The notes under the pieces were generated by a model that ran no database searches, was not told where the DNA came from, and saw only the letters and a program-made list of their open reading frames with translations. From Gautieria morchelliformis (lineage: Eukaryota; Basidiomycota; Agaricomycetes; Gomphales; Gomphaceae), in assembly GCA_015179125.1 (NCBI GenBank), contig WHVA01000069.1, positions 243,398 to 307,397 on the forward strand: a DNA stretch of 64,000 bases. The letters are read 5' to 3'. The position numbers and the translations under genes are program-made. Below, piece after piece: positions 1 to 64,000 of the stretch (position 1 is its first letter; every line of letters starts with the position of its first letter).

Positions 1-1552
1 CGCTTTGCGCTCCAGGATACAGCTCCTCCATTGATAATGAACGCGTATCCCGAGATTGCATGCCTATCTTCAGCCATACTGCCATCGGCGTCAGCGTACC
101 CGATCAATTCGCTTTTCGTGTGTCCGTAAGTCAACCATAGGTTCATAGAGCCTTTTAGGTACTGAAAGATTCGTTTGACTGCACTCCAGTGACCGGGGGC
201 GAACTTGGTCGAATACCTGGATACGGCTTGTACGGCGAAAGCGATGTCAGGGCGGGTTCCTAGGGCGGCATACATGAGCGATCCAACAGCTTCCCTATAA
301 GGTATGTCTCGCATTTTAGCCCATTCGGCCGTGGTTTTAGGCGTTGGTGACATGGAGAGGGATAGGCCACGGTCCATCGGCATAGATACAGGTTTGAGAT
401 CTTCAAAATTATACCTTCGTATAATTGACTCTATGTAGGACCGCTGTGAAAGATGTATGGTTCGTCTCTCTCTGTCCCATTTGATTTCGATGCCTAATAG
501 CCAATGCAGCTCGCCGAGGTCAGTGATTTCAACATGCTTCGAGATTCCGACCTTGAATTGTTTTATGGCCATCTCCGACGTCGCAGCAATAGTGCAATCG
601 TCGACATGTACCAGGACGATCGTGAGCGCATTGTTTGTGCGTCGAAAGAAAACGGCCTGATCTACGTCGCAGCGGGAGAAGAGTAACTTGGTGAGCATAA
701 TGTCAACAAGTTTTTGATACCAACGGCGACCGGATTGTTTTAACCCGTACAACGTCTTTTGCAAGAGACATACTTTTCCCGAGGAGCTTGGCGCAGGATA
801 CCCTGGTGGTTGAGACATATATATTGTCTCCTTTTCGGTGAGTTCTCCGTTTAGGTACGCGCCTTTTATATCGATCTGATGTAACTCCATGTCGTTCGCG
901 GCGGCCATCGTGAGCACGGTGCGGATCGATGCTAATTTTGCGACTGGGGCAAAGGTGTCGAAGTAATCGACGCCAGGAACCTGTGAGAACCCTTGCGCAA
1001 CAAGCCGTGCTTTGTATCGCACAACGTTCCCAGCAGCGTCCTTCTTTGCCCGGAAGACCCACTTTGATCCGACAATGTTTGCACCAGTTGGTGCATCGGT
1101 GAGTACCCAAGTCCCAGCATTGCGAAGCACAGCTAACTCTTCATGAATGGCAGTCTCCCATAGGTGCCAGTCAGGGCGTCGTCTTGCCTCAGCCAGGGAT
1201 CGAGGTTCGATTGCTTCGACCTCGCTTGTCTCTGCTACCAGTACGTACCCGTCCACTTCATCAGCGATAAGCATCCACTCAGCGGTTCCTTCCCCTTCAA
1301 GTGTATCTTTCTCTGCGATGGAGGACATTTGAACTCCTTGTGGTATGGCAGGATCTGACGATCGGTGAGATGACGTTCCGTGCCCTTCGAGGATGTCTCT
1401 AATACGCTGACTGGGCTTTCGCAGACGTTTGGCAGGTGCCTCGGCATCGGAGTCGGAATGAGGTTCGCTGGTGTGTGGCACAGACGGGATATTGGGTATG
1501 GGTGCATTTGAGGAGAGGTTTTTGTTTACTGGTGCATTAGTTTCCGTCTCGA
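1..1552 (-). pseudogene. copia A reverse transcriptase / start of RNase H
   Basis: Translated on the minus strand this stretch gives a linker followed by a copia reverse transcriptase. It shows the WVFRAKKD-like N-terminal block, an HVDD active-site motif near 600 (family YVDD), and the C-terminal block AVGSLMYAALGTRPDIAFA near 240-300, then the beginning of RNase H (ADADGSMAEDRHAISGYA) at the window edge. The frame is open here but is separated from the integrase by a frameshift and stop near 1665-1680, so it would not be made as part of the polyprotein. Truncated by the window edge. Confidence 0.85.
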
Positions 1553-2446
1553 TTATTTGCCAGTTCTCCCCCTCGAGGCGAGAAGCTGACGCAGGGCTGT
1601 TGTCAAAGTGGACGTTGTGTTCCACTGTGACAGATTTCTTTTCAGGCCAGTAAATTCAGGAACCTTACTCCTTTCATCAACCCCTATCCAGCGGCCTTCA
1701 GATACTCGACCGCCGAGCTTGTCCCCCCCTTCGGTGCGTACCCACACTCTTTCCCCCCATTCACGAACGTGCTTAAGGTTTGGTTTATCTCTGAAAGCAG
1801 CTTCGTGAGGAGTTTTACCATCGACTGCTTTAGTCGTGGTACGGTTCATCAGCCAGACAACATGCCGAGCCGCCTCACCCCATAGGAACTTTGGAAGCCC
1901 ACTCGCATGGAGCAGGGCTCGTACACGTTCAACTATCGTGCGGTTGCGACGTTCTGCCACGCCGTTTTGCTGGGGTGTGTCATGCACGGTAAGTTTCTGT
2001 GTGGTTCCTTTTGACTTCAAATGAACTGTGAATTCTTTTCCCAGATATTCACCACCTCTGTCCGAGTGGAGCGTTTTGACACGAGCCATCAGCTGCGTGT
2101 TACACCACGACTCATATTCCTTGTAGGCACTAAATGCCTCGTCTTTGGAGCGCAGCAGATAGAGGTGAGTTAAACACGTCATATCATCCGTAAACGTGAT
2201 ATAGTAACGTTTCCCGGCTTTTGTGGTAACTGGAGCTGGTCCCCATAGATCGCTGTGGACTTCTTGTCCAAAGGCCATGGCTCTCGTGCCATCCCTGATC
2301 TTTGGGAGCGGTTTCCGTGTGGCTTTTGCATATACACAGGATTCACAAAAAAAGGGGTCGCCTGACGGTAAAGTTTCAAGCTTCACTCCAGTTACAAAGC
2401 CTTTTGTAACTAATCTCCTGGCTATTTCAGGAGAAATATGACCCAT
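1553..2446 (-). pseudogene. copia A integrase
   Basis: A 297-codon open frame with copia integrase hallmarks: the end of the HHCC zinc region (MGHISPE..., then C-E-S-C), the first catalytic Asp in SDLWGP, the second in TLHSDRGGEYLG, and the Glu in QNGVAERRNRT. It begins directly after a TGA stop at the position where relatives have Trp (His-Arg-Trp-Met-Gly-His), which implies a point nonsense mutation splitting the polyprotein. The C-terminal 35 residues are out of frame because of an indel near 1665-1680. Confidence 0.88.
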
Positions 2447-4004
2447 TCATCGATGGAATTTGTCCAGGGTAAGCACATCCTCGGCTGAGTTCGCTGTTTC
2501 CTGCTCATGTGAAACGCGGTAGAGGCCATGTCCAGTTTTTAGGACCGTGCCAACAAGCTGATCGTCTCGATCCCATATGACACATTTGCCATCTGCAAAT
2601 GATACGGTGAAACCAGCATCGTCAAGCCGTCCGATTGACACAAGAGGTATACCCGACATCAGGTGAGTACAAAACCTCGGTTAGATTAAGCTGAGATGTC
2701 GTAGCTCCATTAGGTACGTCAATCCTCATCTCACCCGTCCCGACTGCGCTGAAATTCTTTCTGTTTGCAGCTCGGAAGGATTTTGGCGGTATGGGGGTAT
2801 AACTTGTTACTGCGTCTCGGTATGGCGTTATGTGTCTTGTGCATCCGGAGTCGTAGACTTCGGTCTGAGGTGAGTTTTCCGCCGCGCTGTTGACCTCTGC
2901 GCATACTGCATGCGCATCCTCCTGATCAACGCTGACAAGTGAACAGGTATCACTTTCGTCAGCTATGGGCAACTCCTCGCTCTTGCGATCAGTTTCTAGG
3001 TCATCACCGACTTCAGAAAACCAGTCGCCTGCACAGTCCTCATCCGAGTCGGACTCGCAGTTCGTCAGTAGTTGGGGTAGCTCGTCATCCGAGTCCCAAT
3101 CAGCGAAGAAGGTGGCACCGTCTTCGCCATCTGATTCCACAGCCGCATTAGCAGAGCCGCCACCTCTAGGTGAGTCATGTTTCTTGTCACCAGTGGCTTT
3201 AGCAGGTTTAGGACACTTATTCTTATAGTGTCCCGTGTCGCCGCAGTTCCAGCAAGTACCCTTCGGTTTGCGCTCAAACTTCTTTCCCTTTCCATTCGCT
3301 GATACAAACATCGCTTCATCCTTTTCTTCGCCTTTTCCACTAGTGTGCCCGGGGCGACGAGACTTGTGAGCAGCGTGTCTCTCGTACTCTTCAGATACTA
3401 ACGTGATGAGCTCGTCAGGGTCTACGGTCTTGGTCGTACTGTAGAGCTTGGCGCCTGCTAGTAGGTTCGATGCGAAAGCGGAGAGGTGAGGGGGAAGGGA
3501 TTTTATGATGGTTGACCGGTAATCCTTTTCCTCGATGTCCACACCGTACGTTGCTAACTCTTCTTTCTTGACACGTAGGCCATCAAGAAATTCACGCACA
3601 TTTCCTCTGTCGGGACATCTAGACTCCATGAAGTGAGTGCGTAGGTCTGCCTGCGCAAACACCCCCTTTGATGAGAACTTGGTTACAATGAGTTCCCATC
3701 GATCCTTTAGAGACGGCTTCCCATGGACGCGGATGAGAGTGGAATCGGGAATTCGGTGAGTAAGGAGAGCTTTCGCCGTACGTTCATCTTTAACCCATTT
3801 TGTAAGGGCTTCTTCTTCGTCAGTGGTGGGCGGGGTGCTGACTGACGGCTGAGTCGTAGTGCCATCAAAGTGCCCCCACAGACCTTTTGCTTCGACAGCA
3901 TCTTGGAAGCGCATTGAAAACACGGTCCAGTTGAGACCGTTGGCTAGGAGTTTCGGGACAGAAGAGGGAAGAAGGTCGGTTGTGGTGAGGGTCGTGGTGG
4001 ACAT
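2447..4004 (-). pseudogene. copia A Gag, zinc knuckle and protease
   Basis: The minus-strand ORF from the ATG at 4004 encodes a 460-residue Gag-protease. It has a UBN2/copia-type Gag core (KLLANGLNWTVFSMRFQDAV; CPDRGNVREFLDGLR), one CCHC zinc knuckle (CWNCGDTGHYKNKC), an acidic linker and the protease motif DSGCTRHI. The frame is lost near 2650, and the next 70 codons (2659-2447, SIGRLDDAGFTVSFADGK) continue the protease-integrase linker in another frame. Gag binds element RNA and forms virus-like particles; the protease would cut the polyprotein. The indel makes this copy defective. Confidence 0.88.
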
Positions 4005-4053
4005 TGTAGAGCGGGAGCAGCGGGGAATGAGCTAGAGAATGTGCTAGTGGGAT

Positions 4054-4069
4054 GCGGGGCCCAATAACC
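4054..4069 (-). promoter_or_regulatory. primer-binding site of copia A (initiator tRNA anticodon-arm type)
   Basis: Immediately inside the LTR the minus strand reads GGTTATTGGGCCCCGC. The anticodon arm of eukaryotic initiator tRNA-Met contains GGGCCCATAACC, whose complement is GGTTATGGGCCC; the site here matches with one extra T. Priming by the 5' half of tRNA-iMet is established for Drosophila copia and Ty5-like elements. Confidence 0.7.
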
Positions 4070-4352
4070 TGTAATAATAAGTGGACTATGCGAGTATTCT
4101 ATACAAGCGCATAAGTAAAATGAACAAGAGAAATATACCGAATATCTTACCTCAGTAGTTGCGCAAGTGCAAAGTACTGAGGAAGAAGGGCTTCTAGCTA
4201 CCTACTTTATAGTAAAGAAGAACAATGGAATCTAAACTACAATAAGCACATAGGACAATAAAGAGTGGAACAATGAAACTGCGCATATATGTCACAATGG
4301 GGTGACACGGGGTGACGCGGTTTGCCCCTGGCTTACGCGTTCTCCTCCTACA
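4070..4352 (-). repeat. copia A 5' LTR (283 bp)
   Basis: On the minus strand it begins TGTAGGAGGAGA and ends TTATTATTACA, so it has TG...CA ends with a TGTA/TACA inverted terminus. A TATAAAG box lies in the middle. A diverged partial relative is at 47932-48174 on the plus strand. The 3' partner LTR is outside the window, so no target duplication can be checked. Confidence 0.8.
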
Positions 4353-4640
4353 AAAGTCATATGACATACCATCCTGATCAGAGTAGGCCTTGAGATTCTT
4401 ATTCTCCGGCTCCTGTGCCTCCTTGGTCATGTCAATGCCGGTAGATAACTCAAGCTCCTGATGATCTGGGGAAGAGACATGATGTGCATTAGCCTGACAA
4501 TCTGGATCGAAATTTAGAGTGTTCTTTCCGACATGACAAGATTTGGCCAGCTCTAGAGCTTCAGCGTCCGTTTCCAAGTGCCGTTTGATGATCCGGGTAT
4601 GCTGCCAAGGTAGGTCACTGTCTTTACACAGTGAGCATGG

Positions 4641-4742
4641 TGTAGAAATTTACGGGGTGGTCGCAGTAGGAAAGAACGGCTTAGGTCTTATTAGGCGCCG
4701 AGCGCACCCCACAAAATACAGCGAAGATTACAAACCCCAACA
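4641..4742 (-). repeat. TRIM 3' LTR (102 bp)
   Basis: Left copy in plus coordinates; it is the 3' LTR because the polypurine tract lies beside it and the primer-binding site is beside the other copy. TG...CA ends. Confidence 0.85.
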
Positions 4743-5179
4743 CACCTCCTTAATCGAAGCACTCTTCAACTCCAGCTTCCCTGAAAACCAACTCCTGGAA
4801 TAGCTCCAACAGCTTTTCAATACCGAGTGACCTCCCCAGGTAGAATGAGAATATTGAGGCCTCAACAAATAAGGGCTTACACGGACCACCTCAGAATACG
4901 AAGGCTTGGGTGTGCCAACCGCCAATCTCAACAACAACTCGAGTTCCCATGGTTAATGATGAATCCCAGTAATGACTGGTGACCGGCAACAAATGATGTG
5001 TGTGTGTGCGCGACATGGTTGGGGGTGTTTTTCGCACGATGTGGTAAATGCCTGGAGCATCACAGGGCTTTGTGATGAACTTTACAACGGGAGAGCCCTC
5101 TCGACCCCAACACCGGGGGAGCACGCATTTCAATCCCGAGGGAGCCGACAACTGGAGCGAACGGGCGGGGCCCATAACC

Positions 5180-5281
5180 TGTAGAAATTTACGGGGTGGT
5201 CGCAGTAGGAAAGAACGGCTTAGGTCTTATTAGGCGCCGAGCGCGCCCTACAAAATATAGCGAAGATTACAAACTCCAACA
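5180..5281 (-). repeat. TRIM 5' LTR (102 bp)
   Basis: Right copy in plus coordinates, about 96% identical to the left copy. The primer-binding site GGTTATGGGCCC lies at 5168-5179 on the minus strand, directly inside it. Confidence 0.85.
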
Positions 5282-5454
5282 CATGGACAGCCACGAAGCC
5301 CAGGCATCGGTGATGGAAGAGCTGCGTTTCCAGGTACCAGAGGGTGAGGAACCAGCCTAAGCTCTAGCACGTAGCAAAGTGGCCGAGTATTGACGCGTAC
5401 GCGTGTCGTCACATGAGTCTGCCACCAGAACGAGCCTAAGTCGATGCAATGCAA

Positions 5455-6647
5455 TATGCGCGATCGACGCTCGAGAGAGCTAGCAATTAATATTCACACT
5501 GACGTTATATAAAACGTGAGCCAGGAATAAACCCAGCGATACCCCGTTGCTACTTTCAGATGATATTTGATTATTATTTAAAAATTGGACCAAAAATCGT
5601 CCGGCGACCTTTTGGCCTAAAGCGCGGTGTATTCCGTCGCACACAAAGTTTTCTTCCTAATCCTGGTGTACGTATATTATAATATGGAAGCGTTTTCGGC
5701 CATAGCTGGCCTGGGAGGATACGTATGTCGCCGCCGCCATGCTGATGACCGCGCCATACGGTCTTGAGCCATCGAACACCACGAGTACGGTGCGCGTCGC
5801 ATTGAACTCGGGCGATTCTACTGAACCTGCCTTCCAATTACTGACCGGATACTCGTGCTCCCTCCCCACTCAAGTACTCGCAGTGCAGTGGCATGATTGC
5901 CGACACGCTACCGTTGGTCCGAATTGTGTGGGATCGTCATTCGAGAGAGCCTTCTAAACATATCGCCAAGTCTCGACCACTATGTGGATGTCGATGCCGG
6001 TTTCTAAGATCCTGGCCGTCATTGGCATCACATGCAGTGCTGCCGCATGTCTCTCGGCTAACCGTAGAACTATCAGTACTCATCAACGGGTCGCTCATTT
6101 TCGAAGGACGCTCGTCAGTATGTGCTTCGCGAATCGCAGTGGTGATTTGTTCGCTCCCACATCGGTGCCACTGCCAGTGAAGGATGGTTACTCATGAGCT
6201 GGCACCGGCTCGATTGAACCAATCCGGGGTCTGGACGTCATTGCCGCCGGGTGAAATCCCCTACGAAGCCGACAAGATATCGGTCAGTGCGGTGTGAATA
6301 TTGATACATCATGTGGTGTGGCTACCTTGCGTACTTCAGAGCTTATGTAAAGCGGTTGTGTATCCAAGAATCAGAATGGCTCGCCCAGGTTAATATTGCA
6401 TATCATCACTTTATTTGGCTCCTAGTTGATCCCAACAATGTTAACGACAATCACTGATCTGCAGCGACCGTGCTAGGTAACACCGTCAACCAAGTGTCTT
6501 GCAGTCGTCACAATTACAAGATCCCGACGACCGACCAGCAGGTAAACATCAGACCATATGTTTCTAGGACTACGCCTCTATGCTAGCGCTCTTTATAAGT
6601 ATCTAATCGTTTAGAAAAGAACTCGCCCACCGTGACGCCACCCAGCA
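5455..6647. other. intergenic, no supported gene
   Basis: About 1.2 kb upstream of the first hypothetical gene. Weak overlapping short frames exist on the plus strand (for example 5982-6197, about 71 codons with a hydrophobic N-terminus), but no recognisable domain, splice-consistent extension or repeat supports a gene. It probably holds the promoter of the gene at 6648; a TATA-like TTATATAAAA at about 5506 is too far away to assign. Confidence 0.5.
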
Positions 6648-7640
6648 ATGGCTCAGGCTCTCCCTTCGTTTGTGGAACTCCTCGCCTCTCTGGACATAGA
6701 GAGCGACTCGGAGGACAACTCGGAAGTTCAACACTACGCTCTTTATCCAACATCACCTTCTTTTGTCTCCTCCTCTCCTTCATCGTCTTTGCCATCCTGG
6801 CCTTCATCTCAAACGTCGCCGGGCCGGTTTCTGGCTAACCCAGAACCAGCCACTTCCTTCAACATTACTCGTTCCCCTTCTATCATTATTTCCTCCCCTG
6901 TCGACGACTCCACCACCTCCCGGCGAACAAGTATTTCCAATCGTTACAATCCTTACGTTCCCCCGAACGTAAGTTTAGGTTTATTGTCACAAAGTCTACC
7001 CTAGGCTTATTTGTGAAACGCTTGACCATGCAGGCTTTTACCAGACGCCGTAGCTTACCTGGTGATTTGGCGAGCCATCTTGCCAGTGATCATGTCCAAC
7101 GGCAAGACCCTTCTAGAGTAAGATGATTTGTATCCGATAAGGCGTCTGGACTGAAGAGCGATGCTTGTGTTTAAGGCATTCTCTTCATCCCCGCCGACCA
7201 GGCGGGCCTCCCTGGGAAACGCGGGCCACGAATTTTCGTCACATTTGAGTACGGCTAGGATAACCATGTCCAAATCAGATCAACCCATATCAGCCTTCGT
7301 GCGTCGACGCCACCCCTATAGCTCCCGCCCCCAGTCGCCCGAATATCGCAACGCGATTTGTCGATCTGTATCTCCTACTGGCGTTTTAATGCCTGTGAGC
7401 CTACCATCCTTACCCCCACTCCCTCGGATATCCACCGGGACAAAATCCCCTGCACCCCCTTTCTTCGATTTGCCAGGCGTGCTTTCTATTTCCCCGTTGG
7501 ATCGTAGCTCGACAGCGACAACCGAGCACGATGATGCTCAGTCCGGAGCGACGTCCGAGACATCCACACCACCACCAAGTTCCCGCATGTTTCATGATAA
7601 TGGGAATCACAAAATCTTAGACCACCCAACTTCTGATTGA
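6648..7640 (+). CDS. hypothetical Ser/Pro-rich protein, 3 exons
   Basis: Exons 6648-6968, 7034-7117 and 7176-7640 join in frame through two GT-AG introns of 65 and 58 bp to give about 289 residues. The product is rich in Ser, Pro and Thr, with an acidic patch near the N-terminus (SDSEDNSE) and basic patches (FTRRRSLPGD, FVRRRHPYSS) that look like phosphorylation-rich disordered segments. No domain, signal peptide or membrane segment is visible. The clean splice sites and in-frame join support a real gene; the function is unknown. Confidence 0.6.
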
Positions 7641-7940
7641 AGCACTGACATTTTCCCCGCATGCACAGTGCGGGACCGTACTAACAAAACCCTCGGATCT
7701 TTGGACTTTGCTGATCCCAGTTTCTTTTACTCTGTATCTCTCACGCTCTGAACTGTTTGTTGTGCCAACATGTAACCCATTGTACCAACATGTCTTGCCA
7801 TAAGAAGCAACGTTGTAGAGTCACGCATAGGATTACAACCGGAATGCGCTTGCGCACTGTAAGTATCACTGCTGTCGATATAAGTACTCACCGCGACCGG
7901 GTTGAGATGTTCCCACGGCGCCATGTGACCATACGGTTTG
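7641..7940. other. intergenic, probable LYS12 promoter
   Basis: Three hundred bases between the hypothetical gene and LYS12. A near-direct repeat (TGTNCCAACATGT) occurs at about 7759-7795. No TATA box is clear and nothing else is recognised. Confidence 0.4.
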
Positions 7941-9553
<1,613 letters not shown>

Positions 9554-9708
9554 TGTCAGATCTAAGCGATACTATGACAAAATTTGTGTTCTTGGAAATT
9601 ACATAACGGCGGCGGTAAACTACGTAATCGGTGGGTGCCATTACTGTAAAGGCAACGACGCTGCCATCTCGAGACCGCAAGTTTCGAGGCCTCACCTGTC
9701 TACTGACT
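9554..9708. other. short intergenic spacer
   Basis: About 155 bases between LYS12 and the next gene on the same strand. The next reading frame is open upstream to 9631, so the start could lie earlier. Confidence 0.4.
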
Positions 9709-11094
9709 ATGACCACCCAGAAACGCGTCAAACGTCAGAGCAGTAAACCTATCCTTGGATGGCTGCAGAAAAAGCTGAGCGGCTCAGGTCGTGCCGCCAG
9801 GGAGCCAGTTCGTGCCGCCAAGGAGCCCGGTAGGATGACTGGGGAGCGTCCGCGAGCTTCTACGCTGCAACAGCTGGAAATTCCACCTCGCCATTCCGAT
9901 GGGAACCACATTATACTCAACGATGATGACGTCTCACATATTGGACGATCAACCCCCCCACGGTCGTCACGTTCTTCCACCTGGTCACCTTCAAACCCGG
10001 AGGCCGACGACGATGCCTCCATCCGCCCTTTACCCCCGACGTCTCCTCCCTCTCCGGCTCCGTCACGCTCTTCTTCATCATTTTTATCTGACCCTCGCAC
10101 CTTCAAAAGTGTAACGGCTAGTACGAAACCCACGACGCTAATATCCATTGATCTCGGAACAAATGGCATGGCTCACATTGCGCAAGCCCCACCAACACCG
10201 ATCACTTCGCCAAGCACACATTCTGCGCTCCCTCGGTTATCTACCACCAGCAGTAATGGCGTCTCGAACTCAGCCTCTATCACGTTTTCTGCATTGCCTT
10301 CTACCTCGCCAGCCTCGAGGTCTGAAACTCATTCGCCAGATCATCGCGCCGTCCAGGCTCCCCTACATACTTCCCATCACCCTCGCTACAACCCTCGACC
10401 TTCATCCCCGCCGCAGGATAATGCTTCGGTGTTGACATTGGCGTCTTCCGCGTTTGCCTTTCCCGGAGGTCGCATGGGTGGATGGGTTGGGGACTCTCAG
10501 TCCCAGTTTGCTCTTGACGGCGGTTCTCAGCACGGGGAACTTGAAGTTGATGAAGCTCAGATTGAGGATGCCAGTGTCAGAGCCATTCGACCTCGTAGCT
10601 CTCGTCGGGGAAGTTGGGAGAGCGAGGCCAGTGGCTGGAGTGCTAAAGTTGCCATGGTGAGAGAGCGCAGCCTGAAAGCAAGCAGTTGGAAAGCTGGGCC
10701 AGCGACGGACGGAGATGGATCTACAGAGCTAACAGGGGAGGAGCTTGAAGGTTCGGAGGGAAAGGGTGTGCATGGACCTTCACCGTTGGCAGCGAACGGG
10801 TTTACCTCGGTGGAAGCGGTTCGCATTTCGGTGGAGGAAGAAGCTCAGACGCCACCCGCTAAAGAGACACCAGAGTTCAAATTTGTTGAGGAGTTCGAAC
10901 CGTACGTTGAGAGCAAGGATGCAGATGATCAGACATCCGCGCATGCTCCGGAGGCACAACGTACACCGACGAAGAAAGCTTTGTCGTATCAGGACGAAGA
11001 AGTGACCCAAAAGGTGCTGCAATCAAGTGAAGACATGGGTTCTGTGACGGCAACCCGGACGGTCTCAAGCACTGCTGAGGTGGCGACGGGTTGA
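9709..11094 (+). CDS. hypothetical low-complexity protein, single exon
   Basis: An open frame of 487 codons from 9631, with a more likely start at the internal ATG 9709 (461 residues), because the sequence becomes typical there: MTTQKRVKRQSSKP followed by a short conserved-looking LGWLQKKLSGSG helix and a repeated (V/A)RAA(R/K)EPxR motif. The rest is Ser/Pro/Thr-rich with basic RSSRRGSW and acidic EELEGSEG patches, consistent with a disordered, phosphorylated protein. No known domain, signal peptide or TM segment is seen. The long unbroken frame is good evidence for coding; the function is unknown. Confidence 0.65.
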   Translation: MTTQKRVKRQSSKPILGWLQKKLSGSGRAAREPVRAAKEPGRMTGERPRASTLQQLEIPPRHSDGNHIILNDDDVSHIGRSTPPRSSRSSTWSPSNPEADDDASIRPLPPTSPPSPAPSRSSSSFLSDPRTFKSVTASTKPTTLISIDLGTNGMAHIAQAPPTPITSPSTHSALPRLSTTSSNGVSNSASITFSALPSTSPASRSETHSPDHRAVQAPLHTSHHPRYNPRPSSPPQDNASVLTLASSAFAFPGGRMGGWVGDSQSQFALDGGSQHGELEVDEAQIEDASVRAIRPRSSRRGSWESEASGWSAKVAMVRERSLKASSWKAGPATDGDGSTELTGEELEGSEGKGVHGPSPLAANGFTSVEAVRISVEEEAQTPPAKETPEFKFVEEFEPYVESKDADDQTSAHAPEAQRTPTKKALSYQDEEVTQKVLQSSEDMGSVTATRTVSSTAEVATG

Positions 11095-11449
11095 GTCAGG
11101 CGTTGCGTGTATTATTATTTACCTCTTCTGTTCGACGCTCGTTTATTTTCACCTGGCCATGGGGGACTGACCGCGTGTCACGCGTCACGCGCCGGGCCAT
11201 CCTTGCAGTCAGCTGCTATTGAACGAGTGGTATGCTAATAATATGATGCATATGCCTGCCAAATACTTTCTAGCGATGTCAGAGTCCCAAACACGTGGAG
11301 GTTTTTCCATTGCTGAGATTTCTTCTTCAAACGTAGCCACAGCGTGACACATGATGCACATACAGTGGGTCCAAATGAGCGAGGGCTATAAAGCTTTCTT
11401 CTCTTGGTGGAGAGCGAACACCTCGGAATTTTTGAGAGGATTGTATGAA
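11095..11449. other. intergenic between hypothetical gene and GH125 gene
   Basis: About 355 bases; contains GC-rich GTCACGCGTCACGCGCC at about 11177 and an AT-rich stretch. No gene seen. Likely holds the terminator of the upstream gene and the promoter of the GH125 gene. Confidence 0.4.
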
Positions 11450-14022
11450 ATGATGCGCCTTCGCCATTTCGCCATCCTTGCTGCTGTGCTGCCTTTCAAC
11501 GCCCATGCTCAGTCGCAGTGTCCTGATTACTCTTCCTTCAGCCAAGTCCCACAAGGCAATGCATCGAGCGGACCACTCAAGCTTCCGTTCATGCGACCCT
11601 CTCCTGAGTGCAGGACTTTCACAAGTCCCGCGGTGGAAGTAAGTCATATATTAGTTTCTTTACCTTGAAGGCAAGCTCACCTGAGATATGCGCAACTGAA
11701 GAAAGTCATCGTAGATATGAAAGCAAGGCTTAAAGATCCTGACCTTGCTCGTCTATTTGAAAATACGTTTCCCAATACTCTGGGTACGCCCCATCACTGT
11801 CACCATAGCCAATTCTAATTTACTTCATTTCAGACACTACTGTCAAATATTTCAACGCGGTAAGCTATTTGCATTTCCTAGACATGAACTCAATCAATGC
11901 TCATTCGCCATGTAAGTCAAATAATTTGGCCTTTATTATCACAGGGGTAAGTTTTTTCTCGCATTCGCCTCAAGCCCTGCTCAGAAGACAAAAATCTGCG
12001 ACCAGGACATAACGTAGATTGTGCCTTGACTGAAGCAAAGTCTGATGCTGAAACTCACCGATAGAGCCCAATGGTTACGAGACACCGGGAACCAGGTTTG
12101 GTCCATCAACTCTAAAGTTCATGCTTACTGAAGCGGTTCTTTGCCCACAGTTCGCCAACTATCACGCTCTGTTACCTCTTGATAAGAATCTTGCCACACT
12201 GCAGAAAGCAGTGATCAACAATGAGGCCCGGTACATCAATTTGGTCTACACATTACGAGAGTAGATACGACTGATTTTTAGATATATCCAACAATTCCCC
12301 TATTGCGGATCCTTCCAGGTAAAATATGGGTGTCTATGTCAGCGACCCCCCATTAAAGACTAACGCATAAAAAGCCTCCACCCGAGAGTGGTTTGCCAAC
12401 CTCGCACAATGCTTTCGCCGATGGAGTGACAGTTAACCCGTTTGTCATTCAACAACCCCAAGTGATCCAAGTGTGGCTGATCTCAGTGTTTTTAGACCAG
12501 TTAACAACACGATAGTGTTCGAGTGCAAGGTATGACGCTATTTCTGTGTGTGGTTTATCTCAGTCGTTCTCTTTAGTACGAGATAGACTCGCTTTGCGGA
12601 TTCATGAAATTATCTCGATCCTACTACCAAAATACCAATGACTCGTCATTCATGAATGCCAACTGTATGTTCTGCGCTTCTTATAAGGTCCTAATTCTTA
12701 CGCTAGGTGTAGGGAATGCTGCGATTGATCAGATATTTAGAGTCATCGATGAACAGTCGCAGCCTACCGTACTCCTTTTCCGCAACATCATTTATCAGAA
12801 CTGATCATATGTTTTACCTGTTTTCAGTTTGACGCAAACTTTAACGTGATTTCCTTCTACAATTGGACGGGAGGCAACGGTGCTTTGAGCCCCGCTGTGC
12901 CAAATGAGGGGAATGGCGAACCCAAAGCCTATACTGGCATGGTGGGGACTCACCATCGTCCCTCCGATGATATTAGCATCTACGCATTCCTCACCCCAGC
13001 AAATGCGATGCTTTCTGTCGAATTGACACACTTAGCCGACATGCTCGACGCTGTCCAGCAGAGACAGGATGTTTCCGTCAAAGCTAGGCAACTCAGTAAG
13101 CGCATTTCCGATGCGGTCTGGCAAACGACGGTGCGTAACACCAGTTTCTGCGGTTTCATATACATGACTTAATTGTTGACTGGTAGCTGGTCGAGAATAT
13201 ATTTGCATATGAGACCAATGGTAGGTTCCATCACGCACTGTCAAGTCAGTGCTTGCACACTATAATATGCTAATATGCTATTCGGCTTTCCAGGTTTTGG
13301 TGGGACCTTCCATTCATTTACATAAGATGAGGCAGTCTCATAGGAATTGATCAGGTGGACGTGTCATCATGGATGATGCAAACGTACCAGTATGTGTTCA
13401 GTGTATGCTGATGAGTAAACACAACTAATTAGACTCTAGTCACTACTTTCCTTGCCTTACTTGGGTTTCTTGGGTTCGTTGGAGTTATGAATGTCTTCCA
13501 AACTCCTGAAAGTTATACCTAGATATGCACCATCCGGCCTATGTGACTACCCGCAAGGCCGTTCTGTCAAGGAATGATCCGTATTTTGCCTCAGGCAACG
13601 GATTCTTCGGAGTTGGGTAAGTATGCAAACAGGGCTAAAGACTAGACTACTGACAGTAGGTTCAGCGGACCTCACGTTGACGTTTTCCACCCATGGCCCA
13701 TGTCCTTGATATCTTCGATCTTTGGAACAGATGATGATGACGAGATAACCACCGCGTTATACACCATTGCAAATGTGTGCCTACGTCCTTCATATCCCCA
13801 TCATTGAAAAGGCTCATACCGGCTTATGATTTGATGCAGAATACCGCAGGCTTGGGGCTGATCCATGAGTCCCAATCCATTTACAACCACACTGACTTCA
13901 CTCGTTCCTGGTTCGCCTGGGTAAATTCGTACTTTGCAGAGATGATGCTGGACCTTGCCCAGAGGAAACCAGAGTTAATTTTCAAGAACAACACCCCGTA
14001 TGTTGTCGGACATACCACCTAA
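11450..14022 (+). CDS. secreted GH125 exo-alpha-1,6-mannosidase (Mug157/DUF1237 family), multi-exon
   Basis: Starts at ATG 11450 with a signal peptide (MMRLRHFAILAAVLPFNAHA). Exons read cleanly at 11450-11638, 11702-11783, 11834-11859, 11917-11946, an 8-nt microexon 12006-12013, 12065-12095, 12151-12230, 12282-12318 and 12375-about 12461, followed by several more to 14022. Family landmarks are FIITGDI/AQWLRDTGNQ, RYIQQFPYCGSFQPPPESG, FECKYEIDSL, FNVISFYNWTGG, YTGMVGTHHRPSDD, LPYLGFLG, HPWPMSLISSIFG and GLIHES followed by FTRSWFAWVNSYFAEM. GH125 enzymes release alpha-1,6-mannose from yeast-type glycans and mannan; the signal peptide suggests secretion or the secretory pathway. The splice near 12462-12495 cannot be joined in frame with a normal intron, so this allele may be defective or misread there. 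Confidence 0.85.
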
Positions 14023-14143
14023 CACAACGAGGCGTGGAACATCTGCCATGGCATGGTATCTTCAGTGGGTTAAACATAGTTACAGTTTGACTTTGCCATA
14101 GCTTTTACACGCAATACAAAACAATTGATAACAGATATCGTAG

Positions 14144-15968
14144 TTATTTGCACCTCTGGGCGACGATTGGCCTTCCGTGTTCCTTGAGGATGACATGAAT
14201 TGATTTTTTTGTTGAATGACGGAAATTTAAGAGTTGGCGCACCTGCCATTCCTCAGCGCTGATCCATAATTGATGAAATGTCCCCAGACTCGCGAGAATG
14301 CTTCCTCCTAGCCATGCGCCATAGCGCCGTTCGGTAGGATGTCCAGCTGCGTGGACTTTTGTCTGTGAGTGCACTTGTGAGTAATACGCGAAGATTGATC
14401 ACAGTATAGAAGTCGCACTGTGCTGTAATGCCTGACGAGCTCGTTATGTAGTCTATCCACAAGCCCGACAAGGAGGGAGCCACCGCCATTGACGACGACG
14501 TTTGAGAGAAGTTGGATCCTCAAATCAGGCTCACAGGACATCAATGACGTGTTGAGAAGCTGTGGCAGTGGTTGGGGAAGGGCTGTTCCTGGCTGAACAA
14601 GAACTTCCGCGGTAAGAACACTCAGAGCAAATGCGCAGCAGGCTCACCGGGAGGTGTTGCTGGGTGAAGTATAGCTCTCCAGGAAGAAACCGGTCTGGGC
14701 CGAAAAGAGTGTTGAAGCCGGTCGGAAACTCGTATTGGCGTGGCGGACGTGAGTTGGCGGCACTGGCATTAGAGTTAGCATAACCCTGGATTTATCGACG
14801 TTGAATGTGACACGCAACTGCTCGCTAAAACCGTGTTCAAGGACACCTGCGACACTTGCAATCCATTCATCAACCTCGCGCTGTTCGGCCCACTGGCGCC
14901 AGCTCTCAGTCGTCACACGGGCACGGTCTTCACGTATAGAGAAGGAAGGGGGTTTGTTCAAAGCAACAGGCTAAATGAGAGATCACGTGTCATTTATGAA
15001 ACCAAAAAAGGTAAACAATACTTCCTAATTTGTTACTAATAAGATGATGTGACCAGAGTTGCACTGCAGGTCGATGTTGATGCTGTCGAGTCAGGAGATG
15101 TACTGCGTTTGCATAAACGAGCTGAGGAACAGTTGAGCGGGTCATTCCTAGTTCGCTGATGTCGTCAGGGAAGCTATATGATGAATCGACTCCTTTGCGA
15201 TGCACCTTTGCGAAGGACGAAGCCATCAACGACCGGTGTGACGCTTGCCGTGTCCTTCCCAATATCAACAACAAGTGCGGTCCCTTTCCCGGCGGCAAAC
15301 CTAAGTAGTAGGGAATTTTATGTGTTGGCTGTGCAGATGTATAGCGAATATGGACTAGAGAGACCTACGCGTTGAGTACGGCGGAATTGGCGATATAAAA
15401 TGCAGGGACATGAAACTCTTCAAACATGATCTCAGCCATGCGCTCCCTGTTCGCTGGTGTGTTCCATGGAGGCTCAGTTACAAGGATGGGGTGCTCAGCG
15501 GGGTTTGTGCGCAGAGTGTCTTGTAGGGCGTGACCAATGATGGCGGAAATTGGGTCGAAGTCGGTAACTGTCAATAGAGCATGAGTGTTGCGCTGGTAGA
15601 AAATGGGCGCACAACGATTACTTAGTCCTTCACGGACGGGGTTAGCTATTTCCATGCCAGCCCTCCAGGTTGTAGGGCCGGTCTGCTCGCCGAGGTGGAT
15701 GTTAACTTTTTTGCGGTGAGAGATTTGCTCAGGTTGATCGGGTTCAGTGCCATCAGGCTGTATATCTTCCGAGTCTGCTACCATCGTATAGCCATAGTAA
15801 GTCGGGAAAATGGCCTTTGGGGTATCATCCCCAGCATAGCCTGCGCGTGTGGTTGATCCTCCGATGTCGAGCACCAACGCGGAAACTTCATCTACAAAGC
15901 AAGAGAGACATTAATAACACTTGGTATAAAAATTACAACACACCTCCACCGTGAACGGGAGCAGCCAT
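14144..15968 (-). CDS. ARP4: actin-related protein 4 (BAF53-like), multi-exon
   Basis: On the minus strand exon 1 (15968-15944, MAAPVHGG) splices to 15891-15369 and 15300-15206 and several further exons down to the stop at 14144. Signature segments are [38 protein letters not shown] with [68 protein letters not shown] and [21 protein letters not shown]. These mark ARP4, a nuclear actin-like ATP-binding subunit of the NuA4, INO80 and SWR1 chromatin complexes. Coordinates of the middle exons (15205-14900) are uncertain. It is head-to-head with ERB1 and tail-to-tail with the GH125 gene (121 bp apart). Confidence 0.88.
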
Positions 15969-16025
15969 GGCTGTTGAGATGCGCGACGCGTCCTACGGTT
16001 AGACGCCCTCTGCTATTTTCCAGAA
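15969..16025. promoter_or_regulatory. 57-bp divergent promoter between ARP4 and ERB1
   Basis: The two initiation codons face away from each other across only 57 bp, so 5' UTRs and core promoters must overlap each other or the coding regions. No TATA box is visible; the stretch contains GCGCGACGCG. Confidence 0.6.
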
Positions 16026-18590
16026 ATGGCCACCACAGACAAGAAACGAAAGCGGGCTGTACTGGCTACTGAGGATGTCTTTCCTCTTGCTGTCAACCTA
16101 GACACGCTTGATGATGAGCACGACCTATCCGACTCGGAAGAGGACAATGAAGTGCTTGCTTTTCCAAGTCTCAACATACGGTCTGACAGTGAGGACGAGG
16201 ATGAAGAGGAGGAAGTGGACGAGGAGGATGTCACAGACGAGGGGGAAGAGGGCGGTAATTCCTCTGATGTAGACCAAGAGTTCTCCGTTTTTCCAAAGCC
16301 CAAGACTGTCATCTCCGGCATTACTGGCCAGCCCAAACGGGAGTACCCCCAATAGAACCTGACTATGACACGGATTCCTCGACTGAAGATGTATGTATAT
16401 TGGTCAAGCCCCTTCTTCGTGCCCCTTCATATCCAACTTCTCTTACAGGCTCCCAATCGTGTAGGCAATATTCCAATGCACTGGTATGACGACCTGCCGC
16501 ATGTAGGTTACGACGTCAATGGAAAAAAGGTTCTCCGTCCAGCAAGGGGGGATGAACTTGACAAGTTTCTTGAGACAGAGGAAGACCCTTTTTCATGGTT
16601 GGAAGTCTGCAGTTGCATCACTCTTATTATTGACTTCACCTCAGGACAAATGCCCTCGACCGTAATACCCAGTCCGACAAACCTCTCACCGTCGAAGAGC
16701 TGGATATCATCCGTCGCTTGCGCGAAAATGAAATTCCTGATCCCGATTTTGATCCCTATGAGGTGTTCCTTAAGGACGAAAAGCCTGAAGTCATGCCCCT
16801 TAGCGGCGCTCCACAGCCTAAGCGAAGATGGGTCCCCAGTAAGTGGGAGAAACAAAAGGTATGCTGTATTTTGGTCTTTAGATTGTATGTTTCTTTACCT
16901 GTCGCCCTCGCACAGGTCATGAAAATCGTTCGGGCTATTCGTCAAGGACGTATATTGCCTGCCAAGCCAAAATCTACCACTGGCATGCGCCAGTTTTATT
17001 CACTGTGGTCGACCCCAACAGATTCTTTAGCACCGGCGCCACTAGCTGCGCCCAAAACTCGCTTACCCACACATGCCGAGTCTTACAATCCGCCTGCAGA
17101 ATATCTTCCAGACCCCAATGCCCCGCTTGAAAAGGATGAGGACGATAAGTCGCTCACTCCGAAATCCTGCTCTGCTCTTCGTCTCGTTCCCGCTTACGAT
17201 CGTTTCATTAATGAGCGATTTGATCGTTTACTCGATCTTTATCTGGCACCCCGAGTTCAGCGGCGCCGCCTCCCACCAGGTGTCACAAAGGCAGATGATC
17301 TCATCCCACAACTTCCTGATCCTAAAACGCTTCGCCCTTTCCCAACTTACCGTGCGCTATGTCATTCACATCATGCTCGTGTCAGGGCTGTCAGTGTCAG
17401 CCCAGGTGGAGAGTGGGTTGTAAGTGCAGACGACGTAGGTGAGGTAAAATTATGGGAGATGCTCGTTGGCAAGGAGATCAAAACGTGGCATATGGAGGGC
17501 AAAGTCAGCGCTATAGATTGGTGCCCGAGGAAGGACGTTGCCTTCTTTATTGTCGGGATGTGAGTAGATGCAGCTCCTGAATTCCGGCTATTAGACTCAG
17601 TTATAGCTTCACAGCGATGAGAGCTTACACGCGTTCACTCCACCCTCCCTTCACCCTACCGTGGAAGCTGCTACACTTGCTCTCCTATCCCCGTCAACAC
17701 TCCCACCTACGCCTTCGACGCCTTCACCTATTGCATGGACCTCATCTTCCAGAATCTCAAATGACGGCCCTGTGTTGACTATTCAGTTGCCACCTTCGTC
17801 TGGTCTGCCGAAACAAATTACATGGCACCGTCGCGGCGACTACTTCGCTTCCGTGTGTAAGGCTATTCCGCAGATCACGTCTCCTCTTGCTCATGTCAAA
17901 CAGCTGGTAATGAGAGCCAAGGCTCAGTGTGGATACATCAGCTCTCAAAGCGACATTCCCAAGCGCCATTCCGCAAGATCAAAGGGGCGGTTCAACGAGT
18001 GCTTTTCCATCCCCAAAAGCCGTATTTTTTTGTGGCGGTATGTGGCAGTTTCAATGAAACATACCTCAACTATCATACATTGTTCAGACTCAACGCTATG
18101 TTCGAATATACGACCTCGCAGCGCAGCAGTTGCTGAGGACCCTCATGCCCGGCCTCAAGTGGATCTCGTCAATGGATGTCCATCCATCGGGAGGCCACCT
18201 TATTGTTGGCGGGTACGATCGCAAGCTGTCCTGGTTTGACCTCGATTTGAGCGAGAAGCCTTACAAAGTATTACGGTATGTACGCGTTGTTCGTGGCCTC
18301 CTCAGACTATTCAGCTGAATATGTCAAGCTATCATACCCGCGCACTACGCTCGCTGGTGTTCCACCCGACATACCCGCTATTCGCATCCACGTCTGACGA
18401 CGGCACTGTTCAGGTTTTCCATGCACGAGTGTTCAGTGATCTTCTCACAGATCCTTTAATAGTACCACTCAAGATTTTACGGGGGCATACTATAAGCGAT
18501 GGGCTTGGCGTGCTTGAGGCGCGATGGTGTCCGGGAGCACCTTGGCTAGTTACAGCAGGTGCAGATGGTGTTGTGGCTGTTTGGCAATGA
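16026..18590 (+). CDS. ERB1: ribosome biogenesis protein ERB1 (BOP1), multi-exon, with a probable 1-nt frameshift
   Basis: Exons at 16026-16390, 16449-16597, 16645-16858, 16916-about 17560, then further WD-repeat exons to the stop at 18588-18590. The product has an acidic N-terminus ([16 protein letters not shown]), the BOP1NT domain ([34 protein letters not shown]) and a C-terminal WD40 propeller ([53 protein letters not shown]). ERB1 acts in the nucleolar PeBoW complex (with NOP7 and YTM1) in 27S pre-rRNA processing for the 60S subunit. Near 16346 a run of five C puts the acidic N-terminus out of frame with the following [13 protein letters not shown]; six C would restore it. This is a sequence error or an inactivating indel. 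Confidence 0.9.
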
Positions 18591-18844
18591 CCAATCGTCA
18601 GGAGTCTTATGTGACGATGATTAGATACGGTAAATTGGTTGATGGAGTGACTTATCCATCTTTGCTTCGCAAACTAACATGACAATTCAGGCCCATTGCC
18701 ACGAGTGTTACCCTTAACATTACAGTTTGTTAAACCCTTTACATAAAATTCAGTCTGATCACAGTTAAGTTTTAACAGAAATATTATGTAGCTTTGAATT
18801 CAAAATTTGCGCAACCCACACAATCTGCCATAGCCTGAGACTTG
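18591..18844. other. convergent intergenic spacer between ERB1 and SND2
   Basis: About 254 bases separating two stop codons that face each other. AT-rich, no gene; expected to contain both 3' UTRs and polyadenylation signals. Confidence 0.4.
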
Positions 18845-19515
18845 TTATCTGTTCGTGGCCACTGAACGAACACGAATGTCTCCTTTTTCTTGTCTTTTTC
18901 GCAACTTATCTTGTCTCTTGCTGGCTGGCTCATGCGCCTGACCCTCCTTGGCATCCCCAGCACCCAATGCAGAGGACCGCCCAAGCAACATCGGGGAGAT
19001 AAAGGAGGTCCATGCCCTGTAACCTGCATACAAAGGTATCTACCAGCAGTGTTGAATTTTGATGCATCATGTGGAGTCTCGAAATTACTGACGACAAGGT
19101 ATAGCCACCAGACCCACTCCCCGAAGAGGCTGCTGCCAACCTGGCACGCCCATGTAACATATATTATGTCCCACGACCAATCTGTGAGGCCTGCCTGGTT
19201 CAAGTCGTCGCCGGGGGAGAGTAGCATGCCAGATGCATCGCGTCGGGGTGTGCCCGCGCGAACGAGAAAAGAATATAGGAACATACTGGGAGCCAAGGTG
19301 GTGACATATACCATAATAGAGAATATGGAAGAGAAGGTGTATCGTCGTAAAAACAATCGAATGGTGATAGAGAGGCCCATACAAACGATCATGCCTACTC
19401 GAAGGTTACGAATGGCCTTCTCGTTTTGAGCTGCGATTCGCTTGGCAGATGCGTTGGCCTGTGCATCGGAAGACATTTACATAGACTTAGGACTTATGAT
19501 AGGGTGACTCACCAT
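18845..19515 (-). CDS. SND2: SND2/TMEM208 family ER membrane protein, 3 exons
   Basis: Preferred model on the minus strand: a first coding exon consisting of the ATG alone (19515-19513), then 19458-19096 and 19039-18845, giving 186 residues starting MANASAKRIAAQNEKAI. An alternative start at 19476 inside the first intron would add a few residues. The protein has hydrophobic segments (LRVGMIVCMGLSITIRLFL; FSIMVYVTTLAPSMFLYSFLV; IIYVTWACQVGSSLFGEWVWW) and a basic tail (KRQDKLRKRQEKGDIRVR), the TMEM208 plan. SND2 acts in the SRP-independent ER targeting pathway. It is head-to-head with ELP2. Confidence 0.85.
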
Positions 19516-19697
19516 CGTATCCGACAAAGAGTTGCTTTGCAATTTTATCCTGATGCGGCAAAACTCCGCTCTTGGTCAATGTCTAAATGTTCTTTTTCTT
19601 ATAAAGCTATAACAAGACCTGGCCATTAAGCAGCATAGCAAGATTACGGTTTACCACAACTTTAGCTGTGGTTCTAGAATCGGGTCACTCTGAGCCA
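19516..19697. promoter_or_regulatory. divergent promoter region between SND2 and ELP2
   Basis: 182 bp between oppositely oriented start codons. No clear TATA box. Probably a shared regulatory region for two housekeeping genes. Confidence 0.5.
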
Positions 19698-22600
19698 ATG
19701 ACGCAAGCGGAAAGCCTGTACATTTCCGCCTCGACGAACAGACACCCTCATGCCGCCGACGTATCTTCTTCATTGATTTGCTTCGCCTCTCACAAATTGA
19801 TAACATTGTGGGATACATCGGTGAGCTATCTCTTTCTTTTTACTGCGGATATTTCTTACATGTCCAAGGACCCATCCGATTCTGGCGTGTTTGTCGCTCT
19901 ACCTGGTCATTTGGCTGAAGTGAATTGTGTGAAGTTTATGCAAAATGGAAACATAATTGCCAGTGGGGATCAGAAAGGCGTACTTCAAATACGGATGAAA
20001 AAGAGTACCAAGGTGACGGAACATCTCACGCGAGAGAACCTGAATTTCTGATGTTACTGAAGTGGAAAATTGTGATTGACCAACCTGCGCATCCCAGGCC
20101 TATAGCTTCTTTGGTTACTCATGGAAACTTTGTCGCCACTGGTGCGTCGGATGCCACAGTCAAACTTTGGAGGTTCACCACAGATGGGGAAAAGAAGGGT
20201 TTGTACATCCGGAGGTTACGTTTAACATGCTTAAATTATTTTATTTTATTGATATAAGGCTCTCTGGACCTTGTCCAAAGCTTGGACCTAAATGGAAGAT
20301 ATCCCTTAGATATACAGCTGACAGCTTTTCCGGGAACATCCTGTGGGCCATCATAAGCTTCCTCCAACAAATACTCACCTGGCACATCAAGGTTTAATCC
20401 TGGCTGTCGCAAGCACTGGGAGGGAGATAAAAATTTATACAGGAACTGAAAGCCAGGTGCGAGCAAAAGTCCTTCCTCCTCATCATAACTTATCTAGTTG
20501 AAATTCTCGAAGTTGGTATACTCTGCGTCGCTTTCGGGGCATGAGGATTGGGTCAAATGCCTTGCCTTCACCCAATCGCGCCGCTCCCCGCCACAGCTTA
20601 CTCTTGCGTCTGGCTCTCAAGACGGTATTATTCGGCTTTGGACCTTGGATCATATCACATCACCTCATCCACATCAGCCAGGGGATGATATCATCGATGC
20701 ATTTGAAGCTTCCCTTGCTGATTTCTCCGAAGAGGAAGAAGGGGGTAGGCAAATGTCGACCAAGCATCATGTCATAGTTGTCAAATCTCTCTCCGGAAGG
20801 TCAGGAATATTAATACAATCATCGGTCTCCAATGCACTTAAGAAAATTGATGTAGCCTTCACCATTTTTCTCTCGTGCTCGATGCTTTGCTTGTTAGCCA
20901 TGAGGCTGGTATCACGTCCTTATCTTGGCGACCTCAACGCTCAGATTGTCAAGAGCCTCCCACTTTGCTGTCTACGTCTGTTGACTCGTCATTGATTTTG
21001 TGGTCGCCATCCTCTTTGCCGAGTCCTTCTGTTGATCAAGATTCGACGCCCTTATGGATCAGCCAGCAACGATTTGGCGATGTAGGAGGCCAGCGATTTG
21101 GCGGCTTTGTTGGAGGTATCTGGGCTGACAATGACAATGGATGCGAAGTACTTGGATGGGGATGGGGCGGAGGTTGGAGGAGATGGCGATGTCTTACTGT
21201 CCCTGAAGGTCACGCCGAAACTTGGGAAGAGGCCGGTGCTGTCACGGGCCATCAAGGCGCGGTCAGATCTATAGCGTGGGCTCCCTGTGGAGACTATCTG
21301 CTGTCAACAGGGTATACAGCTTGCTTCTAGAAAAAAAGCACTGACTAACAAATGCAACATAACTTTAGGCTTGATCAGACAAGTCGGATACATGGACCTT
21401 ATCGTCGGCCGTCATCTGATCGAGAGTCATGGCATGAGTTGGCACGCCCCCAGGTCCATGGCTATGACATCGTTGGGGCTGAGTTTATGTCTTCGTTGCG
21501 GTTTGTGAGTATAGCAGACGAGAAGGTAGCCAGAGTTTTCGATGCGCCTAAAAGCTTTGTAGCTACGGTGAACTCTCTGGGTACAGTGCGGGTACCGTTC
21601 AGTATGGTGTGTGTGTTGAAATATCTATGACAACATGCAGCCTAATAATGACGCCTAGGAATCTCGCCCTGCTGGAGCAAATGTGCCGCCTTTGGGACTC
21701 TCCAATAAGGCCACCACTGATGGTTAGTCCATGTTTCTACGTGGTAGGGCAAACCCCTTTACGATGCCACCATTTTCAGAAAGACAAGGCTTTGGCGCAT
21801 CCGTAGGTATTCGCTATCCATTTGAAAGTGAGCTCGCATCGGCAACTCTCTGGCCCGAGATCGAGAAAATATTTGGACATGGTTATGAGGCACGTCCCGC
21901 CGTTCCCATATAGTTATGGTTGGCCTGATCAGCCTTTTAGTTGATATCTGTGACTACCTCCCACTCAAGCTCTCTTTTTGCAACGGCTTGCAAGTCCACC
22001 ACGGCGGAGCATGCCGGCATTCGAGTATACAATGCTGATGATTGGCAACTCGTTGGAGAACCTCTCGGAGGACATACGCTTACGGTTACGCGAATCGCGT
22101 TTAGTCCAAATGACAAAATGATATTATCTGTATCACGAGATCGAACATGGAGGCTGTTTCGTGCACAGAACAGTTAAGGATTTGACGGCATGCGGTACTA
22201 TGACTAACCCAAAGTATTTTGTCACTTTCAGACGGTTATTTTCCAATTGCCACAGACAGATCACACGGACGAATTATTTGGGATTGCGCATGGATGGTTG
22301 AGGGGTCGGAGGTCGCTTTTGCAACAGCCTCACGAGACAAGACGGTTTGTGCTTGCGTCGTCACTTCAGGAGGCTATCTGAATGGATGCATCCTCGTAGG
22401 TCAAGTTTTGGCAGCCTGCGGACGAATCCCTTTTCAAGTGGACAGCTGTGGCTACGTTGAAGTTCAAGGAGGCGGTGACAGCAATTGATTTCAGTCCTGT
22501 GCTATGTGACGGTCGGCAAGTGCTTCTCCCTGTTCTTCTGATACTATTGGCTGACAATGTTCATGTAGTCGACGGCTAGCGGTTGGTCTGGAAAGTGGGG

Positions 22601-22858
22601 AAATTTTTATATATTCATCTCAGCCCAATGCGGCGAATGGGTGGACTCGTGAATTATCCTTGGAGTCCCAGTGCGTGACCCAAAGTTCAAACGTTCAGTT
22701 ACAATTGCACTGACGTAACAACCAGACTCGCGCATGTGGATAGCGTACATCGCATCCTTTGGAGACCATCCAAAGACAAGGGACTCACCCAGCAGTTGGC
22801 TACATGTAGCGAGGACCGTACCATCAGAGTGATGATTGTCCATCTGGGTTTTCATTAA
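19698..22858 (+). CDS. ELP2: Elongator complex subunit 2 (WD40), multi-exon
   Basis: The start at 19698 gives MTQAESLYISASTNRHPHAA. Exon 1 19698-19820, exon 2 19869-20012, exon 3 from 20063, and about ten more to the TAA at 22856-22858. Diagnostic Elp2 segments are SASTNRHPHAADVS, LPGHLAEVNCVKF, SLSGHEDWVKCLAF, ASGSQDGIIRLW, RFGDVGGQRFGGFVGGIW, GHQGAVRSIAWAPCGDYLLS, LDQTSRIHGP, WHELARPQVHGYDI, VSIADEKVARVFDAP, LGGHTLTVTRIAFSP, FATASRDKTV and LAHVDSVHRILWRPS. Elp2 folds as twin WD40 propellers and scaffolds Elongator, which modifies wobble uridines in tRNA (mcm5/ncm5). It is convergent with the DEAD-box gene, with 181 bp between stops. Confidence 0.9.
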
Positions 22859-23039
22859 ACAGGCAACAGCTAGTGATTTTACAAGGGGTGAAGAAGGCGA
22901 GAACGGTACCGAAAGCTATCATGTATACGGAGACATGTGTCGATGCAGGATAAGGGTATATTTGAACAAGGTGAATGGACGTTACGATTTGATATAATAG
23001 CAAGAGGTTTGGGAAGTGTGCAAGTAGGGATACAGAACG

Positions 23040-26000
23040 TCAAATGACGTCACGCAGACTCATAGGGACTTCGGGCTGAAAATGCAAAATTGTTAGCGCA
23101 TATAGACCATACCGCGAAAACCATAACACCGTGGTCCAGAGAGGCAGCATGATACCACGAGGATTTCTAGCTACCTCTCTAGAACTCGGTTGGATTATCG
23201 GATACAAAATCGACGATACGTACACATTTGATCCTAGAGGGAAGGAGGAAAAATGAAAATCACGGGACAAATGAGCACAGAAATTGCGAGACAAAGAGAC
23301 GACTGAACGTACTTGTAGAAGCATTCGATGGAGCGTAACATTTCCACGTCGCCGCCAGTGGCAGTGACGAAATTGATGACGACGCCAGCACGAGAATAAC
23401 TAGAGGAAATCGCAGGTGCAACACTGTCACCCGTGAAAACGTCAAACAGCATCAAAGACAAGACATTAGGGCGTGTATACCGATGCGCATATTCTTCGAC
23501 TGCTTTGGGCAAGTCTGTAAGCTGAGTATTAATGGCGCGTTAACGTAGAGATTTGATACTGTAGTACCGTAATTAATAACCAGAGGAACTTGGAAGACAT
23601 CTGGGGCTTTCACTTGAACATCGTAAACCACAAGGACTTTTGTGACAGGCTGCTGTCTCATCATAATCGATGCCGAACCTCTGAACTTGTTCAGAGCAGC
23701 TAGTTTCGTTCCAGCGTTCATGTCACCATGCTGCATGTCACACGGGTCAACAGTAGCAAGGCGGTGAGAAAGGGGGTAACCCGTACCAGAGGGACAGCCT
23801 CAAGGCCTCTGCTTGCCAATTTGTAAACAACGCTGTCAAGAGCAGTCAAGCCGCCAACATGGACAATGGCCTGTGAAACCTCGATGTCATCAAAGAGGTC
23901 CGCGAGGGCGTCTAACTTCCATTCTCTAGCCTGGGTTGTTTCCGCGTTAGAAGAAGAGGCACCCCGTCCCGAACCAATGATTCCGAGCCCGCCACCGGGT
24001 GTGGCCGGAGTGGGGTCGAGTCTTCCACCAGCAGTGAACGCTAGATATAAATAGAATTGGCGAAGACCGCGAGCGCCATTGCTAGTGTCCGCATGGGTAA
24101 CATTTCCATCTCGTCGCACCAAAACGCGAACGGGTTCGCGCAGCTGAATGGCGTTGGCTAGGTTAAGTACATCCTGGGGTACGGTATTCGAAAATAACGC
24201 CGTTTGTCGCTCGATCTGCGAGCTAGCATTGTTCGGGCCACTGGTGATGTCATTGGCTGGAGGCATTGCGGATGAAAAGCGACGACCGGGTTGGAACGCA
24301 GACGAGCCACCATTAGTATTGCCGTTAGCATCAAACGAGCCAAAGGGAGCCTGAGGAGGTGGTCCGGGGCTAGTACTAGGCGTGCCAGGCACGTTCGACC
24401 CACCAAGTGGGCGTGAACGAGGAGGCGGAAGAAGCTTGACAATATTGAAGACGAAGTCATGAAGATTCCTCGCAATAAGCTGGTCAACCTCGTCCAATAC
24501 TAGGAAGCGCACTTCTGACCCCACTAAACCATGGGGGGCAGTGAATAGAGCGTGCAATTTCTGTGGGGTACCGCAAAGAATATGTGGAACATTTTGATGC
24601 AAAAGATGCAATTCCTGTGTGATGTCTTCACTTCGAACATTAGCACCAACGCCCAGGGCTGAACGAACACTGATGGGGCCGCCAAGGTCTCGGATCATCC
24701 TTTGTGCTTGCGTTGCTTGATCCACTGTAGTAGATATCATTACCACGATGGGGCCCCGGGTAGAGGGTCTGCTGGCCAGGTAACCAAGCGCTATGTGAAT
24801 GGCTGGAATCACATATGCTGCGATACGTTCTTGCGTCGGGGGAGCCTGGGCAATGATATCTGCCCCGCGAAGTAAAAACGGCAAGGCACGTTGTTGTATC
24901 TTGTTAGGAGGGCCCACACTGATGAATTTCAAAACTGATCAGATAGGTCAGGCGCATGGAAGTATGACAAACTAACCCGAACTTAGCTATAGACCGTAGT
25001 AGATCTGGGGCAAGAGGGAGATGTTCCCACTTTGATACCACTGGGCCGCCTTCGCGGGGCGAGCCGTTCCAGTTGTCGCCGGAACCATCAGGCATGGGCA
25101 TCTATGAAAATGTATAAGTCTTACGAGATTCCAAATTCAATGGCAAAGCGGAATCGTGCGACGCACACTGCTCGAGTCTCGCCGCATCAGGCTAGCCACA
25201 GACCTACGCTTATCCCGCAGGAAAGCCTCTGGGCGACCCAACCCAATATTGGTATCCGGAGGTCGCATGGGTAGATCAAGACTGCCAGCCGACCAGGTGC
25301 GCATAGGAGGATTCGGAGTTCTGGTTGATGGCCGAAGATCAGGTCTATTGGGAAGTGCATGCGGACCTGGCATGGGTGGAGGCGGAACAGGGGGCGATGA
25401 TATCTGTTCTGAGAGGTTTCCAGGCGCATTGGATGGAAGGCCCTGACTGGGCGGAAATCCTGTATTCATATTTTGCATGTGCTGTTGAGTCTGAAGAGCG
25501 AGCAACTGCGAAACAGATGTAGTCAGTGTATTCAAGCGCTGGGATATCTGTGCTATCTCGTCTTGAGAACGACCTGGAGGGGTACCGCCGGAACCACCGC
25601 CATTTGCAAACGAAGCTAGCCCGTTGGTGGGCTGTGCCGTTGACATGATAGTAGAGGCGGATGGGGCGAAAGGATTTCTGAATGTGGGCTCGTTACCACT
25701 ATGAAGTCGGTCCGGGGTTCTAAACATCGTTGGCTCGTTGTTCAATGAACGATCCACGAGAATGTTCACTTTGCGGTGAACATCACCCAACTCGCGTCGA
25801 ATGTCTCTGGCAGAAAGTTCACATCGGGCGAGGCGATCAAGTATGTCGTTTATGAACGGCGAAGTCTTAAGCTGGGCTTCGAAGCTATATGGATCGACGC
25901 CCGTGGAGGCTTTTGCGCTGGATTCACCGGCAGACGAGACCGGCGAGGACGTAAGGATCGGGTTAGATGAAGAAGACTTTGAGAAGAGAGCTGTGATAGG

Positions 26001-26570
26001 ATTTGAAAGATCGGACACGCCCGGATGGTCTGGCTGTGGGCCAGGGCGCAATATTCTAATGGGCTGACTTGCTGGCATTCCACTATCCACGCGCGTCGAG
26101 TTGTGATCTTCAACAGGAGGACGTACAGCTCCTTCATGGGTCTGTATAGGCGTACCTCCGGCAGTGATACCCGTGTCATTGGCGGGGTTCACGTCACCGC
26201 TTGCACGTGCATCGTGCTCCACACGCGAGTCAACAAAAGGGTATGCTTTAGTGTCCTCGGTGTGACGTTGGGACGGGGAAAACGAGTTCTCCTTGGACCC
26301 AGACTGAGTTGATTCGGGAGAGTCTGTGCGGGGTGGGTAAGGAGGGCTGGGAGAAGACCTGAAGGACCTGTAGTCCGACATTGAGGACAATGACATATAA
26401 TCCTCCCGGACATGGCCGCTGGGTATCCTAAATCCCAAGCCAGCGAGCTTGTGTTCGTCGCTGCCACCGCCGCCTTCTCCGCCTTGATTTTGATCCTCTT
26501 CACTCCGCGCTATGCCACCAGGAAAGAAGGGGAGCGAAGTAGGATTCAACACGGCCCCGCGCGCGGCCAT
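23040..26570 (-). CDS. eIF4A-like DEAD-box-fold protein with degenerate helicase motifs and long N-terminal extension
   Basis: The minus-strand first exon starts at ATG 26570 (MAARGAVLNP) and encodes about 470 disordered Ser/Pro-rich residues with a helical stretch (SPFINDILDRLARCELSARDIRRELGDVHRK). Further exons give the helicase-like core: VSKWEHLPLAPDLLRSIAKFG, VGPPNKIQQRALPFLLRG (Q-motif region), IIAQAPPTQERIAAYVIP where motif I (AxTGxGKT) should be, VPHILCGTPQKL, and LVLDEVDQLI (DEVD in place of DEAD). The last exons give LPKAVEEYAHRYTRP, where motif VI HRxGRxGR is lost, and end near ECFYK/CPEVPMSLRDVI. Without the Walker A Gly-Lys-Thr it is unlikely to hydrolyse ATP. It resembles eIF4A in the tail and may be a regulatory paralogue. 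The middle splice sites are approximate. Confidence 0.8.
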
Positions 26571-27123
26571 ATTTGGTGAATTAGACGAAGACAATGCACA
26601 GCAGTCGGTGGGCGTCGTCACAGGCAGCTGGAGTGGCGGTTAGTAAGCGATGCGATTATACAGAACAAGAATCATCGCCATAGCCAATAAAGTACCGATT
26701 GCATAGTATGAATGTCACTCACGATAGGGTATTGAGGGATATGCGTGCGTCCACCTCATGCGACCGACCGTCCGTGGGTCGTGGGTGAGGTCGTGGGTGA
26801 GGGACAGAAAAGTAACCTGTTACAAGTCGGAGAGTCACGCGTCGCTTCAGCCCCATCATCAAATCTACGATTATTTCTGGTATCTCCACACGCGCCGACT
26901 GTTACAAAGATTTGTTCCCAACTTCACAGCAAAGTCTGGGGCCAATCGTCTAACATGCCCATTGGAAATCATTACAGCAACCATCTTTTGAGATCTCGTG
27001 TCCAACATTAGTTAAAACAAAGCGCCATGGTGGACCCTTGACAAGCTTCACAGTTCGACAGCCACGCTTTGCGCAGTGCTGGCTCGGCGGTGACCGGCGT
27101 GACCTAGTTTGTCACAGTTGCAA
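26571..27123. other. divergent intergenic region upstream of the DEAD-box-like gene and FMC1
   Basis: About 550 bases. The frame of the DEAD-box-like gene stays open upstream to a GTG at 26621 without an ATG. Contains a short tandem GTGGGTCGTGGGTGAGGTCG at about 26775. No gene supported. Confidence 0.4.
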
Positions 27124-27515
27124 ATGCCCAGCACTGCTGTCGTGAGAGCCTACCGGGGGCTCCTGCGCGAGTTATGGAAATCTGTACTTGTGGTTTTTCT
27201 TAAAGTTGCTCGTCTAACATTCACCCACAGTCTATCTTTCACCAGTCAGCTCGCAACCCCATTATACGTTCCAGTCTCCGGGCTTCTCTCTTGCAACGCA
27301 TGGTCCTGAGAGACGTCGAAAACACGGTTGCTTTTCTACGTGCTGATAGAAATTACAAGGTAAGCCCTTCTAACAGCCTCATGCTAGGAATTTACCAACT
27401 TTGGTAGGCATTATTGGAGCGGTATAGTCCCTTGCATGATCTGTCCGAGGAAGAAAGAATCAAGGCTACGGCTCGGAGAGTTGGCCTGAACACACCCATG
27501 GAATACAAAGACTAG
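27124..27515 (+). CDS. FMC1: FMC1-like LYR-motif mitochondrial assembly factor, 3 exons
   Basis: Exons 27124-27183, 27231-27359 and 27408-27515 join in frame to 98 residues. The N-terminal helix VVRAYRGLLRELWKS carries the LYR-type motif. The second part (RDVENTVAFLRADRNYK, ALLERYSPLHDLSEEERI, ARRVGLNTP) matches the Complex1_LYR/FMC1 pattern. In yeast FMC1 supports assembly of the F1 part of mitochondrial ATP synthase at elevated temperature; related LYR proteins bind acyl-ACP and help iron-sulphur or OXPHOS assembly. Too short for a clear targeting presequence. Confidence 0.75.
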
Positions 27516-28579
27516 TCTTGTCTGGTATAACGTTGCCGATCATCCGTCCTAGTCTTGTGCCGTTAGCGACACGTAGTGATGTTATTGCACCCGCGCTTTC
27601 AGAACAACATTGATAAGATGGCCTCCAGGTATCAATTTGTGTCTGATGGGGATGTGCATGCAATAATCTCAGTGTGCATTCTAGTCGTCACGTATGCGTT
27701 CGTCTTTCCTCGAAGGATGCAACTTTCAGTCACGCCTGTCGGGAATTTTGGATCAAACAGACTCAGTCACTGAGTCTATGTGGCGGTAGTCAAATGAGTC
27801 TCGGGTGGGACCTCAGATATTCGGTCGGCATCAAGATTTTGTGAGGTTCAATGGAAGCGTTCAATCCTGTCCGACTATTAGCCGAGGTCTAGATTACGCA
27901 CAGTCCAGAGTGTCTGAGCACTTTGAAGCTATGAACCCCCTTTACGCTCATAACACTTCGATTGGATCTCGATATTGCAGGCACAATTCAGTCCTCAATC
28001 ACTCTCGCGAAGCCTCCCGCAAGTTAGAAACCTTGAAGCAGGCTCGGATTTGTAGTTATTCACAGCGCTCATCACTATTTCAAGCCTACTCTCATTTCTA
28101 GAGTACGAGACCAGTGCTTCCATGACGAGATCAGCGTGGGTCCGTCGTCACGGTGTCATTACTCGATACAATTCGCGGCTTATCGGCGACTTTCTTGGGG
28201 CATGGATTGTATCAGTCTCAGGGAGCAGCACTCTTACTGAGTTCAACCTATCCCTAATAAAACACCCAGTCTCGATCATGGCTTCGCTGTTTTTTTACAC
28301 CTAATACATATTATGAATACCTGTGGCACCTACATAAACTAAAACTGCTACAAGATACATTTTGTCGCTCAAGGTTTGGACTTCCGTTCTTAGGGAAAGT
28401 TGGCACATGGGTGGAAGTAAGTAAAGGTGCTGCCGCATGACTCTGTGATAATTTCCAGCCACTTAACTTCATCCCATGACAATGATGATATCAATTATAC
28501 TCCTTAAAGCTGCTGTGCATTTATGGTGGAGTCTACACAAGGTGTCTATCTCATTAGTCATCATGCTGCTAGCAGACAT
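27516..28579. other. about 1.06 kb with no supported gene
   Basis: Weak frames such as 27805-28101 (plus, about 98 codons) show no domain or splice context. This marks the edge between the gene island and the repeat-rich part. Part of 28330-28580 may be decayed internal sequence of the gypsy-C element whose primer-binding region is next to it. Confidence 0.4.
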
Positions 28580-29989
28580 GTGTAAGGGCAACCCTTGCTA
28601 GTAATGGAGATCACACTACCACATGAGCTGACAGGGGGGAAATCCAAAGAGAAAAGTCTAAGGATCCCCATGTCATGACCCATCTATTTGCCTTACCTTG
28701 CTATCTCTATGTCCCCCCTCATCGCTCCCCCTGCATCTTTGCCTGAGTTCTCCCTACCCTCCGACCACTCCTCCTCTATGTTTGCTCCATTTGCTCTTCA
28801 TCCCATTTGCTGAATGACCATTCGCTGCTCGCATCATTCGCCAACAGGCACGCCATCAAACACGATCGACATCCTCTACCCGGCGTGATGGTTCATCACT
28901 GGCCCCATCACCTTCCCGACCCAACCCCTTTAGGTGTTCATATGGCTGGAATGCATTTGCGGGACATCCTACCTGTAGGTCGTGTGGGATCAACCTAGCA
29001 GACGAAGAGTCCATGCAGGGTGGTGTATATGCAGGTCCCAAGGCTTGTTTTTGTACATAAACACCTTCGTCCCCTTTCCTTCTTGTCGTTTCATGTTCGC
29101 ATTCCCCTTTCATTCTATTGTATCTGTGTTTCATCTATTTGTATCATGACTGCGCACCCCTATCCAACCCTGACTCCAGACGGCCTCTTTCCTATTTGCT
29201 AGCATCATATGAGCATTCGATACAAGTAGTCTACATTCGCATGTATATTCTCCAGTTCAATTATCATACGTCTATCTTGTGCAAAACTTGACCTCACTGT
29301 GATCCTCGTCTTGAGCCCTCTCCTGTAGATTCCTATCTTCAACCAGAGGAGGACTTAAGCACCACTGGTGAGTTTTCGTACTTCACCTTCGTTACTTTAG
29401 CCTTCGAACTATTTTCTGTGCTGTCGGCGAAGGGCTCCGAAGGGGTGCCTTTGCCGGTGAAAGGATTGTTGCTACTTAAAACAACCTTTCTGTGACACCT
29501 TGCATGTTACATCATTGAGTGCCATGGGCTATTTTCGCTACAACTGTAGATAGGGCGAGCTCTGTTTGGGAAGCCCTCTTATCTTCTGAACATTTGTTGG
29601 TTCACCTTATTCGCCGAATGGCATATCTCTTCGCACAAGCTATTCGGGCATTCGCTGTGTTCACTAATACATGATATTAACGCCTAAAAACCAATCTTGA
29701 CACCCCACTGCCAGTGAGCCCATATTATACTACATAGCCAGGGCCATTGGTACTCACCAGCGACCCTGTGCTCCCCTCGCTTTCCTGGCCCCTGATTGAC
29801 CCTGGATGCCACATACTATCACTTCTGACAATGATCTGAAAGCAGAAGTGTGAGAGTGGAGAATCAAGCAGAACTGGCAGGAGTGCTTGTAAAAGCAGAA
29901 GTGGAAATGGAAGCAGAGCAAGCAGAAGTCGGAGCAGTGTCAGAGCTGGAAAGGTTGGAATTGGAAAAGGGGGTGTCCCGTGATGGATG
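28580..29989 (-). mobile_element. gypsy-C LTR plus primer-binding region, relic, interrupted by a solo LTR
   Basis: On the minus strand 29989-29708 followed by 28670-28629 reads as one LTR (about 324 bp), related to 62648-63063: both share the GGGACACCC...TTTTCC start, TTAGACTTTTCTCTTTGG and the CCCC(T)TGTCA end. Next comes TGTGGTAGTGTGATCTCC and AGGGTTGCCCTTAC (28628-28580), the same leader as after the LTR at 63063. The internal coding region is lost. A 1,032-bp solo LTR sits inside with a CCCCA duplication. Confidence 0.75.
28671..29702 (-). repeat. solo LTR of family R1, 1,032 bp, with 5-bp target duplication
   Basis: Minus-strand reading starts TGTCAAGATTGG and ends GTCATGACA (TGTCA/TGACA inverted ends). 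It is flanked by perfect CCCCA duplications (28666-28670 and 29703-29707). Removing it restores the surrounding gypsy-C LTR. Other family members are at 41614-44663 and 45054-45744. No coding capacity, so the superfamily is unproven. Confidence 0.85.
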
Positions 29990-30374
29990 GGTAGCAACCT
30001 TGACACTCTCAACCACGCTACCTGAAAAAATCATGAGGGCCGCCTGATCTGGTATAGTTTCCCTTATCTTCACAACTCACTATCATCTTATGGGGACACC
30101 ATCAATGGTGATGTTATATAGCTACTGAGTAAGCCAAGCCACTGGAACATAAATGTAGAACAGGGAACAAGAATAATGGACAATGGAGACAAGAAGAAGG
30201 AGAAGAGAAGGAAAATAGAGGGAAAATCTAGAGGGAGGTATTCCCCTGACATCAACCCCCCTCTAGAATGTGGTGTCTCGATCCATGCATCTTCCCAAGA
30301 TGAACCAGTCTGTCAACTAACAGCCCCGGAAGTGATAGAGCAGGTGGAAACCGGTGTAAGGAGGGGTGTGAGTG
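29990..30374. other. 385 bp between LTR relics, purine-rich, no supported gene
   Basis: Includes a purine-rich run (30176-30245) and a short plus-strand frame (about 67 codons, Lys-rich) without recognisable features. Probably decayed element sequence. Confidence 0.35.
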
Positions 30375-31110
30375 TGTAAGGTTGTTGGCTTATTACTTGT
30401 GTTATCACAAGGTAGTAGAACTTGATCAAACTATGGTGATTCTAATACGACGTAGTGACGGTTACAGGTAAAGTTAAGCTTGTAGAGGACAGGAATTATA
30501 GGCAGTAGGTATGGACTTGTTATTCAAAAGAATAGACTAGAAATCAATTCACTCTCTCAGTGAATTTAGTGGTCACTATAAATATATTATACACTACCTA
30601 GAAATCAATTCACTACAGAGGATTTCTAGGTCAATAAATGCAAAGACTACTAGACTAATTTACTTGCCTCTCTCAGTGAATTTAGTGGTCACTGAGAGAG
30701 GGGGAAATGTGTTCCACTGCGCATGTACTACTACCCGGCCCTTTAGCGCCCAAGAGCTCGCGCGTCGAAGTCATTTCAGACTCCGCTGGGTGCAGCCGCT
30801 TGTGAAAGTAGGAATAACAAGATGAAATAGAAAAATAAAGAATGAGTGGAAAATTTCGAAAATAACCAGAGAAATGGATGCATAATACAAGAACAATGTG
30901 AGAAGAAATTGGAAGGCCACACAACAAATTGGATATATTATGCTTGATTTTGGTGCAGGAGCATAAATGCACCCAACAAAGCTGGGGAATCCCGGGGGAT
31001 TCCCACGCAAGAACTATACAGTGGGTCCGTGAGGACCCACTGGCACTATGTAAGCTACCAGCTATTATGTGTTGCCGCGAGGCAACACAGGTAAATACCT
31101 ATATTTACAC
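30375..31110 (-). repeat. gypsy H 3' LTR, interrupted by copia B solo LTR
   Basis: Minus-strand reading starts TGTAAATATAGG right after the polypurine tract and ends CCTTACA; about 233 bp once the 498-bp copia LTR and its duplication are removed. It contains hairpins such as GTGTTGCC...GGCAACAC (about 31067-31086) and GTGGGTCC...GGACCCAC. A relative at 45745-45931 lacks the former, so hairpins differ between copies. Confidence 0.75.
30481..30978 (-). repeat. copia B solo LTR (498 bp) with AAGCT target duplication
   Basis: Minus-strand start TGTTGGGTGCATTTATGC and end CTCTACA; homologous to the copia B 5' LTR at 37151-37580. Perfect 5-bp duplication AAGCT (30476-30480 and 30979-30983). It contains an internal duplication around CTCAGTGAATTTAGTGG that makes it longer than the other copy. 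Confidence 0.88.
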
Positions 31111-31131
31111 CCTCCCCCACTATAGAGAACT

Positions 31132-33149
31132 CTAGTCTCCATAGATGTCGTCATCAAGGTCTTTATCCTTGGGTGACGGAGTGTTGTCCATTGGGACGTC
31201 CTCGTATGGAGCCAGCAGGGGCCGGGGGTCCACGTGCATCGCATCCGCATGAGCGGATGTAGATGGGCCAGGTCCGGCTTGGGGTTGGTACAGACCCATT
31301 TCAAGAGATGGGTCGAGTCCCATCTCCTGGATGAAGGCGGCCTCCGCAGCCTGATCCGGCTGCGGATCCGGGGAGCGGGACACAAGTAGCTCATTGTTGA
31401 GCTGTTCCGAAGTGCTCGCGGCCGCTTTCTCGCGGGCGCGCTGGGACAACTTCAGTCCCTGTATGCCACCGCTGCCCTGTGTGTGCAGCGGTGTTCGTGA
31501 CTTCCTTGTCATGAAGTCGCTGGAAGTATCCCTCTATCCAAGGGATACGTTCATGGTTTATGCCGGCATGAAGGGCTAGCATGACGTGAGCTCCTTCAGC
31601 GGGATCTCGTGCGCGAGTCTGTTCCTGAGCGGGAACATCCCAGTGATCGAAGCCCGCAGGGTGTCTGCGGCAGGCGACGGGATCGTGATGTTGGTCACGA
31701 GGTCGAGCCATTGGCCTGGCATACCAAACAAGTCACTTAAACGTGACTTGAGAGGGGATTGTGGCTTGCCCTTGGGGGCCAGGATCCGTACCCACATCCA
31801 GATATCGATAACTGTTGTGTTGAGCCCACCCTCCACATCATCGCAGATGGCGGGAGGGACTCCTTTCGCGTTGGACCGCCACCCATTAAGCACTGTGATG
31901 ATATCGTCAGGTGTGCCATCCAAAATGTTGATATAGTTTGGACGGGGCTTATGGGTTCCCTCCTCGCGGAGGCGCCAGAACGCCGTGTTCATCTCCGGTG
32001 TGCGCTGGTTGACTGGAGTGTCCCTGGCGAGCACGAGGAGGTCTAAAAACCTCTGCTTGCTGATCGGGCAGACGTGGTACCACTCAGCAACACGAGGGAC
32101 CGATCTGCCTAGGGGCTGCGGCAAGCGGCCCGTCATGGAGATAGGTGGATCTCCATGTCTCAACGGCTCCCCTTCCCCCAGGTAGCGTGGTATAACTCCC
32201 GACCCCGGCGGTGGTAGCACAATGTGAGGCCCAATATACTGGGCTTGCACTGTGGCTAGTGCCTGTTGTAGTCGGGGGTCGTCGACGTTGTGCGCCGATG
32301 ATTCTGCTAGATACGTGTCCTTGATGCATTCTAGTTCATCCACCAGTCCGTTTTCCATGACTGGCGGTGGGAGACATTTTCTGCGTTTCCATTTGGAAAC
32401 GCGTACAGGCCGATCTGGTTCATAATTGTCCCAGATCAACATGTCCGACAGCCACCCGGCCAGGATGTTGGAGTCATACGACTCGAGCGGCGCCGGTGCA
32501 GTCGACAGCGTGGTGACTGTCGCTGTCCTGGATGCCGCTCGGGCGTCCATGACGGGTGCCGTGCTGAGCTCCGTGATGCGGTTGGCCAGCGCCGGACCTG
32601 CTGAGAGGGGCGTGGCCCCTGGGGCTAGTGTTGCCCCTTTTTTGTGTGATGGCAATGGAGCCATCGGGCGGGAGGATGGACCGGCCACAGGCTGAGCCTT
32701 TGGCCGTGGCAGGGCAGGACATGTCCGCCTGGCTCCTTTGAGTTGTTGTTTCAACTCGTGGATTTTGTCGTCTCTGCGTGAGACTCGCTCACGCTCGGAG
32801 ATGAGGGTCTGCTTGAGGCGCTCAATCTCTGCCTGAGCGTCCTCAACTGCCATCCACCTGGCCCCTTTGGTGATCCAGGGCGAGGCGTCCTCAACGGCGT
32901 AGCAATGTCATCGTCTAGCATCCGTATCTTACCGGAGTTGGATGACTCCGCTAGGTGTGTTGCGTATGACTCGCAACATTCGCATTTATCTGAGTGAATA
33001 ATAGCGAGGCCGTCGTTCCACGACGCTATCTCCCAGTTTTTGGGAGCTAGTTTCTTCGAAAATATCGTGGCGGCCCCCTTCTTTGGGGCCGCTGGTTGTG
33101 GCATGGACGTTGATGTCTCAACGTCCATGGCTTCTTTGATGCCATCCAT
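31132..33149 (-). pseudogene. extra ORF downstream of pol in gypsy H (env position), unknown function, frameshifted
   Basis: Three adjoining minus-strand frames (33149-32751, 32853-31576, 31512-31132) read like one protein of about 600 residues broken by two indels. Features: a Cys-rich motif (HSDKCECCESYATHLAES), a basic/Ser-rich linker, a predicted coiled coil (AQAEIERLKQTLISERERV), a Pro-rich linker and a compact C-terminal region (NYINILDGTPDDIITVLNGW, VDIWMWVRILAPKGK). No signal peptide or membrane segment is seen, so it is not an obvious envelope protein. The C-terminal region resembles a recurrent family of Agaricomycete hypothetical proteins that I recall but cannot verify here. Confidence 0.6.
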
Positions 33150-33270
33150 CTTCGTTAGAAGATGGTGGTGGTCTCTTCTTAAGAAGTGAAGCGCCCTTGG
33201 AGAGATTCGAGGTGAAAATTTATAGTGCCGTGGCTTGGCGCGTCACGTGATCACACGTGACTGATGCGTC

Positions 33271-33981
33271 CTAATGCCGTTTAGGCAGGTCGCGTGGTTT
33301 GGCCACGCCTTGAAGCTCTAGATAGGTATTTAGGGCTTCGAGGTCCTTACACGATGACATGGGCTCCCATGTCACGTCTCCTAGAGTCCATCTGACTTGG
33401 AACTCCAGGTCCTTCGAGTTTATCCATTGATGGGATAAGATCTCATCGACGAGCCACTCTTCCTCGTCATTCACCCCAAAGTCATAGAATGACTTTGCTT
33501 CTTGACGAGGGAACAGATCATTGTTGTTCGCTTCATACCCTTGTATGAGGCTGGTATGAAACGTCAGCGTGATGTGCCGGTTTGTCAATTCCTCCGGTAA
33601 CTTGAGGGTTACTGTTGAGGTGTCATTCTGGGCCTCCTTCACACAATATGGTCCTATATATCGCGGTATTAGCTTCCTAGCCCTCCCTTTCGGCAGGGTC
33701 AGGTTTTGGGTTGACAGGTATACGCGGTCTCCCACTGCATACATGTCCCCTTCGCGACATTTCTTATTAGCTTGAAACGTCTGCATCACGCAATGCTCTA
33801 TGATGGCATCGTGTACTGCCATTAGGTTCCATCGAGCCTGATGTGCGAATTTTGTCACTCCCTTGAAGGGAGTGTCCATGGCCATTGGCAGGTCGATCTG
33901 TGGCATATATCCGTGGTTCAGCTCGAAGGGCGCAAACCCTGTCGTCGAGCTGACGTTGCTGTTTAAAGCAACCTTAACCAT
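33271..33981 (-). CDS. gypsy H integrase C-terminal part with chromodomain
   Basis: 236 codons. The N-terminal half is the end of a gypsy integrase (SSTTGFAPFELNHGYMP, then the GPY/F-type region RKLIPRYIGPYCVKE). The C-terminal 60 residues form a chromodomain (EEWLVDEILSHQW...LEFQVRWTLGDVTWEPM). Chromodomains direct chromoviral integration to heterochromatin. It is separated from the catalytic core by the 22-bp minisatellite, which destroys the frame. Confidence 0.85.
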   Translation of the reverse strand: MVKVALNSNVSSTTGFAPFELNHGYMPQIDLPMAMDTPFKGVTKFAHQARWNLMAVHDAIIEHCVMQTFQANKKCREGDMYAVGDRVYLSTQNLTLPKGRARKLIPRYIGPYCVKEAQNDTSTVTLKLPEELTNRHITLTFHTSLIQGYEANNNDLFPRQEAKSFYDFGVNDEEEWLVDEILSHQWINSKDLEFQVRWTLGDVTWEPMSSCKDLEALNTYLELQGVAKPRDLPKRH

Positions 33982-34000
33982 TGGGCACTTTCTGGCCCAG

Positions 34001-34087
34001 TCCTTCTGGTCGTCTTTGACGGTCCTTCTGGTCGTCTTTGACGGTCCTTCTGGTCGTCTTTGACGGTCCTTCTGGTCGTCTTTGACG
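34001..34087. repeat. 22-bp minisatellite, about 4 copies, inside gypsy H integrase
   Basis: Unit TCCTTCTGGTCGTCTTTGAC plus GG repeated about four times without visible variation. Twenty-two is not a multiple of three, and the array separates the integrase core from its C-terminus. Confidence 0.9.
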
Positions 34088-34089
34088 AC

Positions 34090-34998
34090 TTATCGAAGAA
34101 TCTGACCTATCGAACAGTTTGCCCGTTCGGTCACGCCATCCGTTTGAGGATGGAATGCAGTGGACATGAGGAGTTTCGTCCCCATGAGCCATTGGAGCTC
34201 ACGCCAGAATATGGATGTGAACTTCGGGTCTCGATCCGAGACTATGGAGTCCGGGACTCCATGAAGTCTTACGACCTCCTTCAGGAATAGCCAGGCTATT
34301 CCTTTAGCTGTCACGCTCGTCGTTGTTGGGACGAGGTGTATGTGAGATGTGAGTCTATCTATGATTACCATGAGGTAATCACAGTCATTCGACTTGGGCA
34401 ATGGGCCCATGAAGTTGATCCTGATAGATTGCCATGGTCTATCGGGTACAGGCAGACTATGTAGTAGCCCTGCAGGCCGTTGGGTGCCTGTCTTGGTAGT
34501 CTGACACTTCGTGCACGAAGTGCAGAATGCCTCAATGTCCAAGGCCATACTGGGCCACCAGTATGTTCTTCAAATGTAATTCAAAGTTTTCAGTTGACCG
34601 TAATGGCCAATTGTCTGGTGGGCGTGATCTATTATGATCTCGACCAGCCTCCTTCCCCTTTGAAATACATTCCGGGGGATGGCTATGACATCCCTCTTGA
34701 GCTGATTCTTTGTCCAAATCAGCCCATCCCGGATGCCGAATCTTGGATGTGCATCCGGGTTTGCCATGATCTTTGCGAACATGGGCTCCTTATGGTAGGA
34801 GTTGCGTAGGACCTTTGGCAGGTCCAAGTTCTCTTCTACGCTTACACGTAGGGGAGCTCCGTCATTGCCTGCGGCAATGACACGGATGTCATTGTCGTTG
34901 TCGTTGTCTGGCAACAACGTGTCGTGGCAAGGTTCCTTGACAGAGCCTTCATTCATAGCTGCTGCTTCTAATGTTTGCGGCTCTGTTTTTTTTTCCAC
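34090..34998 (-). pseudogene. gypsy H integrase zinc-binding domain and catalytic core
   Basis: Minus-strand 34998-34570 ends in the H-H half of the HHCC zinc site (IIDHAHQTIGHYGQLKTL). The next frame 34548-34090 starts with CTSCTKC and continues with the catalytic core: IRINFMGPLPKS, HGVPDSIVSDRDPKFTS and AFHPQTDGVTERAN, supplying D, D and E. A frame break lies between 34570 and 34548. Confidence 0.85.
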
Positions 34999-35137
34999 GA
35001 GGCGAGTTGATCACCTCGTAGCTGCTGTATGCAGCTCCATGTATCAGTCGGTGAGCATTAGCTCACCATCCGGGTCTATTCGCGCATCTGCGTTGACAAA
35101 GACATGATCCGGGTGCTTCTCATCACCCGTATCGCTC

Positions 35138-36631
35138 TCATAGTAGCAGGATAAGCAGTCCGCTACCTTTGTTCTCAACGCTGTCAACATGGACGGTGTT
35201 GTAATTGAAGTGGGATAAAAACTCCCACCACCGGACCTGTCTATTGGACAGGTTCTTTTGGGTCTTGAAGTACTCGAGACCCTTGTGGTCCATGACTAGG
35301 GTGAAATTTCGCCCTAGGAGTTTGTCCTCCCACTTCATGAGGGCTTCGAGCACGGCGATAGTTTTGTGCTCGTGTGTTCTGTAGTGTTGCTGTGCAACAC
35401 TGAACTTCTTTGACAAGAAGCCAGCTGGCCGACAGGTTCTCCAGTCTGGTCCCTGGCTGTATATGGCACTGACACCAGACTTTGAACCGTCAGTGATGAC
35501 CCATATCCGGTCCGCATTCCGTGCGTCGATGGGGCGCAGGATTGGGGCCTTGCAGGCCAGTGCCCTTATGCTGTGGAAGCATTTGTCCAGCAACGGCGTC
35601 CATTCAAACGGACGGTTGTTGCGCACACATCCTGATAAGGGTGTGGTGTATGCGCTGATGTCTGGCATGTAGTGTGCCAGGTACTGGACAAGGCCAAGGA
35701 ATCTCTGCACGTCGTTAAACGTGGGGGGCCTCCTCCACTTGCGGATGCATTGCATCTTGTCTCCATCCGCATGAACTCCTTGGCCATCTATGATGTGGCC
35801 AAGGCACTCCATTCTTTCCGAATAGAGGTCAACCTTCTTTTTACTTAAGAAGAGATGGCTGCTTCGTAGTCTGTCGAAGAATATACAGAGATGTTCCTCG
35901 TGCTCTTGTATCGAGTGCCAGAAGATAAAAATGTCATCCATGTAGACATGGACGAAGCGACCTATGCAGTCGGGGAATATCGACGTCATGAGACGTTGAA
36001 ATGTCGATGGGGCATTGCAGTCCCCCATCTGTATCACTTGGCTCCAGAACGTGCCAAGGATCATCACAAAGTCTGTCTTTGGGACGTCTTCAGGATGAAC
36101 ACGGATTTGCTCGTATGCCTCTGACATATCAAGTTTCGTCCTGTATTTACAGCCAGCGACATCGCTCATGATAACATCCTGATCTGGGAAGGGTGTCACG
36201 TCCTTCACCGTGTTCTCATTCTGCTGTCGCAGGTCGAAGATGGTACATAGCGTACCATTTTTCTTCGGTACACACAGCATTGGCACTGCTTGATGGGCCA
36301 CTACTGGTATCCACCACTTCGCAGTGGTGTATCGTTCTAGCTTTACGGACAATTCCTCATGGAAGTGTTTGGGACACTTGGGTAGTCTATACCACATGCG
36401 TTTGTTGGGATCAATAAGATTGATCTCGTGATTCACCTCCCATAAGGGAGGAAGCTCCAACGGAATACCGCCGATGAGGTCAGCAATCTTGTCCATCCAT
36501 TCCTCGTGCAAGCGAGGGATATCATCTTCTGTGAGGACGATGGTTGCGGTTTGGGCAGCCATCAAGCACCGTGTACATCTGTTTGGACCCCCAGCGCTCG
36601 GCGGCTTTTTCCTTTTTTCTAGCGCTTTCAT
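35138..36631 (-). CDS. gypsy H reverse transcriptase and RNase H
   Basis: 497 codons in one open frame. RT blocks are VAHQAVPMLCVPKKNGTLCT, FDLRQQNENT, KYRTKLDMSEAYEQIRVHPED, QMGDCNAPSTFQRLM, VYMDDIFIF (the catalytic YxDD) and LFLSKKKVDL. The RNase H part has ITDGSKSGVSAIYSQG, HYRTHEHKTIAVLEAL and LVMDHKGLEYFKTQK. The frame is open in spite of very many hairpins in the DNA; one (TCCATG...CATGGA, 35937-35952) overlaps the YMDD codons. Upstream protease and downstream integrase are in other frames. Confidence 0.9.
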   Translation of the reverse strand: MKALEKRKKPPSAGGPNRCTRCLMAAQTATIVLTEDDIPRLHEEWMDKIADLIGGIPLELPPLWEVNHEINLIDPNKRMWYRLPKCPKHFHEELSVKLERYTTAKWWIPVVAHQAVPMLCVPKKNGTLCTIFDLRQQNENTVKDVTPFPDQDVIMSDVAGCKYRTKLDMSEAYEQIRVHPEDVPKTDFVMILGTFWSQVIQMGDCNAPSTFQRLMTSIFPDCIGRFVHVYMDDIFIFWHSIQEHEEHLCIFFDRLRSSHLFLSKKKVDLYSERMECLGHIIDGQGVHADGDKMQCIRKWRRPPTFNDVQRFLGLVQYLAHYMPDISAYTTPLSGCVRNNRPFEWTPLLDKCFHSIRALACKAPILRPIDARNADRIWVITDGSKSGVSAIYSQGPDWRTCRPAGFLSKKFSVAQQHYRTHEHKTIAVLEALMKWEDKLLGRNFTLVMDHKGLEYFKTQKNLSNRQVRWWEFLSHFNYNTVHVDSVENKGSGLLILLL

Positions 36632-36706
36632 TGTGAGATGACAGCGTCTCTCCCTACGAGTGTAGGGAGAGGGTGAGGACGAGTCACGAGACTCGTCCTC
36701 CTGGCT

Positions 36707-37150
36707 TCAATTGGCCAGGAGGGGCGTGGGCCCTGAGGTGATTCTATTCACCTTTGGGTCCGCGCCATTCTTTGATGACTTTTCGTCGTCGAGGCTTACT
36801 TTTCCTGTGGGGATGATTTCATTCCCCAAGATTGTCCCTGGACTGGCAAAGTCCAGGGTCACTCCTAGTTTCCTCAGGAACGAAGTCCCCAAGATAGCGT
36901 CGTAGTATTTGATGTTCACCATGTCGAAGTATTCTTCGACTGTTTCGCAACCAAATCTAATGGTCGTGTTCATCCCATAGTTGATCATTGACTGACTACC
37001 GATGCACACCAATTGTAGGGCAATTGGCTGTTCCAAGGCAAATGTTTTTATGCCAGTGGCACACGTGAATTCAGGGGATAGCAGTACCCCTTCACTTCCA
37101 CTGTCTAGTAGACAGTGGGCCTTTGTGCCACCGATTTCCCAGTACCCTAA
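36707..37150 (-). CDS. gypsy H aspartic protease
   Basis: Retropepsin-like domain: LDSGSEGVLLSPEF carries the catalytic Asp-Ser-Gly, followed by a flap region and YDAILGTSFLRKLGVTLDFA. The apparent Met codon of this frame lies inside the adjacent copia B LTR, so the true protein extended further upstream into Gag, which is missing. Confidence 0.8.
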   Translation of the reverse strand, partial: LGYWEIGGTKAHCLLDSGSEGVLLSPEFTCATGIKTFALEQPIALQLVCIGSQSMINYGMNTTIRFGCETVEEYFDMVNIKYYDAILGTSFLRKLGVTLDFASPGTILGNEIIPTGKVSLDDEKSSKNGADPKVNRITSGPTPLLAN

Positions 37151-37580
37151 GGTTGGGTGCATTTATGCTCCTGCACCAAAATCAAGCATAATGTATTCGA
37201 TTTATTGTATGGTGTTTCAATCTCTTCTCACATTGGTCTTGTACCATGCATTCACTTCTCTGATTATTTTCGAAAATTTCCAGTCACTCCCTATCTCTCC
37301 ATTTCATTTTGTTATCTCTATTTTCACAGGTGGCTGCACCCAGCGGAGTTTGAAATGACTTCGACGCGCGAGCTCTTGAGTGCTAAAGGGCCGGGTGCAC
37401 GTATATGCCTTCTGAGACAGGATAGTGCTCCTCTCTCAGTGACAATAAATTCACTGAGAGAGGCAAGTAGTATTCTTTGTATTTTCATAGCATGTTGACT
37501 GAAAATCATGTAGTGAATTTGATTCTAGCTTTCTAAGAGCTCTACCTAACCTTCCCTGCCATAACCCTGAGTTGCTAACA
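37151..37580 (+). repeat. copia B 5' LTR (about 430 bp)
   Basis: Homologous to the solo LTR at 30481-30978. It starts GGTTGGGTGCATTTATG (family TG changed to GG) and ends GCTAACA. It abuts the gypsy H protease on the left. The partner 3' LTR is missing because the element is truncated near 40305. Confidence 0.8.
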
Positions 37581-37582
37581 AG

Positions 37583-37594
37583 GGTTATGGGCCC
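37583..37594 (+). promoter_or_regulatory. copia B primer-binding site overlapping the gag start codon
   Basis: GGTTATGGGCCC, a perfect 12-base complement of the initiator tRNA-Met anticodon arm, lies 2 bp inside the LTR. The ATG at 37587 within it is the best gag start codon. Confidence 0.75.
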
Positions 37595-38168
37595 CGCAGA
37601 CACTTCGCAGAAGATTTTGGGTGTGGAGAAGCTTGCAACAGATGGAAGTAATTGGCCTCTGTGGCGAGCTACTCTCACAAGTTATTTTGAGTCCAAAAAT
37701 CTACTCAGGCATATAGAAGGGAGAGCCATTCGACCTCCTGATCCTCCAGTCATGCCCCCAGGCCATATTCTTACAGAAGCTGAGGAAAATCAGATAGAGA
37801 AGGCTGAGGAGAAGCTGGAGAAGTATCTTGCCAGAGAAGGACAGGCAAAAACCCAAATAATCGTCTCAGTGTCAGAGTCACTAGCTCTGATGCTACAGAA
37901 GAAGCATACAGCAAAAGAAGTCTGGGATGCATTGGTCAATGAGATGACCAAAAAGCCCAAGATGGTCCTCACCAACCTACAGAGACAGCTTCGCAGTATG
38001 AGGTGTCCTGAGGATGGAGACTTGAGAGATCACTTGGACAAGGCCCAAGACCTCTATGCTCGTCTTAATGAGATGGGAGCCAGAATTTCTGAAGGAGAGT
38101 TCACGGATATCATCCTTGCGTCACTTCCACCCTCCTATGAGGCAGTTATGAATGTCCTTAGTGCCTGA
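37587..38168 (+). pseudogene. copia B Gag N-terminal part
   Basis: 193 codons starting MGPADTSQKIL, with a copia Gag core (TDGSNWPLWRATLTSYFESK; KEVWDALVNEMTKKPK; RQLRSMRCPEDGDLRDHLDK; DIILASLPPSYEAVMN). It stops at 38168 because of a small deletion; the following frame (from 38152) carries the rest of Gag and Pol. The protein would coat element RNA in virus-like particles. Confidence 0.85.
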
Positions 38169-40338
38169 TGATATCATCAGAGTACTAAAGGCTCAATATG
38201 ACAGGAGAAAGACCCTTAATATTTCACAAGAAGAGCAGGCATTTATTGGTTCATCTACGAAAGGGCAGAAGGGCCGGAAAGACCCGAAGGTGCCTATATG
38301 CACTAATTGCCACAAGCCTGGACATGCTATCGAGAGTTGCTGGGCTAAAGGAGGTGGTAAAGAAGGCCAGGGGCCACGTCAGAAAAAGAAAGCCAAAGCC
38401 AAAAAGAAGAAGGGCAAAGTCAAGGCGAATGTTGCCGAAGAAGTGTCTTCTGAGGAGGATGAGAGTGGCAGTCCAGCCGCTTTCGCCAATTTTGACTGCT
38501 CTAATTTGAGTAGTTTATCCTTGGACACTGTTGTTATCCTCGACACTGGAACGACCGCACATATGACCCCTCACAAGAATTTATTGAGGGATTACAGTCC
38601 ATTCTCACAACCTCGCACAATTCGTGCAGCCAACAAAGGCACTTTTGATGCCTTCGGTTCAGGCTCACTCGTGCTATCTAATATAATTGGAGATAAGACT
38701 GTGAAGATCACATTGAAGGATACGTTCTATGCGCCCAAAATGGCTGTTACCCTGATCTTGATTGGCCGGTGCGATGATGCAGGCTATAACACACAAATAG
38801 CCGATCAAAAATGCACAATATCCAATCGTAAAGGCAGAATATTGATGCAAGCACCGAAGCTGAATGGCTTATATCGATTTGATTTACAACACACAAGTGC
38901 TGAAGCGCATATGTGCGCATCAGCCATGGAGATACATCAGAAAATGGGGCACATTTCACAAAAGTCCCTACAGCATTTGCTCAACCGTGGCATGATATTA
39001 GGCATTGAATTGAGCTCAAAAGGTGACAAGGTTGTTTGCGATGCGTGCATTCAAGCGAAGATTGCACGTAAATCTCTTCCTCTGGAACCCAGAAGCCGAT
39101 CTTCAAAATTCGGTGACAGAATTTATTCTGATGTCTGGGGACCAGCGAGACACTCCACAATTGACAAGAAATCCTATTATGTGTCTTTCATCGACGACTA
39201 TTCAAGGGAGTCGGTTATCTATTTGATGGCAAACAAATCGGAGGCATTTTCAAAATACAAACTCTACGAGGCCTTGATGCTTCGACAGAGGAACGTGCAC
39301 ATCAAAGCACTTGTTTCTGACAGAGGGGGCAAATACACAAGCTCGGAATTCGAACAGCATTTAGCCAAACAAGGCACGAAGCATCGGTTAACCGTACACG
39401 ACACCCCAGAATCAAATGGTGTTGCTGAACGTCTAAACCGAACTCTAGTTGAAAGAGCTCGTGCCATGCTATTGGAATCAAGTCTTCCTAAGACCCTATG
39501 GGGCCATGCAATTTTGCACGCCAACTATCTTAGGAATAGGACGCATACAAGAGCTTTGCCAGTCAAAACCCCTTTTGAAATGATCCATCACGAGAAACCG
39601 AACCTGAAGGACATACACGTGTGGGGAATTGAAGTCTACGTTAAAGTCAAAGAGGGAAACAAACTAGCAGCCCGCGCCAAAAGAGCTCCGTGGATAGGAA
39701 TCTCTGGACAGAGCCATGGTCACTGCATCTACTGGCCTGACTCTCAGAAGGTTTCTGTCGAGTGGAATGTTATATTTGACTCAGAGATGAAGGGGGGCAA
39801 AGCTCCAATCATTTCTATTGAAGAGTCACAGCTACCTATGTCCAGAAAAGTGATACAGGCCATTTCGGCGCCAGCACCTATGCCTAGTCACTTAGTCAGC
39901 GAGGAGGCAAAGATCGAGGAAATTGACGATAATGAACCAGAGGAACGTCTTGAAGAGCTGCAACCCAGTCAGACTGTTGATGTCAGACCTAAAGAAGCTG
40001 CTCCAATAAGGAGAAGCGAGAGGATCCGTCAGCAGCAGGAACGGCCGGCCCCAAGTGGTCCCGTAACAAGATCTCAAGCTAAGAGACATGCTGGTGCAGA
40101 CATCACTACACTAGCTTACGAGGACATTGAGGACCATCAAGACAAATTATTCAAACAAGATTTATCCTCTGAAACTGATGGCATCAGTGATTATAACCTT
40201 GCCATCAGTACACTTTCGACCTCCGATCAAAACAAAGATAAAGTGCTGCCGGATTTGAATCAGACCGACCCTAGCAATGCAGATGAAGCCTTAAATGATC
40301 CTATGTGCCCCGCCAGCGCCATGCCCTCGCTCCAGTAG
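38152..40338 (+). pseudogene. copia B Gag zinc knuckle, protease and integrase; lacks RT
   Basis: 728 open codons. CCHC knuckle (CTNCHKPGHAIESC), Lys-rich linker, protease DTGTTAHMT, integrase HHCC (HQKMGHISQK...CDACIQAK), catalytic SDVWGPA, LVSDRGGKYTS and SNGVAERLNRT, and a charged linker ending near NADEALNDP at about 40303, where family members enter the reverse transcriptase. The last dozen codons after 40305 are foreign. RT, RNase H and the 3' LTR are lost. Confidence 0.88.
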
Positions 40339-41613
40339 TCCGCAAGCTCAAAGTTGGCAGCATGTGCCATATGCCCTGTGTCCAGCCTCACATTTTCCAC
40401 AGCACACTGGGTGCTCTGTACCCAACAGGCCATGTCATGGGGATGCATGTGTCACACAATGCAGTGCGTGCTGGGGGGAAGAATGCATCATACACAATGC
40501 TCCCCACATCAGTGAGCAGGATGGAGGCTGAGGAGCCATGCCTTGCACATGGGGAGGATGGTGAGGTTTGTGGGGCAGAGGGCACCATGGGTGAGGGTGG
40601 CATTGAGGATGTGTGTGAGGTCGTGCTGGAGCTCATCATGCATGGCAGGGGCATGGTGTGGGTATGCAACAGGTGAGTAGGACACTGTGCAAGACATGTG
40701 ACCACCATCTAAAGCATCTATGGCACATAGTGTTCTGCAAAGCTTGGCTTGGGCTGTGGCTAAGCCGGATCCGAGCTGCCAAAAGCCAGGCCAAAGCCAT
40801 CCTGAGGCCGGGAGCTAGGGCTCAGCCTGAGTTTTGGAGAGCCTGAGCCGAGCCGTCAAGCCGCGGCTCAAGCGCTTACTCAAGTGCTCACCGGTTATAT
40901 GCGAATTGGGTAACAAGCGCACTCCAAATGCGGACTCATGTCATCTTCGCATGGGCTGGAATTGATCAAGGAAGGTCTGGAGGTCCCTCAGGTGGTATAG
41001 ACACCTTTCAAAGGAATATTTGAGTATGTAGAATACAACTAGTTACTTAAAAGTACATAGAATCCTTAGTTTGGCGTTGCATCCATGCCCACTCACGAGC
41101 CCCGACCCAGGCTGAGCCGAGCCTGAGCCGGCTCTGAATTTGGTGAGCCTGAGCTGGTGTGAGGTGAGCCGAAGCCGCGGCTTTTGAGCCAAGCCTGGCT
41201 TTGCAGAACACTAATGGCACACTCAATGTCCTCAACTTTGACCTTGCAGGTGGCAAGGATGGCAGTGTTGCCAAGGTTGAGGTGGGCACTGCTGTTGGTG
41301 AGGGCAGCAATGCTGGTGGTACAGCAGAGGCTGTCATTGACATGTGGGCACTGGAGTCCTGGAAATGATCCTGTGGAGGCCTGGCATGAGTAGCACCCAC
41401 AGCGGTCAGGGGGCTCACCATGTACAGAGCCTAGCTAGGCCTCCACCCTCTCTCCTCTGGAACACACGGCACAGGTTGAAGCCAGGGGGCTACCTGCATA
41501 TGTGTCAGTGACAGGGCAGCTGTGTGGTTGAGAGCATGAGTGACATGCCCGCAGATGTGTGTGAGAGGACCATGAAATGGCTAGGTAGGGCTGTCACATC
41601 GCCTGTGCGCAGG
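40306..41613. other. unclassified G+C-rich, low-complexity sequence hosting a hAT-like MITE
   Basis: With the hAT-like element removed, 40306-40727 runs into 41222-41613, and this appears to continue at 44669-45053 beyond the nested LTRs. Short frames on both strands are low complexity and none is convincing. Probably non-coding internal sequence of an unidentified element. Confidence 0.4.
40728..41213. mobile_element. hAT-like MITE, 486 bp
   Basis: Terminal inverted repeats TAGTGTTCTGCAAAGC at both ends and a perfect 8-bp target duplication ATGGCACA (40720-40727 and 41214-41221), the size expected of hAT elements. The inside is rich in AGCC/GGCT motifs and has no transposase. Confidence 0.88.
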
Positions 41614-41676
41614 TGTCAAGATTGGTTTTTAGGTGTTAATATCGTGTATTAGTGAACACAGGGAATGCCCGAATAG

Positions 41677-42921
41677 TGTCAAGATTGGTTTTTAGGCATT
41701 AATATTGTGTATTAGTGAACACAGCGAATGCCCGAATAACTTGTGCGAATAGGTATGCTGTTCGGCGAATAGGTGAACCAATAAATGTTCACAAGATAAG
41801 AGGGCTGCCCGAGCAGAGCTCGCCCTATCTACAGTCATAGCGAAATAGCCCATGGCACTTGACGATGTAACGTACAAAGTGTCACGGAAGGGTTGTCTAA
41901 GTAGCGACAATCCCTTCGCCGGTGAAGGTGCTCCTTCGGAGCCCTTCGCCGTCAGCACAGAAAATAGTTTGAAGGCTAAGGTAACGAAGATGAAGTATGA
42001 GAACTCACCAGTGATGCCTAAGTCCTCTTCTGGTCGAAGATAGAAATATCCAGGAGAAGGCTCAAGATGATGATCACAGTGAGGTCAAGTTTGCACAAGA
42101 TGGACGACGTATGATAATTGAACTGGGGAATGTACATGCGAATGCAAACTACTTATATCGAATGCTCGTAAGGTATTAGCGAATAGGAAAGAGGCCGTTC
42201 CGAGTTAGGGTTGGATAGGGGTGCACAGTCATGATACAACATAGATGAAATAAACATACAATAGAGTGAGAGAAGAGGGAGAACATGAAATGACGGAGAG
42301 TGAAGGTGGCGAAGGCACCTATGTACGAAATCATGTCTTGGGGCCCGCATATACACCGCCCTGCACGGGTTCTTCATCTACTGGGTTGATCCCACATGAC
42401 CTACGGGTAGAACGTCCTGTGAACGCACCCTGCTCATATGAACACCAAAAGGGGGTTGGATCGCGAAGCTGATGGAGCTACTGACGAGCCATCATGCCGG
42501 GTAGGGATGTCGATTGTGATTTGATGGTGTGCCTGCTGGCGAATGATGCGAGCAGCGAATGAAGGGCGAACGGAGATGACATAGGGGAGGAGTGGTCGAG
42601 GTGGAGGGCAAAGCCGAGCGAACACAGGGGAGGAGTGGCAAAAGGGGAAATGGGGATAATGAGGTGCAGGAAATACACAAGTCATGACAATCCGATCATA
42701 GGAACACCATCAAAAGAGGGTTGAACATAGGAGGTGATAGGCCTAGTGATGACTGCCAAGTCAGTCCAAAGACGTCGATCATGCTTTGACGGCGTGGCTA
42801 TGGTAAATGGCACGAACAGCGAAGATTGGTTGCCGAACACGGCAAGGGCGATCGGAACGCACACAGAGGTGGAGTGAGAAATTGGAGAACAGAGAATCTG
42901 AGTATGGGAAATAAACGCGTT
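41677..42921 (+). repeat. R1-long solo LTR (1,245 bp) nested in another R1 LTR, AATAG duplication
   Basis: Begins TGTCAAGATTGG, ends GTTATGACA, flanked by perfect AATAG (41672-41676 and 42922-42926). It is longer than copy 28671-29702 because the last module, ending in TGACA at 42689, is followed by a second diverged module (42690-42921) of the same type. The same double module occurs in the partial copy at 45054-45744. Confidence 0.82.
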
Positions 42922-43620
42922 ATGACAAATAGCTTGTGTGAAGGAATATGCCATTTGGAGAATAGGGTGGACCAATAAATGTTCAAAAGGTAAGAGGGCT
43001 GCCCGAATGGAGCTCGCCCTATCTACAGTCGTAGCGAAGTAGCCCGTGACACTTGATGATGTAACATGGAAGGTATCATGGAAAGGTTGTTCAGCAGCAA
43101 CAATCCTTTTGCCGGTGAAGGTGCTCCTTCGGAGCCCTTCGCTGACAGCGCAGATAATAATACGAAGACTAAGGTAACGAAGGTGAAGTATGAAAACTAA
43201 CCAGTGGTGCTTAAGTCCTCCTCTGGTCGAAGATAGAAATCTATAGGAGAGGGCTCAAGACAATGGTCACAGTGAGGTCAAGTTTTGCACAAGATAGACA
43301 TATGATAATTGAACTGGGGAATATACATGTGAATGTAAACTACTTATACTGAATGCTCATATGATATCAGTGAATAGAAAAGAGGCCGTCTTGATTCAGG
43401 GTTGGATAGGGGTGCACAGTCAGGATACAAATAGATGAAACACATGTACAATGGAATGAAAGAAGGGTGCGAACATGAAACGATGGGGAGGAAAGAGGGC
43501 GAAGGTACTTATGTACGAAAACACGCCTTGAGACCTGCATACACATTACCCTGCATGGACTCTTCGTCTGCTGGGTTGATCCCACACAATCTATGGGTAG
43601 GACATCCTGCGAATGTATTC

Positions 43621-44379
43621 TGTGTAAAAGATTAAGAGTTTGTTGATAATTGGTTTAGATAGCAATGTGATTCAAACTTCGGGTGTAAGTCGAATCGAGT
43701 AGACAGCAGAGAGGTCGAGTGTACACTGTATATGTGTACCTCGAACAGTGATTCCACAGGTGTATGCGCAGTGGTACGTTCAATAGCTTTCGAGACAAAA
43801 TGAGTTCTGATTGACTGACGATTTAGATATACAGCGCAGCTTTTATCTATCGTGTGTGATGTACTAAGGTGAAATGGGAATGAGGGTGGGGGTAAGTGTG
43901 TGTGTGCGAGTCGGGGGTCGGTGCTCCACGAAACTGTGGTGTGTGCGTGTTATACGGATTGGAAGGAGTGTGTTTCTAACTAGGGGCATCAGACGTGTGC
44001 TGATGGGGAGTGTGGAATGTACTATAACTACGATATCAGAATTATGATGTGTCGTTTCGAAAGAAGGTGTAAATTAGGAAGGGGTAAGCAATGAGTCTCG
44101 TGCGTGATGTACTCGATCATCGATCTGCTCCGTGGATGGACGCGTCTCGGGCTCGAGGTTCAGGAATGGGTCCGCTGATGGCTGGGTCGGTTGTGCGCTC
44201 GTGGATCGGCAGGATGCTGTGACATAGCGAGTGGACGTGTGTGTGCTCGAGGGGATAGGTGTGGTATAGCGAGCGGACATGTGTGTGCTCGAGGGGGTAG
44301 GCTGATTATTAGTGGCACATGTGGGTTGTGGCATAGGGAGTTTTAGACAGGAGAAATATGAATAGTATTGGAATTGTGA
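43621..44379. mobile_element. unclassified 759-bp insertion in R1 LTR
   Basis: Comparison with the uninterrupted R1 copy shows extra sequence between GAATGTATTC and ATTCCGGCC. Flanks TATTC/CATTC differ at one base and suggest a 5-bp duplication. Internally it has TG-rich stretches and two tandem 45-bp units around GACGTGTGTGTGCTCGAGG (44220-44310). No inverted ends or coding frame are seen. Confidence 0.6.
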
Positions 44380-44663
44380 CATTCCGGCCATATGAACACT
44401 TAAAGGGGGTTGAGTCGGGAAGATGATGGGGCCAGTGATGAACCATCAAGCCGGGTAGAGGATGTCGATAGTGTTTGATGGTGTGCCTGCTGGCGAATGA
44501 TGCAAGTAGCGAATAGCCATTCGGCGAATGTGGCGAAGGGTGAATGGAGTGAACATAGAGGAGGCATGGTTGAAGGGAAGGGTGAAGACAAGCGAACATG
44601 GAGGAGGAGTGGTGGAAGGGAAAATAGTTATAGCTGGGTACAAGAAATAAATGAGTCATGACA

Positions 44664-45053
44664 CCAGGGTACACAATTGGCTGCAGATCATTCATAGAAG
44701 CTCTGCAGAACAGTGGACATGCAGCAAGGAGGAGCTGTCGTGTGTGTACGGGGGTACACAGGTCACGTGTGAGGGTGGCAGGCATGGAGACAGCACTCCA
44801 GAGTGCATATGGGAGTGCAAGACCCTCCAGGAGCTGCAAAGAGACACACCTAGCAACTGCAAGCTCTGGCAGCTGCATGACAAAGGCTGCAGCAGGAGGT
44901 GGTGGAGTGCCATGGGCAAGTGAGGGGTGTGGGCCAAGCACTGCCATACCTTGCATGTGCATGTTCTGAGCTGCACACAAGCATGTAGTGGGTGAAAAGG
45001 CATTGCTGAGTGTGCATGGTATGCATGGGGAGTTGTGTGATGCACAAGCCGGT
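44664..45053. other. 390 bp between two R1 LTRs, no supported gene
   Basis: Probably a continuation of the unclassified sequence at 40306-41613. Many CAG/CTG-rich words; no convincing frame. Confidence 0.4.
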
Positions 45054-45744
45054 TGTCATGATGCATTTATTTCCTATACCCAGTAGCTCTGTCCTCCCCT
45101 TCTTCACTCCACCTCTGTGTTCGCTCCGATCGCCCTTCACTGAGTTCGCCGAACGATCTTGGCTACTCGCGCCATTCACCATGGCCATGCCATCAGAACA
45201 CGATCGACGTCCTTTAACTGGCTTGGTGGTTCAACTTTCCCTCTCACCTCCTCGGCCCAACCCCCTTTGGATGTTTCTATGGCCGGATTGTCACAACCCA
45301 TGTATTTCATGCACCCAGCTATCCCTGTTTTCCCTTTCACCACTCCTCCTTCTTGTTCGCTCGGCTTCGCCCTGCCCTCCGACCACACCCCATCTATGAT
45401 TGCTGCATTCACCCTTCACCACATTCGCCGAATGACCATTCGCTACTTGCATCATTCGCCAGCAGGCATGCCATCAAACACGATCGACATCCCCTACCCG
45501 GCGTGATGGTTCATCACTGGCCTCATCATCTTCCTGACGCAACCCCTTTAGGTGTTCATATGGCCAGGATGCATTCATGGGACATCCTAACCATAGATCA
45601 TGTGGGATCAGCCCAGCAGATGATGAGTCTGTGCAGGGTAACATATATGCAGGTCTCAAGGTGTGTTTTCGTACATAGGTGCCTTCGTCGTCTTTTCCCC
45701 CCATCGTTTCACATTCACACTCCTTGAGCCCTCTCCTGTATATT
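45054..45744 (-). repeat. partial R1-long LTR, 3' part, minus orientation
   Basis: On the minus strand it ends GCATCATGACA at 45054 and carries the double 3' module (second TGACA boundary at about 45293). An internal deletion brings the CACATTCACACTCC and TTGAGCCCTCTCCTG motifs together near 45720; the 5' side is cut by the gypsy LTR at 45745. Confidence 0.75.
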
Positions 45745-45931
45745 TGTAAAGGAGTAAACTTAGGGCCTTGTGGGTATCACAAGAGCAGCAGAGATCGACC
45801 AAGCTGTGGGATTCTGATACTACGTAGTGACGGTTACAAGGTAAGTTTTTGCTGGGGAACTGCCGGGCAGTTCCCACGCACTACTGTACAGTGGGGTCTT
45901 GTGGACCCCCCCCTTCTGAATCCACTTCTTT
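45745..45931 (-). repeat. gypsy H-type LTR (187 bp) with adjoining polypurine tract
   Basis: Shares TACGTAGTGACGGTTAC, GCTGGGGAA and the TTTACA/TGTAAA ends with the gypsy H LTR. The minus strand next to it reads GGGGAGGG, like the polypurine tract of gypsy H. Contains the hairpin GGAACTGCC.GGCAGTTCC. Confidence 0.75.
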
Positions 45932-46780
45932 ACACCCTCCCCTTCTAGAAGGAACCCACCGGGTGAGCCAAAAGAAGCGCCCCTTTGACATTGAGAAAGG
46001 GATGGGTGTGTGGACCAGGTCATTCTGATGTACCTCAGAATAACCACAGATCTGATGCCTCAGATCTGACATGAATGGCATGATGTCATGACATGGCATC
46101 ATGGCAGATGTGTTGGCATAGTACCAACACATCTGTTCTGGTGTTCATCATTCTGAACACCGGTGGTTGTGCCGGCTTCGCCGGCACTCCCCGGTTGTAG
46201 TGGGTGGTTGGTTGGTTTGGGGGCATGGTTCTTCCCCCTCTGAACCGAAACCCACGGTTGAGAACAACTTGAATGCTCTCAAACCCACAGACAGGTGATG
46301 TCTGTGGGGAACTGAACAGCCAATGATCTAGGAATCATTGGTGCCTAACTGCAAAGGATAGCAGTTATGCAGCCATAGGACCCAGCAGGGCCCTATGCAA
46401 GGAATAACCATGTGGTCAATAATTGACCGCTTTGTGACATGATGTCACCCATAGGACTCGGAGGAGCCCTACGCAAGGAAATTACCGAAGCGGTCAATAC
46501 TTGACCGCTTCATGGCCAAATGGGCCAGCGGCTGCATACAGCCGCTGGGCATTGTGTCCATGGACCTGGACACAACGGATGTGCATTTGCGTGCACGCCA
46601 GGCATGTGATGCAGGCAGAGGCACAGCTTTCTGACGATCTGTTGGATCATCTTGCAGCTGTCCGTTGGGGCAGCCGGTTGCTCCTGAGGTTTGTTCCTGA
46701 ACCTTACGTCCTGTTCGACCGGGACGGCTGGCGGCGGCATTCGCTGCTTGTCCCACTCCTTTCGGCGCGGGTCTTCCACG
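45932..46780. repeat. hairpin-dense non-coding block adjoining the gypsy H-type LTR
   Basis: Successive perfect inverted repeats: CAGATGTGTTGG...CCAACACATCTG (46105-46135, 12-bp stem), GTGCCGGC...GCCGGCAC (46169-46187), GAAGCGGTCAA...TTGACCGCTTC (46487-46511), CAGCGGCTG...CAGCCGCTG (46526-46547) and more. No convincing coding frame. Probably the 3' region of a second gypsy H-like element. Confidence 0.7.
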
Positions 46781-47931
46781 TCGTGACCGCATTCGTTAGC
46801 TGCGGACTGTCGCGCACTAATGGCGGTGGCTCCGCAGGGGGCCGGCAATGCGGCGGTTGCGACATATGCCGCAACTGGGAGCTTCTGGGGACCTTTGGTG
46901 GGTCCCCAGGTGCGGATGCACGCCCCTTGGCGCGTGCCGCACCCTCCCTCCTTGACAGGAGAGAGCCTGGCGGCCGGGGCCGCCTCTGGGCCCGCGCGCG
47001 AACGCGGACGCGGCGGTGGGCCGGCCATGGCACGCGGCAGGGAGCCCCAGCAGCCTGAGTGTCTGCTGGGGACCCGGTGCGCCGCGTGGCACCCGCCGCT
47101 GACGGGGGCGGCCCTGCATGCGGGCGCGAGCGAGGGCGGGCGGAGCGGCGCTGCGGGCGCGGCTTTCGCGGCGCCCGGCGGCCTATGGGGAACCCCTGAG
47201 GGTCCCAAGCAGTGGGGGCACATCCCACAGGACGTGCCCCACCGTTCCCGCTCGCTGGGAATGAGCGGGGTGGACCGGGCGGCTCCAGAGGCCGCGCGCG
47301 AGTGTGGACGCGGCGGTGGGCCGGTCCTGTCGCGCGCGGAGGTGCCCCAGCAGCATGTGTATGCACTGGGGACCTGGGGCACCGCGTGGGGCCCGCCTTG
47401 GACGGGGGCGGGTCTGCAGGTGCCCGCGAGCGCGGGCAGAGGGGCGCGCGGCGTGCGCAGCTTACGCGGGGCCTGGCACGCTCTAGGGAGCGTGCACCAC
47501 CTCTCCTGCTCGCTGGGAGCGAGCAGGGTGGCCGGGACGGTGCCTGGGGCCGCGCGCGACCGCGGATGACGCTGCGCGGCGTGCGTGATCCCAGGCCGAC
47601 TCTGGGGGCCTCTTGGGGGCCCCCAGAGGTGGATGCACGCTCTGAGGAGTGTGCACCACAGTTCCCGCTCGCTGGGAGCGAGCAGGGCGGTCCCTGGGGC
47701 CGCGGTCGAGGGTGGATGGCCGTGGGCGCCGGGCACGGCGTTCGTGACGTCTGGCCGGTTCTGGGGGCCTCTGGAGGGCCCCCAGAGGTGGATGCACGCT
47801 CCTTGGAGTGTGCACCACCGTTCCCGCTCGCTGGGAGCGAGCAGGGCGGCCGGGGTGGTACCTGGGGCGCGCGGATGACGCTGCGCGCTGGCGGCGGCTT
47901 ACGCGGGTTCCCAGTCGTCCTGGGGGGCTCT
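46781..47931. repeat. GC-rich degenerate tandem repeat array with embedded hairpins
   Basis: At least five diverged units of roughly 150-300 bp share CTGGGGGCC...CCCCCAG, GTGGATGCACGC, GAGTGTGCACCACC and CCCGCTCGCTGGGAGCGAGC. Clear unit cores are near 46900, 47220, 47470, 47610 and 47770. GC content is far above the surroundings. Long frames on both strands exist only because stops are rare in this composition. Confidence 0.75.
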
Positions 47932-48174
47932 TGTAGGAGTGAACGCGTAAGCACAATAGCAAACCGTGTCACCCCATTGTGACAAAGCATGCGCAGCTTC
48001 ATTGTTCTATATTTTCCTTTGTCCTGATGTCCCTATTGTAGTTTAATTCTCATTGTTCTCAAGAACTATAAGTAGCTAAGTATCTTCTACACTCTGCCTC
48101 AGTACTTTGCATCGAAGCATCTACTGAGGTAAGAAACTCATTATTAGTCTCGCATCTATCTTAGCTCACCTATA
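47932..48174 (+). repeat. partial copia A-type LTR, cut by copia D LTR
   Basis: Begins TGTAGGAGTGAACGCGTAAGC and follows the copia A LTR (4070-4352) through CTCAGTACTTTGCA and CTACTGAGGTAAGA. It ends at 48174, where the copia D LTR begins with TGTTGTGATAAAC. Confidence 0.75.
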
Positions 48175-49240
48175 TGTTGTGATAAACACAATTATCTTAC
48201 TCAAATCATTTATATAAAAAGAAACTAATAAAAAAAGAAGAGAAAATCAAAACAAAAAAATCAAAAGAAACACAAACTACATTCACGATAGACGTCGGCG
48301 CAAACGACGATCACACGAATCTTACGACACGCTATATTACCCATAGATCGGGTAGTATACAGGAGTTCGAGCGTCGGCCACGTGCGGCCGATCAGGGACG
48401 GCGCGCGTATCGGGTGATGGTATCAGCCATGACGTCGACAGGTGCCAGGCCATAGGTACCGAGGGGTACGGGCACCAAACGCCACAGAGAATAGTAGACT
48501 GCGCAGGGGTACAGGGTGTTGTGGAATGACCTGAGAAAGTCATCTGCAACACATATACTCAATCAGCTGCCACACAAGAGAGGCACAGAGACAGCGGCCC
48601 CATCTCCAAGCCTAGCATTTATGCTAGGCAGGGCAAATATAGTATCATTCTCTATTCTAGCTCCATGACACGTCTCACTGGCTATTATCTCAGTATTATG
48701 TTGACAGGGGCTTTGTATACTAGGTATAGACCCTTGCTCCAAAGCCCAGAGAATCCTAACATCATCCCCATCACCCCATGACATTATGACTATTAATTAG
48801 TCACTCCCTAGTTACAAACAGCCTTCCCGACCCATTTATCTAGTATCTTGAGTACTAGTACTTACTACTAAAATAGTATAAATAGCTAGCACGAATGTAT
48901 GAACAAAATTATCCAGAATCGATTTTTTCTGCCTCCTGAAATTGCTGTAATCTTGTTTGATAGTTACAGAGCTCAGTTCTTAACAGTTTATTCCAAATCT
49001 TCGTTGAGAGTCTACTATCACTGTTTACTCTATACTACCTTAAAAGCGAACGCTTTTGATTTGACTATCCCTTGGATCGACACTGTTCTTCTGACGACAC
49101 GGTCACGTGACCCTCATTCATCAGTGTTGTACGCACCCCGAAGAGCTTAGTCAGCACACAGAGGGGAGGCGAATATAGTGGTTTCAACCACTAAGCAACA
49201 GATTTCATTTGATAAAAAGGCACTAATTAACATTTTAATC
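48175..49240 (+). repeat. copia D 5' LTR (about 1.07 kb)
   Basis: Starts TGTTGTGATAAACAC and aligns along its whole length with the solo LTR at 60654-61726. It contains a TATAAATA box at about 48877-48884 just before the presumed transcription start, and an 83-codon open frame (48899-49150) that is also open in the other copy. The 3' boundary near TTAATCTAAAA is approximate. Confidence 0.82.
48875..48886 (+). promoter_or_regulatory. TATA box in copia D LTR
   Basis: AGTATAAATAGC, conserved in the solo LTR at about 61360. Position inside the LTR fits the U3/R promoter of the retrotransposon. Confidence 0.6.
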
Positions 49241-49269
49241 TAAAAGATTAAAAGTCTCATCGTCTTTCC

Positions 49270-52190
49270 ATGGCTCAAACGACTTCTATTGCCACATCTC
49301 ACCCGAAACATGACATTCACAAATTTCGTGATGTTAAACCCAGACTCAGACGGGATAACTGGACCTCTTGGAAGAGGGAACTAATGGCCACTTCCAGAGA
49401 CAGGGGCCTGTACGACACGATCATCGGCAACAATCTTACCCCCACCATCACAGATGCCGCAGTTATTATAACAGCTGGTGTACCCCACATTGGGAGCATA
49501 CCACTCGCACAATTAATTGCTGAGTGGAACGATAGAAACAATTCTGCATATAACCAGATCTTATTATGCATCTCACCAGAATTACAGACGGCAATTGATG
49601 ATACAGATCAGGCGAAAGCCGCCTGGGATATCATCATCAGGAAATTCGAGTCTACTGATCCAAGCAAAATTAACGTTGTTCGGACCAGATACGAATCTTT
49701 CCACATGGTCGAGGGGCACTCTGTCATCACATATCTCACGACTATGAGAGAGTTCAGAAGTCAGCTTAAAAAGATGGGTGAAATCATCGCTGATTCCACT
49801 CATGCTGCGACGATACTCAGAAACCTTCCGGAATCATGGAGGGCTATTTCACAGACGATCAGAATGATCACCAGAGTCCCAGACGAGATAGAAGAACGTC
49901 TCGAGGCTCATGAAGCCGATCTGAGCTCACTGGAACTGTCAGATCAGATGACGACTGCATTTATTGCACGAGCAAAACCGAATCGACCCCCACAGGACAG
50001 ACACCAAAGTAACTACCAACCTACTGTACGTGCTAACGATCCTACCCCATCGAACTCATCAAAAGCACCATTCGTGTGTAACAACTGTGGGAGAAAGGGA
50101 CATTCCGTCGCTCGATGCTATGCGCCAGGTGGAGGAGCAGAGGGTCAGGCACCTTGGATGAAGAACAGGGAACAGAATAACCCTACCTTCTCAAAGCCAG
50201 GAAATGCCTTCGCTACCAAAGTGACAACGACCCCCAGAGCGACACCTGATACAGCACAGCTAGCCGAACAAACACCGACTAACCTCATCATGATGGCAAC
50301 CCTAGACGCACCCACACAAATTGAGTGTATCAACCACGTTATCATGAAAACGGAAACAGTATCTTCACCTTCTGATGATACGTTCAAATGGTTGATCGAC
50401 TCAGCAGCATCTAGCCACATCTCCGGAAACAAAGATTTGTTTCAGGACATGTATGCCATACCACCGATCAAGATTGACATAGCCAACGGGGAGTCCTTCA
50501 CTGCAGACCAACGGGGGACCATTCGCATCAGAATCGTCTCTGACCCTCACTGGGAACTCGAAGATGTACCCATAACCCTTGTCGACGTCATCTACGCCCC
50601 GAAACTCAGATCCAACCTACTCTCTGTAGGGAGAATGACCAACTCCAATGTCAGCGTACATTTCGGGAAATACCTATCATGGCTAGTACTCGATGGAAGG
50701 AGATTAGCATATGGACCAAAGGAGAACAACCTCTACACTTACGTTGCATTCCCCATTAAATCCAAAGACGAAATTGCTGACCTCGTGTCAGAACCCTCCG
50801 GCCCTACTCTATGGCATCATAGACTAGGACACGCGAGTTATCACACCATCGAGAACATGAGAAAGTTACAGACCGTCAAGAATTTCGATCCAGGAGTTCA
50901 TCACGGCTCTAATCCTCAGTGTGTCAACTGCCCTCACGGGAAACAGACACGAGCTCCATTTCAAAAGGTCGAGAAATTGCCTGAAGAAATAGGAGATCTC
51001 ATCGTCTCAGATCTATGTGGCCCATTCGAGGCATCGATCGGAAATTTCAGATATTTCGTCACTTGGATCGATGCAAAGACTCGCCTCGCCAACATCGATT
51101 TTCTCAAAAACAAGGAATGTGCCACCGTAGCTGCCTCATTCAGATTGTACACAGCCTGGTTATCAAGGCAAAAGAATGCCACTATCAAGAGGATCAGAAG
51201 TGATAACGGAGGAGAGTACATTGGGAAGGAATTCCAGGACATATGCGCTAAGTCTGGCATAATCCATGAAACCACTTCTCCACACACACCTGAACACAAC
51301 GGTATCGCTGAGCGATACAACAGAACACTCCAAGAAGGAGCACTCACGATCAGACATGATGCTGGCCTTACGGGGAGGTTTTGGGTGTCGGCCATGCATA
51401 CGATCAATTTCGTCAGAAACCGAATCCTACACTCGCGACTTGGAATCTCACCTCATGAAGCATTCTGGGGCACGAAACCCAAAATCGACTGGTTTAGGAT
51501 TTATGGATCGAAATGTTGGGCTCTCATACCAAAAGCGACACGACTGAAAAATCAATTCAAGTCAGTGGAAGGCATCTTCGTAGGATACTATGACAACTCG
51601 AAGGCGTACAAAGTGTGGATACCCCGAACCCATACCGTTCTAAAAGCAAGGGACGTTATATTCGATGAGTCCAATCATATCGAAAGAGTCACCATACATG
51701 CAACAGATAATGATGACTTACCCGATCTTTGGACAAAGAATCTGACCACCACTTTCACTCGAGCCACGATACCATCACCAGACCCATCCGACACACCGAA
51801 TCAAGATCCATGCATCACGTTCACACCATCAAGATACGCACCGATCTCTATTGATGAATCTGAATCCGATCACACGCCAAGTGAGCCGACCACCGACGTC
51901 ACTTCAAATGAAGAATCGGATAAAACAGAGCGTGCACCTAAGGATTTTGATCAAGGTCCCTGGCTCGACCCCAATAATTCCACATACGGTCGGGGCAAAC
52001 GCCTACAGACGATGCAAACGGAGATGGCCGCAATGGCCTTTGGAATTGCAGATCTCGAATACACGGAGAGCGTATTCGTGACTCTAGCAGAAGATGAGCC
52101 AAACAATTACAGAGAAGCGATGAACTCATCAGAAGCAGAATACTGGAGACCCTCGTGTCAGGCGGAATATGATACCCTCATGGGTTCCCT
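49270..52190 (+). pseudogene. copia D Gag-protease-integrase polyprotein, fused to LINE sequence before RT
   Basis: One open frame from ATG 49270. Gag core (RLRRDNWTSWKRELMATSRD; SWRAISQTIRMITRVP), CCHC knuckle (CNNCGRKGHSVARC), protease DSAASSHISGN, integrase HHCC (HHRLGHASYH...CVNCPHGKQT), catalytic SDLCGPFE, RIRSDNGGEYIG and HNGIAERYNRT, a linker, and the first residues of the RT domain (NYREAMNSSEAEYW). At about 52190 copia homology stops and the frame runs into LINE ORF1 sequence, ending at 52287. RT, RNase H and the 3' LTR are absent. Confidence 0.88.
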
Positions 52191-52611
52191 GCCCCCGCAT
52201 GCGTCTCCGACCAACCAGGACAGACGCAACCTACGTTCCAGCTCTCAGAGCATGATAGGCAATGTAAACGAAGCCGAAAAGATGTAGAAAGCACTCCCAA
52301 TAATACCAGAGGTCGCGCACAACTACCTCTTAGCCAAACAACTACTCCCGGAACATCAAATCATCACTTACCACACCCTCATGACGGCTCTGTTGCACCT
52401 TGCTGAGGCGCAGGCTTCCATCCCCAAGACAACAGAAGAAGGAATAAGGGCGGTCTCCGCGCTACTGACAGACCTGGCAGAGCGAATGACCATATCGGAG
52501 ATAGCGACCTCCGTCAAGGAAAGGCTGTCAGGAGCCAACAACATGCTCACACCAGCCATCCAGCAAATAGAAAGGAGTACGCAGGCAATCAAAGCCTCCA
52601 CTAACAGCTTA

Positions 52612-53591
52612 CAGTAGACTCCCTCCTAACAGATACCTCGGATAACCCATACTCCCTTATAAGCCATAGATTTTTCCATTTCCCAAGTTGGTTTGCAGTG
52701 ATTTTGGGATCATAACCAATAACCAATAACCCATAGTTATTTTGACAAATTATGGGTTATGACAGTAGCCGGGTAATGCCGACAGAAATTATATGACATC
52801 CCAAAAAGGCAATAACGACGCAAATATCAACTCTCATCATTAATGAAACCTATTGACATTCTTAAAAAGGGTTTAACTAAGCTTTGGGATAGGGTATGAG
52901 AGTGAAAAGCCAAGCTTGAGGCTAAGCTGAAAGCCAGAAGGTCGGCATCTTACCCTGCATCGTCTTGCCACCCATCCAACGGCCATCTCTCCCCATCTCA
53001 TCCATTATCCACACTACTGCTAACTTGAACACTCCTGAAGATTCCATATCAGTTGAGTGGCTCGTTCAAGGAGCTTTGGACAATTTGGAGTCAACTGGTG
53101 TCCTCCAGCGTTCAAACCGAATGGACATTGCGGAGCTTTTGAATCCGGCTGCTGAGTCGCACATGTTTGAGGGAACTGACGAGGATATTTATCAGTCAGT
53201 GATGGATGTGAAGAAGGCACACGAAGAAACAAGGACAATAGCAATGACATTGATGGCGACATACCCATCGAACCTGCTTCTACGCGTAATGAAGCTCTTC
53301 AGGCCGTGTTGGTGTTGAGTAAATATGTTCGAGACATTGACGATCCATTCTCCCGTAAGCTGGAGATGATGTTGGGGTCATTTGGACAGAGGACACAGGC
53401 TGCTGGGATGAAGAACTTGAAGGATAATAAGTTGACTAGTTATTTCACCCGTAAATAGCCTCACAATAGTACTATTAGGCAGGTGCCGCACCGCTAACCC
53501 TAACCCTAAATCTCTCCGATACCCCATACTCCCTCATAACACATACTCCAAGGCCTATCCCGAGGGGTATGCGTTAGGAGGGAGTCTACTG
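52612..53591 (+). mobile_element. pogo/Tc1-mariner deletion derivative, 980 bp, TA duplication
   Basis: Inverted ends CAGTAGACTCCCTCCTAAC (19 bp identical) flanked by TA at 52610-52611 and 53592-53593. Subterminal direct repeats around CCATACTCCCT(T/C)ATAA occur at both sides. The only coding remnant is the C-terminus of a transposase. The insertion lies in LINE 1 ORF1. Confidence 0.88.
52965..53457 (+). pseudogene. C-terminal fragment of a pogo-like transposase
   Basis: First frame has WLVQGALDNLESTGVLQ, then DEDIYQSVMDVKKAHEE; after a frameshift near 53260 the second frame continues ALQAVLVLSKYVRDIDDPFS and ends NKLTSYFTRK at the stop 53455-53457. This tail is typical of Agaricomycete pogo/Tigger-type DDE transposases as I recall them. 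The DNA-binding and DDE domains are deleted. Confidence 0.65.
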
Positions 53592-54954
53592 TAGCAGGAA
53601 CAGTGGAGGAGCTGAGGATGGAGAGTGACGGGACGGCGCAAAGAAACATCGACACCGTCCAAGCCCAGCTTTTGCCAGCTACGACCCAGAGCAGCAAGAA
53701 GAACCCCACCACCAGCACAGGACCAGCACGATACCCCACATACGCAGCCGCGCTCGCTGCATGTGCTACCAGGCCAGTCAGCCTTCAGTCCAGCATGCTG
53801 GCTAGGTGCGACCTATGAGCGTGCCAGCTTCTAGTCGACAAGCGACAGGATGCACAGGACCATCCAATACTTAGATTCTCAGAACCGGACATAGTTAGCA
53901 AAGCAAATCAGGCGATCGGGTCCCTTGAGTGGGACCAGGGACAAGAGCAACCCAGGGTTGTAGGAGTGCAGAGGCTGCCCACCAGCGGGCTGTTTTTAGA
54001 GTTGGAAACCGAGGAAGCAGCTGAACTGTTCCAGGACCAGCAGAGGATGGAGGGCTTCCTCACGCACTTTGACAAGTCATTGGTAATCAAACCTAATGCT
54101 TATTCCATTATAGCAGAATTCGTACCAGTCAGGTTCAATCCCAGCCCCCAAGACGACATAGCAGCAGTGGAGGACGCCAACAGACTCGGAAAGGGCGACA
54201 TACTCACAGCATGATGGATAAAACCAATAGAGCGATGGACGGAACAACAAACCACAGCGCACCTGGTAGTTCATCTCCATAACCGCTCAGCAGCCAACAC
54301 CCTTATCCGACTAGGAATCCTAATCGCAAGTACAAGAATGATGGCAAGGAAACTCATACAAGATGCCAAAAGATGTCTCAAATGTCAGAAGCTCAGCGCA
54401 GCTCATATGGCCGGGCGCTGCCCTCACCCCACCGACGTGTGTGGCACGAGGGCCACAGGACATCGGCATGCAACGTAACTGACCCCAGCCATTACAAGTG
54501 TGTCAACTGCAACAGGGCAGGACATGCCACTTGGGACCACGAGTGTCCCACATTCAAAGAGTGCAGTGAAAGGATGTGGCAGAGGAATCCTGAGAGACAG
54601 CTCCACTATTTCTCCTCCAGCAGGGACACGCAGTCATGGGAGTCAACCAGTATGGATTCTGACCCGAGCTCCCTGCCCCCACCACCCTGCCCAAAATTCC
54701 ACGCCGCAGCATATACTGACACTTGCCGCCCACAGGATGACTCACATCAACTGACCCACCACAGCCAACACTGGCCCCAATTGCACTCGTGGAACTCCAG
54801 AGGGCACTCAGCCACATGACAATCGACCAGTAGGGGGGGACATCACGACCACACACCCCGCACCCGCCAACTCTCACTTGGGGATGTAGGCTTCATAACA
54901 CGCACAAACAAGAGACCACACCAATCCAACCAGCCCCCAAATGAGTGATACAAC

Positions 54955-57900
54955 ATGGACACAAGGCACGACGCTGAAAATCTGGCAGCAAAATCTCAAC
55001 AAATCCGACGTAGCGCAGCAAGACCTGATCAACTCAATAGACCCCGACGACTACGACACATTATTATACAAGAGCCATACTTCGACTTCCTAGGCAACAC
55101 TTGCATCAACCACAAATGGTACTCATTAACCCCCACACCCCACAAAACAACCCCAAAAAATCCCACGCAGTCACCTTTGTCAATAGGCAACTCCAATCCA
55201 GCACTTGGCAGCAGATCGATGTCAAAATGCAGGACATGGTGATACTGCTGTTACACACTGACATAGGAGACATAGCACTCTTCAATGTATATATAGATGG
55301 TTGCCACTCACAGACACTACAACAGATTCAAGACACAATTCGAAACAATCAACGAGGAGCAAGGATGTTAGACACAGCACACATGTTATGGATGGGAGAC
55401 TTCAACCGTCACCACCCTCTCTGGGATGAGGAGCACAACTCCCACTTATTCACATCAGCCAACCTAGAAGCGGCGCAGACGTTGCTAGAGCTATTAGCAC
55501 AACACGACATGCTCATGGTGCTTCTGAAAGACATACCAACACTATGTGCAACCTGCACCAAAAACCTCACCCATCCCGACAACGTCTTCTGCACATCCTT
55601 GCTCCACGATATGTTCTTGCAATGCATCACATACCCTAGCTACAGCCTCCCGGCACCAACCACTTCCCCATCTCCAGCACTCTCGACCTCTCGCTCCCCA
55701 AGGTGGAAGAACCTCCAAGGCGAAACTGGCACCAGGTTGACTGGCCTAAGTTCCTGGAATACTTGCAGGAGCGGCTGAGTCTCCACCCAACCTCAACCGA
55801 TATCGGCAGCCCTGAAGAGCTAGAGGAACGGCTCACGCAACTCGACACCCCCATTAATACAATGGTAGAAGTGCTGGTGCAATACTCCAAACCCTCTCCA
55901 TACTCAAAGAGATGGTGGACGAAGGATCTCAGCCAGGTGAGATCCAGGATGCACTGGGCAGCAAGACATGCGGGTCGAGCACATAACGACCCACAACACC
56001 CCATTCACCAGCAGTACCGGGACCTCCAGAATGAATACACCACACTCATCCAGGCAACGAAACGGGAGTTCTGGGGGGACTGGTTAGAGAATGCGGATGA
56101 GAGGACAATATGGACAGCTAGCAAGCTGGTCTCAGGCCACTCTACTGATGGACGCCGCACGAGAATTCCGCCACTCAGGTATGTGACAGACACAGGCAAC
56201 GAAGAGAGGACCGCAAGCAACAATGACAAGAGCAAGCTGCTCTTTAAGTCCTTCTTTCCATCCCAAGGAGTCAGGCCGTGCCCCCACGACGCAGCTCAGT
56301 ACCCGGCACCAGCATTCAAGTTCATCCCAATACCTGACCAACAAATACAGCAGGTGATAGAGAAAATGAGCCCCTACAAAGCGACAGGGCCGTCAGGCCT
56401 TTCGAATTCCGTGCTAATGCACTGCATGGACATACTAACCCCCAACCTGGGCAGTATATACAGGGCAATCTTTCAGTTCAACGCCTATCCGCAGCAGTGG
56501 AGGACTATGACGATCGCAGCACTCAGAAAGCCAGGAAAGACGGATTACTCTGTAGCAAAAGCATACTGCCCGATCATGCTAATGGAAACGCTGGCGAAGC
56601 CCCTCTCAGGCTGCATAGCAGAGACACTCTCCTATTATACTGAATCCCATCTCCTCCTACCAGACACCAATTTTGGGGGACGGCCAGGGCGAAGCACCAC
56701 AGATGCACTCCACCTCACCGTGGACTTCATCAAGGAGCGGTGGAGGAAAGGGGAGGTCATCTCGGCATTGTTTTCATTCCCGAGTGTTGCTGTTGACATG
56801 CTAATACATAACATGAGAATGAAAGGTATACCCCCCCAATATACTGACTGGGTCAGGAACAGGCTCCAGGGGTGGCAGACTCGCATACAGTTCGACGACT
56901 TCCTGTCTGACCTACTAGACATCGACAACGGGTGTGATCAGGGGACCTGGTCTCTATCATCCTCTACCATTTTTACAATGCAGGCCTAATAGAAGTTGCA
57001 CAGAAAGAGCAAGGGGAACTCACACTGGCATTTATTGACAATGTGACCTTCTTGGCGGCAGGGACCACATTCCAACAAACACATGCCAAACTCATTAGTA
57101 TGATGAACGGGGAAGGGGGAGCATATGACTGGTCACACACCCACAACTCGCAGTTCAAGTTGGAGAAAATGCAAGTGGTAGATTTCACCAGGAGACGAGA
57201 GAAGGACCCCACCCGCACAGGCAAGACCCAGCCAGAGTGCAGACATCCCATCGACATCAATGGCACTATCATCACCCCAACCCCCTCCCATAAACTGCTG
57301 GTGGTCATCCTTGATCAAGAATTACGCTTCAAGGAGCAGGTCGCTCATGCTGCCACCAAAGGGACGGATTGGGTTATGCAGTTTCAGCGGCTGTCAAAAC
57401 CAACGCAAGGAATGTCATACCATAATATGCAACATCTGTACCTCAGCATTGCCATACCCAAAATGCTTTATGCTGCAGACCTATGGTACATGCCGGTCAG
57501 GAAGAGAAGGGGTGACAAAAAAGCTAAGGGCTCAGTGGGGGCAGCAAAAAAGATAGCACGGGTACAAAGAATGGCAGCGATCTACATAACTGGGGCTCTA
57601 CGCTCCACCGCTACTGATATGTTGGACGCGCACGCTGACATACTCCCTGCCTGCCTCAGATTGGACAAGCACACTTTCAATGCGGCGCTCCACCTGATCT
57701 CCCTGCCGCCTGATCACCCATTACACCGCCAAGTACGACGAGCAGCCAGATACGTGAAGAAGCACAGGTCACCGCTCCATGAGCTACTTCATGCGCATGG
57801 CCTGCAACCGGGAACGGTCGAGGTCATCCAGCCAACACGGCATGCACTGACATGGCAACTCCCCATGCACACTACGGTATCGCAGAACGACAAGGATGCC

Positions 57901-58857
57901 ATCAAGCACAACAAGGATAACACCAGTACATTCAAACTCTATGCTGATGGGTCTAACCTCGAAGGGGCTGTCGGAGCTGCCGCAGTACTGTACATCAATG
58001 GCACAAGATGCAGATCCCCACAGTGCCACCTGGGACCTGACACCCAGCATACAGTCTATGAAGCTGAGCTAGTAGGTCTCATACTGGCAGCGGCAATCAT
58101 ACAGGAACATGCCTTCATTGAGGACACCGCAATAGCAATTGACAATCAAGCAGCAGTCAAGGCACTCAGCGGCTTCAAGAGCGCCCCAGGACATCCCCTG
58201 CTAGATCAGTTCCTCACGCAGGTGACTGAGATAGCACGAAGGCACCAGAACACACCGCTAGAAATTTACTGGATACCGGGCCATAAAGGAATAGTAGGCA
58301 ACGAAGTGGCCCACCAAATGGCTAAGCAAGTGGCACAAGGGTGCAGCAGCCCAGCCCCGACCCTTCCCTAACTACTGCGAACGCCGCTCCCGGTCAGCAA
58401 GTCAGCACTCAAAGCAGAGCACAACAAGAAATTGAAACACAAGGCCCAACTCCTGTTCACCAGCTCCCCCAGGTTCGCCAAGTTCCAGGCAATCGACCCC
58501 AAAGCGCCCTCTGCAGATTACCGCAAGATAGCAGTGGCACTACCAAGGTGGCAATCCAGCATACTGATACAACTCAGGACTGGACATGCACAGCTGCAAC
58601 GGCACCTGTATAGCATAGGGCTAGTAGGAACCCCGTTGTGCCCGTCATGCAACCAGAAGGAAGAAACAGTCCACCATTTCCTCCTTACCTGCCTCACGCA
58701 TGCTGACCAGCGACAGTCACTCATCAACATGTTGAGACGAGACGCGTTAAACCTGTCCAAGCTCCTATCTGACCCAGTTTGCATCGACTACATGTTGGAC
58801 TATGTCGACGCCACCAAGCGATTCCATCCCAAACCACTTCCACCCCCTCCTGACTAG
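54955..58857 (+). pseudogene. LINE 1 ORF2: endonuclease, reverse transcriptase, RNase H, zinc finger; broken frames
   Basis: Endonuclease: IWQQNLNKSD near 54985, MLWMGDFNRHHPLWDEE (GDFNRH motif) near 55390 and NLTHPDNVF. RT: MSPYKATGPSGLSNSVLM, MTIAALRKPGKTDYS, NFGGRPGRSTTDALH, GCDQG (for the family PQG block) and FIDNVTFLA in place of FADD, so the active site has lost an aspartate. RNase H: KLYADGSNLEGAVGA, YEAELVGLILAAA, IAIDNQAAVKAL and WIPGHKGIVGNEVAH. C-terminal finger: CPSCNQKEETVHHFLLTC. Frames change near 55720, 56990 and 58371. Confidence 0.85.
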
Positions 58858-59500
58858 CGCACCATTACTGACCCCCTCTCTGACACAGATTCCGCAGCCT
58901 GATAAATGTGATGTCTCACTAACAATCTTTGCTCAACAGGCCCCACCCGGAAACGATCATCAACCACACTGCACGTCAACCACTCAACCACGCAACCACT
59001 CGCCCACTGCCTGCCATGCCATCCCAGCTTGAACCCTACCATCCCACCCCCTCGCATGCCCATCCATGCATGCCTGCCCATGAGCCCTCCCTCCACACTA
59101 TCTGCCTGCCTCTGCCCACCCCTATGCCCACGCCGTCTGCCCGCACGTTCACGCAACGCCGCGCTTTGCTTGCCCCTCGTACCGCCGCACCTCCCGGTTT
59201 CTGTTCTCCCTTTCCCCAATCACATGGCCAATTTTGTAGATAGCAAGGTATACCACAGACTCTTTTCACTGAGTTATGGGACATGCCTGCTCCCCTTATT
59301 ACATTACACTTATTTCACCCCACAACTCTTAATCCACATAGGGGAGTTAGTCCGGTTTAGGACCCCCCTGCCTTAGGGCTAATGCTTCGATATCTCTGCC
59401 ACGGTCTCTCGGTAGCTACAAAGCTTGTATTATCCTGCCTGATCCATAGCTCAATGGATACAAATGGATATAAATAAAAAATAAAAATAAAAATAAAAGA
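58858..59500 (+). other. LINE 1 3' UTR and A-rich tail
   Basis: Contains C-rich words (CAACCAC, CCCACC) and ends in an AT-rich ATAAAAATAAAAATAAAAG tract at about 59472-59500, as expected for a LINE 3' end. A GC-rich stretch at 59100-59220 has no convincing frame. Confidence 0.6.
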
Positions 59501-59929
59501 AAGAAAGAGTAGCCAACAGAAACATGGCAACTCAAAAAACAACTCTAGGGCAAGCAAAAGACGCAGAAAAGTGACACCTGCTTGGTAAACCCAACCCAAA
59601 GAAGGTGGGGGGGACAAAGAAAAAGATAAGGGGTTGAGGCAATGTCAGCTAGAAGATTACTTCAAAGCCAGAGGTCCAACTCCCACACAGAACACCCAAC
59701 CTCCAACACAAGGAGAGCCGGATGAGGAAGAAAGATGGGCGCAAAATGCCGCCACAGGGAATATAACAAATGAACAACCTGGGGATAACCCCTTCCTAGA
59801 ATTGAATGTCGAAGACCTGATAATGTCCGAAGCAGAGGACGAAGCAGGCAAAAACAAAAACCCACGGCTGAGACAAAGAATGAATGATAAACAAGCCAAG
59901 GTGGGTAGAAAAAGAAGGAAGAAACAATA

Positions 59930-60390
59930 GCAACCACAAGTCAAAGTGGAATGCGATCACAAAAATAACGAGGCTAAAAGGAATCGTGGTTTTAGGGGTC
60001 CAAGAGGCCAGAATGAAAACAAACGAGACGGAAGAAGCCTCAAGAGAAAACCCAGGGATCCTATTCCTGATAAACGGAGAACACTCCAATAAATTGAGAA
60101 CACTGTTCGCCATAAACTGGGTGAAGATAAACGCCAAAGAGGCAGAGGTCATCATAGAAAACAAACCGCTGGTGCCGAATAGAGCCCATGTACTAAAATT
60201 AAAGTGGGGAGACAGCCAACAGTTAAACCTGCTGAACATCTACATCCTGAATGACACTGAAGAAAAGATGACTTCTTTGAAACAATAAAGAGGTACTTGA
60301 ATAAAAACAAAAAAGAGGAAATCTGCCTGTTGGGGGACTTCAACTGTGTCAAAAAGATACAGCCCACAAAGATAGAGAAAGAGTCACAGA
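59930..60390 (+). pseudogene. LINE 2 endonuclease fragment
   Basis: Apurinic-like endonuclease motifs in two frames: KSKWNAITKITRLKGIVVLG then QEARMKTNE, HVLKLKWGDSQQLNLLNIYI, and after a frameshift near 60285 FFETIKRYLNKNKKEEICLL-GDFNCV. It would nick target DNA to prime reverse transcription. Broken by frameshift and followed by a deletion. Confidence 0.75.
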
Positions 60391-60449
60391 AGCACTGAAA
60401 GCAGTGACAAGGACAAGAAAACTAACACCACAGAACAGGAAAGGAATGG

Positions 60450-62036
60450 GAAGTCTACACAGACGGATCATGCCTCAACCCAAATATGGTGTCAGCCAGG
60501 ACGGGAGCAGGAATATACTGCCAAGAAAGTGAAACTTACACAAAGGTGATCAGAGTGCCTGGAAAAAAACAGACAAACCAAAGGGGAGAGCTGGTAGCCA
60601 TCTTAAAGGCCCTAGAAATGATACCAAAAGGAGACCACCTAAAGATAAAAACCTGTTGTGATAAACACAACTATCCCATTTCAAATCATTTATATATAAA
60701 AGAAACTAATAAAAGAAAGAAAAACAAAAAAAAAAAAGAAGATCAAAAAGAAACAGAAATGACACTTATGATAGACGTCGGCGCAGACGACGATCACACG
60801 AATTTACGACATGCTATATTACCCATAGATCGGGTAATGTACAGAAGTTCGAGCATCGACCACGTGCGGTCGATCAGGGACGGCGTGCCTATCGAGTGAA
60901 TGCATCGGCCATGACGTCGACAGGCGCCAGGCCATAGGCACCGAGTGGGTGTGGGCACCAAACGCCGCAGAGGACAATAGACTGCGCAGGAATATAGGGT
61001 GCTGTGGAGCGACTTGAGAATGTCATCCGCAGTACACATACTTAATTAGCTGCCCCACAGAAAGGGCACAGAGACAGCGGCCCCATCTCCAAGCCCAGCA
61101 TTTATGCTGGGCAGGGTAAACTCAGTTCCATTTTTCTATTTGAACTCCATGACACGTCTGACTGACTACTATCTTAACATCATGTGGACAGGGGCTTTGT
61201 ATACTAGGTACAGATCTCTATTCCAAAGCCCAGACAATCCTGACACCATCCCCATCACCCCATGACTTTATGACTATAAATTAGTCACCCCTTAGTTACA
61301 AACAGCTTTTCGACCCATCTGTCCAATATCTTGAGTACTGGTAGTTACTACTAATATAGTATAAATAGCTAGTACGAATGTATGAACGAAATCATGCAGA
61401 ATCGATTATTCTGCCTCCTGAAATTACTGTAGTCTTGTTTGATAGCTACAGAGCTCAGATCTTGATAGTTTATTCCAAATCTTCATCGAGGGTCTACTAT
61501 CACTGTTTACTCTATACTATCTCAAAAGCGAACGCTTTTGATCTGACTGTTCTTCTGATCGACACCAATCTTCTATCGACACGGTCACGTGACTCTCATT
61601 CATCAGTGCTGGACGCGCCTCGAAAGGCTTAGTCAGCACACAGAAGAGGGGCGAACACAGAGGTTCCAGTCACTGAGCAATAGATTCTATTCGTTGAAAG
61701 GCACTAATTAACATCTTAATCCAAAAAAACCAACTCCACTTATGCAGCAGCCAGCATAATAGAAGGATTAAACAAATGGGAAGACATGGCCTGGCTCAAC
61801 GTAGACAACACCAACATCTTCCAAAAAATAAAATATGAAATAACAACAAGGGGTGCGGTCACCACCTTTGAGTGGGTGAAAGGACACGCTGGCACCAAAG
61901 GAAATGAAGAGGCAGACAGGTTGGCCTCGGAAGGTGCAAATAAAGAAGAAATCAATGAAATAGACCTAACCGTCCCAGCAGACTACAAGCTCCAGGGGGC
62001 AAGGCTGCAAAGCCTCACACAAAAGTTAGTAATTTA
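60450..62036 (+). pseudogene. LINE 2 RNase H, split by a solo LTR
   Basis: Left half 60450-60653: VYTDGSCLN, AGIYCQESETY, QRGELVAILKALE. Right half 61727-62036: NSTYAAASIIEGLNKW, TFEWVKGHAGTKGNEEADRL. Together these give the D, E, D and H/D catalytic pattern of RNase HI. The two halves join in frame when the LTR and one AAACC duplication are removed. Confidence 0.8.
60654..61726 (+). repeat. copia D solo LTR (about 1,073 bp) with AAACC duplication
   Basis: Starts TGTTGTGATAAACAC; full-length match to 48175-49240. Duplication AAACC at 60649-60653 and 61727-61731 (an A-run makes the exact 3' edge uncertain). Contains TATAAATA near 61361 and an 84-codon frame (61378-61632) matching the frame at 48899-49150. 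Confidence 0.85.
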
Positions 62037-62429
62037 TAGCACTTTGCATAATGTAAGGGGCCGACTGAAAAAAAATTGAAAAAGAAAAGTAATTCCATAT
62101 CTAATCAAATAATGGGGGTGGTTGAAAAATAAAATATAGGTATTTTTGCTATTGTCCAAGAGCATAATATCAGCTACAAAGCTTTGAGATATTTGAAACG
62201 CTCAGAGAGATATGACCAAAATACACCATGTGGAAAATAAATGCCAGAAATGATATAGCTAGCATCCTGCAGTCAATTCAGTGAGTAGCTCAATAATTTC
62301 TTGCCAGTATTTTAACCACTATACAGGAGAAAAATATGTACTTGGTAGTTTGTCCCTAGTGCCATTATTGGATTAGATATGCAATTAATCTTCTTTTTCA
62401 GTTGGCGCCTTACATTATGCAAAGTGCTG
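62037..62429. mobile_element. Tc1/mariner-like MITE, 393 bp, TA duplication
   Basis: Inverted ends of about 36 bp, AGCACTTTGCATAATGTAAG and onward, with few mismatches, flanked by TA at 62035-62036 and 62430-62431. AT-rich interior, no coding. LINE 2 coding sequence continues on both sides (SLTQKLVI on the left, IMREKKHHLVTKTRRKKLAE on the right). Confidence 0.85.
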
Positions 62430-62647
62430 TAATAATGAGAGAAAAAAAACATCACCTGGTAACAAAAACCAGGAGAAAAAAGCTTGCTGAAACAAGGGCA
62501 GAGCTACAAGAAACATTGGGAGTCAGCCCAACGGATAGGACAATATGGAAAATGCTAAATTCACCTACAATAAGAAGAAACATTGTAGTTCCTATGGAAA
62601 TTGCTCCACAGAAGGCTAAGAGTCGGAGTATACTGGGGAAACATACC

Positions 62648-63063
62648 TGTCAGGGGACACCCTGTTTTCCATTTCCAGTTCCGACTCCATTTCCGAAGAC
62701 GCTTCCGATTCCGATTCCATCTCCGCCTCCGCTCTCGGAAATGATTCCGCTTCTGGGAGAACTTCCACCAGTTCTGTTCGCCTTCCCAGTTCCACTCCAA
62801 TTTCCGAGTTCCACCCTCGGAACAGTGTCGGAAATCAAGCGACTCGCGTAATAGGTGACATCAAGGGTCGATCAAGGGTCAGGGAGGTGCAGGGTTGATG
62901 GCGGGTGCCAAGTGTTGTCCCTGGCTGCGCAGCGTAGTATAATACGGGCTCGCTGACATTGGGGGTCCTTAGACTTTTCTCTTTGGATTTCCCCTTGTCA
63001 GGTGAGAATCCCCTCTCTTGTATGCTCTGTTCATTTATACAGACTTTGGATTTCCCCTTGTCA
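62648..63063 (+). repeat. gypsy-C 5' LTR (416 bp)
   Basis: Starts TGTCAGGGGACACC and ends ATTTCCCCTTGTCA, an imperfect inverted terminus. Contains a TTCCGATTCC-rich low-complexity stretch (62660-62820) and a 20-bp direct repeat TTTGGATTTCCCCTTGTCAG at about 62980 and 63045. A relative is at 28629-29989 on the minus strand. Confidence 0.75.
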
Positions 63064-63068
63064 GTTGT

Positions 63069-63082
63069 GTGGTAGTGTGATC
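63069..63082 (+). promoter_or_regulatory. putative gypsy-C primer-binding site
   Basis: TGGTAGTGTGATC a few bases inside the LTR; begins TGG as expected for pairing with a tRNA CCA end. The same word follows the other gypsy-C LTR (28616-28604, minus). Confidence 0.55.
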
Positions 63083-63298
63083 TCCACAACTAGCCAGGGT
63101 TGCCCTTACAGCAGAAAAGTCTCTCCCATAGAGGACCGGCGGTCGTACTGCGTGTCGCAGCCGCCATAGGTGCGTTCGGAATCGGAGACAGCGACTCGGA
63201 GATCGCAACCTCTTCCGCACACACAGCGTACGACAGCCCTTCTTCTTACGTCGAGCTCCCAACCCCGGAAATCCCGTCCCACATTTCTCCTTCCGACA

Positions 63299-64000
63299 TG
63301 GACCCGGACGATCGTCTTTGGAATATGGAGGAGGAATTGACGCGGAACCGGATGAAGACCGACGCGATTGAAACAGCCTTACAAGCGATTTTGGCTAAGT
63401 TAGATATTCCACAAGGTGGTGGAAATGAAATGTTGGATGATCCGGATTTCGGAAAAGCGGAACTAGCGGAGGAGAGAAAGTCCGCGAAGTTAGCAAAGGT
63501 CAAACCCGCAACTCCGGCGGACTTTGACGGAGATCGGGAGAAGGGACGCGCATTCTTCAACACATGCAGCATCTACTTCGCAATTGTCGGAGACCTCTTT
63601 CCGAACGACCAGGCTCGGATTCACTGGGCATTGTCCTTTTTCAAGTCGGACCGGGCATCCCGTTTTGCAAACAAGGTGATCCGACATGAAGCAAAGGGCA
63701 AGGGGAACTACTTCCGAGACTGGGACGCCTTCGAGAAAACATTTTCCAACCAGTTCTGCCCAAAAAATGAGCAGCTCACAGCCCTTACGAAGCTCGAGGG
63801 GACCAGCTGGTACCAGGCCAAGGATCCGGTCGATGACTATATCGATCGCTTCCAGGAGCTCATCGACCTTGCGGAGTATGATGACGACAAGACGATCGTC
63901 ATCAAATTCCGACGAGGACTCGATCCGACACTCCAGAACCAAGTTGCGCTGCTTGGGGATGGAGCTCCGGACTTTGATGACCCGGAAGGGTGGTACCAAG
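63299..64000 (+). CDS. gypsy-C Gag, N-terminal part, runs off window
   Basis: Open from before the ATG at 63299 to the window end, at least 234 codons. A helical N-terminus (NMEEELTRNRMKTDAIETAL) is followed by a Ty3/gypsy retrotransposon Gag domain: FDGDREKGRAFFNTC, WALSFFKSDRASRFANKV, FRDWDAFEKTFSNQFCPKNE, DYIDRFQELIDLAEYDDDK and FRRGLDPTLQNQVALLG. The frame stays open upstream of the ATG for about 60 codons, so the start may be earlier. This copy looks intact so far, with LTR, primer site and Gag in order. Confidence 0.85.

What the first reader, a model, noticed from the sequence alone, without database searches (positions are those of the whole stretch)
31060..37150. A Ty3/gypsy element whose coding DNA is saturated with short perfect hairpins
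Reading 31.1-37.15 kb I find more than 40 perfect inverted repeats with 6-10-bp arms and short loops, one every few dozen bases, through protease, RT/RNase H, integrase, chromodomain and the extra ORF. Examples: 32383-32402 GCGTTTCC/GGAAACGC; 33102-33128 CATGGACGTT/AACGTCCATG; 33242-33261 GTCACGTG/CACGTGAC; 33355-33374 TGACATGG/CCATGTCA; 33478-33496 AAAGTCAT/ATGACTTT nested in CCTCGTCA/TGACGAGG; 34244-34262 ATGGAGTCC/GGACTCCAT; 34284-34302 GGAATAGCC/GGCTATTCC; 34861-34881 GTCATTGCC/GGCAATGAC; 35050-35067 GGTGAGC/GCTCACC; 36836-36858 CCCTGGACT/AGTCCAGGG; 37009-37027 CCAATTG/CAATTGG; 37098-37118 CCACTGTCT/AGACAGTGG. One overlaps the codons of the RT catalytic YMDD (35937-35952), yet RT stays in frame with conserved motifs. 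Copia, LINE and host genes in the window lack this density by eye. Either the element's RNA is selected for dense local structure (packaging, protection from silencing or nuclease) or its replication keeps making templated palindromes, for example by RT strand switching. I know of no described family with this trait.
Basis: partly seen in the sequence, partly recalled or inferred. Interest (0 to 1): 0.88.

Follow-up and report, generated by a model that had tools for sequence, protein, structure and literature searches.

The report
Retrotransposon family saturated with perfect hairpins
A lineage of fungal jumping genes, and a second repeat related to it, carry several times more short perfect hairpins than chance allows, and neither their proteins nor their base composition explains it; the likeliest cause is a fold-back habit of the enzyme that copies them, or a need for their RNA to stay tightly folded.

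Summary
Window 31060-37150 holds 54 perfect inverted repeats (arm >=7, loop <=20) against 5.9 in dinucleotide shuffles, and the RT frame 13 against 1.9 in codon-preserving shuffles. The window lies in a 122-Mb genome with at least 86 RT matches of this Ty3/gypsy lineage. All 30 copies fetched (the window's own and 29 others) show the trait; 30 loci of other, about 30%-identical Ty3-type elements of the genome do not as a set. Folding strength (sense MFED 22-29%) is in the range of six ssRNA phages. A second repeat, 45745-47940, sharing its first 190 bp with this lineage's 5' part and without a Pfam match, is denser still. Ty3 stems are mostly perfect (80 perfect, 39 with one mismatch), those of ssRNA phages mostly not (28, 66). 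Arms change together somewhat more than chance. I favour fold-back copying during reverse transcription (0.45) over selection for RNA structure (0.38). Neither is proven: copy-specific rewritten arms are not above chance, and a 5'-arm bias in the core did not repeat elsewhere.

The parts
36707..37162 (-). protease frame of the Ty3/gypsy element
   Evidence: PF13650 1.3e-4 (23.1 bits, cut-off 24.3) and PF13975 2.1e-4 (22.3, cut-off 28.2), both under cut-off
35138..36631 (-). reverse transcriptase and RNase H, open 497-aa frame; 13 perfect inverted repeats of arm >=7 in the stop-to-stop frame
   Evidence: PF00078 2.1e-21, PF17917 1e-24; codon-preserving shuffles give 1.9
34090..34548 (-). integrase core fragment
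   Evidence: PF00665 7.7e-7, 29.7 bits under cut-off 32.6
33271..33981 (-). integrase C-terminal SH3 and weak chromodomain
   Evidence: PF24626 5.6e-10 over cut-off; PF00385 0.016, 15.6 bits under cut-off 25.1
31123..33149 (-). extra ORF downstream of integrase, here three open frames; one 558-aa protein in Gautieria morchelliformis
   Evidence: tblastn of P0121: 82%, 73% and 80% identity over three pieces; no Pfam match for the pieces or for P0121
31110..31118 (-). polypurine-tract-like GGGGGAGGG just before the presumed 3' LTR start
   Evidence: read from the sequence; function inferred
30979..31109 (-). presumed start of the 3' LTR (TGTAAATA...), cut by a copia LTR-and-leader fragment; contains perfect hairpins
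   Evidence: sequence; the copia fragment 30475-30978 has 38 further matches at 98-100% among the 40 places scored, a capped list
31060..37150 (.). hairpin-saturated stretch: 54 perfect inverted repeats arm >=7
   Evidence: 5.9 +- 2.2 expected from 40 shuffles
45745..47940 (+). second hairpin-saturated repeat, 28 non-overlapping hairpins (12.8 per kb), sharing its first 190 bp with the 5' part of a Ty3 copy of this lineage; no Pfam match in its four long open frames
62646..63111 (-). fragment matching sequence near the 5' end (before gag or protease) of copies of this lineage
   Evidence: L025 99.1% over 465 bp, L033 91.5% over 484 bp, L032 and L017 98.5% over 203 bp

Best explanation
A Ty3/gypsy (Tf2-1/chromovirus-like) lineage in what is probably a basidiomycete genome has its body, coding and other, filled with short perfect hairpins (arms 7-12, loops mainly 0-13 with a peak at 4). 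SHOWN: the excess, its near-restriction to this lineage and a sequence-sharing second repeat, its presence in all three subfamilies sampled, hairpin turnover with some coordinated change of the two arms, and the dominance of perfect over one-mismatch stems. INFERRED: during reverse transcription the nascent strand often folds back on itself and copies the second arm from the first, so chance imperfect palindromes become perfect and mutated ones are re-perfected, while purifying selection on the proteins removes copies that damage them. The RT, or its slow passage through structured RNA, would be the driver. I claim that it works like template-switch mutation, not that its defining multi-base footprint was found.
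For: Stem quality: in five Ty3 stretches (two of subfamily A, two of B, one of C; related, not independent) 80 perfect stems (2.6 by shuffling) against 39 with one internal mismatch (about 6); in 11 ssRNA phages, the control for selected RNA structure, 28 (5.1) against 66 (about 14). A weak preference acting on each pair alone should leave mostly near-perfect stems; whole-arm copying gives perfect ones (inference). Loops mainly 0-13, peak 4 (a few longer lengths such as 19 and 23 are also high). No GNRA/UNCG enrichment seen (3 and 0 of 37 tetraloops). Both members of a pair differ in 78 cases against 48 expected, and 51-71 against 46-66 when the partner is slid by 1-3 (my sums over the 9 between-subfamily comparisons of the 15, which overlap). 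WC-to-WC double changes 4 of 303 vs 76 of 15137 controls, p=0.07. In the core, mismatches closed on a branch lie more in the 5' arm (32 vs 15, p=0.02), the arm that fold-back in minus-strand synthesis would rewrite; unpolarised one-sided p=0.0008 for arms >=7. G.T is not favoured over A.C in oriented copies (arm 8: 319 vs 751, shuffles 46 and 68). The second repeat is denser than the element (12.8 vs 4.8-8.6 hairpins per kb).
Against: Copy-specific multi-base changes that make a palindrome: 4 of 393 clusters against about 3.0 at random, while 4 destroyed one; one of the 4 lies in copia-LTR-like sequence. These are mostly terminal, probably post-insertion changes, so power is low. Hairpins with two or more closings are not clearly one-armed: 7 of 11 vs 5.1 (arms >=7), 9 of 14 vs 6.4 (>=6), 4 of 7 vs 3.5 (>=8). 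One-mismatch stems are not closed clearly faster than control pairs: 7 of 67 vs about 5.5. The 5'-arm bias is absent in the downstream region, gag and the second family and not significant for polarised arms >=8 (18 vs 13). The wobble test is weak: at arm 10 G.T is as enriched as A.C (74 vs 3.0; 136 vs 6.4), and in phages unique stems give 16 and 17, sliding windows 115 and 81. MFED is higher in sense than antisense in 4 of 4 Ty3 representatives.
Confidence: 0.45

Rival explanations
1. Selection for genome-scale ordered RNA structure: the element's RNA is kept densely folded (packaging, nuclease or RNAi shielding, or preventing annealing with its copy), by weak selection on many replaceable hairpins.
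For: Sense MFED 22-29% in four Ty3 representatives against 17-33% in six of the 11 ssRNA phages fetched, same method, with sense above antisense in 4 of 4 and 6 of 6; about 15% in sarbecoviruses and 7.5-10.7% in HCV as reported in PMC7642675 (passages), where structure is also consecutive stem-loops with poorly conserved positions. Mean folding z -2.0 to -3.0 vs -0.4 to 0.2 in three other Ty3-type loci. Paired sites open less than control pairs: 36 of 303 vs 2660 of 15137. At third positions arms of ancestral hairpins change in 20 of 108, loops in 9 of 15, other sites in 291 of 1118. Hairpins use the two codon phases that leave most wobble freedom (205 and 109 vs 56; related frames, no shuffled baseline).
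Against: Stems are far more perfect than in RNA phages. No G.T preference on the sense strand at arm 8; A.C openings are not rarer than G.T openings (12 vs 10). Folding z is nearly equal on both strands (L010 -2.57 and -2.52). In the second repeat the strand taken as sense folds less than the other (MFED 19.8 vs 28.7%; its true sense is uncertain). Stable tetraloop motifs not enriched. Other Ty3-type loci of the same genome lack the trait.
Confidence: 0.38
2. Selection on the minus-strand cDNA or on double-stranded DNA (cruciform or hairpin in DNA), not on RNA.
For: A.C on the sense strand (G.T on the minus strand) is the commoner transition mismatch: 751 vs 319 at arm 8; z on both strands nearly equal.
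Against: A.A exceeds T.T likewise (373 vs 79, shuffles 43 and 18), so an A-rich, T-poor composition may explain the skew; I know of no DNA-level function that needs it.
Confidence: 0.07
3. Chance, composition, codon usage, low complexity or an assembly artefact.
For: None beyond the mild excess in some copia stretches and a few other loci.
Against: Dinucleotide and codon shuffles; 30 of 30 copies, on 29 contigs; 30 other Ty3-type loci near background.
Confidence: 0.02
4. Template switching by the host's DNA replication in the integrated copies.
For: Template switching in DNA replication is argued to create and help maintain hairpins (PMC8794818, abstract and discussion).
Against: Other Ty3-type loci, the LINE frame and a host frame of the same genome lack it; copy-specific changes show no excess.
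Confidence: 0.04

Closest known systems
Ty3/gypsy LTR retrotransposons of the Tf2-1/chromovirus type in basidiomycetes (e.g. the Trametes cubensis RT protein P0029)
   Same: PR-RT-RNase H-INT-SH3 order and Pfam domains; RT 56% identical over 92% to P0029
   Different: Hairpin saturation; an extra ORF after the integrase with one match among the 8000 candidates scored. Whether relatives in other fungi have the trait is unknown: only their proteins were reachable
[quoted passage not shown]
   Same: High MFED, consecutive stem-loops through coding sequence, hairpin turnover
   Different: A retroelement; stems are mostly perfect rather than mostly imperfect
Template-switch / quasipalindrome mutation
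   Same: Produces perfect arms and coordinated arm change (PMC8794818, abstract and discussion)
   Different: Described there for DNA replication; multi-base one-arm footprints were not found above chance here

Membership tests
Ty3/gypsy (Metaviridae-type) LTR retrotransposon | pol order protease, RT, RNase H, integrase | tested here: met
   Order on the - strand 37162 to 33271, protease and rve matches under cut-off; an 880-aa frame in L018 holds RT, RNase H and H2C2 over cut-off and rve under cut-off, in order
Ty3/gypsy (Metaviridae-type) LTR retrotransposon | Ty3-type gag with zinc knuckle | tested here: inconclusive
   Not found in the window copy; in L068 zf-CCHC 21.4 (cut-off 20.8), Retrotrans_gag 22.5 (under 24.1), Ty3_capsid 21.8 (under 29.1)
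Ty3/gypsy (Metaviridae-type) LTR retrotransposon | paired LTRs | tested here: inconclusive
   PPT-like run and a TG start seen at the 3' end; no intact pair shown, copies are nested with other repeats
chromovirus clade | chromodomain after the integrase | tested here: inconclusive
   PF00385 15.6 bits, cut-off 25.1; SH3_Tf2-1 over cut-off
GORS-type RNA structure | MFE well below dinucleotide-preserving shuffles through the whole sequence | tested here: met
   MFED 22-29% sense; 46-70% of 120-nt windows at z<-2 in four Ty3 stretches
GORS-type RNA structure | structure acts as RNA (wobble pairs tolerated; formed in cells) | tested here: inconclusive
   No G.T preference in Ty3 at arm 8, but the phage control shows little either in unique stems; formation in cells not testable
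template-switch (fold-back) mutation | one arm rewritten in a multi-base event | tested here: not met
   4 of 393 clusters vs about 3.0 at random, low power; one-armed 7 of 11 vs 5.1
template-switch (fold-back) mutation | perfect stems and coordinated arm change | tested here: met
   80:39 perfect to one-mismatch; 78 vs 48 double changes (9 comparisons); WC-WC doubles 2.65-fold, p=0.07

The most novel reading that the evidence does not exclude
The reverse transcriptase of this lineage has an inbuilt fold-back habit that keeps converting chance palindromes into perfect ones, so the mobile element and the second repeat that it probably mobilises have evolved, by mutation rather than for use, sequences folded as tightly as RNA phage genomes.
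Probability: 0.35. Interest if true: 0.9.

Novelty: new variant of a known kind. Interest (0 to 1): 0.74.

Why it matters
Either reading is new for LTR retrotransposons as far as my searches show. If copying makes the hairpins, a whole element's structure is set by a polymerase's error habit, and coordinated arm change, usually taken as evidence of functional RNA structure, can arise without function. If selection makes them, it is an LTR retroelement with predicted RNA structure as strong as that of MS2 or Qbeta, with other Ty3-type elements in the same host as natural controls. The many copies, three subfamilies and a related second repeat make the question directly testable.

Tried and rejected
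Rejected: chance/composition; a general property of this genome or of its Ty3-type elements (0-9 inverted repeats of arm >=7 per locus, shuffles 2.6-6.2; a few of the 30 loci are mildly raised, e.g. L045 9 vs 3.8 and, for arms >=9, 5 vs 0.2; many of these loci look like close relatives of each other); post-insertion mutation as the maker; GNRA/UNCG-driven hairpins. A 5'/3'-arm bias, first taken as strong support for minus-strand fold-back, failed in other stretches and is kept only as a hint. My first G.T/A.C test was invalid because loci were not strand-oriented; one search replaces it, and searches showed that the test separates poorly. The position of closings within stems looked uniform. 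L070 did not align as the wanted downstream piece and was dropped. L072 duplicates L071 and was not used; MFED was run on 6 of the 11 phages. The viral-contig scan found no relative by tblastn; plasmids gave one 31% match in a Wolbachia plasmid. Literature searches listed nothing whose title or abstract start describes this trait.
Full report
OBSERVATION. Every example given exists. In 31060-37150 perfect inverted repeats (loop <=20) number 109, 54, 33 and 21 for arms >=6, 7, 8 and 9, against 25.1, 5.9, 1.6 and 0.4 in 40 dinucleotide shuffles with maxima 31, 10, 4 and 2. With synonymous codons permuted (30 times), the RT frame gives 13 against 1.9 (max 4) and the extra ORF 7 against 2.0 (max 5); LINE and host frames give 1 vs 1.2 and 1 vs 1.3, copia frames 3 vs 2.3 and 6 vs 3.1. 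In the 1-kb profile the raised stretch begins in 30-31 kb and ends in 37-38 kb.

WHAT IT IS. The element lies on the minus strand: protease 37162-36707, RT/RNase H 36631-35138, integrase pieces to 34090, SH3_Tf2-1 and a weak chromodomain 33981-33271, then an extra ORF that is one 558-aa protein in Gautieria morchelliformis (P0121) and is split into three open frames here. A PPT-like GGGGGAGGG precedes a TGTAAATA start, cut at 30979 by a copia LTR-and-leader fragment with 38 further matches at 98-100% among the 40 scored. No gag was found here; a relative, L068, carries one. The copy is therefore broken. The window sits in a 122-Mb genome of 1113 contigs. The RT relatives that bear an organism name are basidiomycetes (Trametes, Pleurotus, Leucocoprinus, Meripilus, Peniophora, Tilletia; 120 of 580 hits listed, most unnamed) and the extra ORF's one hit is in Gautieria (Gomphales), so the host is probably a basidiomycete, perhaps near Gautieria (inference).

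THE TRAIT BELONGS TO THE LINEAGE. The genome search lists 86 RT matches, a lower bound. All 30 loci fetched (L001 is the window's own copy) have 18-47 inverted repeats of arm >=7 where shuffles (5 each) give 3.2-6.0. They form subfamilies A (7 copies, with the window), B (22) and C (L009, later joined by L069), 76-80% identical to each other in the RT core. Thirty loci found with the RT_RNaseH family, 28-34% identical to the window's RT, have 0-9 where shuffles give 2.6-6.2. The 5' part with gag is also enriched (L033 14 vs 1.7).

A SECOND SATURATED REPEAT. 45745-47940 holds 28 non-overlapping hairpins, 12.8 per kb. A search with 45900-47000 finds 30 places (the window's included) that match about 0.9 kb or more of it; three copies match at 91-94% over 1.5-2.2 kb. 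Its first 190 bp match the 5' part of a Ty3 copy of this lineage (L068) at 94%, and a further 184 bp match that copy inverted at 90%. Four long open frames in it have no Pfam match. It looks like a non-autonomous derivative (inference). In four aligned copies arms differ about half as much as loops and the rest (W vs L066 0.036, 0.081 and 0.081); part of that is expected because arms were chosen as perfect.

STRUCTURE. Loop lengths are in excess mainly from 0 to 13, with a peak at 4; a few longer lengths (19, 23 and some above 40) are also high, and the 30 loci are related. Arms are 7-12. Mean folding z in 120-nt windows is -2.0 to -3.0 on both strands of four Ty3 stretches, against -0.4 to 0.2 in three other Ty3-type loci, and sense -1.1, antisense -0.3 in copia. 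MFED in 350-nt windows is 22-29% sense and 15-25% antisense in four Ty3 representatives, 17-33% and 11-33% in six ssRNA phages; in the second repeat 19.8% and 28.7%. PMC7642675 gives about 15% for sarbecoviruses, 7.5-10.7% for HCV and 23.4% for a bulbul coronavirus (passages). Codon phases that leave most wobble freedom are commoner (205 and 109 vs 56; no shuffled baseline), as expected if hairpins are written mainly with synonymous changes.

MECHANISM TESTS. (a) Stem quality: perfect to one-mismatch 80:39 in five Ty3 stretches, 28:66 in 11 phages; sliding-window counts agree (104 vs 255 and 41 vs 391). (b) Wobble: oriented Ty3 loci show A.C 751 and G.T 319 at arm 8 (shuffles 68 and 46), but 136 and 74 at arm 10 (6.4 and 3.0); loci share ancestry. 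Phages show A.C 81, G.T 115 in sliding windows (shuffles 22 and 21) and 17 and 16 in unique stems, so the test separates poorly. (c) Fate of pairs on subfamily branches: paired sites open in 36 of 303 against 2660 of 15137 controls; double WC changes 4 of 303 vs 76 of 15137 (p=0.07); one-mismatch stems closed 7 of 67, about 5.5 expected from control rates. (d) Joint change of arms: over the 9 between-subfamily comparisons of the 15 (6 are within a subfamily), 78 observed vs 48 expected, and 51-71 vs 46-66 for partners slid by 1-3. (e) Polarised closings: 32 in 5' arms vs 15 in 3' arms for arms >=7 (p=0.02), 49 vs 29 for >=6 (p=0.03), 18 vs 13 for >=8 (p=0.47) (a slightly different set, 32:13, 43:27, 18:11). 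The unpolarised clustered test gives one-sided p=0.0008, 0.007 and 0.03 for arms >=7, >=6 and >=8. The downstream region, gag and the second repeat give no consistent bias. (f) Copy-specific clusters: 4 of 393 made a new palindrome, about 3.0 at random, 4 destroyed one. (g) Third-position change in ancestral hairpins: arms 20/108, loops 9/15, elsewhere 291/1118.

READING. The trait is a lineage property, not host-wide. Perfect stems outnumbering imperfect ones argues for a whole-stem process, and fold-back copying by the RT is the simplest; PMC8794818 (abstract and discussion read) argues that template switching can create and help maintain stems. Against it stand (f), the weak one-armedness, the slow closing in (c), the higher sense MFED and the unrepeated bias in (e). 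Selection for folded RNA fits the folding strength and the slower loss of pairs, and keeps 0.38. Searches of the held library listed no account of such an element; most subscription papers are not held.

Noticed in passing
45745-47940: Second hairpin-saturated repeat family with diverged 159-bp tandem units (47476-47931) and long GC-rich open frames without a Pfam match; shares its 5' end with the Ty3 lineage
   Followed up: partly
34000-34087: Perfect 4 x 22-bp tandem repeat inside the integrase region of the window copy
   Followed up: no
30475-30978 and 37152-37469; L031, L032, L068: One copia family's LTR region lies inside or directly against the Ty3 element in four of the five long stretches looked at (window, L031, L032, L068; not seen in L033); a possible insertion preference, not tested
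   Followed up: no
31123-33149: Extra ORF after the integrase with no Pfam match and a single match among the candidates scored, in Gautieria morchelliformis
   Followed up: partly
1500-4500 and 18001-19000: Mild excess of inverted repeats (9 vs 2.9 and 5 vs 1.2) in a copia-bearing stretch and in a stretch not identified
   Followed up: no
hairpins of the Ty3 lineage (window copy, L009, L032, L033): Pair orientation is skewed: 5'C-3'G 366 vs 5'G-3'C 289 (p=0.003), T-A 236 vs A-T 204 (p=0.14); unexplained
   Followed up: no
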